Positions 1 to 64,000 of a stretch of 64,000 nt of DNA are shown here, piece after piece. The stretch's first letter is position 1. Every line of letters begins with the position of its first letter. The notes below the pieces were generated by a model. The model saw only the letters and a list, made by a program, of their open reading frames with translations, made no database searches and was not told the DNA's origin. A program made the translations under genes and the position numbers. The DNA is from Hawksworthiomyces lignivorus (taxonomy: Eukaryota; Ascomycota; Sordariomycetes; Ophiostomatales; Ophiostomataceae), in the NCBI GenBank assembly GCA_002917075.1, contig NTMA01000001.1:186001-250000 (forward strand). The letters run 5' to 3'.

Positions 1-387
1 CCTGGATCATGGCAGCTGAACTGTCGACGCCATGTAAACGGCCAGATCCCTGTGAAAGGAGCTCTGCGAACTGCAGGTCGATCACACCATCTGGACGTAG
101 GAATAACTGTTAAATTTCAAAAAGACAAGTGCATTGGTATTACAGGTCGGGAAAAAAAAGGCAAACTTACCACCACAGCCGATATCGAGGATAACATCGT
201 CTTTCTGCACGTCCAACCACCCAATCACCTTGCCTGCTAATTTTGGAACAAAGGAGGCCGAGTTTTGATAAGCCTGCGAAGTAGTTTGTCAGTGTAAGAG
301 GACGCCTTGCAGTCGCACCAAAGGGATGAGAATATGCTGAGAGCATCTTACGGTGGAAGACCAGTTGTCCTTCTGTTGGGTTGCCAT
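1..387 (-). CDS. Class I SAM-dependent methyltransferase, N-terminal part (cut by window edge)
   Basis: Model complement(join(<1..90,171..273,352..387)), 76 residues visible. Seen: exon 1 starts at the ATG at 387 in a good context (AAAATGGC) and gives MATQQKDNWSST. A GTAAGA intron with a CACTGAC branch and CGCAG acceptor leads to exon 2 (AYQNSASFVPKLAG and so on), and an 80-nt GTAAGT intron leads to exon 3. Joining exons 2 and 3 creates ILDIGCGDG, the class I methyltransferase motif I that binds SAM, followed by a GRLHGVDSS motif II-like strand. The reading frame is kept through both introns. The FVPKLAG...ILDIGCGDG layout is known from small fungal UbiE/Methyltransf_11 type enzymes. The substrate cannot be told because the C-terminal half lies outside the window. 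The family is fairly sure; the exact function is unknown. Confidence 0.8.
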
Positions 388-918
388 TTTGGCCTGAGAA
401 AGCGTCACTTTCTCTTTTTGCTTTATTGAACTACGAAAATATAACCGGAGTATGTATTCGATAACTGAGTATAGCTGAAACCACATAAATTCGCTGAAAG
501 GCTCTACTATCTCACTTATATACTTTGCATACCAGAGCCTCAACACAGCTCAAACCCCGCGTTTAGTGATGAATACCAGAATTGAAACTGTGTCAGCCAT
601 CTCTGGTGTTTCCGATTTCGGAGTTCTTTGAATATTAAGGGTTGTGGAAGTTCCTTAGTGCTAAATACTGGAAAAGGAACACAGAACGGAGTATCTGGAA
701 GCTAAAAATGGAACCCGCTCCCGCTAAAGCGTGTAAGTGGCCATTTGCCGCTTGCTCATTACGAATAGCAGAGATAATATGTACAAGTGCTCCGTAGTGT
801 CTCGACGTCTTGACGCTTTTGGAAGGCTAAGTGGCTGTTTACACAAGAAATGGATCACAGTAAATATACATCCTTACGAAGACGCTCGAAGCGCTGCAGG
901 CGGCCATTCACCGCTGTC
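388..918. other. Intergenic, methyltransferase promoter and amidase 3' flank
   Basis: 531 bases between the ATG of the methyltransferase and the stop of the amidase, both on minus. No convincing reading frame. One near match to the TACTCCGTA motif seen elsewhere in the window lies near 688 in reverse orientation. Confidence 0.5.
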
Positions 919-2903
919 TTAATCCAACTCAAGAAGCTGGTACTTGTCATCGCCGAGGGCATCCTCCACTCTCTTCATCACTGCCAGCACTTTCTCCTCC
1001 TCCAATCGCCGGCCTACGATCTGCACACCAACTGGCAGACCATGCATGGCCTCGGCGTCATAATGTTTCATTGCGCCTTGGGCGACGCCGTTGAGCTTAC
1101 GCAGCGAAAATCCGTCAGGGAGCTTGTCCTTGGTCTTGTCCACGTGCGTTACCGGAAGAATACCGCTTGTGTAGTCCAGCTGTGTTGTTGATAGCAAGTT
1201 AGCTTCCAGAAGCGATATCGGAACCAATAGCTCATAGAATGGAGACATCAGAGCATGTGTCATTGGAAAAAGGAGAGAGAGACAAGAAAACAAGAGAGCT
1301 CACCAAGTTGAATAGGAATGTGTAGCCGCAGCTGCTGACAGCATCGTGCATGGCGTCGTGGGGGAGAGCCGGTGTCGCATTGGGCGGCGTCACCAGCACG
1401 TCGATGTTGGCAGCGTCCCACCACTTGAACCAGCGCTCGCGATAGGCCTCGCGCTTGGCGACGAGCTGCCAGTTCTCAAAGGCACTCTTTGCGCCCCAGT
1501 CGCGGACCAGTCCAGCCCACACGGCGTCGCGCCGCACATAGCGCACCCAGAGGTAGTAGAGGTAGCGCAGCGGCGAGGGCAGCTGAGCCAGGCGCCGCAT
1601 CTGGAGGGCGCCGGCGTCGAGCCACTCGCCCCAGCGGCGCGGCACCTCGTACGTCTGGCAGCCGTCGGCGTTGAGGAGCAGCGCAGCAAGGCGAAGGGCC
1701 TCATACATATCGGGCGGAGGGTGAGGCAGGCCGGGGCCGAAGGCGACAACCTCGTGGCCCTCAGCGCGCAGGGCGTCGGCGACCATGTCGACGGCGCGGC
1801 GGCACGCCGGGCTCGGGTCGACGACGCCGTCGGTGGTCAGCACGCCGACGCGCAGGGTGCGGCCGGGATCGGCATAGGTGCGCACGGCGGCATCGCTCCA
1901 GGGGAGGCGGTGCACGGAGTAGTCGTAGCGCCAGGGCTCCATGGACACCACGGCGCGCGTAAAGTAGGCCAGGTCGCCCAGCGTGCGCGCCATGGGGCTG
2001 TAGACGCTGGGCACGCCCTCCTGGCCGGGCATGCTGGTGCGGAAGGACATCTTGGGCCAGCGTCCCGTGGCGCAGCGCAAGCTGTAGCAGCCAGACCAGT
2101 GCGCCGGCAGCCGCACGCTGCCGGCCACATCGCTGCCGATCGCGATGCGGCTGCCGCCCATCGCGAGCAGCGCCGACTCGCCGCCCGTAGACCCACCCGG
2201 CGAGTACCGCGAATTGTGCGGGTTCGTGCAGCGGCCCCACACGTCGTTGGTCGACTCAAAGCTCAACAGCGTGATCGGCATGTTGGTCTTGACGAACGGC
2301 ACGGCGCCCGCATCCTTGAGCAACCGCACCACCGCGCCGTCCTCGGCCTGCTCCTGGTGCGTGAAGCTGCTGTAGCCCACCGTCGCGTCGTAGCCACCCA
2401 CTACCACCGTGTCCTTGAGGCTCACCGGCATACCCGCCAGCGGGCCTTTGAGGTTGATCGGGCCCTCGTCGCTATCGCTGTCACTGTCACTGCTGCTCTC
2501 GCGGAGCCATTCTTCGGCTGAGGCGATCATGATCTCTGTGAGGCAGTTGGTTTTCTGGTGTGCCTTGAGTGCCGCCTTGCCGTAGGAGAGAAGCACGTCT
2601 GCGGGCTTCGCCGCGCCGGACTGCACATCCTTCACCAGCTCCGCAACTGGCTTAGACAGCGTCTTGCGGTCTTCCCATGTGAGAGGCTCATGGTAGCTGG
2701 GAGGTAGCGCGCGGATGCGTTCTAGACGCTGCGCCTGCTTGAACTGGCTGGAGAGCTTTTAATATACCAATACTATGAAAGGGGAAAAAACTATCCCCGT
2801 CAAAAACAAAATTGGGTTGAGTTGCTTTTAAGGGAGGGGAGGGTGGGAAACCATACCAGTCTTTCTTATGTTGAAGCCCGAGGAACGAAGACATGGTGGT
2901 CAC
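919..2903 (-). CDS. Amidase (amidase signature family)
   Basis: Model complement(join(919..1179,1304..2747,2857..2903)), 583 residues, or 580 if the second ATG (2894) is used. It hydrolyses a carboxamide bond to acid and ammonia through the Ser-Ser-Lys triad. Seen: Lys127 in SLKDT, cis-Ser202 in GGSTGGES and nucleophile Ser226 in GSDVAGS. The C-terminal exon carries DYTSGILPVTHV and GLPVGVQIVGR, both typical of fungal acetamidase-like enzymes. Intron 1 (GTATGG, 2856..2748) and intron 2 (GTGAGC, 1303..1180) both keep frame; the second restores FNL-LDYTSG, which is expected in the family. Length fits the family (about 550-600). Odd: a Ser-Asp run (SSSDSDSDSDEG) sits just before the catalytic core. 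No signal peptide, so probably cytosolic. The substrate is not evident; acetamide, formamide or aryl amides are all possible. Confidence 0.88.
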
Positions 2904-3613
2904 TGATAAGCCGTCGAAGATGGTGTAGTTTAGCTACAATGCATTTGATAATATATCACTTTGACAGGACAATGTTAGAGTTCAAGAAAGCCAAGCAGAA
3001 TCAAACCAGAAAAATACTCTTTCTGCCAACTTGTTCTGCTTGTGCGTTGTCCGCCAATTCAATCGGAAGTGAAGTCAAGCCCCGCAACTGGTCTCATGCA
3101 CCGAAGCTGCAACATAGGGCAGTAGTAGATAACGATGGTGAGAAAGAGCAAGGGCTAATGAGAGGGGAAGAGCATTATGCCGCTAGAAGCCGACATCGTC
3201 TCTTCATGTGAGCCTATTCTCAGCGAGAACAGCAATTAAGGTTACTCTTTCCTTTTAGGGAATTAATACACGCGCCGCACTTTTTTTTTTAAATAGAGGC
3301 GCCGTCCCCCACATAACACTGTTTCTTGATTTGTCCAAACCTCACTAATCCATTTCTTCACCTTAAAAAAAACTACTACTAAAAGCAGTATAATATAACT
3401 ATAGAGGATACATTGCTTAAAACCATGTAAAATTCATGCACAGAAGAGTTTCTCATAGAAGCGGTAAAAGAGCAAAATAAATTGAAATCTACTAGATAGA
3501 GAATTAGACATAAAACTAGTTATGTGATTGTTTCAAAGTGCTGTTCTTTTCTTTTCTTTTCTTTTTTAAATAATTTTTTAATGATATTTCCTTCAAGAAA
3601 TCCAGCTGTTGGG

Positions 3614-3929
3614 TTAGGTCTTTATGCAATAAATGACTGCAACTTTACAGGTAGACAGTGGGCAGTATTGTCCAGAGGAGACGGCGCCTTTACTAAAAAT
3701 GTGCAGCGCATGTATTAATTTCCTTCCTTTTACGGTAGACCCACAGCTTGGTCTTTCTGTTTTCCTGTCAGTGTAAATGGCCATTTCTCCTTTAGGCAAG
3801 TTGAGGTTGATGCAAGGGGTTTCCCCAAGTTGCTTGTCAAATCTGACGACGACACAACTAAATTCATTCTGAACTATGTTTTCATCTTGATATGACACTT
3901 TACACTGTATCTCTTTCCTAAGAATCTCT
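3614..3929 (-). other. Cysteine-rich open frame, possible orphan exon
   Basis: Minus-strand open frame with no ATG near its 5' end. It opens just after a plausible acceptor (TGTGACAG) at 3930 and runs about 104 codons to a stop at 3614. It holds six or more cysteines and an alternating hydrophobic/polar stretch (FSCVVVRF, CINLNLP) resembling beta strands. It could be the second exon of a small secreted protein, but no signal-peptide exon was found within 400 bases upstream. It may also be chance. No family recognised. Confidence 0.15.
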
Positions 3930-6239
3930 CTGTCACATACGCCATATTTTTATTTCCTCCGGCCATATCTCCACCTGGTGTGAATTCAATTGATTAGTTG
4001 GGTTCATACAAGCCATGCGGACGACCAAATTAGCAGCAAGGCTGATAAGAGAACAGGGGAACAAAAAAAAAATAAACCCAAGTGACAAGAGAAAGACAGA
4101 CAGTCTCTATGACGCAGCAGGAAAGAATACCGTATTTACCTTATCACATGGTAAATTGAGTTACGAAGTTTGCTCAGTGCTCAGTTTTACCCAGAGTATG
4201 TTTGGTTCTGAGCATGTCTCTTGACATTTTCTTATTGGGGCTGGCTATACAGAGATATCGATAACCAATTCTGGTATGGGCGTTCCCTAGATGGACATTT
4301 TAATTTGAGGAACCGCGCAGCACGCGAAGAAGAGATAAAATAAGCAGAAGAAGAATTGAGACATATCAAGCGTGAGAAAGATAAGAGGGGGGTTACATGA
4401 AGTGATGAAAGACAAAAAAATAAAAGTATCTAATTGAGAAAACAAGGTGGAGTTCCTCCGACAAGAAAACATCAAACATCTTGCTCGAGACAACGGCCTC
4501 TTACAGGGAACCACGGTTAGGTTTGGATGTTGAACTAATTGACTCGTTTAGTGATCTTTACTGGTCGCCGTACCGAAGTTAATATGAATGTCAAGCCATG
4601 TGAATATCTACGCATGAGATCCTCAACGTACAAGTCGTCAGTTTACGACCGTCGCCGATGGGGTCATCAATCGTGCGGCAACAGCTCCTGTCTAATTTCG
4701 CATGCATTGTCAAAGTTTGTTCGCGAAGGACGACGCATTGTTTCCCCAACAATTTTGTCAGTGCTTACTAGCCCCTCTCTGATTCATTGTGTGGCACCTG
4801 TTCGTGATATCGGCGACCTGACCCAGCCAACTGCCCGTGCGATGCTCTGACCAGCCGCTTCGCCATCGGCCTCCGAACCCGCCATTCTGCAATTCTGTTT
4901 TGTGGTTACCTCTACCGCCGCAATTGGGAGCCAATATGTGGTGATAAGGTAGGAAGAGAATTGCCTTTTTTGAAGTAGGAAGGTAATATTAACCACCCCA
5001 GTTCTTCTCGTTTGTGCACATCACTTTGCAGTTGGATGTGCTTCGTTCACCTTGGCTGCTTGTGCTTCATGGTGGACCCTTGCTATTAATCCCCCATGCA
5101 CCCCCCGGACCATCCGCTATTCGTCAGTACCCCAGTACTAGCTGAAGTCCCGTTCTATGCAATAGATGAAGCAGCACTGCGTTTGATTTTAAGTCAATAG
5201 ACCGCAGACTGCAGAAGGCGCATTTGTTGGCCCCCGAATGTCATCGAACCTGTGAAATACACAATCAATCATACATAGACGGAGCGATGCCGGCATAAAC
5301 GTCACTTTACGTATTTGTCTTGCTGGCGTTGGCTTGTTCTCGCACATGCATCGCACCTTGCCAGAGGGGAAGTACATTGGCAAGTTCAGCTGAGGTCTTG
5401 GTTATTAGTTATGCTCCTTGAGTGTTAATTCTCAAATTTGATTTTTGAGGACTTTTGTATGTCGATGTTCCTAGAAAGATGAATGTCGTCTTCGGGATGA
5501 AGGCACAATGGTGAGGAGATGGCACATGATTTGCAGATGAAGCGAGTTCATCATCTAAGTTCTTCTGGCCGCATATCTTTCGACCTGACGGCATACGCTT
5601 GCGCCCTGGCCAGGACACGGTCCGCATGTAACCCAAGGCCCTGTGTATATTTCCTGATTTGTACTGTTTTTCTTTTTCTCTCTTTTGTCTTTATTTTTCA
5701 GTTTGCTGGCCTTCGCTAGCGCATCCTGCGGGGTGGCTGTCGATTCTACACAAGCAAATGTACAGACTACCATCACCCTCGAAATTTCGGTTCCAAGCCG
5801 TCGGGTCGGCGATGGAGACCACGGCGCTTAATGAACTCCATCTGTTGGCCGCGCTTCAACCATCTCGGTTCAAATCTTCGCCCGACGTCTTCGATTCTGC
5901 TCTTCGTCAACAAGCTTACTTTGTGCATCGCCTCTGATCCCTTTCTTTGTTTAATCTGTCTCCTTGTTTCTGTCTTGGTTAGCTCTGTGCACCAACTTAG
6001 AACATAATAAAGGAGGTGCCGTTGGTGGACTGTTGGCATACGATGTTGGCCGTTTCCCCTTTTCCATTCATCCATTTGCACTTTTTTTCGGTCTTTGCTT
6101 TCGTATTGTTATTCAGGGCCGCTTCATTTTTACCAGAATCCCACCCAACGCCAACAATGAGACCGCCTGATCTATTATTCTTGCTCAACGGTGGAAGTTG
6201 GCAAAAGCTGCCAATGCATAAGCGCGTTACAAATGACAG

Positions 6240-6485
6240 ATGAGGTGGAAAGGCTGTGCTATGGCGGTTGTGGTGCATTTTCAGCAGTCACAGGCGAGCT
6301 TGGAGCTCAAACGACGCATCCTTGACAAGTTGGCGGGTATGGTGGAGTGCCAGAGAACAATAATCGAGCGCTTATCTAAATCAGGCAGTTTCATTCATTC
6401 ATGTGCCGCTGCCATGAACCTCGTCTTGACTGGGGAATGGCTGTATTGTTGCTGCACATGCATCTATGTACAAAGTACGAACTGA
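6240..6485 (+). CDS. Hypothetical small protein, weak coding signal
   Basis: 81 codons from an ATG. The first two thirds read as a charged helix (SLELKRRILDKLAG, CQRTIIERLSKSG) with mostly G/C third positions; the tail is cysteine- and tryptophan-rich and looks non-coding. It could be a relic of a helical domain or chance. No start context, intron or homologous family is recognised. Confidence 0.15.
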   Translation: MRWKGCAMAVVVHFQQSQASLELKRRILDKLAGMVECQRTIIERLSKSGSFIHSCAAAMNLVLTGEWLYCCCTCIYVQSTN

Positions 6486-6854
6486 CATGTCGTCACGGAG
6501 TGTTCGACTATTAAAGAAAATATCGCCATTAGCACAGACAAAAGCTAAACCCGGCTAGCTCACCTGCCCGGCTTGCCCGGGGAGGTGCAGCTGTCAGGGC
6601 TACGTTTGGGTTTGGGCACAATAGAGTCTGTAGACGCTCTTCTGCGGCCAACTATCCCAGTCCTTGTCTTTTTCGATGCCAGATTTACAGTCTGCAATCG
6701 TTCTACGCCGCACAAGTACCTGTTCTTGGAAGGCTGCATACTTCGCTTGCTTCAGCAATGTGAGATGGACAACAGAAATGGGGGGAAGAAGTACTAGTTC
6801 GTCTCAATTCGTAGTGATTTGGCGCCGCTACGCGAGAGCCGAAGCTATGCTGGT

Positions 6855-7157
6855 TTAGTGAATCTCAAACGAAAAACCATTTAATAACCACAGCCAACTA
6901 GTTGCGCCCTCTTTTTCAATTTCCCTCACTTTTGCGCCAGGGCAACAACAGAATAACTTCTCACGTCCAGGGGGCCATTTCTGCAAGCAAATGACCAACG
7001 GCTGTAGGTAGAAAATTCTTCCGTCGTTCTCGTAGAAATGGGTCGGTCCAACACGGTATGGAAGCAGACAGGTGCTGTCGTCTGTGCCTGTCACAACGGT
7101 CTCTCTCATTACTGCTGCCACAACATGGGGGTATAGTTTTCCTCGCCTTCCTGGCAT
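6855..7157 (-). CDS. Hypothetical 100-residue protein, weak coding signal
   Basis: Open frame from the ATG at 7157. It contains HVVAAVMRETVVTGTDDSTC and PTHFYENDGRIFYLQPL, compositions that look protein-like rather than random, and ends FSFEIH. The ATG follows directly on an acceptor-like ATTAACTCAACAG, so this may be an internal exon whose 5' partner I could not find. A duplicated 12-mer (ACAAGCTCTTGC) lies upstream near 7250-7280. No domain is recognised. Confidence 0.22.
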   Translation of the reverse strand: MPGRRGKLYPHVVAAVMRETVVTGTDDSTCLLPYRVGPTHFYENDGRIFYLQPLVICLQKWPPGREKLFCCCPGAKVREIEKEGATSWLWLLNGFSFEIH

Positions 7158-8539
7158 CTGTTGAGTTAATATTTGCACACCTCACACCAGATGTCCGGCT
7201 GTAACGATGGCGATGGTTGTGCAAGACTAGGATCAAAATTGAACCGAGCGCAAGAGCTTGTAGCAAGAGCTTGTATTTACATCAGTCGTTATATCTCCAA
7301 GTCAGCCGTGGTACATAGACAAGGTACGGTAATTCATTTAGCTCATAGCTCTTTTACAGCTACATCTAAACTGGCATACAAGTCTTCGTGATAACAAATA
7401 GCTGTATGCACAGCGAAATGGCATACATTCCTGTGAAATTTTATTATTATTTGGTTTGTTTTTGGTTATGATTTTTATTGATTTTATCTTTGTTTGTTGT
7501 ATGCTTCTTACTTGTTTTTTAAGATGGTTGTCTTCGCCTGCCACGTGCACAGTGAGCTTCTCTCTCTTTGTGACAGAGGATCTTCTAGAAGATCTACCCA
7601 TACAAGAGCCAACCTTACACGGAAAGCATACAGAATGCTACAAGTTCTTCTATGGGGTCTCGTGTTTAAGCCTGTTGGTGCCTCATGGTGTTGAGGGGGT
7701 GTCGCCTCATGACGCTATCTAACCGTTCCATAAGGTTAACTACGGTAGATCAACACACCTCCCGGCTTGGTCTTGAAGGTAGTCCTATATGACCATTGGG
7801 CTATTCTATTTAACTCTTGGTCCTCCAACGGCTTTTGACTCGTGCCATTTCCTTCTTTGTTTCTTGTTTGCCTCTCATCTTAACACCCCTCCTCCCATTC
7901 GTGCCAGCCCCGAACTCATCCCCTTCACCCCCTTTCCCATCTTAACGCGAATAGCGCTATCTCCCCTTGCCCAGTTGCAAACCTCGGTCGACTGAAATGG
8001 TGGTCGAATCCATGATTACGACGCCATGTACAGTTGATCAATAGCTGCCGCATAGGACGAAGCGTCCTGAGGCGAATCGATACAGTCCATGCCCAGTCCA
8101 ATACGAACGCACCAAATCCGTCTGTGATGAAGCAAAAATATTTTTTGTGACTGCAAGGCCATACAAATAATCCAGGCTCAAACCTCTCATTTTTCTATGT
8201 CCCCATCTACACAAAATCATATATATATGTGCGCATACACATGCATACGCATATATAACCAGTCTATTCTCATCCTCCTTCTGCCAGGAGGATATCATTT
8301 TCTTGAATATTATTTCCCGCTTCCTCTCTTAACATAAAAGGAGAAGGCTTGAAGGCACTCGGTTACATATTTCATCATCACGGGCACCAGTGAAAAGTAC
8401 TTGTCGTGGCGTTCTCTCTTTTCGAGCCACTTTGTGTCTTGGCCGCCTTTGAAGCAGCTGTGGAGACGAAAATTATCCTTTTCATCATCACCCTTTATAT
8501 TCAAAATATCCTACGAAGCCTTTATCTATTTCTTTCAAC

Positions 8540-9274
8540 ATGAACACAAATCTAGCACTGCGGGATATAATTAGGGACGCCATGGCTTCTGCCGCCGGCG
8601 AGAGGCTTCCAGACTGGGATCCGCCCGAGAACTGGCACCCTCTTCTTCGGCTTCATCCATCGTTCTGGTCGTACATGTATCAGTATCTCGACTACGCCGA
8701 TATCGTCCGACTGTCTCAGCTGAGCAAACAATTCCATGCAGTTCGAGTCGAAAACTACCTCCCTTGGACCCTCCGCACAGCCATCGTGGCAAGCCGAGAT
8801 CGCGAGTCCAGTCTCATCGCACGGCCTCGGGGCCAGCAGCAGCGCTTTGCTTGCTACCTGTGCTTTAGAATAAGAGATGCTCAAGACTTTCAATCATCAC
8901 TTGTAACTCATGCGAGAGTGCGCAAACGTGACCCATACACGGGCAGGCGCACGTTCGACCTTGTCGCCGAGCCACCGCACGACTTGAACATTGTGCAACC
9001 GCCGTCGATTTCATCGTCGCCAGTCACTGGGTACGGCTTTTGGTCGCAGTCTAGATGGCAACCGCACCCACCTGGTGCAAATGTCGACCAGATCGAGACC
9101 CTTCGTAGATACTGCATAGAGTGTGCATTGCAGACGGGTCTATTAACAAGGGGCGATGTTTTCACACCACGTGTGGGTCAAAAACTATGGGTGTGCGAGT
9201 GCCCGAGAGCGCATGCGGAGGGAGTTGGACGATGTCCAACTTGTCTTATGCCTACTGTTTATAGAGCTCCATAG
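8540..9274 (+). CDS. F-box-like protein with cysteine (putative zinc) motifs
   Basis: Single exon, 244 residues. Residues about 33-75 (HPLLRLHPSFWSYMYQYLDY, then DIVRLSQLSKQF) fit the N-terminal F-box pattern of fungal proteins: hydrophobic helix, L-x-Y-x-D followed by LSxxSKxF. F-box proteins bind Skp1 and recruit substrates to SCF ubiquitin ligases. Downstream are spaced cysteine pairs CYLC, CIEC and CEC...CPTC, suggesting a zinc-bound substrate-facing domain, as is common in fungal F-box proteins with a Cys-rich tail. The start is the first ATG of the frame (CAACATGAAC). Substrate and biology are unknown. F-box assignment is likely but rests on pattern only. Confidence 0.7.
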   Translation: MNTNLALRDIIRDAMASAAGERLPDWDPPENWHPLLRLHPSFWSYMYQYLDYADIVRLSQLSKQFHAVRVENYLPWTLRTAIVASRDRESSLIARPRGQQQRFACYLCFRIRDAQDFQSSLVTHARVRKRDPYTGRRTFDLVAEPPHDLNIVQPPSISSSPVTGYGFWSQSRWQPHPPGANVDQIETLRRYCIECALQTGLLTRGDVFTPRVGQKLWVCECPRAHAEGVGRCPTCLMPTVYRAP

Positions 9275-9499
9275 GTTACTCTGGTTGGAAGCCGCTCTAT
9301 GGTCTCCTTTTGCGCTTTTTCTTTTTCTCCTCTCCGGCTTTACATCTGTCTTTACCGTTCAACTCTTCAATGCACTTCTTCTACTAGTAAATGGCTCTGA
9401 CATTACGCTGCTTTTGCATTTTTCAAGAGCATATTTTGTATATTTAGCTTTATTCTCTTCAAATCGTTTTCTTCCCTATTGCTCTCATTAAGTATTTGC

Positions 9500-9550
9500 C
9501 TTCTTCTTCTTCTTCTTCTCCTTCTCCTTCTCCTTTTCCTTCTCTCTCTC
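9500..9550. repeat. (CTT)n / (CTC)n microsatellite tract
   Basis: A run of CTT/TTC triplets followed by CTC/TTC triplets, in the 3' flank of the F-box-like gene. Read directly from the sequence. Confidence 0.9.
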
Positions 9551-10777
9551 TTATTTTATTTTTTTACTTTTAGAAATTTAAGATATATGTATCTCTTTCA
9601 GTTTATTTCTCGGGTAGCATTTCTGATCTTGAAATAGGTTAGAGAGAAAAAAAAATTGTAAAATGCGAATTGTTTGAAGAGGATCGGGTTTCGTTTGACA
9701 TATTGTTCAGGGAAGAAATTATAAAAGATGGTTTTCCCGGCTTTGTTAACAATAGAATCTGTTAATTCTTCAACATTACGTACCTTTGGACTTGTCTTAG
9801 CCCATAGGTGCTGTTTCCTGACACCTTGCTCTTCGTTTGATGAGTGGAACACAATGCAATGTATGTGAACAGCAAGACGTCGAGAACAACAGGGTATGCT
9901 GTAGACCTGTGCTGAACTTTCATTCGAGTACTAAGAATGCAGAGAAATCAAAAATATGCAGTGCGGGAGCATCACACTGTATTTCTACGTGCCTATCTAC
10001 CACTGACTTCCATTGTCAGCAGACCGCCCTTTGTCGCAGCACCCTTGCGATTGCATCCGTGTCCTCCAAAATGAAATCTTGTGCCGTGTGATCTGCTAGA
10101 GCGTTGGTTTTATTACCGCTCGGCACCGAGAAGTGAAGAAAAGAAAGAGATGGCAGAGCCAACAGCGTATGATTTCTTGGCAAATACAAGAAGCAGCGCC
10201 AAACGCAAGTGGCAAGGGCTATACCTACAGGGCAACAAGCAGCGGAACGTGCCGTCTTTTGCGAAAGTCTCCTAACCAAGGAAACTGCACAAAGGAAAAT
10301 GTTTGCCCGATATGCATGCTGACTGGCATTGGGGGCCGAGAGTTGAGTAATGGTGGTGATATATCAGCTGGGGGGGGGGCTCTCATATCCCGGCCAAACT
10401 GTTACAAAGTCATCACACCAGTGATGGCCATGAAAATAAAATGAAATAAAACAACAACATGGGCAGTTAACGACAGGGACCTCTGACCGAATAAATATCC
10501 TAGGGCAACACTTGGGCTGTTGGTTCTATAATGGATCTCTCTATCCTCAATTCCTAGGTGACATTTAAGAGGAGTATTGTGTGATTCATTTCTTAATGTT
10601 CTTTATGTGGTAAACGAGCAATGGAAAAGGGCACCGAAGAAGGTGAAAATGAAAGCTAACAAGAATGATATATTTGCATGATGCTTTGGAAATTGAGCAC
10701 ACGAATAAGTTGAGATCTTTCTAACTATAATTATCCCACACAAAAATGCTCACGGGAAAAATTTCCTCTTTAGATCA

Positions 10778-10986
10778 ATCAACATAAATTTATGCGGACC
10801 GCAAAAGTAATCCTCTGAGAAACATTGTGAATAAAAAAGCCATTTATATCGACATACGTCTTAAAAAAAATTTAGTTGAAAAGGGGCTTCAGGCTTTATT
10901 CTCTTTATAAGCACATTTAATATAGATTTGTTGGTGCTATGAGCTTGCAAGTATTACTTTTGCGGTTCGCATAAATTTATGTTGAT
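10778..10986. mobile_element. MITE-like element with 34-bp terminal inverted repeats
   Basis: The first 34 bases (10778..10811) and the reverse complement of the last 34 (10953..10986) match with one mismatch: GCGGACCGC at the left is GCGAACCGC at the right. The outer ends read ATCAACATAAATTTATG, itself holding the palindrome CATAAATTTATG. The 141-bp interior is AT-rich and has no open frame. Size, TIR length and lack of coding capacity fit a miniature inverted-repeat transposable element of Tc1/mariner-like type, but no clear target-site duplication is visible at the edges I chose, so the true ends may differ by some bases. The full-length source element is not in the window. Confidence 0.65.
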
Positions 10987-11728
10987 GGAGCCTGCTTAAA
11001 GGGTGGGCTTATGTGCTCTTATAGCACAGCCGCGGTGTTTTGTGTAGACTAATTGACTAGCATTTTTTTTTAACTAATTGGCTTGTAAGGACTCTTTTAA
11101 ATCGTGAAGATGGTTTGATATTTTTCTCTGAAATACAACACAGGGTTCGTAAAGAACCTTCAATACCATGAACATCTAATTCACGTAAACTGGCATTCAG
11201 TTTGACATCGATTCAAGCACATGGATGTGGACGCTGTGTTGTTGAAAAATGTCACCTGCCATCCGGGGGCCTAACTGAGACAGAAGGGCTTTTCGTACAA
11301 AACGAAAAGCGTTTGCTGTTCCTAGGCTGAAGTGAGAGAAAAGTGAGAATCCCCTCCCCCAAAACTACGCAGCAGTTTGGCAAGGGCGCGATGCACCGAT
11401 ACAGAGACGGGTTGAAGTACAAAGCAGGTGCTTAAAAAAGATAATTACAGGAGGAGTCTAGAAATATGCATCCATGAGTCTGTCAATGAAATCTTGTGGT
11501 ACCTCCCATTGACGCTCTCGAATAACCTTCTCGAAAGGTCCACATTCTCTGATTTTCTTCAATTTGTATATATCAGGGCATTTTTTCAGTTAACATCGGC
11601 AAGACTCGCCTGTTTCCCTCGTAGCCTGCCCTCTTCGATGCTTGATTCCCAGCTTCGAAGCACATCCATGCGACCGAGGCGCGAAAGCCAGTTCAGCAGC
11701 TGACCCGATCTCTCTGCCGGGCTGCGCG

Positions 11729-12298
11729 CTAGATGTCGTGCCGAGAAGCTGCCATGGATTCTTGCAGCTGGGTTGCGTCTTTGCCTCGTTCTTTGACAGC
11801 CTGAATCTTCGACTCCAGGTAACCGACCAAGTCATGGAGCAATTTGATAAATGCATCCAGGTCCACCGCCTCGGGGCACTCAATCTGGAGAGGAGGGGAG
11901 TCCGCCGCCATGTCAAAGGGCTGCGCATTCACAAACGGCACGTGGTGCGACGCGATGGCATCGATATATCTTTCGCCGTCTCTCGTATGGACTACAACAA
12001 GCGGGTCCAAGCTTCAGCAGCGTGTCGTCCCTCGCACCGCAATGCTGGAGCCCGGGTGCGGCGCTTCCAAGCTCGCACGGACATTGTCGGAGTCAGGCTG
12101 TGGTAGTTCTGCGCCATATCTTGCCTCAGCCGTGGCGGTGGGTGGGCTTGCGACATCATCCTCTTCAACAATTTCCACTTGATTGAAGCTAGTTGGCTTC
12201 CTCCATCGACTATCGAAATGGCGTCCGCTGGAGACACCCGAGCTCACAACTGACAACGGAACATGGCCTGGCAAGCACTTCGAGCTGTTTGAGTGCAT
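11729..12298 (-). pseudogene. Unknown gene interrupted by one in-frame TGA
   Basis: Minus frame from the ATG at 12298 to a TAG at 11729: 190 codons with a single internal stop (TGA, 12016..12014). Both sides look coding in the same frame. Upstream is EIVEEDDVASPPTATAEARY; downstream is VVVHTRDGERYIDAIASHHV and the helix AFIKLLHDLVGYLESKIQAV, with G/C-biased third positions. A nonsense change such as CGA or TGG to TGA would explain it. No intron removes the stop while keeping frame (I tried local GT/AG pairs). No domain recognised. Alternatives are stop-codon readthrough or a sequencing error. Confidence 0.5.
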
Positions 12299-13242
12299 TG
12301 GAATAGAATAGATTAGACCAAGGCATGGAAGAAGCTAGGGTTAAAAGGATGATTCTTACATGTTATATTGAGAGCATGACGGGCAGAACGCTCGACTCTA
12401 CCTAACCACCAAGACTACCACAGCTCATCTGCTTCGCCTAGAGCAGCCTTGAAGAGTCTGATCTGAAGGCTGTTCGGTCTTCCTACTTTAGGGAGCGCAC
12501 GAAGTTGTCTCCCTTGCTGCGTAGTTGGCCAAGTTATGTGATGAGACTACAGTAACCTTGGTTTTCAGTTCTCAACCAATTCGCTACCAGTTGACTTCGT
12601 TTTTATTCCTATGAATAGCCTCTACTCTGATCGGAAGCCATATATTCAGGAGCTTACCTATTCTATCTAGTGAAACGAGCGAAGAGTCTGCCTTCCTCGC
12701 TTGTATGGCTATAGGCGGTGAGAGAGGGCAGAATTGCTCCAAACAGCCAAATCCTCCACCTCTCTACATATTACAGCGCTGCAAAAGGCGGGAAAGGAGA
12801 GAGAGTGGCGCCTTAGTAAAGACGAAGACAATGGCTGGTATTCATAGTGCGCCTTATTCCTGCTTCCCGTATGATATCTGGTGGCTTTTGCTTTTTGGAG
12901 TTCTCTAAAAAACGTATCAATGTCAAGTAGAAAAGAAGAGATGAAAATTACCAAAAAAAAGTTGAAAGATTTCAAAAACCAGAGTTAAGATTACATATTT
13001 AAAGCAGTCAAACACATGTACATATTTTCTAAGCAGACGTTATACCAACAATGCCACCGCGCGTAATCCTCCAAAAAAGACCAAGGAAATGCCGTCCAGT
13101 TGCATGTCGATGCCAGAATTGAACCTCTTTGAACTTGCTAAGCGAGATGCATCCCGTCGGGCCATCGAGCCCAAATATCTGACCAAGTTGCAGACCAGAG
13201 GCTGGAGCCGCCATTGGACTCGAGCAGCCCCGGTGGTTTTCA
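12299..13242. other. Intergenic, no gene seen
   Basis: About 940 bases between the broken gene and the stop of the metalloprotease, both on minus. It should contain the promoter of the former and the 3' flank of the latter. No protein-like frame or repeat seen. Confidence 0.5.
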
Positions 13243-14272
13243 CTACTGGATCGTCAGAGTGTGCAGGAGCGGCGCCGGGTCGGCCTCCACGAGCGGCAGG
13301 CCTAGGCCGTCGCCAAGCGGATGGGAGTAGAGAAACCCGGTCCACACGAGGTCCAGGTGGCTGACCATCAGCCACGCTGGGTGCACGGCGGAGTTCATGA
13401 CCGAGAAGTCGTCCTCCGGGCCGACCCGCACCGAGGGGAGCTCGGGCTCCCAGAACTCGTGGCGCAGGCCGAGGATGTGGCCGATCTCGTGCGCCAGGAT
13501 GCGGGCCATCCAGTCGCGGTACCAGTAGAGCGCGAGGGCGTAGACCTCGACCTGGCGGTCGGCGGGCGCGTCGGCGGGAAAGAAGGCGTCTGCCAAGGCC
13601 GCGGTGTCGCCGTCGTCGGGCAGCGTGCGATAGCGGATGACGAACGTAGCCGGCAGGCCGGGCTCCACGTACTGGAAGCGCACGGGGCAGCGGTGCCACA
13701 TCGCGGCCGCCAGCTCGAAGCAGGCGAGGACGTACTGCGCGTCTTCGTCGCGCAGGAAGCTGCCGGCATCGACGGTGTACCAGAGGATGGCGCGCCGTGG
13801 CCAACGCATGATGACGCCATCGAGTCCCACGCGGATCCTCGACGGCTTACGTCCGCGCCTGCCGCGGCCGCCACCGTCGCCGCCGCAGGTGAGGTGCTGA
13901 ATACCCCCCTTTGTCTGCGTCCTGCGTGCGTACGTCTCGTCGAGCTCTCTGCCAGCTGCCTCAAGCCTGTGGATGGCATGGTTGATTTCTTGCAGAATCT
14001 CGTCCACCCTGATGCCAGCTATTTGGAGGAACATATCGCCGTGACTAACGGGCTGCTCGAAATCAACCGTGTCCATGGATGGACGGGGGGCCTTGCTCTC
14101 TGTCAACGGGTTGTGGCGCCCACCAAGAGAAGACAAGACAAAGACAGGATAGTCCCAGAGCTCTTCGATCTGCGGAGTGGTGTTTGTAGTTCCTGAAGGC
14201 GCGGTGTTAGAGAGAGTATCAGGATTGCAATGAGATGATATGCAAAAGCGACGGATGACACTTACCGGCCAT
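13243..14272 (-). CDS. Metzincin-type zinc metalloprotease (astacin/matrixin-like), no signal peptide
   Basis: Model complement(join(13243..14192,14266..14272)), 318 residues. A 7-nt first exon (ATG GCC G) is followed by a perfect GTAAGT donor and a 73-nt intron ending CCTTCAG; the join gives MAGTTNTTPQIEELWDY. The core is residues about 115-300. HEIGHILGLRHE supplies the HExxHxxGxxH zinc ligands His237, His241 and His247, with catalytic Glu238 and the astacin-style Glu248 after the third His. DFSVMNSA supplies the Met-turn (Met268). Upstream strands such as WYTVDAG and VRFQYVEPG resemble the metzincin N-subdomain. No signal peptide or propeptide cysteine switch is visible, unlike secreted astacins and matrixins, and a Gly/Arg-rich linker (GGGRGRRGRK) precedes the domain. 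Substrate unknown; it may act inside the cell or be exported unconventionally. Confidence 0.8.
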
Positions 14273-15643
14273 TTTGGTAATTTTAGAGAGTACTTGTAAG
14301 GGAAGACGAGTGTGATTGTATTAAGAGATGTCAGGAAGCCTTTCGGATGCTGTATCTTTTTTTTTTTTTTTTGTTTTTCGAAGAGTACAGAGCGCAGTTG
14401 TTAAGCTTAAATAAACTCGATCTTCACAGTAGCGTCCAAATAGACACGGATGGGTCAGATGCTGAAGCATCTCAGCTGTGAATGAAAGATCTCTCGTCCT
14501 AAGAGGGGAGAGTAGTTTTCTTGGATTTCTTGGAGTGGAAGAAAAACAGACATCGTGATAAGCGAGAATAGAGAGAAAGCCTCGTAAGTTCAGTCAGATT
14601 AGGGTGTATGTATTTGAGCAACAAACTCTCATGGGTAAATTCTGCAAAAGTACAAGGCAATCATCACAACAAGGTGTGATCTGGCACACAGCTTCTCTGT
14701 CTCCGTTATTTGACATTTGAATCCAAGAATATCGATGCTTTGTGCCTGCTGATCCGCAAATCAACGGCTGGGCGGGTGTGTGGGCCAATAAGTTGAACAT
14801 AGTTAGCGGCGACCAGTAACAACCAACGAGTTACAGTGCCTGGCGATCTTCAGGAACGAAATAAATTCTCGGGGTGGCAATGTATAAGCAGCAACCAAGA
14901 AACGAATTCCAGAAAATACCTCTTCATCTTGATACCAAGACACGCCCACGGCTCGTATTCTGGTGTTGGTCTTGTGTCGTTGTTCTTGCGTTGATGTACT
15001 CGTCGTATCGGACCAGCACATCTCAGTAGAAAGAAATCCAACCTGCAGCAGAGTGACATCAATCCCTACCGAGCACACCAGAGGACATGGTAGAGGAGCC
15101 AGGAGCTGCGCCAGCGGCTCTACAGTGGTGGGGCAATCCAAGAAAATATCATTGGTCCACCAGGGCTGAGATGTTTCTCGTTTTGAACATCCCTTCGATA
15201 TAGAGAAACGTCGAATAAGCAAGACTTACCACAAGCACTCGCCTTTTTTTTTGGTACCATGGTATTTATCATGTGGCGAAAATCCGGTACTCCAAGAAAT
15301 ATCATTGGTTGGTGTGCCAGTGAGACTCTCTGTGTCTTTCTCATCATCTTCTTTTCTAGATTCCTTGCACCTGGTTCGTAGTAGTTAAATAGGTCCTATT
15401 TTCCATGAAAACGGTTTCGGCTTGATCTTAAACAAAACAACAAAAAGAAATCAACTCAAATCGAACTACCAGTCTTATATATGTATTTCTCTGATCTATT
15501 ACGCTACGCTCTGTTCGCAAGGATGAAAGGAAGGCATCATCTACCGGTCTTTTCCCGGTGAGAGTCCCCACTCGTGGTCCAGGCCACTCCAGCGTCAACA
15601 TGGCTAACTGTGACACTATAGAAGCCGCGGCTTTAGGGCTAGT
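14273..15643. other. Intergenic with a possible broken gene
   Basis: Holds a poly-T run near 14358-14371 behind the protease start, a coding-like minus frame described separately (14803..15370), and the promoter of the downstream plus-strand gene. Nothing else supported. Confidence 0.45.
14803..15370 (-). pseudogene. Possible two-exon gene broken by a homopolymer frameshift
   Basis: Minus open frame 15165..14803 (121 codons) reads as protein (PWWTNDIFLDCPTTVEPLAQ, then SFLKIARHC). It follows a good intron, donor GTAAGT at 15229 and acceptor TCTCAG at 15166. The upstream frame contains the related string TPTNDISWSTG, so the two exons share a TNDI(S/F) motif. At DNA level TCCAAGAAATATCATTGGT is repeated with one extra A. 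The exons join in frame only if the A9 run near 15247-15255 had ten A residues, and no in-frame ATG is found upstream. I read this as a decayed gene or an assembly indel. No family recognised. Confidence 0.3.
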
Positions 15644-17404
15644 ATGGACGAGGAGATAGACAAGATTGCAAAATCTGGCGACATGAAACGATTCACAGCT
15701 TTTCTCTTCCGTAACTTTTATGCTGACTGGCGCGACTACAATGGCCGCACCCTCCTTGCCCGGTTCTCGGCACACGGGACCGTTGATATGGTAAACCTTC
15801 TCTTCTACTTAGATAGGAGTCATCTCAATATGGAAGACGACGACGGCGAAACACCCCTTGTCGTGGCCGCTGTGGCGGGCAACGTAGCCGTCTTTGATTT
15901 CCTTCGCTCCGTCGGCGCAAGCCTTTTTCGACTTCGCGATTATCATCTACCGCTCAGCTGGGGAAAACGCAGAGATTCTCTGATTAAGCTCCTGGAATGT
16001 GCCCATAGTCCAGGCCGCCTGGCTGAGGAAGTCGACAACCGGGAAAAGGACTACGTGAACATGGCCTTTGAGAATGCTCTTCAGCGTGGGGGCATCAATC
16101 TACGATCGCTTGTTGGCTCTCCGGCGCAAGTACGGAGCGACGGGCCGTTGATCTTGCGCAGAATGGCCCACGGACAGCACCCACCAGATTTTGTTAGCAC
16201 CCTCACTCTCTTGCTCTATGCTGGCTCGTGCTCGCAGGTGCTAGATAACATTAATGGCTCCTCCTACACTACTGCGTTTTGCCAAGACCTACCACAGTGG
16301 ATGATATTGGTTGAGCCAGCCGACCATGAGCTGTTCCGCAACCTCGTTTCATCCATTTGGGGAGTTCAGTGCGTGGACGCTTCGCTCTGTAGAAATACGG
16401 TCGGAGCGCACCGCAGGCTGGAGGAGAGCGCTAAAACTATGGCCGCGGCCCTAGTCGCTGCCATGCGGGACCTGCTCGGTCTGGACAGCCCCATAAGCGA
16501 TACCCATAAGCCTGGATATGGCTTGCAGGACCACAGTCCGATGTACACAAAGGAAATGGGACCCATGTCTCAGGCATCCAGCGGGCACATCTTGCTTGAG
16601 CTGATCTGGCCGGGCGTGGATCCTCATCTCTCCCTGTGGGCGTTCCTGATGGCTAGTGCTATTTTCGCCATATTGTTGGTGTACTTAGTTTGTGCGTTGA
16701 GTCTCCTGGTCCGCCGTCTTTCTCATTCTCATATAGTTAGACGCCTTTTGCTGATCCGGCATGTTTTGTTAGGGAAATGGCAAATTGCGCTGCAAGCGTC
16801 TCTGGCCTATGTCATCATGTACTGGCACGATATTTGCACTATAATCCCTTACATCCCCGGCGATGAGAATGCAGCCGATGCGGTCGTCAAAAATCGTTAC
16901 GAACTCTGCGCTGCCCGCGAGGTTGCATGCGACTACCTGTTGGGCCACTTGGCCGGTGCTAACCCCGTAGGTACGCCCATGCAGGAGAATGTGTTGACGA
17001 CAGGCTACGAAGGCGACATGGCCATGTTGAATGTTGACACGACTGGGGCAGCCGTTGACGGTCTCGATCTGGACGCCATAGCGCCGATGCCAAATTATGA
17101 AACGACCGATCTGTCTGCGCAGGAGGACGCAGCCAGGAGAAAGCAGATCAACGCCAGCCTCGGCTACAGCCCTACCGACAAGTTTACAAAGTATCCGGGG
17201 TGCAAAACATGCAGTAAACTATCTTCTAAATCTAACTTCAATCGACACATAAGGGAAGTTCATCTGGGCAAGCGACAAAAGTGCAAGACGTGCGGCGGCT
17301 TATACAAGAGGACCACCAAGGGCCATAAGTGCGAAACGAGAGATCCTCGTGGCAGGCGCCCAGAATTCCATCCGGTGGCAGGGGAGCGTGCTGAGGGTAA
17401 CTAG
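15644..17404 (+). CDS. Ankyrin-repeat / transmembrane / C2H2 zinc-finger protein
   Basis: Single exon, 586 residues. Residues about 33-95 hold two ankyrin-like units (DYNGRTLLARFSAHGTVDMV and GETPLVVAAVAGNVAVFDFL). Residues about 329-356 form a strong transmembrane segment (LWAFLMASAIFAILLVYLVC) flanked by Arg-rich bases (VRRLSHSHIVRR), and 375-403 is a weaker hydrophobic stretch. The tail has a C2H2 finger with ligands Cys520, Cys523, His535 and His540, then a second Cys547/Cys550/His561/Cys563 knuckle, and ends in a basic region (RDPRGRRPEF). The start ATG is the first of the frame. The layout suggests a membrane-tethered zinc-finger protein whose tail could be released, but that is inference. 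No named family recognised. Confidence 0.75.
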   Translation: MDEEIDKIAKSGDMKRFTAFLFRNFYADWRDYNGRTLLARFSAHGTVDMVNLLFYLDRSHLNMEDDDGETPLVVAAVAGNVAVFDFLRSVGASLFRLRDYHLPLSWGKRRDSLIKLLECAHSPGRLAEEVDNREKDYVNMAFENALQRGGINLRSLVGSPAQVRSDGPLILRRMAHGQHPPDFVSTLTLLLYAGSCSQVLDNINGSSYTTAFCQDLPQWMILVEPADHELFRNLVSSIWGVQCVDASLCRNTVGAHRRLEESAKTMAAALVAAMRDLLGLDSPISDTHKPGYGLQDHSPMYTKEMGPMSQASSGHILLELIWPGVDPHLSLWAFLMASAIFAILLVYLVCALSLLVRRLSHSHIVRRLLLIRHVLLGKWQIALQASLAYVIMYWHDICTIIPYIPGDENAADAVVKNRYELCAAREVACDYLLGHLAGANPVGTPMQENVLTTGYEGDMAMLNVDTTGAAVDGLDLDAIAPMPNYETTDLSAQEDAARRKQINASLGYSPTDKFTKYPGCKTCSKLSSKSNFNRHIREVHLGKRQKCKTCGGLYKRTTKGHKCETRDPRGRRPEFHPVAGERAEGN

Positions 17405-18692
17405 CAAACACACCCGTGATATGTTACGTCTCCCTAGAAATATAAACGAATTTTCAACCGACTCTGTGCAGACCTGGTACTGATGCCGTGAACTAAAAAG
17501 AAAGGAAGAAAGAAAAAAATAAGAGTGATATTAATACCAAATTGTTATACCAAATAATTTCTTAGTATTATTTTCTCTCTTATACATTTACGTGCTTAGA
17601 CTATATCTAGAACAGCGGCATCCATTAAGGGATTTGCTAGTGTGATGTTGACACCATACGTCACCGGCTGCACTGGAGTCGATTGGAGAAAAACATCCTG
17701 TCACTCGCTACATTCCGATGCATTGTCCCTCTGCTTTTTCCTTACTCCCTTTTGGTTTCTGCGTCTGTTTCAGATCCAGATTTTTTTTTCAGGGCCGCTC
17801 GGCCAGCTCGCAGAGGCCTGCAACGGTACAAATGGATTGCCTTTCCAATTCCTTCTTTCTCTTTCCCACCCTTAATTATCCTGCATCTTCCTCCCTCCAC
17901 CACCACTTTTGGTATTGTGCAGGAGGGTAGGATAACATGGTGTGCCCGAAGAAGTCTTATGCCGGCTTTGTGCAGAATATTCTTGCTTGCACAAAACTTA
18001 CTGCGTGGAAATGGAATAAACGAAGTGACATTTGAAAGGCAAAAATTCCTTAGTCATCCGCTTCAAAGAAGGTAAGACAATGCGCCGTGAAAGACGAGGG
18101 CCCGCGGCGATTAAAATTCCTCGTTAGTGGCTTTTCCTTATGTGCGTTTCGCCAGCAGGTGTCCCTTGCCTCGTATTTCGCTTTCTCTGGTGAAACAGCC
18201 TGAAGAGGCTTAGGAGAGAGGCTTAGCACAGCGGTCATGCTGGCAAGGAATCTCCGCCCAGTGGTTTCTGTCTGGACCATTGGGCTTTGAGATTGTCCCC
18301 GTCGGGATTCGCACCGTAATGCCCGATTGAGACTAACCCCTGAAGACGCCAACCGACCTCCGACTGGTCGGCAGTTTCTAGCTAATGCACTAGACGAATC
18401 TTAATTGAAGAAATGCTGTAGCCTCGCAGTGGTCCCCCATTCTTCGATGATCGATTGTGGGCAGTGAGGGTTGGAGTGTTGTGCTTACGCGGCAATCACT
18501 TCTCCATTTGGTTGTCAAGCTCTTCATATATCTTTCACAGACATCTGCTTTACTACCTCCTCCTTCCTTGTTCCCTCTCCTGGGCTCAGTTGAGTTCTTC
18601 CCACCGCGCTCTTTCGAGTCATCTGTCTCTCACCTAAGCAACACTCTTTTTCACTACTCACATGAGAATGCTGGGTTCGGTTAAGAGACACC
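17405..18692. other. Intergenic, no gene seen
   Basis: 1.3 kb between two plus-strand genes. The last ~200 bases are pyrimidine-rich (CTCCTCC tracts), typical of a fungal promoter/5' leader. A tRNA-like string on minus near 18280-18380 was examined and rejected. Confidence 0.5.
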
Positions 18693-21004
18693 ATGGACAG
18701 GACCAATCCTTACAAGGCCCTCTCCGTGGCCATTGATGATGAGCAGCAGCAAGGCCGCTTCTGGAATGACTCTGACAACGACAGCATCGATGAAGGTCTG
18801 CCGTTTTTGGTCGAGGATGATCAGCATCGACGGAGGCAAAAATCATGGTGGCCGAGATACAGATGGCGGACATATAGATGGCGACGACCGGCATGGATGA
18901 CCTCCCAGCACCAACACAACCTGGAAGACGAGACGACAGAACAGGATAGAGCTGCATCATCAACCGTTAAGCCGTCAACACCGGGTGTTGGCCCTCGCCG
19001 CGTTCAAGGTGCCGCCTGGTACCAGGCGCAGCGGCCCGGCAGCATCATTGCGCTGACGTCTGTCATACTGTTCTTCTTGGTATTCGCGGCCGTCGTATCA
19101 CTCATTCCCATGTTTCGCCTGGCTGAGGACGCCATCTGCCGGAAGTATTATGGACTGGATTATGGGAACCAGACATCCGTGACCTATGGCAATAGTAGCT
19201 TTGTCGTTGACGCGCACAAGGAGTTCCTGGATGACGACGATTCAAGCGGAGATGAGCTCTTGTGCAAGGTGGACGCCGTACAGTCACAGCTGGCCTGGGT
19301 AGGCGGTGTAATCTCTGTAGCGGAGTCGATTCTAGGTGAGTAGTCTGTTGTTCTTATAGCGGAAAAGCGGAAGCCAAGGACAGGAAGTAAAACGAAGAAG
19401 AAGAAGAAGAAGAAGAAGAAGCGATAGGCTAACATGAGCAGGGCTGGTTACATCCTTTCCGTGGGCGCTTTTGTCTGACAGGTATTTATCTTCCGAGAAA
19501 AGATCTTCATCTCACTTCTGTCAAGTTTAACAAAAAGTCTAGAATCGGTCGCAAACCCATCTTCCGCATATCTTTTTTCGGCACAACCTGCTCCTTTCTC
19601 TGCAGTGCTTTCATTCTGTCGCATCGCGACGTCCTCTCCATTTGGTTCCTCCTCGTCTCTCAAATCTTCTTCCTTGTCGGCGGTGGTGGTGGCGTCGCTG
19701 TGACGATCCTTCATTCGATCGTGGCCGATGTGACTTCGGACCGCGCATCTGGCTTTATCTGGCTGTCCATCGGCGCTGTCACTGGCGGCATCTTGGGACC
19801 CGGAGTAGCTGCGGTACTGATGTCTGCCTTCTCCGCTTGGATGCCCATTGGCTTGACGATATTTGGTCTCGCGCCTCTGGTGCTGGTCTTGACTATTTTT
19901 CTGCCGGAGACCCTGCCCCAGAAGGCTGCAAAGTCCCCGTCGGGCGCTGACGGGGCCGAACCGGCTACCGGGGCTGAATCGGCTTTCGAGCCCGTCGCCG
20001 CGGGCAGAGGGGACAGTTTGCTGGACGCGTCCTTTTGGAGAAACACGGTGCCTGCGCACCTCCGCGATACGATCGTGCGCATGCGCGAGTCGGTGGCGGT
20101 TCTGCGCCGCAGCCGCGCCGCGCTGCTGCTGCTGCCCACTTTTCTGTTCTCGCCCGCCATGCAGGGTGCCCAGGGCGGCATCCTGGCGCAGTCCGTCAGC
20201 AAGCGATTCGGCTGGTCTCTGTCGAAGATGGGCTACGTCTTCTCGTTCAAGGGCATCGTGACCGTGATCGTACTGGCCCTCCTGCCCATGGTGTCGTCGG
20301 CCTTTCTGATGCGGGGCGGCACCGGTAGCAGCGGCGGCAACAAACCGCGCCGCCGCAGGTGCGGCTGGCGGCTGGGCGGGCTGGGCCTCTCAGAGTCCGG
20401 CAAGGACCTGTTCCTTGCGCGCTTCTCGCTCATCTGCCTAGTGTGCGGCAACCTCCTGCTGGCTGTAGTTTCCTCGCTGCCGATGCTGATAGTGGGCCTC
20501 GTCATCTCCACTCTGTCAGTCGGCCTCGGTTCCGTGGCCAAGTCGCTCATCACCCACTACTACACGGAGCAGCTGGCGGGCGCGGACGCCGACAGTGCCG
20601 GCCACAAGGCAGATGAGGAGGAAGCCGTGGTGGCGGTGGCGGCGGCGGCGGCGGCAGTAGCGGAGGGACAAGGTGCTGCGCCGCCGACGGAAGGGAAAAG
20701 TAGCGCCGACGAGCACACGTCCCGCCTGTACACGCTCACCGGCATGGTCGAGACGATGGGGACATTTCTTGCCGGGCCCGTCCTGGCGTGGACGTTTTCG
20801 TCGGGCCTCGCCCTGGGCGGCCTCTGGACGGGGCTGCCGTTCTATTACGCCACGGGCCTGTGCCTGCTGGCGCTTGCGTGCCTGCTGCTGATCGACAACA
20901 AGACCGCAAACAAGCAGGCGGCGGTAAGCGCGGTAGCTGGTGACGGTACCATAGACGAGGAGGAAGAGGAAGAGGTAGGACAGGGAAGCATCGCTCTAGT
21001 ATGA
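18693..21004 (+). CDS. MFS transporter with long hydrophilic N-terminus
   Basis: Model join(18693..19335,19442..19481,19543..21004), 714 residues. The start ATG has a CACCATGG context. Intron 1 (GTGAGT, 106 nt) and intron 2 (GTATTT, 61 nt, acceptor GTCTAG) leave a 40-nt middle exon; the joins restore PWALLSDRIGRKP, the MFS motif A (G/S-x-x-D-R-x-G-R-[KR]) of loop 2-3. About 115 hydrophilic residues precede TM1 (ALTSVILFFLVFAAVVSLI). A loop of about 65 residues follows with N-glycosylation sequons (NQTS, NSS) and cysteines (ICRKYY, LCK). Twelve segments are plausible in total. Loops in the second half are alanine/acid-rich. The architecture matches a fungal MFS subgroup with a large first external loop. 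Drug or metabolite export is possible; the substrate is unknown. Confidence 0.85.
19394..19421. repeat. (GAA)9 microsatellite inside MFS intron 1
   Basis: Nine GAA triplets plus G, lying within the first intron of the MFS gene about 20 bases before its acceptor. Likely length-polymorphic; it does not alter the coding frame. Confidence 0.9.
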
Positions 21005-21771
21005 GAGCAGTAAGATACGAGGCTGGCGTTTATGAGATGATTTTCGGCGCAGCGGGACTTTGCTTTGGGTATGCAAACTGGACTGGCTTATGCGGATAGA
21101 ACTAAGGGGATTAGACTTATATTGTACTGCAATAAATCACGGGAGGCATACTGTTTTGTTTTATTTTGACGTACGAGTTTAGACGGGTGGAAACGACGAC
21201 AGCTTGTCCTAAATACCTTCACATTGCTGCTGCACATGAGACGTGAGAAAACGAAGTCAATGCTGCGACCACAGCTACTTAGCCCCACTGTGCACATTAT
21301 ATGCACATCCTTCAAGCAATCACGCCCCATTATGAAGATGGTGTACGAAAAGCGAAATTAGAATCGTTATTTTTCGAGCTGATTTGTGTGCAAAAATCGG
21401 AGTAGACCTGAATGGTGCGGCTTCGTAAGATAAACTTTGCGCTGTCACAGCTCGAACTGAGCCCCATGCTAACGATACTACTCCGTAGTGGGTGGAATGG
21501 TTGCTTTATGCAAACGAAAGCAATAGCCTTCTTCGTCTCCCCACTTGGAATTGATAATACCGCACTCTCGCCCTGGACAATTGCCAATCATATGTGACCA
21601 TGGCGATGCGGCTGACTTGTATTGATACGGTGGTACCTGGTCTGTAAGGTGCCTAATATTTACCTCCCCAAAAACGTTATATTCTTCGTCTGCATTTACC
21701 ACGAGTTTTAACCACAGTCTGTCTTTGACCTCTCATCTCTTGTTCAAAACCAGCTTCGATGAGCTGAGCGC
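21005..21771. other. Intergenic between MFS and BTB genes
   Basis: 767 bases, no gene seen. Contains one exact copy of TACTCCGTA at 21479..21487. Confidence 0.5.
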
Positions 21772-22650
21772 ATGAAAGGACCAGCCATGGACACTTCCGC
21801 AGCCTACTTGCATTCTCTTATCGGCACACTTTTGATGGTTCCCAAGTTCAGCGACCTCAAGTTCGTGTGTGAAGGTCAAGAGATCGATGTCCACAAGGTC
21901 ATTGTCTGCACCCAATCCCCTGTCATCGACAAGTCGGCCAACAATGAATTCTTTGTCGAAGCGAAGAAAAGCAGAATCGAGATGGACAACTTCGACTTGC
22001 CCACGGTCAAAAGCATGGTCGAGTTCATGTACACTGGCAACTATTCCATCGCTGCTCACGAAACTGGAGATATTGATTCCAAGTTACCGGGTCAAGAGCC
22101 ATTGGAAACACTGCTCCGGCATGTGCGGATCAATGCCATAGCCGACTACTACGACATCCCACGACTTCGGGATATTGCTGCTTCTCAGATCAAGGACATC
22201 TTTGCTAGAAACATCTTCTCTGCGACAGTATTTTCAGAAGTTCTCAAAGAAGTTCGGAAAACGACGGGCGACAAAAAACTTTATGAGATGATGGCTTCTG
22301 TTGCATCAAATCACTTTGAAGAACTGCTTCTTGACAAAAAATTTGAAGATCTCGAGATCACAAAAGACGAATTTGGAGGGCGCCTTCTTGTTGCTTGCGC
22401 ACAGCTCATGCATGCACAGCATGAGCTTCATCTGCAAACAAAGAAAAAGTTGACGTCCCTTGAAGAAATTATCGAATCGAATGCAACGTCAAAACAGAGA
22501 ACCTGCGTACACTGTTCTAGTAGATTTGGCTGTTACTTTGCACCTGGTTCCGGAGAAAATTCAAGCGACTGGCAACTCTACTGTAACAGCTGTGATAAAA
22601 GTCAATCAGCCTTGCCATTGTTCCCTTATGCCGGTTTTGGACGTCGCTAG
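21772..22650 (+). CDS. BTB/POZ-domain protein
   Basis: Single exon, 292 residues. A second in-frame ATG five codons on (21787) has a better context (GCCATGG) and may be the real start, giving 287. Residues about 22-130 show the fungal BTB pattern: FSDLKFVCEGQEIDVHKVIV, then SPVIDKS, IEMDNFD, and VKSMVEFMYTGNY. BTB domains dimerise and often act as Cullin-3 adaptors. The following helical region (DYYDIPRLRDIAASQI) resembles the segment after BTB in fungal homologues. The C-terminus adds a paired-cysteine motif CVHC...CNSC, a possible zinc ribbon. No Kelch or MATH partner. Substrate unknown. Confidence 0.85.
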   Translation: MKGPAMDTSAAYLHSLIGTLLMVPKFSDLKFVCEGQEIDVHKVIVCTQSPVIDKSANNEFFVEAKKSRIEMDNFDLPTVKSMVEFMYTGNYSIAAHETGDIDSKLPGQEPLETLLRHVRINAIADYYDIPRLRDIAASQIKDIFARNIFSATVFSEVLKEVRKTTGDKKLYEMMASVASNHFEELLLDKKFEDLEITKDEFGGRLLVACAQLMHAQHELHLQTKKKLTSLEEIIESNATSKQRTCVHCSSRFGCYFAPGSGENSSDWQLYCNSCDKSQSALPLFPYAGFGRR

Positions 22651-23420
22651 TGAAATACAAATACACTGCACAGTTTAGCTAAGAAGACGATATATCATAT
22701 CTAAGAATTCGTTACGAGTTTTCACTAAAAATTAATTCATAGTAATAAATATATCAAAAACTTGGTGAATTGAGAAAGTCACAAACCTGATGTGCACACT
22801 GAATTTAATTGTTTCTTTCCGTCGTGAAATCGGTTCCAACTCCGTGCTCTCGATGGAGAATCACATATAGATCATCACAACCCTTTCCAATCTCTGCCTC
22901 CGGAATCCAAACTCCACCGTTTGTGGCATACAGCAAACAATAGCAAACGACAGCAAACAAAATACTCACTTAGGGGTTTCTTCTCAATATAACTATGACC
23001 ATGAGGCCTTCTATTTATCATCACATAGAGACACAGAACGATGTTCTTTATCTGCTAGACGGTACTAATCTGCCAAAACTCTGCCTGTGTTGAAATATTC
23101 ATGATCGATGCTCCGCTAGCCAGTTCATTGGCTTTCTTCAAGATTTCTTAAAGAAATACCACCATTGCATATCTTTGAAGTGCCTTCGTGAGTATGTCGC
23201 ATCGGCTCTCCTCGCAGCTTTAGTGTGAGGCATCATTGCCATCTCTCCTCAGAGCTTGTCGTACATGAAATGGTTGATGCCTCGATCATGATGGCTTCCG
23301 TGGTGTTTAACGTGTTAGACTAATTGTAGCCATAGTAGGTCGTAGTTATTGTACGGAAAAGTACTCAATGGCGCATGCATCTGCAAATCTATCACTAAAA
23401 GCGCAGGATTGATAGTTGCA
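22651..23420. other. Intergenic, no gene seen
   Basis: 770 bases of AT-rich DNA between two plus-strand genes. A small local repeat (agcaaacaatagcaaacgacagcaaac) lies near 22930. Otherwise nothing. Confidence 0.5.
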
Positions 23421-24759
23421 ATGCCTCTCTGGGACCGGCTTCAGAGTCTAGGGCTACTGGAGGCGACGTTAAACGCGCCCAAGGTAGCTGAAGAACCCGT
23501 CAAAAAGGTATGATTCCACTAAGATAAGGTGTTGTACAGCGGTCGCGTGAGCTATCCGGCCGGCGATTTTGCTTCCTTCCTATTTTGCCATTGATCTGTA
23601 GAAGTCCTCTTCTGCTGGCTTACTAACCAAAGACTTTAAGCAGGACCCTGCTCAAGCACCAATTCATACGATGAGACGTGATGTGGTGACCTATGACACA
23701 GAGTCAGAATTATCGGACCTAGATGGCGAAGAGGACGAGTACAGCACGGATAGCGACAGCGGATACAACTCCGCGTCGGTCACCAACAAAGCCATGGTCG
23801 GCCGCCGCCGAGTGGGCACAGAGAAACTGACTGGTGACAGTCATGTCCAGCTCTCGCACCAGGGCCAGGCCGAAATGTGCCGCCAGCTATCGCGTGAAAC
23901 TCATGACTATGTGGAGCTGCGGCATTTCTCTTCCGACGACGATGCTGACGACGGATTCCATTTGCTTGGGTTCCATAACGGCGTGCGTGTCTACCACCTG
24001 GAGTCTCCGACTATGGTAAAGCGCCTTTGTACCGCAGTACTTCGAACCGCTGTGGGCCTGAGCTATGTAGACATCAAAGCCATGTGTCCACCTACCGTCA
24101 TGGAAATGAACGAGGACGGGAAGAACGAAGAGGAAGCAAGCAGCGGCGACCAAAAAACCGCTGATAACAACCACCCGTATTGCTCTCCCTACATTTCGCA
24201 TTCGCATCCTCTTCTCCGTCCACTGCCGTCAAAAGAAGTCAACAGCTGCTTTGTCATTCGCCCGTCGCTTCTAGGTGGCTTCGGCTCGTTTGCGCTCCGG
24301 CAGCTCGCGCGCGGCGAACACATCCTGGTCGAGCGTCCGCTTCTCCGCACTACGCTATTCCACTTGTCTGCAGAGCTCGACAAGCTGGCACCCGCGCAGC
24401 GCACAGATTTTTTTGCGCTGCACGGCCACCACCCGGATCCGGGGGCGTCCGAGGCCGAGCGCATCTGGACAGCCAACACATTCGTGGCCGGCGACTGCGA
24501 GGGCGTCTTTGCGCTCGCGTCGCGGTTCAACCACGCCTGCCGCCCCAACAACAACGTCGGCTACCACTACAGCAGGCGCCACGACGTGCTAATCATGACC
24601 GCCATCAAGAAGATCCCCGCCGGTGCTGAGCTGCTCATCTCGTACGGCAAGTCGCCTCATATGCTGTTCCACCGATTTGGCTTCCGCTGTACCTGTGGCG
24701 CCTGTGACGGCTTCACGGAGGAAATGGCCAAGAAGTACTATGAGTTGAACTGGTCATAG
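23421..24759 (+). CDS. SET-domain protein (SMYD/SET5-like)
   Basis: Model join(23421..23507,23644..24759), 400 residues. Exon 1 encodes MPLWDRLQSLGLLEATLNAP; a GTATGA intron of 136 nt ends at a CAG. The first ~190 residues are acidic and low-complexity (SDLDGEEDEYSTDSDSGYN). The SET core spans about 200-370: GGFGSFALRQLARGEHILVE (SET-N), RFNHACRPNNNV (the NHxCxPN core that closes the SAM/lysine site), GAELLISYG, then a post-SET FRCTCGACDG with three cysteines. This matches fungal SET proteins that methylate lysines or serve other roles. No MYND finger is seen. The substrate could be histone or non-histone. Confidence 0.85.
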
Positions 24760-26158
24760 GTCTTTGCTGACCGGATTGGCTGTTCTCATTTCTTGGTTTT
24801 TTCTCTTTTTTGGCGCTCGTTTCTTAAGTATCTCGCTTTCTCGAAGCCTGCGTCTTGGCTTTCCACATAATTTTCTTGCTGCATATTCGTCCGTATTGCC
24901 ATCATACTTTTTTTTTTTTTTTTCATAATTTAGATAGACGATCAGAAGTACAGTTTTCACATCAGACCTAGTGAAGTCTAAAGGTGAAGTGCTGCTTAGC
25001 GCTTCTCTTTTTGTACTTTGTGATAATCTTTTCTGTCGTGGCATACCCTTCCAAATATATCTCATTGAGGAACATTCTTCACTAAAATACTGTATAGTCT
25101 CTAGATCATAGGAAAACGCAACTCGTGGGAAAATGCTGCCCATCCCCACACTTATTCGACCATGTCTAGACACTTGTTTGTTGATGAATGCAGATGACAA
25201 ACCATCATCTAAAAGAACTCTAGAAGACTTCACAATCTCGCAGACTGCTATTCACATGCGAGCTCTGCTAACTTCATAACACAATTCACTTTATTAGTCT
25301 GGCTTCACCGTAAATACTGAACGCGGCTGGCTACTCACGCTACTCCCCTGCCTATCCAGATCTTTCACTTTTCAGGCCGCATAAGGTAATGTCAACAGCC
25401 CCAGTGCTCATATGAATCCGATTTAAAGGACAGATCCAAACCCAGGGAATTATTTTCTATGGAAACGTCGATGCTGCATAGTAATGTCTTCCAGCCAAAC
25501 TACCGGGGGTGGGTTTTTTTAAGCGAGCCGTCCCGAGTTATCTTTAATAAATCCACGAAGCAGATAGGCTTAAGGATTCCCTTCTGGTTTTTCTGATTTC
25601 TCAGCTCAGAGCTTCCTGGGCCACACCTTACCCAAGGACCACTCTTCGCAGCCCTCGTTTTGTAGCGGGAAAAGTAGGGACCTCTTGCGACCTCAGTTCC
25701 CGCCAATTAACCGGTAGCTAGTCACAGCTTATTAAGAAGCATGACTAGGAAATCTATAAAGAAGTTGGCGCTGATGAGCCGTTCTGCTGAAAGAGCGAGT
25801 AGCCTATCTTCAGTCTTTTCCCGTGTTAATGAGACAAGGGAAGTGACGGCTGGTTTTTTGTTGGTTTCAGCGAAGACCTAAAGGAAATGTACAAGACCAA
25901 CAACAGAAAAATAGGGAACCAATAGCCAGTAAAATTATCCTGTATAATTCATTAAGTGACATACTCCGAGAAATCACCTAGACAACCGGGATGGATTTGG
26001 AAGAGAGAAAACAACCTGTCATTCATTCTCATGATTGCCTTTCGTCCCTTGCCTTTGCCATATTCCTATCTTATCTCTTTTTTCTTTTGTTCGTTTCACT
26101 TAAATGGTTCTTCACATACCATTGAAGTTTTAATACCGTACGCCAATTTGAAGTTTAG

Positions 26159-26462
26159 GAAATATTATCTTTTGCTACTGGCCATCCAGTCAAGGTAAGT
26201 AAAATATAACGCTATCTTCCAACATCTCTTGATTGACGCCTAGACAGACGACATCGCTTTGATAGAAGAACATTTTAGTAGATTCGACGACGCAACATTG
26301 ATTTAGCACCTCCGTTTAACCGTCTGGCCTGAAGTCGAAGATTTCGATGTTGGTCTGCAGTGCGTACTACAACAATTCTCACCAGTATTCCGTCAAACCA
26401 ACGATGCACTGGGCAATCTGATTATATTTGTTGGTTCGCATGCATCATGCGTTCTTGTATAA
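26159..26462 (+). pseudogene. Gene relic with a preserved intron
   Basis: Two in-frame pieces, 26159..26194 (EILSFATGHPVK) and 26244..26462, separated by a canonical 49-nt intron (GTAAGT, branch TTGATTGAC, acceptor CCTAG). The second exon reads TDDIALIEEHFSRFDDATLI, a TAG stop at 26304..26306, then HLRLTVWPEVEDFDVGLQ and on to TAA at 26460. Upstream the same frame is closed by a TAG at 26156 and a TGA further up, and no ATG is available. Coding-like composition with several stops and an intact intron suggests a recently decayed gene. No family recognised. Confidence 0.3.
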
Positions 26463-26597
26463 AATTAATATAGCATTTTGATAAGGCAGCATAAGTTTGA
26501 CATATGTCAGCAATGGTGTTCGTAGTTGCCCTCCATCGTTTCTCAGAAATGCTTTAAGCAATGATGGGAATCTGTAAGATACTACGTAGACTTGAAG

Positions 26598-26605
26598 TAT
26601 AAAAG
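26598..26605 (+). promoter_or_regulatory. TATA box of the small secreted protein gene
   Basis: TATAAAAG, 228 bases before the ATG at 26833. It implies a leader of about 200 nt, with one short upstream ORF starting at the ATG at 26652 (16 codons including stop). Position only; no transcript evidence. Confidence 0.45.
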
Positions 26606-26832
26606 GCGAGCCAAGCGCCTAAAAACTTAGGAAAGCTTCGGGGATGCAACCAAGCTCTGAAAGAATACCGCAAACTCGTGGAAATCCATAACCTTCTCAT
26701 TCCTTCTAATAGAGATTCGTCTCATAGGGGCAACACCAATAAGCTCACCAAGTAGAACACAAGTCGCCTTCAAGAAAGCCTAACAACTATATATCCTAAA
26801 AGAATAAGCCAAGCTCAGCAACACCCTGCGTT

Positions 26833-27091
26833 ATGCATATTCTGACGTTTGTGGTCTTCGTGAGCGTCGCTTTTTGGCATGGAACACAGGCTTCACCATT
26901 GACAAGTGAGTATGACTTGTGAAACAATCTTACGAATTTACTAATATGTGCAAGGCCCAGCCACTTCTGCAGCTACCGTGCAGACTGTCTTCCCTACGCC
27001 ATCTCCGGACCCAGATCCGCAAGACAAATTTTGCTTGGAGCACCCTCAAAAGTGCCATATACCACCTTGGATTATTCATAGTCTTCCTTAG
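26833..27091 (+). CDS. Small secreted protein, two exons
   Basis: Model join(26833..26905,26955..27091), 69 residues. Exon 1 encodes a classic signal peptide, MHILTFVVFVSVAFWHGTQA, with predicted cleavage before SPLT. The 49-nt intron is textbook (GTGAGT donor, TTACTAAT branch, TGCAAG acceptor) and keeps frame. The mature part of about 49 residues has a Pro/Asp/Ser/Thr-rich stretch (TPSPDPDPQD) and only two cysteines in CLEHPQKC, enough for one disulfide. It ends WIIHSLP at a TAG. No domain recognised. Size, signal peptide, intron and gene-sparse AT-rich setting are common for fungal secreted effector-type or signalling peptides, but function is unknown. It is too small and split to appear as one open frame. 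Confidence 0.6.
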
Positions 27092-27898
27092 GTACTGGAA
27101 ATTAATCAAATATTATCTACGAAACTTTCATATGTAAATCTAATGGCTCGCAAGTGAATGCACAAGGCTTCGGCCTACTATCATAAAATTTGCTTTATAT
27201 CAGGCTTATTTCATGGATAAGGCAATGTAGTTAGACATGGGAACTATCAGAAATATGTCTTAATTAAGATAGTGGCTATATTTTACTGCTGCAGGGATAC
27301 ATGGAAGAAACATGGTTGGCGATGTGTAGCACTGTAAACAACGCTCACTCTGGAAAGTCGACAGGCTGTTAAACTGGGAAAAATGTGTCTAAAACACAGA
27401 CACGATGATCAAATAGCTTATTTCAATATAGCATAATTGTATAATTATAATGGAAAATATTATGAACACCCACTCCTGGTACAGCATGTTGGTTTCTCTA
27501 TTTTCCCGGCATCAACTGCACGCAGTACACGGGAGATGTACCTCAATCTGACCAATCCTTTTATTTTCATTTGATTTTTTTTTTCTTTCTTTTGGCGGCA
27601 ACACTAGATTAATATAGTACGTGTTTAGCCTTATATTCTTCCGAATTTTCTTGTGGTGAGATTTCAAGGCCATACACTACATAGACATATAGCTGAAGAC
27701 AGTGAAGCATACAAGTTACTGTGGTGCAGTGAGTCTTATGGCGCTACTACTATATAAAGTCTGTAAACATTTTCGATACTATCTTTAACCCGCTCTGTTA
27801 CTCTACTTCTCTCGCTAGCATCGAGGGCGCTTGTCATCACTAGGCTACAGACTACCAACTTCAGCCTGCCTTATGGTTACTCGACACCAGATGAGATC
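27092..27898. other. Intergenic between two plus-strand genes
   Basis: 807 bases, AT-rich, no gene seen. Holds the promoter of the polytopic membrane protein: TATATAAA at 27751..27758, 141 bases before its ATG, followed by a pyrimidine-rich leader. Confidence 0.5.
27751..27758 (+). promoter_or_regulatory. TATA box of the membrane protein gene
   Basis: TATATAAA at a sensible distance upstream of the ATG at 27899, followed by a CT-rich stretch (TCTGTTACTCTACTTCTCTC) typical of fungal transcription starts. Confidence 0.5.
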
Positions 27899-29995
27899 AT
27901 GTCAACTGGTTCAACCGGTTCAACTGGCTATGCTGTCCATCTAGGAGCTTGGACCGATTGGTCGAGAGGCCGTATACTTGGCTCTACTGTCACCCTCAAC
28001 CGCCAAGATGGTAACCTATTAATCGCATTTGTCGCCTTTTTCGTGGCTCTTGTTGGCACTCGCTTCTGGAGACTTGGATGCCTCGTTCTATATTACGTCT
28101 ACTCGAGGGATAGGCCTAGCGATGGAGTACATCATCAACGGCAAGTCTTCTTGCGAAACGCGCCTAATCCCGAGGGCGCCCTCTGGACACTTGCGGATAT
28201 GGGGTTTTCTTGGAGGAACAATGCAAAGAAAGTCTGGGCTCGATTGTTCCCATTATTTGGACTAGCTTTGGCTTGCTTTGTTGGGTTTACTTTCGCCGGC
28301 GGATTTTCGTCGCGCGTCGCCACTCTCGTCAGTAGCGAAGTATTACTGTCAGGCTCTAACTGCTCATTTGTTTATGACACTTTGAACATGACTCTCTACG
28401 GTGACACGATAGGTCCTCTTGTGGCCGGGAAAGTCATAGCAGCAGAAAATTATGCCCGTCAATGTTATACATCTGCGCCCACGGGCGTAAGTTGTGGTAT
28501 TTACATCAAAAAGCAACTGTCTCCGGCGGTTGTGGATACTAACGCGAGCTGCCCTTTCGACTTGAAGATTTGTAAAAACACCGTTGGCAACTTATTGATA
28601 GACACGGGGCTTTTAGACAGTCACTATGACTTCGGCCGCAACTCTCCTCCTGATCGGAGATTTAAATTTAGAAGAACAGTGCACTGTGCGCCTCTAGCCA
28701 CAGAAGGTTACCGAGTTCATACATACGAGACAGCGAACCAGTCTTATACTACATATTACTACGGCCCTTTACAAAATGTTAACGGCAGCACGACTGTGAA
28801 TTATACCACGCAATTTTTAGTCGATGCCTACCCAGATATTGAAGAGTTAACTCACAATGCTGAAGATACTGTGCATGATTTTAGTGTTCGGTACGACTCA
28901 ACTGCCCTGACGTATGTTACAAGCCACTGACGAGACACAGTGTACATTACGCAAGGCACTATAACGGAAGTATCTGGCAGGATTATTCTAGCTTCTTTCC
29001 TATTCCAGAGCTATATCCGCAAGACGCGACTATCTTCATCCTCTTCTTAACATCGGGTCGCATTCTATATACAAGTCCATCCAGCGATGGCTGGTATGGG
29101 GGTGCAACAAACACCACGGAGGTTCATAAGCTTAAATTTAGTAACTGGGGTAACGCAACTTTCTTTCGACAGGATGAGCCGGGATCCCCGTTAGCTTGCA
29201 AAGAGCTGGAGCAGTACTGTTGGACGGGCTTGAGCGGACAACAACAATGCACTGTATTGAGAGGCTCAGATAATGCATTCGACGACATGTATAAAATAGT
29301 TAAAAAGGAAGACGAAGAATGGATAGACGCTCTCATGAGGACATCCCTTGTCAGTGGCATAGGGACTCGCACTCCTATCGAAATGCTCGGCAGCCACGCT
29401 CTCATGGCTCGGAACAGACTGAATGGGCCCATCCTCGGCCCCCTACCTGACAATCAATGGCAACTCGAAGTACAACACTGGCACGCGACTAGTATGGCTC
29501 ACCTGCAGGCAAATTTCTTAGAATCGGCTGTCGGCTACGCGGACCCGAAGCTTGACAACCTCCTTTATGATCCTAGTTCGCCAGAAGAGAAGGCACAGTG
29601 TACAAGTCAGGTATAAATATGCTTCATGCTCTCTTATAAAAGCCAAAAACTGAACTGATGAGTGGGCGCAGAAAATCCTCGCGGAAGGGTTCGTATCCGT
29701 CAGTGTCTTCGGCCTAGTCTGTATTTTTCTCGGAGGCAGTCTTATCATCGTTCTCTCGTTCGTGTTAGTTCCGATGCTGTCGTGCTGTCTAGACCGTGTG
29801 GGACGTTATCGGTATGCAAAGCTTGAACGGTCCACGACCGACGCCTTCCAGCTGCATAGATTGGCCCACGAGGGCACAGGACTGGGTATGTGGTTTCGTG
29901 GGACGGAATCGATACCGGTAACCCGGCGGGGAGATCTTTTGGGTGTTGTCGACGTCAGCAATCCCAAGCATCCCAAATTGCGACCAAGCAGTTAA
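27899..29995 (+). CDS. Polytopic membrane protein of unknown function (Pezizomycotina family)
   Basis: Model join(27899..28911,28956..29610,29672..29995), 663 residues. Intron 1 (GTATGT, branch CTGAC) is 44 nt with the acceptor at 28955; using the AG at 28970 (59 nt) also keeps frame, so five residues are uncertain. Intron 2 is GTATAA to GGCGCAG, 61 nt. Membrane segments are near 41-58 (LLIAFVAFFVALVG), 117-137 (FPLFGLALACFVGFTFAGG) and close to the C-terminus (FGLVCIFLGGSLIIVLSFVL). Between the last two lies a large domain with N-glycosylation sequons (NCS, NMT, NQS, NGS, NYT) and paired cysteines, probably extracellular. Motifs GAWTDWSRGRILGSTVTL and HHQRQVFLRN recur in many hypothetical fungal proteins. 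No catalytic motif is recognised. The N-terminus has a GST triplet repeat. Confidence 0.75.
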
Positions 29996-30032
29996 TCATA
30001 GCGAATAAATAGATCAACGCATCGATGAAGAT

Positions 30033-30332
30033 CTAGACGTGGATGACGACGGCCACGATGACAGCGATGAACCAGGCGCAAAGCATGGAGAGTCTGATGG
30101 TTCTTAAGCTCGATTTTTTCCTCCGAGCGAGCGACGAAGATATTTTGCGGCGAAGTACGTGTATGGCCAGCAATTCTGAGAGCATCTAGGCTATCGTTGA
30201 CTTCTTGGCGCAGGCACCAAGGAACAGAGAAAGCAACATCATCTGGAAACAGGTTGGCTAAAAAGATGTAAACAAGAGGGAAAAGTAAAGAGAACACAAC
30301 AGACAGACACCGCATACCAGAAGATTGGCCAT
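30033..30332 (-). pseudogene. Frame-shifted remnant of a small membrane protein (candidate)
   Basis: On minus, three adjoining stretches in different frames each look coding. MANLLVCGVCLLCSLYF (from the ATG at 30332) is a hydrophobic N-terminus. ANLFPDDVAFSVPWC continuing to NIFVARSEEK is soluble. RKKSSLRTIRLSMLCAWFIA then VIVAVVIHV is a basic patch plus a membrane segment ending at TAG (30035..30033). The shifts fall at short homopolymers (T5 and A6). The middle frame alone is open for 107 codons from an ATG at 30315. It may be a decayed gene, or chance in a palindromic-codon region; the plus strand of the last part also reads as an acidic peptide. Confidence 0.22.
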
Positions 30333-32402
30333 GAATTTAGGGTTAGACACATCACCCTTGGCGCAGATTAGGGTTCACACTTGGATTCATCTCATCTCAG
30401 ATAGCAGCAAAAAGAACGCAGCTGTCACGCGTAGTCGGCATGCTGCAGAATGAAGTGTCTTGTGCCAGGACCAGGGTTGTGCGCCTCTAATTGATCTCAC
30501 ACATTGTGATTTACAGCTCATGGATATATAAATTAACGCTAGCTAGACCAAGTATAATGAGTGATGCTACATTTCTGGTCTAAGCTAGAGGCCATTCAAT
30601 TTCAAGATTGTAATTCGATGTAGATTGCCTTATATGGTTAGCCATCATGATCTCTCACCTCCCTACGTCTCATCCACTACACTCTCTTGACTTCTTACAG
30701 CATATTGTTGCTTTGCTTGTAGAACATTTTGCTTTCGAGACTTAAATCTATGGCTATTGGTCATCTAGGACACCCCCACGTATTTTATTGTGATACCTCG
30801 CTTGCGTTGTACACATATGACGAAGCTAACGGCTTTGCTGTTTTCGGTTAAGTTACCCTCCTAGACCGCGTATACGGCTGTTTGGCATCCGCGGAGCATC
30901 ACAGCTGCTGCTGTTAAAACCATTTTCTTGGGCTGGCTTCGGCAGACCCATTACTTGGTGATAGACTAACAGATCGGTAACAAAGAAAGGGCCGCATGGA
31001 CTACGTTGTACGAAGCATTCGCGAGGATAATACGGGATATTAGGTTTCTACAGAATTGTGGATTTTTCCGGGAATAGGGTTGACCCTAGTTCCTGGTTTC
31101 CATTTGTCGGACATCCGAAATGAGGGGATCGTGAAGTTCTAGGGATCGACATATTCGTAACCCCAATATACGTCTACATCTTCAAACCACTCATTCAATC
31201 CTCATTAGAGTCGCGCCCAATTACGTGTCACGTTTACTCATCTTCGGGCACGAACGGGATAATAAAGCAAAAAAAAAAAGATTTTATACTTATCAGTTGC
31301 CATGTCGCGAGCTAATTGCTGCCATCATCTAGTGACTAGTGATAGTGTTGAAAGGGCTGCCTGCACCCAGGTACACAAGGTAACTAGTAGAGTCCGTATG
31401 TTTTCCGGACACTACGTCGAGCAAAAAGAAGTTAAGTTGTCTTTCATTGTCGGGGGACTACAATAATGCAACGCATTAATGAAGCCGTCATCGGACAGCC
31501 AGCTTGCTATGAAATAATTCACCTTCACAAACTATATTTGCTAGGATTCTACATCTCATGAAAGAAGTTTAAAGAAGGCAAAAGTTAAATACGAAAACGA
31601 GAAATAGAGTTTAACCTCCCATCTCTTGCTAGATAAGCTCTGTGCGAAGCTTTGACTAAATATAGAAGATTTACCAAGCTTTTGGGCCACTACCGAAGAA
31701 CAGCCGGGGCCTCTTTGACTTCATAGCTTTGTTCTTGAAAACTTATCGCCTGAAACCGCACGTCCTTTTGAGCTATCTTCAACTTCATGCTATCGTATTA
31801 ATAAAATAGTGTTCGCGCAAGTCACGTCAGAGTATCCGCTCTATATAGTAGACTCTGTATTTTAGACAGTGGATGTGGACCACCTCCGACTTCAGAGACA
31901 CATCAGGCAAGTATTGGCGCCCCGTCATCTGTAGTCTTGGCTGAATATGGTATTTTATTGGCATTGTTGCAATTTGTTTTTTTTTCTCAGTTAGTCGAAA
32001 CAAGTCCAACAAAAAGATACAGTGAGTAGACATACACGGGTTGGCAAGTGCGAGGTCTTGCAGCGAATGACTCGCATAAAGTCAACCGGAAGGCTATATT
32101 AGACGAAAAAAAAAAAAAAAAAGTTTTTCATGATGAGACGTTTTCCGCCGATGTTGACATTCATCGGACGTCCGCCTTTTTAAGACCAACGGCCAACAGC
32201 AATGCGACCCTATACAGTACCAACAGCAGCGCAAATCCGTGGTATGCCCGCTTTTCGTCGACCTGCTCCACGCCCAGGCGCTGTTGTACACCTGCTATGG
32301 ACGGATTTACGTGTAGGGCATGCATTGGAACCCACAGACAGTCGTAACCGCTACCATCTTTTTCGGAGCTCATCCGTCCCCCCTAGCCGACGCCACTCCC
32401 TT

Positions 32403-32553
32403 CTCCGCATGGAGAGGCTATGGAGGAGAGCTGGCGGATGGAGACCCCCGTATATTGCCCCGCATGGAGATCGCGACGTGCCCCGTGCGGAGAGAGGCCC
32501 GCAAATCCTCCGCGAAATTGCTGTATATGGGCAAAAGGGTCCACGTATAAATA
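32403..32553 (+). promoter_or_regulatory. Promoter of the sugar/quinate-type transporter: CreA-like sites and TATA box
   Basis: Four matches to the fungal carbon-catabolite repressor consensus SYGGRG on either strand: CTCCGC at 32403, CCCCGC at 32458, GCGGAG at 32487 and CTCCGC at 32508. TATAAATA is at 32546..32553, 135 bases before the ATG. Two of the sites lie in an imperfect repeat (CYCCGCATGGAGA). The consensus is short and the region GC-rich, so binding is inference. Confidence 0.35.
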
Positions 32554-32687
32554 CGGGTTCCTCACTGACCCCCATCTGTGCACAGGCGAAGAATGAGAGC
32601 CATCGTCTTCCATGCGTTTGGGGCGTTCGTAATTCCTTTCGTACCTTTGTCTGCAGTTTCGTCTTGTCTTTGCTGCTGTTTGCCATT

Positions 32688-34439
32688 ATGAAATTCGAAG
32701 ATCTGCTGTCCGCCCCTGGGGCCAGCAACTTTCCAAAGGAAGTGTTCGGCTACCGGCCACACCTCGTCGCCTTTGCTGCGTCTCTGGTAAGAATGGCCTC
32801 CCCTCCTTTCGTCGCAGCGACCGAGATAGAATTCTAACAACCACCACAGGCATCTGCATGCTATGGATACGATGGAGGCTTTATTGGGGGCACGCTCGCC
32901 CTTCCTTCCTTCCAGAGGGCATTCGGCCTCGACACTGCCTCCGCTTCGGCTCTGGCCGCTCTGCAGTCCAACATTATCACGACGTTCCAGGTAGGCGCAT
33001 TTTTCGGTGCCATTATCGGCTACTCTGTCAGCGCCATTCTGGGCGTCGGTCGTCGGCCTGTCATCATCGGCGCCATGTGCATCTTTCTGGTTGGTAGCTT
33101 GTTCGAGATGTTTCAAAAAACTGGTCTTCTATATGCCGGTCGCGCCCTGACCGGAATGGGTGTTGGCTCGTCCATGGTCGTGATCCCGATCTACGTGGCA
33201 GAGTGCTCGCCCAGCCCTATTCGAGGCCGGCTGGTTGGCATGTTCGAGATATCGGTGCAGATCGGCTTGGTGATCGGCTTCTGGGTCAACTTTGGCGTCG
33301 AGCAAAATCTGTCGCCAGAAACAGACACCCAGTGGCGCGTCCCCGTTGCCCTTCAATTCATTCCTGCTACTCTGTGCCTCTGCGTCATCCCCTTTATGAT
33401 CGAGTCACCTCGATGGCTCCTCAGCAAGGGACGCACGGCAGACGCGAGGAAGGCTTTGTCTTGGGTGCGCCATCTGCCAGAGGACCACGAGTTCATCACC
33501 TCCGAGATCAACGAGGTCCAGGCTATCCTTGAGGTTGAAGACGCTCACAACCACCGCCACTTGTGGCGGGAGCTGTTTTCGGTCGGCGTGCGAAACCGGC
33601 TCTACGTTGCAGTTATCGTCATGTTCCTGCAAAGTTTTACTGGGTACGTATAAACTAAGAAAAATAACCGCATCACTTCTATCTACAAACTCTAAAAGGA
33701 CACAGCGCTAACAGTACTCTTATATAGTATCAACTCGCTCAACTACTTCTCGCCGACCATCTTCAAGCAGCTTGGCTACTCGACCATCGAGGTCTCCCTC
33801 CTGGCAACTGGCGTCTACGGAATCTTCAAGATGGTGAGCAGCGTTGTATTTGCCTTCTTCATCGTCGACAGATTTGGACGTCGCCCAGCCCTTCTCGTCG
33901 GCTGTGTCATCATGGCCATTTGCATGTTCTACATCGGCGCGTATGCCAAGGTTGCCAATCTCAAGGACGGCGGCGGTGCTGGTGCGAAGGCGGCTCTCGC
34001 TATGGTCTACATCTACATCATCACAAACAGCGCCAGCTGGACGCCCATTCCCTGGATCTGGGCTGCCGAGAGCTTTCCCACGCGCGTGCGTGCCCTGGGC
34101 ATGATGTTTCCCACGTGCACGCAGTACCTCGCCCAGTTCATCACCGTCTACAGCTCCCCGTACATGATCAACACGATGGCGTACGGCACGTATCTCTTTT
34201 ACGCGGCCTGGATTGTCGTGGCCTTCTTCTTCGCCTACTTCTTCGTCCCAGAGACCAAGGGAATCGCGCTAGAAGACATGGACCTGCTCTTTGACGTGGA
34301 CGCGCCGACCTATGCGGTCGCTGCTAGAAAGAGATACGAGGAGGCGCACGCCGCTGGCATGACTGCTGCTGCTATGAGACACATTGAAATGACGGACAAG
34401 GCTCAGGTGAATGCCACTGTGGAGGAAGTGGAGGTGTAG
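32688..34439 (+). CDS. MFS sugar porter, quinate/hexose permease-like
   Basis: Model join(32688..32786,32850..33643,33728..34439), 534 residues. Introns are 63 nt (GTAAGA, branch TTCTAAC, acceptor CACAG) and 84 nt (GTACGT to TATATAG), both keeping frame. Family marks of the sugar porters are present in order: GYDGGFIGGTLALPSF in TM1, GVGRRP after TM2, GRALTGMGVGSS, PIYVAECSPSPIRGRLVG, IESPRWLLSKGR in the central loop, then DRFGRRP and PETKG near the C-terminus. Twelve membrane segments fit. The GYDxxFIGxTLAL start is reminiscent of fungal quinate permeases, but specificity cannot be read from sequence. It lies upstream of a DUF1772 protein and an aldehyde dehydrogenase, so aromatic or polyol uptake is plausible. 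CreA-type motifs in the promoter fit sugar repression. Confidence 0.88.
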
Positions 34440-35366
34440 ATACAATCCTTGGGCAGGAAGCATACATACATACGAATGCAGCAAAGGTTCCATTAAAATA
34501 TAGACAATAAAAATGGACCCAAGGTTCTTGATAAACGACATGAGAGAATTAAAAATACCTACGATTTCTGCAATGAAGATGAAAACCAGTGCAGCGAGGC
34601 AAGTTGAGAATAAGCGACAGGGCACAGAAGCTGTACCCAATGGAAAGAATGGAGAGTCGAGAAGCAGATCTTCATGAAGAAAGGAAATCGTGAGAGCAGA
34701 AGTGATGAAAGTGGAGAAAGAATGACAAAGAGAAGGGAAAGGAAAGAGAAAAGTGAAGCTTGATGCGATGCTCCAACGATCGAGACGCACCCGATCCCAT
34801 GGTATGCACATCTAGGTAGATATTACAAATTGATCAATCAAAAACAGGCTTGCAGGGAATATCATGGAATCCATGCAGGCTTCGCGTGGCATTTTTCCGA
34901 CCCTGTCGAACTGCGCAAGTGGAGACAAGAAATGAAGAAGAGCAAAGATCAGTTACATACCATGGGAATAGGTACTGGTGGGCAAAGCTCTGAACATGAT
35001 TCGTTCAGTCATGTCTTGCACGATCTGCCTCGTTGTTTGCGGTGTAGCTGTAATGCGAGCAAACCAATGGCGCGGTCTCACAGCGCAAAATTGCTGGCTA
35101 AATGCATGACGTCAGCTCTCCACCGTCCGCTGGAGCACAGTGACGATCTGCCGGGTTTTGGTCGGGGCCGACCGGGAAGTTCCAAAACGTACGACAACTA
35201 CACGAGTTCCGGACGACCGCTCAATTGATTTTTATTCTAGGCAGACACAATCGGTCCTCTTCTATATCTTTATCTTCTTCTGTTTGCACCTCACCACACC
35301 ACAACTGCTGCCCCTTCACAGCCCCCGCACTTCCGCCCACGCACAATACGCGCACAATCAGCCAAA
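34440..35366. other. Intergenic between transporter and DUF1772 gene
   Basis: 927 bases. No gene supported. A long minus open frame crosses the transporter 3' end (34269..34811) but is a shadow plus non-coding DNA. A perfect CRE palindrome lies at 35107..35114 in the promoter of the next gene. Confidence 0.45.
35107..35114 (+). promoter_or_regulatory. CRE palindrome TGACGTCA
   Basis: A perfect TGACGTCA, the ATF/CREB-type bZIP site used by fungal stress regulators, 253 bases before the DUF1772 ATG. An 8-bp perfect match is expected about once per 65 kb, so it may be chance. Confidence 0.3.
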
Positions 35367-35933
35367 ATGGTCACAATTGAAGCCTCGTCGGTGTCCAGCG
35401 CCCTCCACGCCGCCCAGGCGACGGCTCTCTTCATGTCCGCCGCGACTGCGGGCGCCTCTGTCGGCCTCTCGGCCTTTGCCATTCCGCGCCTGCTCGCCGA
35501 GCCTACGGGCCTCATGCTGCTCCAGTGGAGGAGCCTCTTCGAGTCGGCCAAGCCCGTCTTCATCAGCGCGGGAGCGCTCACCACCCTCGCCCATTCCGCC
35601 GCCTACCTCCTCGCCGCCCACAGCTTCGAGGTGCCGACCGTGCTCGCCAGCAGCCGCATGTCCCTCGTCGCCGCGGCGCTGAGCCTCTCCATCGTGCCCT
35701 ACACCTGGGTGGTGCTGATGCCCACCAACCGGGCGCTGCTGGCGCGCGCTGCGATCGCCGAGAAGGATGCCAGCACGAGCAAGGCCGACCGCGCCGCGGG
35801 AGGTGGCACCGTCTACACGGCCGAGGAGGTGGCCTCGTCCAAGGCCCTCGTCGACCGCTGGGGCACGCTGAACCTGGGCCGGTCGGCGCTGCTGGCAGCC
35901 TCAGCCATTGTGGGCCTGGTCATCTATCTGTAA
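35367..35933 (+). CDS. DUF1772 (anthrone-oxygenase-like) membrane protein
   Basis: Single exon, 188 residues; ATG in good context (CCAAAATGG). Four hydrophobic segments: about 15-45, 67-85, 98-116 (LVAAALSLSIVPYTWVVLM) and the C-terminal 168-187. The PYTWVVLMPTNRALL motif and the later LVDRWGTLNLGRSALL motif fit the DUF1772 family. Some fungal members oxidise anthrones to anthraquinones in polyketide pathways; most have no assigned role. No polyketide synthase is near, so a general oxygenase or housekeeping role is possible. The neighbour downstream is an aldehyde dehydrogenase in tail-to-tail orientation. Confidence 0.8.
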   Translation: MVTIEASSVSSALHAAQATALFMSAATAGASVGLSAFAIPRLLAEPTGLMLLQWRSLFESAKPVFISAGALTTLAHSAAYLLAAHSFEVPTVLASSRMSLVAAALSLSIVPYTWVVLMPTNRALLARAAIAEKDASTSKADRAAGGGTVYTAEEVASSKALVDRWGTLNLGRSALLAASAIVGLVIYL

Positions 35934-36332
35934 GGAGAAAAGGACGAGAGGGCGCAGAGTGGAGAGAAATCTTTCAATCGAGTATACTTGAAATCAGCAT
36001 TTACGTGTTTGAGAGGCAACCAGAACCTTACAATGGAAGAAGAGAAGGATATACATATGGCGACCTATTTTGTCCGCCTTAAAAGGAGAAAAGAGAGGAG
36101 TCATAGGAAAAGGGTGGCGTGAATCTCCCCTCAGGTACATAAAAAGACACAAAAAATTCACAATTGTACAATATTTGTTATTATTGCAGTTCGCAACTCG
36201 ACTACTTTTGAGAGTGCTATCCTGGAGCTTTTTACGATCGCTGTAGTGACAGAATAAAGCCTACATACAGAGGGAACCAAAAAAAAGGAAAAGAAAAGGT
36301 AGATCACTTTTGCGCGCTCCCCACTACTGCTT
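35934..36332. other. Convergent intergenic region
   Basis: 399 bases between the converging stops of the DUF1772 gene (plus) and the aldehyde dehydrogenase (minus). No gene; likely both polyadenylation regions. Confidence 0.6.
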
Positions 36333-37862
36333 TCATACCCGGTACGTGATCGTCTTGGTGCGCACCCACTCGTCCAGGCCGGCGTTGAAGCGGCCGAAGC
36401 CGCTGGACTTGACGCCGCCGTGGGGCAGGGCGGGCTCGTCGTGGACGGTCATGTTGTTGATGTGGACGGCGCCGGACTCGATGGCGCGGGCCATGCGCAG
36501 GCCGCGGCGCAGGTCCTCGGTGAAGACGGCGGCCGACAGGCCGTAGTCGGTGTCGTTGGCGAGGCGCAGGGCCTCCTCCTCGGAGTCGACCACGTACAGG
36601 CTGACGGTGGGGCCGAAGCTCTCGGTGGCGTAGAGGGCCATGTCGGGGGTGATGCCGGCGACGATGAGGGGGCGCAGGCGGGCGGGTTCCGCGGCGAGCC
36701 CCTCGAGCGCGGCGGCGACGGTGGCCGTGGGCGGGACCAGGTGGGCGCCCTTGGCCAGGGCGTCCTCGACGAGGCCGCGGGCCTTGTCGGCGGCGCGTGG
36801 CTGGATGAGCAGCGGGGCGGGGCGGGACTCGGAAGCGTCGCTGGCGCCGAAGAACTTGGCGACGCTGGCGGCGAGCTCGGCCTCGAAGGCGGCGGCCACG
36901 TCGCGGTGCACGATGATGCGCTCGGTGCTCATGCAGATCTGGCCCGCGTTGAGAAAGGCGCCAAGGGCGCACTGGTCGGCGGCCAGCGCGAGGTCGGCGT
37001 CGCGCCAGACGATGGCGGGGGCCTTGCCGCCGAGCTCGAGCAGCGCCGGCTTGAGGTGCTCGCCGGCGAGGCGGCCGATGATGCGGCCGACCACCGTCGA
37101 CCCGGTAAAGTTGACCTTGCGCACGGCCGGGTGCGCGACCAGCGCCTCGGTCACGGCGGCCGCGTCCGCCGGCGCCGCGTATACGACGTTGACGACGCCC
37201 GCCGGCAGGCCTGCCTCGGCAAACACGGAGCCGATGGCCCACAAGGTGCGCGGCGCCAGCTCCGTCGCCTTGAGCACGACCGTGTTGCCCGCCGCCAGCG
37301 GAAACAGCACCGCGCGCGTGCCCAGGATGTACGGCGCGTTCCACGGCGCCAGCGCCAGCACCACGCCGTACGGCTCGCGCAGCACCAGCGCGCCCACGCT
37401 CGGGTCCTGCGTCGGCGGCGCCGCCCCGACGTTGGCCGTCGCCGCCCGCCCCGCCGCGTCCCGCATAAAGTTCGCCGCCTCTCCCACATTGAACTCCGCC
37501 CAGTCCCGCGTCGCCCCCGTCTCCTCCTGCATGTACCCCACCAGCTCGTCCCGCCGCCGCTCCATCACCTCCGCCGCCCGCAGCAGCAGGTCGCGCCGCG
37601 CCCGCGGCGTGCTGGCCCGCCAGCCCGGGAACGCCGCCTGCGCCGCCGCCACCGCCGCCTCCGCGTCCGCTGGCAGCGCGCCGCTGAACTGGTGCACCAC
37701 CTTGCCCGTGGACGGGTTGACGACGTCGAACCGGCGCTCCGAGACGACGTCCTCGCCGTTCACGAGGAATGGGACGGTAAACAAGCTCGGCGGCGAGACG
37801 CCGTTGCTCTTAGGCGCCTCGACGGGGACGACGGGCTCCGCCGTCTTTGTCTCTTCCGCCAT
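36333..37862 (-). CDS. Aldehyde dehydrogenase, vanillin/salicylaldehyde-type
   Basis: Single exon, 509 residues from the ATG at 37862. The open frame continues 62 codons upstream without a better start. The reaction is NAD(P)-dependent oxidation of an aldehyde to the acid. Seen: Asn175 in PWNAP, cofactor Lys198 in VLKAT, FTGSTVVGR at the nucleotide fold, general base Glu276 in LELGGKAPAI, and nucleophile Cys310 in NAGQICMSTERI. The NAGQICMSTER box is shared with salicylaldehyde, benzaldehyde and vanillin dehydrogenases, whereas many other ALDHs have NxGQxC with different flanks. No targeting signal, so cytosolic. Grouped with a quinate/sugar-type permease and a DUF1772 protein. Aromatic aldehyde oxidation is my best guess; the substrate is unproven. 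Confidence 0.9.
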   Translation of the reverse strand: MAEETKTAEPVVPVEAPKSNGVSPPSLFTVPFLVNGEDVVSERRFDVVNPSTGKVVHQFSGALPADAEAAVAAAQAAFPGWRASTPRARRDLLLRAAEVMERRRDELVGYMQEETGATRDWAEFNVGEAANFMRDAAGRAATANVGAAPPTQDPSVGALVLREPYGVVLALAPWNAPYILGTRAVLFPLAAGNTVVLKATELAPRTLWAIGSVFAEAGLPAGVVNVVYAAPADAAAVTEALVAHPAVRKVNFTGSTVVGRIIGRLAGEHLKPALLELGGKAPAIVWRDADLALAADQCALGAFLNAGQICMSTERIIVHRDVAAAFEAELAASVAKFFGASDASESRPAPLLIQPRAADKARGLVEDALAKGAHLVPPTATVAAALEGLAAEPARLRPLIVAGITPDMALYATESFGPTVSLYVVDSEEEALRLANDTDYGLSAAVFTEDLRRGLRMARAIESGAVHINNMTVHDEPALPHGGVKSSGFGRFNAGLDEWVRTKTITYRV

Positions 37863-39836
37863 ATCTGAAGTGCCTTGTTCTTGTAAGTGAACAGAGTTTG
37901 TCTCACTTTGCTCTCTCTGTATCTCTCTGATTTCTGTTTTATTCTCTCCTTTAAGTTTGCTCCTTTCCCCCTTTCTTCTCTTCTTTCTCTTCTTATTCCT
38001 TTCTTCGTCTTGGGAATGAGACAGTTTAAAACGACGTATGCAGGACAAGACGGCACACCCCGTCGGAGAATCCTATAAATCCTCTGCCACCTTTCTGTAT
38101 TTACTCCGTATTTCCATCATGTTGATGACATACTTGCTGGGAGGAACTTGTGGCCGAGGTGAGATACTGAGGGGGGCGGCAGACCCCAGAAGACAAGTCG
38201 ACTAGTGTGCCAACTATTTGCTATCCGAACCCAATGCCGAGTCGAGCCTAGATGCATAAGATCATACGCTAGAATGGTGGGACCTGTTCAAGAGCGAGGA
38301 GTATTCCACGGAAGGACGCGGAGGGAACTAGAGGATTTCAGGATCCGAGAGCCAAAGAAAAGAGACGACACAAGAGCAAAAGCTTCCGGACACTTCGCAC
38401 TGGCAGTGCTCTGAATTCCATGACTGCGAAGGCGCCAGCTGCCAGAAGCAGCCTGCTACTTAATAATTTCTGTCGGAAAGAAACAAAATGGGAGCGGGGA
38501 TCGCATAAACTACGAGGCTTCCTTTCCCTCAGATAATGCTATAGTAACAGCTTGAATCCTGGAGAAAGTGGGTGTGCCCGTTGGTCGCCTGTCGGCTGTA
38601 TCAAAGCGTCGTCATATGCACTTTTTTGCCAGTTTCATCCAAACAGGCCGCCGCGTCGCAAGCCACTACCCCCGTCGAAGAAAAGAGGAGAAAATGAAAA
38701 AGGACACTTGGAACAGAACTAGATGCGACAGTAGCAATTGTCTGACTCGTACAAATGGTGCGCAGTGCTGTGCCCTTAACAGAATTGGGAAAGCCTCGCG
38801 GAAGAACATTAAAAAAATGGCCTCCTCCGCATTCCAAAGGACGTCTGTCTACGTGAAGCAGGTGAGGTAATACTCCAAAAAAAAAAAGAACCTAGCCTAG
38901 ACCTCTTGAGCCATCGGGGACCCTGCTGCAGGCATAGATAGATCCGAGACTAGGGATTCCATTGGAGGATTGCATCCGCTGCATGATTAGCTCGTTTCTC
39001 CCACCTGTTTTGTCCTTATGCCAGTTCACCTTGAGAGGGGATTACAGCTTTAAAGCGGAGGGGCGCTGTTCTGGCCGCCGTTTTCAGTAGGTGTGAACCA
39101 TTATTCTTGGCGTCCTTTACAGCAAAGTTTGTCTCTTAGAAGTGCTTTGTATTTCGTGGCAACTTACAGTATCACCAACAACGCGTCGTGAATATGGCCT
39201 TCCCCCTGTCCTCCCCGCCACCTTCCAAACCTCCCAAAAGCCCGAATCTACACCGCATGGCCATGGTCCTTACACTTCTGAAAGCCTGTAGTTATGTACG
39301 CTTAGAGTGAAGCATGATCCGGCTTTGGATCTACGGGATTATGTGGCCACTACTATCAAAATGATAAGAGTATATGAATGGGTCAAGGGTCGTGGGCATA
39401 CGCACACCACATTAATCTTGTTTGACTTTATAGACTGCGTCAACTTGCTTGAGGGTGTTATAAATCGTCACTCCCATAGCTTTCCTTTTTTTTAGTTTAA
39501 GCAACCTTTGGGGGGAAACCTGTGAAGAATTTTGAAATTTGGAGAATACAACAACTATAACTCTACAGCGTTTGAGTGTATCCCAGCTGCGAGTTATGAG
39601 TTTGGGAACGTACGCTGCGTATGTAGCTCTTTAGTTGTTGGGTAGTTTACGCAGCTGAAACAGTTCATTGCTCGCAATAACAAGGCTCGGCTAACGGCTA
39701 ACGGCTATCATTAAATGCTACACCGTTCAGCCTCTTAACTTTCGTAAGCCTGAAGGTATGCCGAGACGAGTCTTGCTGGAGGTATTTTGTTTCTCGGCCT
39801 GCCAGAAATATATTTCGAGAACAGCATGACAGGTGT
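37863..39836. other. Intergenic, no gene seen
   Basis: 2 kb between the aldehyde dehydrogenase start and the tail of the NLR gene. Pyrimidine-rich leader at 37900-38000; TACTCCGTA at 38102..38110; short tandem CGGCTAA copies near 39690. No protein-like frame beyond small chance ORFs. Confidence 0.5.
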
Positions 39837-40059
39837 TTAGTCCGGAGGCGGCTTAGCGGTTTTGAAAGCATCAATCATTTGAAAGATACGCTCGTGTCGT
39901 TTTGCAGCAGCCTTCAAGAGCGGCGTCCGACCGAAACCTTCATCTCTTGTCTCAATATCTGCGCCTTTGTCGAGCAGCAGCCGTACAATAGCCTTATTGC
40001 CTCTCTCGACAGCACACGATAACGGCGTCCGGCCTGTCCCTTCATCTTTTGCCTCAATG
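39837..40059 (-). pseudogene. Out-of-frame C-terminal ankyrin repeats of the NLR gene
   Basis: Directly beyond the NLR stop, the frame shifted by 2 nt continues as ankyrin sequence: RGADIEAKDEGTGRTPL, then AIVRLLLDKGADIETRDE, a diverged cap repeat (PLLKAAAKRHERIFQMIDAF) and a stop at 39837. The upstream array and this tail join in frame if two bases (AG) missing between 40074 and 40075 are restored, as all other repeats have GTCGAGCAGCAG where this one has GTCGCAGCAG. So about 75 residues, including the capping repeat, are cut off in this allele. Confidence 0.75.
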
Positions 40060-41365
40060 TCAGCGCCTCTGTCGCAGCAGCCGTACAACAGCCTCATAGC
40101 CCCTCTCGGCGGCCCACGATAACGGCGTCCGACCGAAATCTTCATCCTTTGCCTCAATATCTGCGCCTTTGTCGAGCAGCAGCCGTACAACAGCCTCATG
40201 GCCCTTCTCAGCAGCCCACGATAACGGTGTCCTGCCTATCCACCTATCTTTTGCCTCAATGTCAGCGCCTTTGTCGAGCAGCAGCCGTACAATAGCCTCA
40301 TGGCCCTTCTCAGCAGCCCACGATAACGGCGTCTTGCCATTTGTCTCAATGTCAGCGCCTCTGTCGAGCAGCAGCCGTACAATAGCCTCATGGCCATTCT
40401 CAACAGCCCACGATAACGGTGTCTTGCCCATCCGCCCATATTTTGCCTCAATGTCAGCGCCTCTGTCGAGCAGCAGCCGTACAATAGCCTCATGGCCCCC
40501 CCCAGCAGCCCACCATAACGGTGTCTTGCCTATCCGCCCATCTTTTGCCTCAATGTTAGCGCCTCTGTCGAGCAGCAGCCGTACAATAGCCTCATGGCCC
40601 CTCTCGGCGGCCCACAATAACGGCGTCCGACCGAAATCTTTATCCTTTGCCTCAATATCTGCGCCTTTGTCGAGCAGCAGCCGTACAACAGCCTCATGGC
40701 CCTTCTCAGCAGCCCACGATAACGGTGTCTTGCTTGTCCACCTATCTTTCGCCTCAATGTCAGCGCCTCTGTCGAGCAGCAGCCGTACAATAGCCTCATG
40801 GCCCTTCTCAGCAGCCCACCATAACGGTGTCTTGCCCATCCGCCCATCTTTTGCCTCAATGTCAGCGCCTTTGTCGAGCAGCAGCCGTACAACAGCCTCA
40901 TGGCCCTTCTCAGCAGCCCACGATAACGGTGTCCTGCCTATCCACCTATCTTTTGCCTCAATGTCAGCGCCTCTGTCGAGCAGCAGCCGTACAATAGCCT
41001 CATGGCCCTCCCCAGCAGCCCACCATAACGGTGTCTTGCCTATCCGCCCATCTTTTGCCTCAATGTTAGCGCCTCTGTCGAGCAGCAGCCGTACAATAGC
41101 CTCATGGCCCTTCTTAGCAGCCCACGATAACGGCGTCTGGCCTGTTTCCTTATCTTTTGCCTCTATATCAGCGCCACTGTTAAGCAGCAGCTGCCCAACA
41201 GCCTCGTGTCCTTCCATAGCAGCCCATATTAGCGGCACCCCCCCATGGGTCTGATCTCTTGCTTCTATATCGGATTTTCTATCGAGTAGAAGCTGCACAA
41301 GAGCCTTGTGACGTATTTTGGCGGCATTTGACAATAGACTTCGACCGTCTGTATCTCTCATGTTT
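39880..41365 (-). repeat. Tandem ~102-bp ankyrin-coding repeats
   Basis: About fifteen units of 102 bp (34 codons). The inner ones are nearly identical over blocks such as GAGCAGCAGCCGTACAATAG; the first two (near 41130-41365) and the last are diverged. Unit 10 lacks 12 bp (near 40338-40350, only TTTGTC left between the TPL and DIE codons), keeping frame; unit 13 lacks 2 bp. Similar units recur with a spacing of five (units 3-4 versus 8-9, 6-8 versus 11-13), pointing to block duplication of about 0.5 kb. Confidence 0.85.
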
Positions 41366-44243
41366 GGGTCGCACGCAGCACAAAGGAACCAGAGGAGTCC
41401 CTCATCATTTTGCTTTAACACAAATGAGAGTATGCCTCGATCTTTAGAAAAGGCAGCACCTCGGTCTATCTTCATGCATTTATTTGTGTCTGTTGCGAAG
41501 CTGCGATGTAAGTCACGAAGCTGAGGCAAGTTCGGTTGAAGTACCAAGTGCACCTCTACGAATGCCGCAGCAGCACCGTTGTTCCCTGTGGCCAAAGATG
41601 CGAAGAATGGCGTCCCATAACGCTCATCTTCTAGTGAAAAACAGGCGTGTCTCGACGGGTGAATTTTGATGAGAGCTGCGGCGTTGTGCTCCGCCAGCAG
41701 ATACAAAAGGCTTGCCTTGAGCGTGTAACGTCGGGCTTGGTGTAGCTCCCACAGGTTATTGAATTTGATCCAGCTGGTACGGTCAAAGCCCTGCAGAAAG
41801 TTTGTCTGGCTGATACTACCTGTTTCTGCTGCGTCCGCATGATATAGAATATTCTTCGTGGCGTATTTTAAAAAAGGGAACTTCTTACTCGCTGCACGAC
41901 GGAGTTTTTCCGTCGCATTTGATGTTGCTGAGGGAAACAAACTGTGAACGACGAGGGACTTGGCGGCGTCCAAATGCAATTGGCTGAGGCAGCATTGTTT
42001 TAGTCGTTCATGACTTTTACCTTCGAAGTTGCCACCGATGTCCGACCAGATTCTCTCGAAGCCATGGTCCTTGAGAAAAAAGTCTTTGACGGACTCATGA
42101 ATGAACTGAACTGTTGGAGCTGCAGACTTGGTAACTTCGGCAAGGCCTTTGGAAGAATCGAGAATGAATCTCTGAATAGCCGCTGCGTTTATCTCCTCGG
42201 GATCCCACTCATATAGTACCTCGGATTTGTCACCGGAGAGTATGGCGAAGTACAGCTCTTTTGGCTTCAGTGGCCGTCTGGCAAAAAGCACCCACTGAAT
42301 ACATAGTAGTAATTTTCCTCTATTGAGACTATCTCGTGTCAGAATGTTGTGGAAGAGCTCGTGCAGATCTCCAGGGATGTCGCGAAGCTTTTGTCGAAGT
42401 GCATAAATTCGGCCACCGTCATACTCTTTGTTCAAGATCTCTACCACTAGGACAACCCAGACGAAGACGCCAGCTGCCTTTTCTTGGAGCTCGGTGCGGA
42501 TTCGTCCGGTAAGGCTGCTATCTCCAATCTGCAGCTCGCTGTTTATATAGCTGGTGATGTCCTGGGTATGCCCATCCTGTCTTTCGAGAATAAAACTAAG
42601 GCTCTTTGGAATCGTGATGTGGGGATAATGTCTGCTTGCATAGCAAACACGAAATTGAATACCTGCTGACGTAGCCTGCTCGCCTAGGTCTCTAAAGAAC
42701 GACACCATATCACGGATCTCATGTTCGCGGCATTCGTCTAAAGCATCAACGAAGCAAATCAATGACGTTCCTACCAAACTCAGAACGACTTGCTCGAAGC
42801 ACAATTTCAAAGCCTCGACACTCCACTGAACCTCCCATGATGTTAATTCGATGGAGTTGAAGACATCGTGATGTGTTCGACACCGCTTCAGAAGCTGCAG
42901 TAAAAGCGATCGGTACATGCCAATTGTGGACTTCTCTAGCTCAGTGCCTCGCGCATTGAAAAAGAAAGAGAGAATAATTGCATCTTTCATATTTCTGCGC
43001 GTGTTGGCGAGGGAAAATTTCATCAACGTCGACTTTCCGGCACCAGGCTTCCCCTTAATCCACAGGAAGCCGTCGTGGTCGACAAGTTTGCTGGGGTCAA
43101 GCCAGTCGAGATACTCGGATTTTAATAGTAACCATTCGCATGTTTTTGCATGTGCTTTTTTGATGGACAGATGGCGAGCTTCAATCTGGTCAAATTTTAA
43201 TAAATCGAGTAGGGTTTGCTTTTGTTCGTTGCTCAATACTGAGAGCCTTGGGATTTTCGATGGCGGCTCGGCTGCATTGTCATCGTTGGATTCGTCACGC
43301 GGCATCTTAAACCTCTGCATTCGCTCAGCTGTATTTAAGAACAATTAGTACATCCTTTGTGAAATTATTTCTTTACTATAACTTTTTGAGAATACTTACA
43401 GAAAGGTAGAGATGTATAAGACGTAGGCATAGCAGAGCAAGATGCTACGCCTTCGTTGACGTGTACGGAAACGCCAGTCGCCGCTGGAATCGACAAAGGC
43501 GCGAATCTTGTAGTTTTGCCAATTTCTTCAACCAAACGGTCGAATGCTTTTTGCTGCCCTTCACCGTACAGTAATGTCATCTGGACGTCGAAGATACCAA
43601 ATAAAGAGTACACGCGATCTTCTTCGCGTGTGGTCATTCTTTTTTCGGCCCATCTCATCCGCTCTGAAACAGCGAACTCAGAGAGAGGGCTGCCTCGGAG
43701 GGCTTCGAGGGGAATTCTTGTTATGTCATGGATATGCTGTCCCAGAGTTTCTTTATTCCCTAAGAACACTTCCTCTTTAGAAAAGAACTCCACCGACTCT
43801 GGGGCGATCAGTTCTTGCAGCGTCCATCCACGGGTGAACCATCTGCTCTTCCAAAGTTCGGACTCCCAGGCCAGCTCGATGGGTGTGCTACTGGCGCCGG
43901 AAGCGGGTCCCGAGACGTCCTCGAGGTAGGCGTAACAGACCGTCGCATCGCGATACCAGCGAAACATGCAATTGATAGCTTCCTGGAGCTCAACGCTATT
44001 GGTCTTGTCGATGCAGCATGTATCCACCCAAAAGTAGCACAAATTACGGCGCCATGCCTGTTCTCCACAGAAAAGGATCTTTCTGTAGCCAGGTTTATGC
44101 TCCCCTGTGCCGTCTAACAGGTCTTGGAAGGTGACCTCCTCAGGGCCCCATGTATGCGAAAGTATTGCGTACGGTGGAAGTTTGTCGTTGGGAAATTCGT
44201 TTAAGGAGATCTTGCCTGTATTCGAGCGTCTCAAGAGACGCAT
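40060..44243 (-). CDS. HET-NACHT-ankyrin STAND protein (fungal NLR, incompatibility type)
   Basis: Model complement(join(40060..43328,43400..44243)), 1,370 residues. The intron of 71 nt has a perfect GTAAGT donor, a TACTAAT branch and an ACAG acceptor. Exon 1 is a HET domain (residues 1-260): LPPYAILSHTWG, FWVDTCCIDKTNSVELQEAI, SRWFTRGWTLQELIAP and REEDRVYSLFGIF are the hallmark HET boxes. NACHT NTPase: Walker A GKPGAGKST (374-382) and Walker B ICFVDALDEC (472-481). From about residue 935 on lies a tandem array of 34-residue ankyrin repeats (GRTPLSWAAEKGHEAIVRLL type). In known fungal NLRs the repeats sense a ligand, NACHT oligomerises and HET triggers cell death in heterokaryon incompatibility or defence. 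The array ends abruptly at a 2-nt frameshift. Retaining the intron would give a 292-residue HET-only protein. Confidence 0.88.
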
Positions 44244-45225
44244 GCTTCATAGCAAAGCCAAGTGAAACGGTCGGATTATCCGCGGTTTGTCTTCTGAATG
44301 TTGCCGAGGGCTCGAGGGTTTGTTAGCAGTCGCCGATCGATAGTGGAGACGAAGGTTACTGGCAGCAACAGCAAACTGGTGGAAAGTTCTGCTACACAGT
44401 TAAACAGGACCAGTTTGTCTCGCCAAGTTCATAATATGAAAACGTTGCGTAGCTCGTAGCCGAAGTTAAAATTATATTGTCAAAATTAAACACGACCGTA
44501 CAGTTTAATAAGGAAGCCTCAGCCTGCTCTTTGTTTAAGGCATGGATCGACGCAAGGGCGGTGAGCCTGAAGTCACGAAATCTACAGGCAGATTTTCAGC
44601 TGGGACACAGCACCTTTTCTGATAGGGGTTTGCACAGCCTGCTTTCCGTCGTTGCCTGTGCGAGGTCCGCAAGGAATCATTGGCGCCCATGAGGCAAAGG
44701 GTATCTATCACGGGGCTCCCCCATGTGACATGGCACGTGGTGGTCATTGATACATTGTCTAGATTTGTAGTTGAGTGCGTCGAGGAGTCGAAAGTTTTCA
44801 AGTAAGAAAGGTAGCGCAGCCCCATATTCTCTTAATTGAGAAGACCACCAGTTTTGGAGGCCGCAACAACGCCTCTAGACAACTTACATAAAAGACTACG
44901 ATTATTAATTCGCTGTGCCACTATGCATCAATTCGTTTTTCCTTTTATTTTTTGCCTGCCTGCTATGCTCTAAATTTTATGCCGTTTCCAACAAACTTGG
45001 ATAGCTATGCTTTCCTCGCCCGCCCTGCATTTCCCTGTTGCTCTCCTAGCCCGTCTTAGAGTCAAAATACAACCTCATCCATAGTACAGAAAATTTTACA
45101 ATCGTGAAAATGTGCAACGCAAATTGGGAGAATAATTTGGGGGAGGGAGGAGAGGGGAAGAGAAAGTAATGTAGATTGAAGTAAAAGAAAGAAGTGAAGG
45201 AAGAAGAAGAAAAAAAACAGGGATA
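44244..45225. other. Intergenic, NLR promoter
   Basis: 982 bases between the NLR ATG and the stop of the ZZ/EF-hand gene, both minus. No gene supported. The part near 44530-44760 is GC-balanced, unlike the AT-rich remainder, but gives no usable frame. Confidence 0.45.
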
Positions 45226-48200
45226 TCACGGAATGCAAAAGTCGATCCAGCTGCCCAGGTAGTCGAGGCGGTTGCTCGACGCCTCTTCCTCCTTGAAGAT
45301 GGCCTCGAACTCTTCGTAGCTGAGCTTGCCCCAGCCGCCGCGGGCCTTGGCCTCGTGCTCGGCCAGGTCCAGGCGCTTCCACTCGACGAGCGTGGCCCGC
45401 GGGATGGACACGGGCGAGCCCGACGTGCTGCTGCCCTTGCGGCCGCCGTCTTTGCTGCCGCCGCGGTGGCCGTCGGCGCGCTGCGGCTGCTTCTCCTTGA
45501 GCTTCTTCTGCTTCTGGGGCTGCCGCGGCTCCTGCTCCTGCTGCTCCTGCTGCGCTGCAGCTTCTGCTGCAGCTTCTGGGGCGCGCAGACCCTCCGTGCC
45601 GTTCGGCGCGGCGGCGGAGGAGCTGCCCTCGGCCGCGGTCTCGCTGCTGCTGGGGCCGGGTAGCGCGCTTCTCGCTCTCTCGGCGTCGTCGGCAAGGCCG
45701 TTCTCGGCGTCCGGGACCGCCGGCGTCGGTGCGCGCGGCGAGATGTTCCCTTCCGAGCTCGTGGCCACCGTGGCCGACGTGGACACGTTGGCGAGGGCGG
45801 CCGCCAGCGCCGGGTTGGCGTGCGGCGGCACAGGGGGCGGCTCAGCTGCTTCTGCGTCTGCGTCTGCTTCTGCGCGCGCGCGGGCCTGGGCTTGAGCCCG
45901 GGCGCGCGCCAGGACGTCGGGGTCCGCGTCCGGGCGGAACTGCGGCAGGGTGGGGTCTCTGTGCTCGGGCTCGTGGTAGCGCTCAAAGACGACCGAGGTC
46001 TGCGAGTCGAGGTCGTCAAAGTCGGACCACTCAAAGACGGTGGGGTCGGAGCGGCGATCTGGGCTGGTCTGGCGCATGCGCGCCTCCACGGTCGCGTTGA
46101 ACTCTTCGAGGCTGACAAATCGGAAGCGGCCCATGTCGCGCCCGGCGCCGCTCTCAGCGCCGGCGCCACTGCCACTGCTGTTTTGGCCGTTTTCGGGCTG
46201 GCTCGCGCCCGCCGCGCCGCTGGCTACATCGCCTGCTGCGTTCTCGCCTGCTCCGTCTGCGCCAGCGCCAGCGCCGGCGCCGGCACCAGTGCTCTCCGGC
46301 TCGCGCGTGCCGATGACCTCGTAGCCGCTGTGGCGCAGCAGCTCCTCGAGCGTCTGCTCGCGGACGGGCTTGTCGGACGAGGCCGGCGGCGGCGGGCGGC
46401 GGGACGAGGACGACTCAAGGGCGTGGCGGGCCAGATCGTCGTCGGTGGCGGCGGCGGCGGCGTCGACGTTGATGGACTCAAAGAGGTGGCGGTAGCGGTC
46501 GCGGGCGGCGCGGGTCTCGGCAGCGGCGACGGCCAGGTTCTCCTTTTCGAGGAACAGAATGTCCAGCAGCTCGTTGAAGGCCTGCTGCATGACCTGGTAG
46601 AGGATCTCGCGGCCGGCGTCGCGCTCGGCGTCGGGGATGTCGAAGCCGCCCCAGCGCTCGGGCACGCTGCGGCGCGACGACGTGGACGGGTTCGACCGCG
46701 TGTCGTAGTCGTCGCCACCGGCGGCCGCCATGTCCTCGGCGAAGCGCACCTTGGACGAGGAGCGCGACCGCTGCGGGCGGCGGCCGCTGGCGCCGCTGGC
46801 GCCGCTGCCTCCCACGAGGTCGTGCGCGAGCACGTCCTCGTCGTCCTGCCAGCCGTCGGGCGCGGCGGCGCCCTCCTCCTCGTCGAGGTAAAAGTGGCGG
46901 CGCATCCAGCGGTTGTGCAGCTTGCGGCGGGCGGCAACCTTGGCCTTCTTTGACATCTGGGCGCGCATAAAGGCCTCCTGCTGGGCGCGCAGCTGGCCGA
47001 TGGTGGGCAGGCGGCGGCTGCTGGTGCGGGCGCGGCCGTTTGGCTGCGATTGTGACTGGGCCTGCGCCTGTGGTGTCTGCTGCTGGCCGTCCAGGGCCGC
47101 CTGCGCCGGCTCGGTCGCCGCGCCGTTCGCGCCGCTGGTGTGTGCCCCGTCCGCATCGGCCTCGGGATGCGCAGATTGCGCGACGGCGGCGCCGTTCGGC
47201 TGGGTCTGGGGCAGCATGTCGTGGTCGATACCAGTGCCCCACAGCGGCACGTCGTCCGGGTCGATGATGCTGCTCTCCTCGTCGTTAGCGACAAAGATGC
47301 CGTCGCTGCTGAACAGGCCGGCCGAGTCGCGCCGCCGCCGCCCCACGAGCAGGGCCGGCAGCTCCTGGACGGTGGCGGGCGGGTCCAGCAGCGCCTCCCA
47401 GTAGTGGGTCTGGGCGCTGCTGCCGTTGCCGGCTTCATCATCTTCGTCGTCGTCCATGCCGTGCGTCAGAACGGCCGTGAACAGGCCGCCGCCGCCGCCA
47501 CCGACGCCGCTGCCGTGGTGGCGGCGGCCGGACTCGGGCCGCGTGAACAGGCGCGACAGGATGTCTTCGCGGGTGGCAGTGTCGGGCTTGTCGTCGGCGA
47601 CGACGGCGACGTCGGCGCCGCCGGCGCCGCTCCCGCTGCCGCTCCCGCTGCCGCCGCCGCCATTCGTCACGGTCACCTCGCCGGTGGCACTGTTGATGGT
47701 CTTGCCGTGGAGCATGCGGTTCAGGTCGGCGCCCGGCACGCGGCCCTCGCGGCCGAACAGGCTGCTGAGGGGCTGGCGGTTGGCGACGAGCTGGTGGGTC
47801 TCGATGCTGCTCATGACCTGGTCGTCGAGGCCCTCGAGGATGTCCTTGTGCATCTGCTTGTAGAGGACGTAGTAGGCGCGGAAGAAGCGCAGAAAGTCGC
47901 GGCGGCTGACCAGGCCGTCGCGGTCGGTGTCGTAGCCGTCAAAGATCTTGCGCAGCTTGTCCTTGCGCTTGCGGTAGGAGAGGCCGTGCAAGAACTCGGA
48001 GAAGCCGATGAGGTCGTCGTTGTTGGTGTCGTAAAAGGCAAACATGCGGTCGTGGATCAGGTTGGGGGCGGCGAGGCGGTAGCCGCCCGAGGGCACGAGG
48101 CAGCGCTCAAAGGTCTTGCGGTCCATGGCCAGGCACAGCTCGTCCGGGTCGTCGCGCCACTCTGTGTTGGCCATGTAGGTCCACTGCTCCCAGAAGGCCT

Positions 48201-48963
48201 CGAGCTCCTGGCGCTCGAAGCCCGTGTCGCGCGACAGCTTGGCGATCAGGGCGCGCGGCAGGCTGCGCAGGCAGGCGTCCGGGTCGCCCGGGTACCAGAC
48301 GGGCTGCATCTGGCGGGGGCCAAAGGGCGGGGCGGGCATGCGGACCTTGTAGAAGATGTGGGTCTTGATGTGCAGGCCCTGGGACTCGCAGGTCTCGCAC
48401 AGGTCAAAGTCGGCGCAGTTGGCGCAGCGGTAGCGGATGCCGCGGATGGGCACGATGCCGCAGGCGTTGCAGGCGCAGCCACGGTGCACGTAGGCGCTGC
48501 GCCGCGCGTTGTCCTCGGACACGCGGAACAGCAGGCTGACAATGTTCTGCCCGGCCCGCTGCACCACGGCCTGCGTCATGTCGTCCAGCCACCGCTCGTC
48601 CACGGTGCCATCGTCGGCTATGGTCTCGGCGCGCCCGGGCTCGCCCTCGCCCTCGCCCGCGCCTGCATCGGCATTCTCGTCGGTTGCCGGCACCGCGGCC
48701 GCGTCGTCGTCGCTGGCGGCCTGCCGGTCGGTGCCGTTGGGCCCGTCGGCGTGCGAGTGGCGTCTCGAGCGCCGCACGGCGTTGCGTCGGTGCAAGCCGC
48801 CACCGCTGTTGGAATGGCCGTCAGAGGCGCTTTGGTGCTCCCGCCGTCGGTGAGCAAAGTACAGACCGGCTCCGATGGAGAGGGTTGCTGCAGTAGCCGT
48901 AATGAGCGCCACGGCAACGCGCGGCCGCAGGAGGCTCGCTGCGCGGGATCCAGACAGGTCCAT
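45226..48963 (-). CDS. ZZ zinc-finger and EF-hand protein with N-terminal membrane anchor
   Basis: Single exon, 1,245 residues, from the ATG at 48963. Residues 16-38 (VAVALITATAATLSIGAGLY) form a membrane segment with Arg-rich bases after it, so the bulk is probably cytosolic or intermembrane. A ZZ finger spans about 163-207 (CNACGIVPIRGIRYRCANC, DLCETC, H...H). Two EF-hands follow: loop 312-323 DTNNDDLIGFSE and loop 345-356 DTDRDGLVSRRD, both with good calcium ligands. The remaining 800 residues are low-complexity (Ala/Gly/Ser/Gln) with helical islands, and the C-terminus returns to order (GWGKLSYEEFEAIF, YLGSWIDFCIP). Strong GC bias makes long shadow frames on the other strand. A calcium-responsive membrane-bound adaptor is a reasonable inference; no named gene. 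Confidence 0.85.
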   Translation of the reverse strand: MDLSGSRAASLLRPRVAVALITATAATLSIGAGLYFAHRRREHQSASDGHSNSGGGLHRRNAVRRSRRHSHADGPNGTDRQAASDDDAAAVPATDENADAGAGEGEGEPGRAETIADDGTVDERWLDDMTQAVVQRAGQNIVSLLFRVSEDNARRSAYVHRGCACNACGIVPIRGIRYRCANCADFDLCETCESQGLHIKTHIFYKVRMPAPPFGPRQMQPVWYPGDPDACLRSLPRALIAKLSRDTGFERQELEAFWEQWTYMANTEWRDDPDELCLAMDRKTFERCLVPSGGYRLAAPNLIHDRMFAFYDTNNDDLIGFSEFLHGLSYRKRKDKLRKIFDGYDTDRDGLVSRRDFLRFFRAYYVLYKQMHKDILEGLDDQVMSSIETHQLVANRQPLSSLFGREGRVPGADLNRMLHGKTINSATGEVTVTNGGGGSGSGSGSGAGGADVAVVADDKPDTATREDILSRLFTRPESGRRHHGSGVGGGGGGLFTAVLTHGMDDDEDDEAGNGSSAQTHYWEALLDPPATVQELPALLVGRRRRDSAGLFSSDGIFVANDEESSIIDPDDVPLWGTGIDHDMLPQTQPNGAAVAQSAHPEADADGAHTSGANGAATEPAQAALDGQQQTPQAQAQSQSQPNGRARTSSRRLPTIGQLRAQQEAFMRAQMSKKAKVAARRKLHNRWMRRHFYLDEEEGAAAPDGWQDDEDVLAHDLVGGSGASGASGRRPQRSRSSSKVRFAEDMAAAGGDDYDTRSNPSTSSRRSVPERWGGFDIPDAERDAGREILYQVMQQAFNELLDILFLEKENLAVAAAETRAARDRYRHLFESINVDAAAAATDDDLARHALESSSSRRPPPPASSDKPVREQTLEELLRHSGYEVIGTREPESTGAGAGAGAGADGAGENAAGDVASGAAGASQPENGQNSSGSGAGAESGAGRDMGRFRFVSLEEFNATVEARMRQTSPDRRSDPTVFEWSDFDDLDSQTSVVFERYHEPEHRDPTLPQFRPDADPDVLARARAQAQARARAEADADAEAAEPPPVPPHANPALAAALANVSTSATVATSSEGNISPRAPTPAVPDAENGLADDAERARSALPGPSSSETAAEGSSSAAAPNGTEGLRAPEAAAEAAAQQEQQEQEPRQPQKQKKLKEKQPQRADGHRGGSKDGGRKGSSTSGSPVSIPRATLVEWKRLDLAEHEAKARGGWGKLSYEEFEAIFKEEEASSNRLDYLGSWIDFCIP

Positions 48964-49796
48964 GGCTGGGCAAGACGGCAGGCCCCCAATCGTCTTGTCG
49001 TTATATTGTCAGCGTCGTGTCGAGTTTCATCGCCGCTGCTGCCAATGTCGAATAAGCAGATAGCAGCGTTATCGAGTTCAGGGGTAACTATTGTGGCGTT
49101 CGATCGAAAAACAAGGAAATGGTTGATGGGTGGGATAAGCAATGCAGTTGTGATGAGGGAATCCTTGTTGCAGAGAGAGAGCTCACAGGATAACGCCCGA
49201 AGCTTCACTCATCAGCTGTGGCACCAGACCAGGCCGAGAAAGGCAATTGCAGTTATGTAATCATGAAGATAAAAGTGGGTCTGAAACCCGGCTGCTCTTT
49301 CTGTCCAGCAGCCGAATTCGTCCGGAGTCGTTGGTCCCCTGAGGCTGTAAATTTTCAGGGTCTAACAGGGGATTACTAGCCGTACATACAGCGTAATCGT
49401 ACTCGTATTACTAGCACACATCAGCGCATCTCACCATTCACACCATCCACACCCCGCTAATACCAAATCAAACCCCTCGTGTGTGCCCTCCAATCTACCA
49501 AAGCCCAAGCCAAGTTAGATAGACACAGACTCACATGCGCCCTATAGTGTACATTTGTACATTACCTGATGACATATTGCCCATAGCGCAGAGTGTGTCA
49601 CGGAGTACTCCGTAGAATGTAAGTCGTATAGCGTTCCTGGTACACACTAAGGGCCACTCGGCGTTTGGTCAATGCCGCTGCGGCGCCACTATTTGAAATC
49701 GACATCCCTCACACTTCACGCTTCCCGCTACAGCTGCATCAGCCCGCACTCTGTAAGCGTACTGACTATGCGCGCTAGAATCTTCCGCCTTGCTAA

Positions 49797-50054
49797 CGGG
49801 CTCTATCCTACTCGTACTATATAAAAAAGTCTTCCCGTCTCGCCTCTGTCCGCCGTCCTCGTCAGCCTCGTGCTCTGATTCTCTCTCTCTCCTTCGGTTT
49901 AGATTCTTTCTCTACACAAACCGCCACGCTGTTTTCCTCATTTTCTAGGCGCACCCTACGAACGGGTGTTTCTGGTCTCTGGATTGCCGCTTGCACGACC
50001 CCGACTCCTAAGAAGAAGACGCCCAGCGAACTGCAAAAGCTGAGCGCCAGGACC
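49797..50054 (+). other. In-frame open leader upstream of the thioredoxin reductase ATG
   Basis: 86 codons without a stop directly upstream of, and in frame with, the ATG at 50055; the previous stop is TAA at 49794. There is no ATG in this stretch. The part after the expected transcription start (about 49850) reads SFGLDSFSTQTATLFSSFSR, then RTLRTGVSGLW and PKKKTPSELQKLSART: rich in Ser, Thr, Arg and Leu and poor in acid, like a mitochondrial presequence. A near-cognate start (for example CTG at 49875) could make a longer, mitochondrial form. By chance a frame this long is open about 2% of the time. Confidence 0.3.
49818..49828 (+). promoter_or_regulatory. TATA box of the thioredoxin reductase gene
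   Basis: TATATAAAAAA, followed 30-40 bases on by pyrimidine-rich sequence; 227 bases before the ATG. No ATG lies between the box and the start codon. Confidence 0.55.
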
Positions 50055-51268
50055 ATGCACAGCAAGGTTGTTGGTATGTAAACTCTCTGTCTCTCTTCGT
50101 GTGCGTGCATTCATGCGTGCGTGCGTGTGTGCGTGTGTCTACATGCGATTGTGCGTGTTTTTATATGTGTTTTGTGTTGTGCTGTGTGGCTAATGCTTTG
50201 TCTTTTTCCCCTCTGCTGCAGTTATCGGGTCTGGCCCCGCCGCCCACACGGCCGCCATCTACCTGGCGCGTGCCAATCTGAAGCGTAGGTTGCCTCTCTC
50301 TCCTCTATGTCACAAAAATCCATTGTTGAATCTATGTATGCTGACGCTTTCCTGCTCCAGCCGTTCTCTATGAGGGCTTCCTGGCCAACGGCATCGCCGC
50401 CGGCGGCCAGCTCACGACCACCACCGACGTCGAGAACTTCCCCGGCTTCCCCGACGGCGTCATGGGCGGCGAGCTGATGGACAAGATGCGCGCGCAGTCG
50501 ATCAAGTTCGGCACCGAGATCATCTCCGAGACCGTGGCCACGCTGGATCTGTCCAAGCGGCCCTTCCGCTACGCCACCGAGTGGTCGCCCGACGAGTTCC
50601 ACACCGCCGACGCCGTCATCGTCGCCACCGGAGCCTCCGCCCGCCGCCTAGGCCTGCCGGGCGAGGACAAGTACTGGCAGAACGGCATCTCCGCCTGCGC
50701 CGTGTGCGACGGCGCCGTGCCCATCTTCCGCGACCGCCCGCTCGTCGTCATCGGCGGCGGCGACTCCGCCGCCGAGGAGGCCCTCTTCCTCACAAAATAC
50801 GGCAGCCACGTCACCGTGCTCGTGCGCCGCGACAAGCTGCGCGCCAGCACCATCATGGCCAAGCGCCTGCTGGCCCACAAAAAGGTCACCGTCCTCTGGA
50901 ACACGGTCGGCGTCGAGGTCCTCGGCAACGACAAGGGTCTCATGAGCGGCCTCGTCGTCAAGAACGTCGCCACGGGCGCCACCGAGACCCTCGAGGCCAG
51001 CGGCCTCTTCTACGCCATCGGCCACGACCCCGCCAACAGCCTCGTCAAGGGCCAGCTCGACACCGACGAGGACGGCTACATCCGCACCCAGCCCGGCACC
51101 CCGCTCACCAACGTCCCCGGCGTCTACGCCGCCGGTGACGTCCAGGACAAGCGCTACCGCCAGGCCATCACCAGCGCCGGGTCCGGCTGCATGGCCGCCC
51201 TCGAGGCCGAGAAGTACCTCGCCGAGCTAGAAGACGAGGAAGAGGCTAGCAAGGCTAGCAGTCTATAG
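50055..51268 (+). CDS. trr1: Thioredoxin reductase (NADPH), low-molecular-weight type
   Basis: Model join(50055..50073,50222..50284,50361..51268), 329 residues. Introns: GTATGT (148 nt, containing a GT/GC-rich simple repeat) and GTAGGT (76 nt), both in frame. FAD site [10 protein letters not shown] (9-18), redox pair CAVC (Cys140/Cys143), NADPH site [10 protein letters not shown], and [10 protein letters not shown] near the C-terminus. It reduces thioredoxin with NADPH through FAD and the Cys pair, feeding peroxiredoxins, ribonucleotide reductase and sulfate assimilation. Length matches fungal cytosolic TrxR; the [17 protein letters not shown] start is standard. The in-frame leader upstream raises the possibility of a second, mitochondrial form. 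Very secure assignment. Confidence 0.96.
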
Positions 51269-51889
51269 ATAGACACGGTTGACGAAGAACAAAAAAGAAA
51301 AGAAAGCAAAAGAAAATCTCATATGTTGTTGGTTCTTGCGTTACAAAGTAGAAAATAGACTACCCCTTTCGCGTCCGCAAACAAGATTTCCATGATAGCG
51401 ACAGTTTTGGTGTCAGCATCCACGTCCGCACAGGCATCTGCATCAGCAAGGTGTTTGGATATTTTGAGTTAAAGAGTCAAGAAGACATGTCTGCTATATA
51501 TTTACATCGCTGTTGTTTAGTCATGTTATCTCGAGAGTGCCTTTAGCAATAACTATGTCGTCAACGATATTTAGCATAGAAATCAAGTTAGACTCATTCT
51601 GTCCGCGTTGAAGATTATTTCGCATTGAAGCTGCAGTGAACTTGATGTAAAAAGAAGAAACTAAAGCCAAATGAAAGAAACAAAGATGCCTCCGACCATA
51701 TTGGACATTTTCCAATCCCTATTGTTGAGCTTGCTTCCATTTCCCTGGTTCCTATGTACCCTGTATATCAATATGTCAGAATCCCATGAGCCGTTTATCA
51801 TAGGTAGTATTAGGTCTTTTTGGTCCTTCTTTTCCTTTTTTTTTTTTTAATTTCTCCTTTCTTTTCCTTTTCGTTTTTCTCTCATCTCC
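51269..51889. other. Convergent intergenic region
   Basis: 621 bases between the stops of thioredoxin reductase (plus) and the Zn2Cys6 regulator (minus). No gene; a T-rich run near 51825-51880 just beyond the regulator stop. Confidence 0.55.
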
Positions 51890-54800
51890 TCAGGCATTGT
51901 CGCCCATTGCCTCCAGGAGCGCGTGCGCCGTGTCGCGTTCTCCTTCCCGCAGCTCGCCGCCGTCCTCGTCCCACGCCGGCTCGATCCACTCATCGCCCTC
52001 GGCGGCCTCGCCGTGGTGGTGGTGCTGCTGCTGCTGATGGCTGTGGTGGCCGCCGTGGTGGCTGTGGTGGTGGTGGACCGGCGAGGCGGGGCCGCCCGCC
52101 TCGCTGGCCAGCGACGTCGGCGACGTCTCTTCGTCAGACGACGGCAGCTGCGTGACCATGCCGGACGCGAGCATCGACTGCTGCTGCTGCTGCTGCGCGG
52201 CAGACGCCGGCAGGGGCGGGAAGCCCACGTCCATGTCCATGTCGAGGTCCATGTCCATGTCCATGCCCATGGCCATGCCCATGCTCATGGCCAGGTGGTG
52301 CGGCGCCATCATGAACGCCGCCGAGTAGTCGTCCGTGAACACGCCAGCGAGGCCGCCCGCAGGGCTAGAAAGCGTCATCGGCACGCCGCCAGGCCCCTCG
52401 CCGCCGCCGCCCATACCGTGCATCAGGCCCACCGGTGGTGCCGTCGCCACCGGCATCGTATCGGCGCCGTTAATGCTGATGGGCACCGCGGGCGCCGCGG
52501 CAGCAGCAACCATGTCCGGCGCGGTCGTGGCCGTGATCGCGGTGGCTGCTGTGGCGCTCGCATGTTGGTTGGGATCTGCCATTGTGGTGGGGATGTAGCC
52601 GCCGTTTGCTGTCCCGTTTTGGCCGTGTTCGCTGATGCCGTTCTGGTGGACAGCGTTGTCATTGCTATTCACGTGGTTCATCGGCGGAGTAGCGTCGACG
52701 TTGGCGTTGTTGTTGTTGCTGTTGATGTTATTATTACTGCCATTGTCTCCGTCCTTGCTGTAGCCGAGGCGCAGGTTCCGCCCGCCGGAGAAGAGGCCGC
52801 GCAGGCTGACGGGGAAGTCGCGCTCCTCCGGCATGCGATTCTTGCTCAGGGCCAGGTCCATAGTGAGAGCCAGCCGCAGGTACAGCGACGGGTTGGACGA
52901 CAGGATGTCCGTCCAGTCCGAGATGCGGCGGTTGCCGCCGATGCCGCCACCGCTCGTGCCACCGCTCGCGCCGTTCTCGTGCGCCATGCTCGAGCCCGTG
53001 GGCCCGTCGAGCTGCGCTAGGTTGACAATGTGGCGGATGGTCTCGCTGACCCAGTCCACGCCGTCGTACTGCGGCTGGTACGTCTTCATCGCCTCGATGA
53101 GGATGTTGAGCCGGTGCTGCTTCAGCGCCGAGCTGGCCGACGACGCCGAGTCTGCGCCACCAAGATCGCTGGGCGTGTTCGTCGAGGATGCGGCCACCGA
53201 CTGCGACGCCGGCGTCGACAGCTTGACGTCGAGGATGTGCAGGAAGAGCGGCAGAGCCGTGCAGGCGACGCTAGATACAGACAGGTTAGGCGGGATACGT
53301 ACGATACCACGAGGAATATTCACACAAGGAGAGATACGTACGCGCTGATGGGCAGCCAGCGAGCCAGACGGAGCTGTATCAGCTCCTTCAGGCACTCAGT
53401 GACGCCCGAGGCGGCATCTTGCAGCTCGTATCGGTTCTCGTAGAGCACGGGAACGGCCTTGGCGCCGCCGTTGGCGAAGTTGCCGCCAATCCCGCTGGCG
53501 ACCGCAATGTGAAGCACTTCGTGGTGGCAGAGTGCTACACGCGTCGAGCTGCGCAGGGTTCGTTAGTGAGCAGGAAGCAAGCAGAGCGGCATGACAGAAG
53601 AAGAAACAAGAATAAACGTACTGGTAGTACATATACATCAAATTCGTATACAAGATAACGGAGTCGTGGTAAAACTCGCGGCCGCCATTGGAGACGCGGG
53701 CCATGCCGCCGCCGCCACCACCACCACCACCACCACCACCATTAGCGCTGCCAGGGCTGCCACCACTTCCGCTGCTGGTGCCGCCGAACATGGGGAACTT
53801 GAGGGCGACGTCCTTGTACCAGCGGCGCAGCTCGATCTTGCACTGGCGGACGCGGCCGGCGTCGCCGTCGGCCATCTGGCGGCCCCAGCCGGGGGTGTCG
53901 TCCTGGGGGAAGACGAGGGTCAGCACGTCGGTGAGCACGACGCACAGCTCGACCATGTGCACGAGGATCTCGATCAGGCACGACTTGGTGCCCGGGTTGT
54001 ACACGCGGCTGCGCTCGATCTCGTCGGCCAGGTCCGCGCGCGTCAGCGGTGGGTTGGCCTCGAGGTCAAAGTGCGCGCGCGTGATCTGGATGCTGCGGCG
54101 CACCCCCAGCCCCATGACCCGGTCGCGGATGATGCAGCACCACCACAGCCGCTTGAGCGCGTTGGCCCGCCGCGCCTGCTCCGCCGGCAGCGCCGCGTAG
54201 TGGTGCGCCTCCGCCAGCTTGGCTTGCTGGATCGCCGTGCACAGCCACGCCGTGTTGGGGTTCTTGGTCCCCGTGTTGCTCGACGGCGACCAGAAGCTCA
54301 GCAGCAGCGCCGCCTGCGCGCTCGCCGCCGGCGACGACTCCGTCTCAAAGTCGAACAGCAGCTTTGCCCGTCGGTACAGCGCCGCCCGCGCCAGCCGGAT
54401 CGTCGGGAAGCCCAGGGCCCGGATGCTGTTGCGGGATACGAACTAGAAAGCCATTAGTTACGCAGGTTCTTTTTTTTGAGTCCCCATAGGGAAATACCCT
54501 CTTAGCTCACATTGCAGGTGGCAAATAGCAGCCCTTGGAAGACGAGCAGCGACATGCGGCCGGTCGGCGGCACGCTGCCCACGCCCTGCTGGCAGTACAG
54601 CTCCCAGAAGTCGCCCTCGTTGAAGAGCGGCAGCAGCGGATGGACGTGCAGAAAATACTGCTGCACGAACTCGTCCAGGATGCTGCGCGTCGGCACGCGC
54701 AGGCACCCCTGCAGCTCCAGGTAGTTGACGTCCTGCGGCAGGATGCCCGACAGGTTGCTGATGGCCAGGAACGGGTAGTACGAGTACGTGATGTCCGCGC

Positions 54801-55788
54801 TGATGTTGAGGCCCTGCTCGGCCGCCCAGGGCACGCTGTTGCCCACGCCCAAGAAATCGGCGCCGGAGCCACCCCCACCGCTGCGTCCAAAGCCGGCGTG
54901 AGGCGGCGGGTCGTCGTTGAATCCGGTACTGAATCGGGACTGGTGGTAGCACTGGTAGTGGTTTTGGTGGTGCTGGTTCGGATGCGGTTGCTGCTGCTGG
55001 TGATGTTGTGCTTGTTGGTGGCCATGGGCGTGCTGGTTGCCGTGGCGCGGGAGGCCGTCCATTGCGTCCGGAGTTCCGGTGAGCGATGGTGAGTTGCCGA
55101 GTGCATCGTCGGGATGGGGTGGTTGTGGCGGCAGCTGCTCGTTGCCGTAAGCTGTTGGAGATTCTTTTACTGAGGCGGTCTGGTGATGGGAAGTGGCGTC
55201 TGACTGTGGCGAGCCGTGCTGATGTGCGTGAGAATGAGGATGAGAATGTGAATGAGAGTGCTGGTTTGAGTGTGCGTGCTGGTGCAGATTCTGTGTTGAC
55301 TGTGCTTGTCCGTTGGTGTGTATATGCGACGCGCCGTGGTCGTCTGTGTGGTCGTGGCTGAGGGCCTCATCGCCGGCCGCGAAGCCGTTCTGGGAGGGAA
55401 AGGCAGGCTGAGGCGCGGCAGCGGCAGACCCTGCTTCAACACTAGCTACGGCATCCGTCGCAGCTGTGCCTGCTGTTGTTGCTGGTCGCTGAGACTTGCG
55501 CCTGCCAGAGCATTCGTTGTTAACCACCCAACTCAAAGAACAGCCGAGCAACCCAAAGACAGGAACGGGGGGCCGGCGGCATAAAACTTACAGTCTGGAA
55601 GCCCTGCCCGTAACGACGCAGGTCTCACTGTCGAGATAGCAATTCATACATGGCCGGCCACGCTGAGACACGTCACAACGAACTTTTCTGGCACGGCAGG
55701 AGAGGCATGCCTTGGGCGCTCGCTTGCGGACCTTGTTTGGGTTCTTGGGCCTTGCAGCCCCGGGAATGACTTCAACTTCTGTTGCCAT
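51890..55788 (-). CDS. Zn2Cys6 transcription factor, large, with homopolymeric tracts
   Basis: Model complement(join(51890..53270,53342..53548,53622..54442,54511..55501,55592..55788)), 1,198 residues. Four introns of 68-90 nt, with CACTAACG and ACTAATGG branch sites in two, all keep frame. The zinc cluster is Cys28, 31, 38, 47, 50 and 57 (CLSCRARKVRC...CMNC...C). The fungal middle homology region lies in the middle (FVQQYFLHVHPLLPLFNE, QGLLFATCNV, RALGFPTIRLARAALYRRA, ANALKRLWWCCIIRDRVMGL). Tracts: a His/Gln/Ser linker after the zinc cluster, poly-Gly in exon 3, poly-Asn in exon 5, and near the C-terminus a Met-Asp repeat (MGMAMGMDMDMDLDMDMD) plus His/Gln clusters. The acidic C-terminus may activate transcription. 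It is a nuclear pathway regulator; targets are unknown. A promoter of several kb lies upstream. Confidence 0.88.
53700..53745. repeat. (CCA)n microsatellite coding poly-Gly
   Basis: CCACCGCC...CCACCACC triplets that encode a run of eleven or more glycines in the Zn2Cys6 regulator (minus strand). Probably length-variable without frame change. Confidence 0.85.
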
Positions 55789-56480
55789 CTTATTTTTTTT
55801 CCGGCTCTTTGCGGTGATGTGGTACGTCGTTTGCTGAGACTCTCTATGATGTCGTATTGCCTATATGATCAACCGAATAAGCTGATTCGGTAACAGAGGA
55901 TGCCGCCGTTGTCTTCATCCAATTCTCATGTGGCACAGGTTATATCTTTTCTTCTACTTGCTCCGCCTCATGTTACGACGTGATGAATTCACAAAACTAG
56001 AACGAGAAACTAAAGGACCTTGGTGTTGGAGAACGACGTCGGTGAGGGGAATTCAAAAGAGGTTGTAAGAGCAAAGATGGGAGAGAAAGATCGTTGCATG
56101 CCAGAACTACGTGGATTATACAAAACAAGAAAAAAAGACGAAGGAGGTGGGGTTAGTCAAGTCTGGGGAGAAGGATATCGACTCCAGGATATGGGGCATA
56201 TTTCTTTTGGTTTCTGGCCTCGTGTGAAATAATGGTGGAGAGGGAACCATGAGATACATGAATGGTGGCACGCTTAAGACCGGAGAAAGACGGGGATGAG
56301 AGCTTAGCAACTCTTAGTCTTGGGTGTGAAGTTAAGAACTGAAGAGGACGGGGTTAGATGTCCGGGTCCGGAAATCTAAAAGATGAACGACGCGTTGAGA
56401 CGGGCGGTTTAAAACGTTCACATCTTCTCCATGCATATAAGAACGGACTATGTAAACTCTAGACGCAGCGACTTGAGAAA

Positions 56481-56494
56481 GGGGGGGGGGGGGG
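56481..56494. repeat. G14 homopolymer
   Basis: Fourteen consecutive G residues in the upstream region of the Zn2Cys6 regulator; length could be assembly-sensitive. Confidence 0.9.
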
Positions 56495-56974
56495 TTGCGG
56501 ATCTAATGTCGAACCAGACTGGGGTTAGCTGGGCAAGGGGTCTTGGCTATCATGTCCACTTTTCTTTTTTTTTTCAAGTCTCCAGACCATCGAGAAGATG
56601 TCGCTAGTTGTGGGAATAGGGTGGAGGATGAAAGGATGTAAGACAAGGAGACTTGGTTAGATATCAATTGGGAAGAAGTGCTTCTATATTCGAGAACTTT
56701 GATACTACTAAAATGACTCTAATTGAAGCATATGCAACGACGAAGTTGAAAGACTGAGAGCCAAAAGCAGAAGACCAGCAAGAATAACATTTGCGCAGAG
56801 ATGACATTTGTGATTGAAGAGCTGCTGCTGCTTTAACTACGCGACACCCGATACAGACGACTACACGAGACCCGACGGTCTGGCTTGCGCTCAACCCTGG
56901 CTTTGCCTTCTTCTGGTGGAGACAATAGATGTGTTATTTTCTTTAGCTTGCCTTGGGATGCTACAATATCGTGG

Positions 56975-57514
56975 ATGGACAATTATTCAGGTATTCTATT
57001 AATCATGGAATATTGGCTTTCTGACTCGCTGCTTTCGTATTGCGAGCAGATTTCCATGCCTAACGTGGAGCCGAGACTCCGGCTTTCCAAGCTGATGTGG
57101 TCACTTGATCAGCACACAGCTACACGCGAGAGACGACGCGGATTTATTTCTAATGCTCAACAGCACTTGAACTATCACTTTATTTTTATTTTTTGGCGAG
57201 AGACGATAAAAAATTACTCCAGGGGGTCTAAGGAGAACTCGATGCGAGCCATCATACGGATTCCAACGCAATATTCTCAAATGTCTCGCAAAAACAAGAT
57301 TGATAGTAGGCAGGTGTATTTGCATAATACCTCCCGGAAACCCGGCGACCCCCTAAGGTGCCATGAATCATTCCCGAGCCACACTGTTTGTGCTGGGGCG
57401 GTAGAGTCAGTGTGCGTAGCGCTATGTGATGGTGGCAATGACATGCACCTGTCCGTAGACATACGACGTCTCTATTTGGCGGTGGAAAAGGAAATTAACT
57501 ACAAGCCTGCATAA
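56975..57514 (+). CDS. Hypothetical 179-residue open frame, doubtful
   Basis: Open from an ATG at 56975, in a frame open from 56885. Composition is mixed with no domain, no GC third-position bias and no intron signals. Given the window size, an open frame of this length is not surprising by chance. Listed only for completeness. Confidence 0.12.
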   Translation: MDNYSGILLIMEYWLSDSLLSYCEQISMPNVEPRLRLSKLMWSLDQHTATRERRRGFISNAQQHLNYHFIFIFWRETIKNYSRGSKENSMRAIIRIPTQYSQMSRKNKIDSRQVYLHNTSRKPGDPLRCHESFPSHTVCAGAVESVCVALCDGGNDMHLSVDIRRLYLAVEKEINYKPA

Positions 57515-60288
57515 ACACATACAGAGTGAGACAAAGGGAAGTTGATTCAGAGAAACGTTCAATAAGAGAGCAGCTTGGAGGAATTTCCCAGAGTGGGCGG
57601 CAACATCGCGCTGACTCGCCCTACGGCGGGGAAATCGTTTTCCGGCTCTTCCAAAAACTGGCGCTCGGCAAGGCCCTGGCTATTGACAACCTTGACGACA
57701 CCACAGAACAACGAGCACTTTTCCCGTTTCGGAATTGCCTAGTCTAGCAATCCCCTATCAGCAGTCTAATGTACTCCGTAGTCTGCGTCGAAATTGGGGT
57801 CAGCCTGGGGCCCCAGTCCGCTAATGCATTTGTGGGTATGCAGAGGATTGGAGCTTATTCGCAATATATGCTCCAAGCTAAGTCCGCTCTACAGGGAGAG
57901 CATTCACGAGGTGAGCTCTGAGAAGACCAAGCCAGCTCCTTCTTGCTGGTCTGCTACTATGAGCCAAATGGCACATTGTGTGCCATGGTCTGCTTTGATG
58001 CTTTGCATATGTGAGGCCATCACGAGTCATGCATCGAGTTTGACGTATAGCAAGCCCGGTCAGAGCTCGCTAGAAACTTCGCGCAGAATCTTGACACCAA
58101 ACGCAGGTTGTTCGTAGCAGCCTCTCAATAGATTCAGAGATCGGATGCTATGAAGATCTTTTGCAAGCAGATACTGCAATGTCATACGCGCAACAAGACC
58201 TATAGAAGATTGCAGTGAGCATGTTGCCTTCCTATTTGTAATACACCTAGACCCTCCATAAAAAACAATATACGCCCCAAGATCAAGAAACACATGCAGA
58301 TCCTCGTGCTGCGTATATATTCACCTATGTCAATCTCTTCAGACAGTCAAGGTGCTGCAGAGATCGCGTTTATTTCTCCTTAGACCTCCGCACTTGAACA
58401 TTTGCCTTCCTGTTAACATAACACCTCACCTACCGTCTCTCTGATTTCATTGAAAATCAGGGTCAAGTGGCTTAATTTCTGTGACTGCTTGTCAGATATG
58501 TATACTTGCGAGCACAATGATGGCTTCTTTTCATTCGGAGTCGCAGCTCCAACAAGACTGCCAGCCTTTAGAGCTCTCCAAAGCGCATCGCTCCCATTCT
58601 CCCCCTCATTGTCGAATCATCGTCATAGAGGCGTTTTAGGAAAAATATGCAACTAGGAGCTTTGCTTTAAATTTTATCATTTTCCGTTTCCACTTTCTCC
58701 AACTTGACACAAGCTTGGAAGATATTTTCTCCTCATGAGGCTACCTAGACAGGGAGGCAGTGGGTCTGGCCCTGCGTTCGAAAGATACACTTTGATCTGC
58801 ACTCTTTCTAGAAGGAAACCTTGAGAATCGCTGGTGCTGACTGGCACTTCAGCGAAGGGCCGGCTGCACGATCCATCGCGGTCGAGGGCTCCACGGTACT
58901 CCGTGCCGACGCGCCATGGCTCTCTTTCCTTTGGCCTCTTGGGTCCCCTCAGCCTGGGCTTCCCCACGGGGGCGTGTTCAACCTTTACTAGATGCTGGGG
59001 AAAGAAATCTTCATCAGCACACAAAGCAGACTAGCGAGAAGCATGGGTGTGCAAAAGATGGGGTAAAATGTAGAAGTTCAACTCCAATGCGGAGAAGTCT
59101 CCAAACTTCTCACCGGTCCCAAGATCGGCTTGTCGGGTCTTCGGTCTGACCTGTGGCGTGTGCCTAAAGCTTGCCAAAAGCTCACTTTGCAGCCTTACAT
59201 ATGGACTGCTGCATATGCACTTATACACAGTAGTTTATTCGCATTTGGAAACAAAGAAAGCACAGATATGAGTATTTATTAATCTTGAATAAGCGTTCTG
59301 TTATGCGCCGTCCATGCTAGGAACACCTCCCCTTCCTTTGCAGGCAGGCTCTTACGCAGCTCGGCTAGCTTCTTTTGCTTCCAACAGACATGGCACACCC
59401 GAAGGACTGAGAGGCTGCCGAACGAATCCTCCCAATAGAGCTCTTCTTAATTGTCATATATACATATTTTGCAGACATGGAACCACGAAGAGAAGCGAGA
59501 GAAGGAGGCTCTGTTGGGATCGAATCTTCCAGATTGACGCCTCACTGGGCAGACTTGGCAGTCAGTCAGGGCTGTTGGAACGTATCCTTCAATATAAAAA
59601 CGGGAAACATAGACAAACCGGATTCAGAGATGCCATATCTGATACACGGCGCATACAAAATCTACACGATGCTGACGTTACCAGACGGCTGAGCGGCAGT
59701 GCCATGGTAGTATTCGACACGGGCTGGCCGCTAGCCTGGGTGACCGAAACCAACCCTCCACGAGTACAGTTAAGGTTGCAACGCGGCACAGGAAGGCATG
59801 GAAAATGCGCCACGGCCAATAGCCATTTGCGGGACAAAAAAATCTAGACATTGGTGGTAGCATGCAGTGGTGCCTGCCAGAGGATGCACCTCGCTGCTAG
59901 TTGGCGGAATTGCGATTGGCTGTAGATGATATTAATATGAGAGATCCAATATGCGCGTACAGCGGGAAGCACACTGAATACACTTACATACATGTTTCCC
60001 CCCGCTGGCTTACGTGCCTTTCTGGCACTAGAAGGAAAGCACAGATGGTTTTCATTCGCCATCTCAACGTGCGTCATGCCCCACGATCGCTTTGCCACAG
60101 ATCATACGAAGATGCAAGCATTATTGCTAGGAAGACATCACCAACGTGATTCGAGTTGCAATACAGCAGCTCGTCATCGGTAGATGAGGTTGTATCGGAT
60201 TCTCTGTTCCCTCTCTTGTCTCATCTCATGAGAGAGACATGGATGGAATACGGAGACAGGAGGAGACGAAGACCGGGGTTTGCTCCTC

Positions 60289-60644
60289 CTAGCGATTTGC
60301 CGGGTTCTGCTGCCCGAGTGGCGTCTCTGCATCTACGAACGGTTGCGGCAGTGCCGTGGAGCACACTGCAATGGGTGGTGCTAGATGCCGTATGTCAGTA
60401 AAACCAGCACAGCGGGGAAGTGGGGGGTGGCACAGAAGACAAAAGAGGGAAAACGAGATAGCTGCCCCCGTGATTCCGTACGTTTCTGACCCAATCCCGG
60501 CCGCTCGATTGTGACCTCATCCTTGAAGATCGGCGCTTGCGCGTAAGACGGCGATACGAGATTCCGCACTGGCGGCTTGAGCCGTCCCTTGAACAACTTC
60601 CGGGTGGTTTTGCCGGTGTGATTCCCTTCATTCTCCGCCGCCAT
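60289..60644 (-). CDS. Small two-exon protein of unknown function
   Basis: Model complement(join(60289..60380,60482..60644)), 84 residues. Exon 1 starts ATGGCGGCGGAG and encodes a basic, Pro-rich stretch (TGKTTRKLFKGRLKPPVRN, then PIFKDEVTIERPGLGQK) with clear G/C-biased third positions. The 101-nt intron has a GTACGG donor, a strong TTTACTGAC branch and a CATCTAG acceptor. Exon 2 continues in frame (PPPIAVCSTALPQPFVD) to a TAG. Without splicing the frame runs 87 codons to 60381. No domain, signal peptide or membrane segment. Could be a small nuclear or mitochondrial protein; the model is tentative. Confidence 0.4.
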
Positions 60645-62325
60645 ATTGTTGAAAACCGCTCTCACGCGTACGAGATTGCCGCAGCGCCGATGGGTTTTTT
60701 GCTTTCTTTTCTTTTCTTTTCTTTTTTGTTCAACAGTCTGTAATATGCTGGTCCAACCGCAAACAAGCGCCAGGGCAGAAGCAGATATGGAGACTAGGGG
60801 TGGGTAGGCAAGGTGGCTGGGCTGAAAGTGAAGACAAAAGAGTGAGACGAAAGTGGACTGGCGACGATGTGAAGAGCTAAGCAGGAAACAAGAGATTTTG
60901 TGATGAGAAAAGCTCGGGGAAATTAAGACCGACCCAGAAGCTAATGAGGGGCGCCGCGCAACGTGGGCTCCGGTATTGATTTCTGTCGCAAGGAAAGAAA
61001 CCGACGATTAATACTGTTTACAGGCATCTCGAGGAATAAAAACCAGGAAAAAGCAAAGAAAAGCCAGATCAACAGCGTTGCAGAAGGCTGCAGAGCGCAG
61101 CAACGGCAGGGCCTGTGCCGTCTGTCTTGCCCAGGTTCTGGCGTTCGAGGCGATTGGCCGACCCTCGATGGACGCCGTACAAAACACGCAAGGATTCAGA
61201 GCATTGCAGTTTGGATGAGCGTGGCATTAGTAATGAAGAAATGCTTTGTCTGTTATTGCTTTTTCTTGTCATTTATCTCAGAACAGGTCACTGGGCACAC
61301 TGGAAAGGAACAATTGTCGCTGTTTCCAGAACCGCTGCTGGCCTGCATGCGTGCTGAATGCTACCCCGTACTTTGGAGCATCCCTCCATGATGCGCTTGC
61401 TTTTCGTATCTCGAGCCTACGGCGTGGACGATGCGATGCATTGATGTGTTTGTTTGTGCATGCACCTGTTGTCGCGACCTGTAGGACAAGCACACCCAGC
61501 AAAACAGAGGCCCGCCACACTGTGAGGCAGCAGGATAGTCGCTAGCAATTGCCCATTGGAGAAGGCGCTATGGCTCCACGTGATGCGTATTGAGCACGGC
61601 ATGGATGGTTTTTTCGTGGCGTGCAGCCAATGGCTGGCCGAAGACGCAATTTCGGTGGAGCCCTTGTGACCAGTTTAGCCAATGAACAGCCGTGGCGGCA
61701 ACAGCGTTGGTGGCTCGCTCCTTCCATTCTCTTTCTCCTCCTGGACCCTCTTTCTCGCCCTCTTTCCCGCAGGGCATGTGGAAAGGCATAATTTTCTTCA
61801 GTCCTTGCCCGCCGCCGGTGTCTTCTTCCCCGCCCCCTCCGCGTTCGGTCGCTCCTGCCAGTTCAAACCTCAATTCCAACCAAATCGCAAACACAATTGG
61901 AAAGAGCCACCGCCCCATTCGTTCTGCACTTTGCAGTCGCCTTGCTCTCGTCCTGCGCTCCGTATCCTCCTCCTTCTGCGCCTGTGCGGTCCTTCCGCTG
62001 TCTCAGTCGCAAGTGCGCTCTCTTTCGTCGGACATCACGACCGACTCACCCTCCTTCCTCGTTGGTGGAGTCACCCAACTTTTTTTTTTTTTTTAATTTT
62101 GCATTTTGTTTTCTTTTCCCTCCATCGTCCATTCGTTGCGCCTTAGTGATTTTCCTTTTCTTTCTTTTTCAAAACCTTCTTTTTCGGGGCCCCTTATACA
62201 TACCTACTCTACATATACATATACATAACACCATAAACCATACACGTATATATCTGATTTTTTTCCCCTCTCGCTCTGGCCCTCCGATCTCGAATCCTGC
62301 CCGTCCACTCTTCCTCGCCTTGTGT
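60645..62325. other. Intergenic and long CT-rich leader of the last gene
   Basis: 1.7 kb. The last ~600 bases are strongly pyrimidine-rich (CTCCTCC, TTTTCTTT tracts, poly-T near 62080-62093), typical of a fungal promoter and 5' leader. A minus-strand frame (61568..61918) with a hydrophobic start was rejected. Nothing else seen. Confidence 0.5.
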
Positions 62326-64000
62326 ATGGATGGCTCGCCACTTCTCGCGGGCGGCGGCGGCGCTTCATTAAGCCCGACCAGCCCCGTGAGCGTCCGCAGC
62401 ATCGCCGGCCTCAACGGCGCCAAGCGAAAGCGAAGTGCCGGTGCTCCTGCCAGTGCCGGCTTCGATAGCAGTCCCGGCAGTGTACTCAATGACGATGACG
62501 GTGCCGACCATTCAGAGAAGAAGCGCCAGCCCGGCGTGAAACGGGCGTGCAATGAGTGTCGCCAGCAAAAAGTGAGTCATTCGCCCAATGGCATCCCCTC
62601 CCTCCCCACTTCTACGCCTAACCCTCACCGCGATGCCTGCCACACACCGTCCCGTCTCCCAAGATGCGCATTGGCTGCTATATCGCCGTCTGGTATTACT
62701 CGTTGTTCAATAGTCCCTGACATTTTTTTTTCTTCTCTTTTCTCTCTTGCTTCTTTAGTTGCGCTGCGATGTTGTCCAAGACCCTTTCCAGAGCTGTTCA
62801 CGATGCAACCGGCTCAAGCTCCAATGCAAGATCGAGTCCAACTTCAAGCGCATAGGCAAGCGTTCCAAGCATGCCGAGATGGAAAAGGAGATCGAAAAGC
62901 TCCGCCGTAGTGTACAGCAAGCCCGCTCCCAGGGATTTGTTCTCCCTGACGACAACGAGGACGAAAGCCTCTCGCATTCGCAGCTGCAGTCGCCCGTCAT
63001 CAACAACACCGTCTACACACACACGCGCAACCCCTCGCTGATGGGTTCCGACGAGGCCGTTTCGTCATTACTGCACCTCAAGCGCGGCGGCTCCTACAGC
63101 GTTCCGCGCATTGTGCGTGAGCTGGAAGAAGTCCGGCTGACCGAAGACGGCGAGGCCCAGCTGTTCCAGGAGTTTTGGTTGTTCTACCATCCTTTTCTCC
63201 CGTTCCTCAACCCGTCCTTGACGCCCGAACAGTACTACCAACAGCACCCGCTCCTCTACTGGAGCATTGTTGCGGTGGCCGCTCGTCGCTATACTCTGGA
63301 TCCGACACTGCTCACCGCCATCTCCTCTCCACTAAACACGCTGTTATGGAAGACCATTGGCGACGTCCCTGGGTCGCATTTTGTCGTCAAAGCCATGTGC
63401 CTGCTGTGCACGTGGCCGCTGCCAACCAGCACAACCACATCCGACCCCACACACATCCTGTGTGGTGTCATGATGAAGACGGCAACCGGCATCGGCCTGC
63501 ATCGTCCCAACCACATCAACGACTTTACCCGCGTCGCAATTGAGCTTAACAAGGACCAGCTGCACGATCGTGTTGTCACCTGGGCCGTCTGCAACATCGT
63601 TGCCCAAAACGTTGCCACGGGCTACGGCCAGCCGGCGTCTTCTCTCTACGACTGGACCCTGGCGACAAGATCGGGCCAATCGGGGCCATTCCAGCTCTCT
63701 GCGGAGCTGGAAGCGCGACTGCAGATAGAGCGTTTCTGTGACAAGGTTTCCAAGGAGATGTACAGCAACGCCAGCGACTCGCGCGGCGTCGCCGGCGATG
63801 AGCACCGCTCGATTCTTATGCGCGTATTCCGCCGTGAATATGGCGAGCTGTTCGCCGAGGTCATGTCCCGCAATCTGTCGCCCATCGTAACCTTCCATCT
63901 AAGGGCTGCGGGCCTACATCTCCGGCTTGCCGGCTTCTTCGACGCTAGCACGACGCCTGGCTATCTCGACGACCTGATGGGCCTGTGGCGTGCCACGGTC
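62326..64000 (+). CDS. Zn2Cys6 transcription factor, 5' part (runs off window)
   Basis: Model join(62326..62571,62759..>64000), 496 residues visible. The zinc cluster is split by a 187-nt intron (GTGAGT to CTTTAG) between Lys82 and Leu83: CNECRQQK | LRCDVVQDPFQSCSRC, ligands Cys75, 78, 85, 95, 98 and 105. A basic linker (FKRIGKRSKH) and a short coiled coil (MEKEIEKLRRSVQQA) for dimerisation follow. The fungal middle homology region starts about residue 195 (LFQEFWLFYHPFLPFLNPSL, ILCGVMMKTATGIGLHRPN). The N-terminal 70 residues are disordered with a KRKR patch that may be a nuclear signal. Targets unknown; the rest of the gene lies to the right of the window. Confidence 0.9.

What the first reader, a model, noticed from the sequence alone, without database searches (positions are those of the whole stretch)
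40060..44243. HET-NACHT-ankyrin NLR with a near-identical repeat array
The sequence directly shows a HET domain, a NACHT with intact Walker A and B, and thirteen ankyrin units so alike that recent amplification is likely. From established work on fungal HET-STAND genes with WD or other repeats (for example HNWD in Podospora), high repeat identity goes with fast-evolving specificity in allorecognition. A HET-NACHT-ANK version with such recent repeats is a good candidate for an incompatibility or defence locus.
Basis: partly seen in the sequence, partly recalled or inferred. Interest (0 to 1): 0.75.

Follow-up and report, generated by a model that had tools for sequence, protein, structure and literature searches.

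The report
Fungal self-recognition receptor with clipped sensor
This looks like a fungal immune-type receptor (a cell-death trigger, a molecular switch and a row of look-alike ankyrin sensor units) of a kind already described in fungi; its row of units goes on past the point where the gene now stops, because a small length change near the end shifts the reading frame.

Summary
The gene is real: minus strand 44243-40060, two exons, 71-bp GT-AG intron, 1370 aa: HET domain, NACHT-type NTPase (Pfam NPHP3_N), ankyrin array. 'Thirteen near-identical units' is too strong. The ORF holds 12 complete units and part of a 13th; units 1-2 are diverged; nine full core units average 88.5% DNA and 81% protein identity. 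The given end, 40060, is not the array's end: unit 13 is 100 nt instead of 102, and about two more units continue in another frame to 39837. The shortened array is still predicted to fold (pLDDT 90.6), and relatives end just after helix 2 more often than chance (29 of 74, 15 expected), so a working shortened receptor is plausible; a broken allele or an assembly error is not excluded. Architecture, repeat conservation and variation at binding positions are known for fungal NLRs (PMC4986451). The array is not exceptional in its own genome. Lesser observations: growth by a five-unit block; frame breaks near array 3' ends in 5 of 7 disrupted arrays, the window's included. Role in allorecognition untested. 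New member of a known kind.

The parts
43400..44243 (-). Exon 1: HET domain (effector)
   Evidence: ORF and PF06985 hit at residues 25-110 of 281; 49-58% identical to HET-NACHT-ANK proteins P0097, P0112, P0113, P0117, P0118
43329..43399 (-). 71-bp GT-AG intron (GTAAGT ... TACAG) that joins HET to NACHT in frame
   Evidence: sequence and in-frame joined translation, 1370 aa; no RNA evidence
40063..43328 (-). Exon 2: NACHT-type NTPase, linker and ankyrin array
   Evidence: 1088-aa frame; NPHP3_N 96.6 bits, Ank_2 E=2e-122
43027..43053 (-). Walker A, GKPGAGKST
   Evidence: read; motif name recalled
42733..42762 (-). Walker B-like, LICFVDALDE
   Evidence: read; motif name recalled
41137..41343 (-). 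Ankyrin units 1-2, diverged edge units
   Evidence: unit 2 is 69-72% identical in DNA to the full core units
40129..41136 (-). Ankyrin units 3-12, core array; unit 10 lacks 12 nt in frame
   Evidence: nine full units average 88.5% DNA identity
40029..40128 (-). Unit 13, 100 nt instead of 102; frame break near 40074
40060..40062 (-). TGA that ends the ORF because of the frame break
39927..40028 (-). Unit 14, out of frame with the ORF
   Evidence: Ank_4 9.4e-15 for 39840-40079; 42.1 bits against a shuffle maximum of 3.1
39837..39926 (-). Out-of-frame unit 15 / possible former C-terminal cap and its stop
40525..41136 (-). Block of units 3-8, apparently repeated as units 8-13 (40029-40626)
   Evidence: lag-5 identity 94.1% against 86.5-88.6% at lags 1-4 and 87.8-89.9% at lags 6-8; weaker

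Best explanation
A HET-NACHT-ankyrin NLR of what is probably a sordariomycete fungus. Inferred mechanism, by analogy with HET-E/HET-D: the ankyrin solenoid binds a non-self or modified-self ligand through its inner helices and hairpins, the NACHT module switches and oligomerises, and the HET domains are brought together and start cell death. The array turns over by unequal exchange within the locus (a five-unit block copy is visible), which keeps units alike and shuffles variants at ligand-facing positions. In this assembly a 2-nt-shorter unit ends the ORF just after the second helix of unit 13. Because that is a natural stopping point of an ankyrin solenoid, the shortened receptor probably still folds, with the last units left silent downstream. 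Shown here: gene structure, domains, array, frame break, block pattern, predicted fold. Inferred: signalling, ligand and biological role.
For: Domains and splicing; five of 120 listed homologs (of 3125 found) carry the HET motif in front of the same NACHT-ANK body and align along the HET exon; low synonymous divergence between units (pS 0.059 in seven units, 0.148 in all nine); lag-5 block, order-shuffle P=0.0001 for lag 5 chosen after seeing it, 0.0016 for the best of lags 1-6; in a DNA search of the own genome that scored its seven best candidates, matches outside this locus cover at most 82 of the 102 bases at 76-89%; 6 of 7 positions that are randomised in DARPins (list recalled) vary against 6 of 27 others, Fisher P=0.004; array model from one sequence, pLDDT 90.6, both helices of truncated unit 13 formed; best solved fold match a DARPin, 6mol_A, TM 0.86; of 74 homologs that end within about a unit of their last ankyrin hit, 29 end at unit positions 20-26 where 15.2 are expected (P=0.0002, interval chosen after the fact; the window ends at 22).
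Against: Diversifying selection is not established: pN/pS is 0.70 over all nine core units, 1.44 only in seven; at the a-priori positions 0.93 in all nine, while the seven have no synonymous difference there; no codon model was fitted. The lag-5 signal weakens to P=0.069 when units 1-12 are taken and the gap in unit 10 is left unaligned. My first count of homolog ends (47 of 120) is weak by itself, since 28% of random cuts in the last 160 residues fit that pattern, and several listed homologs are named partial. Out-of-frame unit 14 has changes at positions invariant in the nine core units (W5C, A7V, H11N, E12K, A27T, K28R), as expected if it has been silent for a while, but also if it is just an edge unit. 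Nothing here shows expression or function.
Confidence: 0.65

Rival explanations
1. A non-functional allele: the frame break in unit 13 inactivates the receptor, as in frame-broken and non-reactive alleles seen in Podospora HNWD genes.
For: About two units and a cap-like end are lost from the ORF. [quoted passage not shown] Unit 14 shows changes at otherwise invariant positions.
Against: HET, NACHT and 12 full units are open without a stop; the truncated end folds in the model and lies where homologs end more often than chance.
Confidence: 0.25
2. The frame break is a sequencing or assembly error in a repeat array, and the real gene runs through to 39837.
For: Such arrays are hard to assemble from short reads (passages of PMC12222747); the other frame stays open for 80 codons to a cap-like end; 191-contig assembly of unknown read type.
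Against: In the arrays examined, frame breaks and stops are not spread evenly but leave one or two units in 5 of 7 cases (1.2 expected, P=0.002), and in 4 of 6 without the window's own case (1.1 expected, P=0.009); frame switches alone 3 of 4, P=0.015. This is post hoc and from few events.
Confidence: 0.25
3. The units are alike because structure constrains them, not because of recent turnover.
For: The consensus ankyrin residues recur in homologs.
Against: Synonymous sites are also alike (pS 0.059 in seven units), and DNA identity (88.5%) exceeds protein identity (81%).
Confidence: 0.04
4. A splice event in the array bypasses the frame break, as the mini-exons reported for truffle NACHT-ANK genes might suggest.
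For: Mini-exons are reported in Tuber NACHT-ANK genes (passage of PMC9815663). Six frame-changing GTR/YAG pairs of 45-200 nt span the break, five with GTRNG; I did not check that any leads into the open frame.
Against: No GTRNGT donor lies in the array or tail.
Confidence: 0.05

Closest known systems
Fungal NLRs with highly conserved ANK repeats (Dyrka et al. 2014, PMC4986451: outline, abstract, passages and section 12 seen)
   Same: NACHT plus ANK arrays with high internal conservation, variation on the inner helix and hairpin; combinatorial N-terminal domains
   Different: The two Podospora ANK genes in their repeat-number table carry PNP_UDP, this one HET; strain data on repeat number exist there, none here
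HET-E / HET-D / HNWD of Podospora anserina (PMC12222747, passages seen)
   Same: HET-NACHT-repeat layout with concerted evolution of repeats; frame-broken repeats occur
   Different: WD40 instead of ankyrin; ligand HET-C and incompatibility known there; some repeats shared between paralogs there, while no comparable match outside the locus was found here
HET-NACHT-ANK proteins P0097, P0112, P0113, P0117, P0118
   Same: Same domain order; 49-58% identity to exon 1
   Different: Array units differ, many of a 'TGKVDVDSKD' type, and number differs
DARPins (6mol_A)
   Same: Fold of the array, TM 0.86; variable positions coincide with randomised positions (list recalled)
   Different: Engineered; here natural, with one extra residue in the hairpin (33-aa DARPin unit recalled)

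Membership tests
Fungal STAND NLR (HET-NACHT-ANK) | N-terminal HET domain | tested here: met
   PF06985 45.8 bits over cut-off 22.5, profile 1-89 of 146; alignment along the exon with five homologs
Fungal STAND NLR (HET-NACHT-ANK) | Central NACHT-type NTPase | tested here: met
   NPHP3_N 96.6 bits; PF05729 itself below cut-off; Walker motifs read from the sequence
Fungal STAND NLR (HET-NACHT-ANK) | C-terminal ANK repeats | tested here: met
High internal conservation (HiC) NLR | Units over 85% alike over at least 100 aa (criterion in PMC4986451, run there with T-reks) | tested here: inconclusive
   Mean pairwise protein identity of the nine full core units 81%; to their consensus 82-94%; best run of four units 87%. 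T-reks itself was not run
High internal conservation (HiC) NLR | Positive diversifying selection at ligand-facing positions | tested here: inconclusive
   Positions enriched for amino-acid variation (P=0.004), pN/pS mixed
High internal conservation (HiC) NLR | Repeat-number polymorphism between strains | not testable with these tools
   No second strain found; the 120 listed homologs are at most 64% identical
Heterokaryon incompatibility gene | Allelic or non-allelic incompatibility in crosses or fusions | not testable with these tools
   needs strains
Heterokaryon incompatibility gene | Complete open reading frame | tested here: inconclusive
   Open to 40060, but the array continues out of frame

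The most novel reading that the evidence does not exclude
In this genome the C-termini of ankyrin NLRs are repeatedly set by frame breaks or stops in the last units, which are tolerated because an end just after helix 2 caps the solenoid. The out-of-frame units left downstream are a silent store that unequal exchange could draw back into frame, so array length and end unit can change quickly. Surveys that discard frame-broken NLRs would miss this.
Probability: 0.12. Interest if true: 0.55.

Novelty: new member of a known kind. Interest (0 to 1): 0.3.

Why it matters
It adds one more HET-NACHT-ANK receptor from a fungus that is not closely represented in the protein collection (best listed hits 64% for the NLR, and 70% for the neighbouring aldehyde dehydrogenase). 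It also gives a concrete caution: the apparent gene end lies inside the repeat array. If the 3'-end pattern holds in other genomes, gene catalogues that remove NLRs with frameshifts or premature stops (stated in passages of PMC12258605) could lose functional shortened receptors.

Tried and rejected
Considered a unique or unusually recent array: rejected, since by chained units 23 of 68 homologs have at least its mean identity and 11 of 68 at least its best run of four (120 homologs examined, 52 without four chained units dropped). In the same genome L037 exceeds it on both identity measures, and L034, L030 and L041 on one. Considered recent exchange with paralogs: the search found matches outside the locus over at most 82 bases, at 76-89%, but it scores only the best candidates. 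Considered RIP: the array's indices are 0.74 and 1.77, the window's 0.75 and 1.26, no RIP signature by my reading (thresholds recalled). Solved structures: no useful sequence match for HET (one hit, E=0.14) or the NACHT part (none up to E=1). A phrase search for 'HET-NACHT-ANK' found 0 papers, which reflects wording, as homologs with that layout are listed. My first frame-break scan missed the window's own break, so I loosened it. C163 looked by eye like another terminal break, but its downstream score is -0.3 and 29 of 300 shuffles reach it, so it is not counted. Stops at the end of the last unit in L030 and L048 were taken as natural ends and left out of the count. The C9 event was counted with n=8 units, my reading of two overlapping loci; without it 5 of 6, P=0.0003. 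C9 and C108 breaks lie early in their arrays and go against the pattern. The count of homolog ends (47 of 120; 37 by a stricter pattern) was replaced by the phase count, because 28% of random cuts fit the loose pattern.

Full report
What is there. The gene lies on the minus strand. Exon 1 (44243-43400) encodes a HET domain. A 71-bp GT-AG intron (43329-43399) with a consensus donor joins it in frame to exon 2, and the joined frame gives 1370 aa ending at TGA 40060-40062. Pfam finds HET (45.8 bits), NPHP3_N (96.6 bits; the NACHT model itself is sub-threshold at 17.1) and ankyrin repeats (Ank_2 E=2e-122). Pfam matches only positions 1-89 of the 146-position HET profile, but in an alignment with five HET-NACHT-ANK homologs the exon keeps invariant residues from 1 to 280, with 49-58% identity.

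The array. TRF reports 12.8 copies of a 102-bp unit at 39940-41226. By codon the ORF has 12 complete units and part of a 13th; unit 1 is 35 aa, unit 10 is 30 aa, the others 34. Unit 2 is diverged. Nine full core units average 88.5% DNA identity (78-99%) and 81% protein identity. Synonymous differences are few (pS 0.059 among seven units, 0.148 among all nine), so turnover rather than structural constraint alone explains the likeness. Units five apart are the most alike: 94.1% at lag 5, 86.5-88.6% at lags 1-4, and 88.2%, 89.9% and 87.8% at lags 6-8. So units 3-8 look duplicated as 8-13 (order-shuffle P 0.0001 for lag 5, 0.0016 for the best of lags 1-6). With units 1-12 and the gap in unit 10 ignored the same signal gives P=0.069. 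Of the 14 other array stretches with at least eight units tested (one of them partly a duplicate), one, L038 at C133:13 kb, also has its best lag at 5 (P=0.002).

Where the units vary. Twelve of 34 codon positions vary in amino acid among the nine core units; six have three or more residues (4, 8, 9, 30, 31, 32), which in the model lie in the first helix of the unit or in the loop between units. Seven positions randomised in DARPins (list and alignment recalled) hold 6 variable positions, against 6 of 27 elsewhere (P=0.004). pN/pS over all nine units is 0.70, over seven units 1.44; at the DARPin positions it is 0.93 over nine, and over seven there are replacement but no synonymous differences. 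This agrees with the pattern that Dyrka et al. report for a Podospora ANK NLR (PMC4986451, passages), but it is not a formal test of selection.

The frame break. Unit 13 is 100 nt, two fewer than its sisters, with the gap best placed near 40074. The ORF therefore ends 'YEAVVRLLRQRR' at 40060. The other frame stays open for 80 codons to a stop at 39837 and scores as ankyrin (Ank_4 9.4e-15; 42.1 bits against at most 3.1 in 300 shuffles). No GTRNGT donor lies in the array or tail; six weaker frame-changing pairs span the break. AlphaFold2 on the array as it stands, from a single sequence, gives mean pLDDT 90.6 and pTM 0.82, with both helices of truncated unit 13 formed; the best solved match is a DARPin, 6mol_A, TM 0.86. 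Of 120 listed homologs 115 have an ankyrin hit and 74 end within about one unit of the last; 29 of these 74 end at unit positions 20-26 (15.2 expected, P=0.0002) and 34 at 20-29 (21.8 expected, P=0.002), intervals chosen after seeing the window's end at 22. So the break ends the protein where relatives end more often than chance, though most end elsewhere.

Is that a pattern? I scanned 39 array stretches from the genome, of which two rows repeat others, with an ankyrin model built here (434 unit hits, overlaps included). Seven arrays had a frame switch or internal stop. In five (the window, C133:74 kb, C165, C166, C128) one or two ankyrin units follow the break; in two (C108, C9) it is early. 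Under even placement 1.2 of seven would be terminal, P=0.002; frame switches alone 3 of 4, P=0.015; without the window's own case 4 of 6, 1.1 expected, P=0.009. For each of the five terminal cases the downstream ankyrin score exceeds all 300 shuffles. The test was thought of after seeing the window's case; the events are few; the places were chosen by match strength, and 9 of 19 further places asked for were not fetched. A simple reading is that breaks near the 3' end are tolerated and those further in are lost.

Context. G000 is a 43.7-Mb, 191-contig genome. A HET search scored 150 of 351 candidates, all over the cut-off; the window's own HET is not among them, so the number is a lower bound. 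The NACHT-ANK exon gave 88 matches, its own included, with 42 of 303 candidates scored. Eight other HET motifs lie in the 20 paralog regions fetched. Best listed protein hits for the NLR are 62-64% identical, from Leptodophora, Rhypophila and Thozetella among others, and for the neighbouring aldehyde dehydrogenase 68-70%, the named ones from Sporothrix, so I place the genome in the Sordariomycetes (inference); the species was not identified. The same NACHT-ANK body is found behind other N-termini in P0002 and P0007 (sesB-like and HeLo-like by my reading), as expected from the domain swapping in PMC4986451 section 12.

How it probably works. By analogy with HET-E and HET-D: ligand binding by the repeat domain, NACHT switching, HET-driven cell death. 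The HET domain as a cell-death inducer is stated in passages of PMC9815663. None of these steps was tested here. Allorecognition in particular is one of several possible roles.

Verdict. A new member of a known kind. The array is among the more homogeneous in its genome but not alone. Papers: PMC4986451 outline, abstract, passages and section 12; PMC12222747, PMC9815663 and PMC12258605 passages only; others only in search listings.

Noticed in passing
G000 arrays at C133:74 kb (L036), C165 (L040), C166 (L046), C128 (L047): ORF ends by frame switch or stop with a further ankyrin unit downstream, as in the window's gene.
   Followed up: partly
L041 (C147:251500-259000), L034 (C126:36500-44500), L037 (C46:240500-247000): Ankyrin arrays in the same genome as homogeneous as the window's or more on at least one measure (best five units 94%, 87%, 90% against 89%; mean 71%, 87%, 83% against 80%); TRF match 95%, 95% and 89% at the same places (L026, L015, L017).
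   Followed up: partly
L044 (C170:190500-198500) and L045 (C163:1-8000): Arrays whose best self-match is at two-unit and three-unit lag (P<0.001 and P=0.026), hinting at other block sizes.
   Followed up: no
L049 (C108:136500-139700) and L058 (C9:73900-76000): Arrays with a stop (C108) or a frame switch (C9) early in the array; candidate pseudogenes.
   Followed up: no
window 15614-17404 (+): 596-codon frame (stop to stop, no start codon required) with a weak ankyrin match (Ank_2 28.0 bits, cut-off 27.3).
   Followed up: no
window 36333-38072 (-) and 45226-49008 (-): Neighbours of the NLR: aldehyde dehydrogenase and an EF-hand/ZZ zinc-finger protein, in DNA that is mostly more GC-rich (0.66 at 36-38 kb, 0.71 at 46-48 kb).
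   Followed up: no
window 23602-24759, 21763-22650, 32838-34439 (+), 1232-2758 (-): SET-domain, BTB-domain, sugar-transporter and amidase frames.
   Followed up: no
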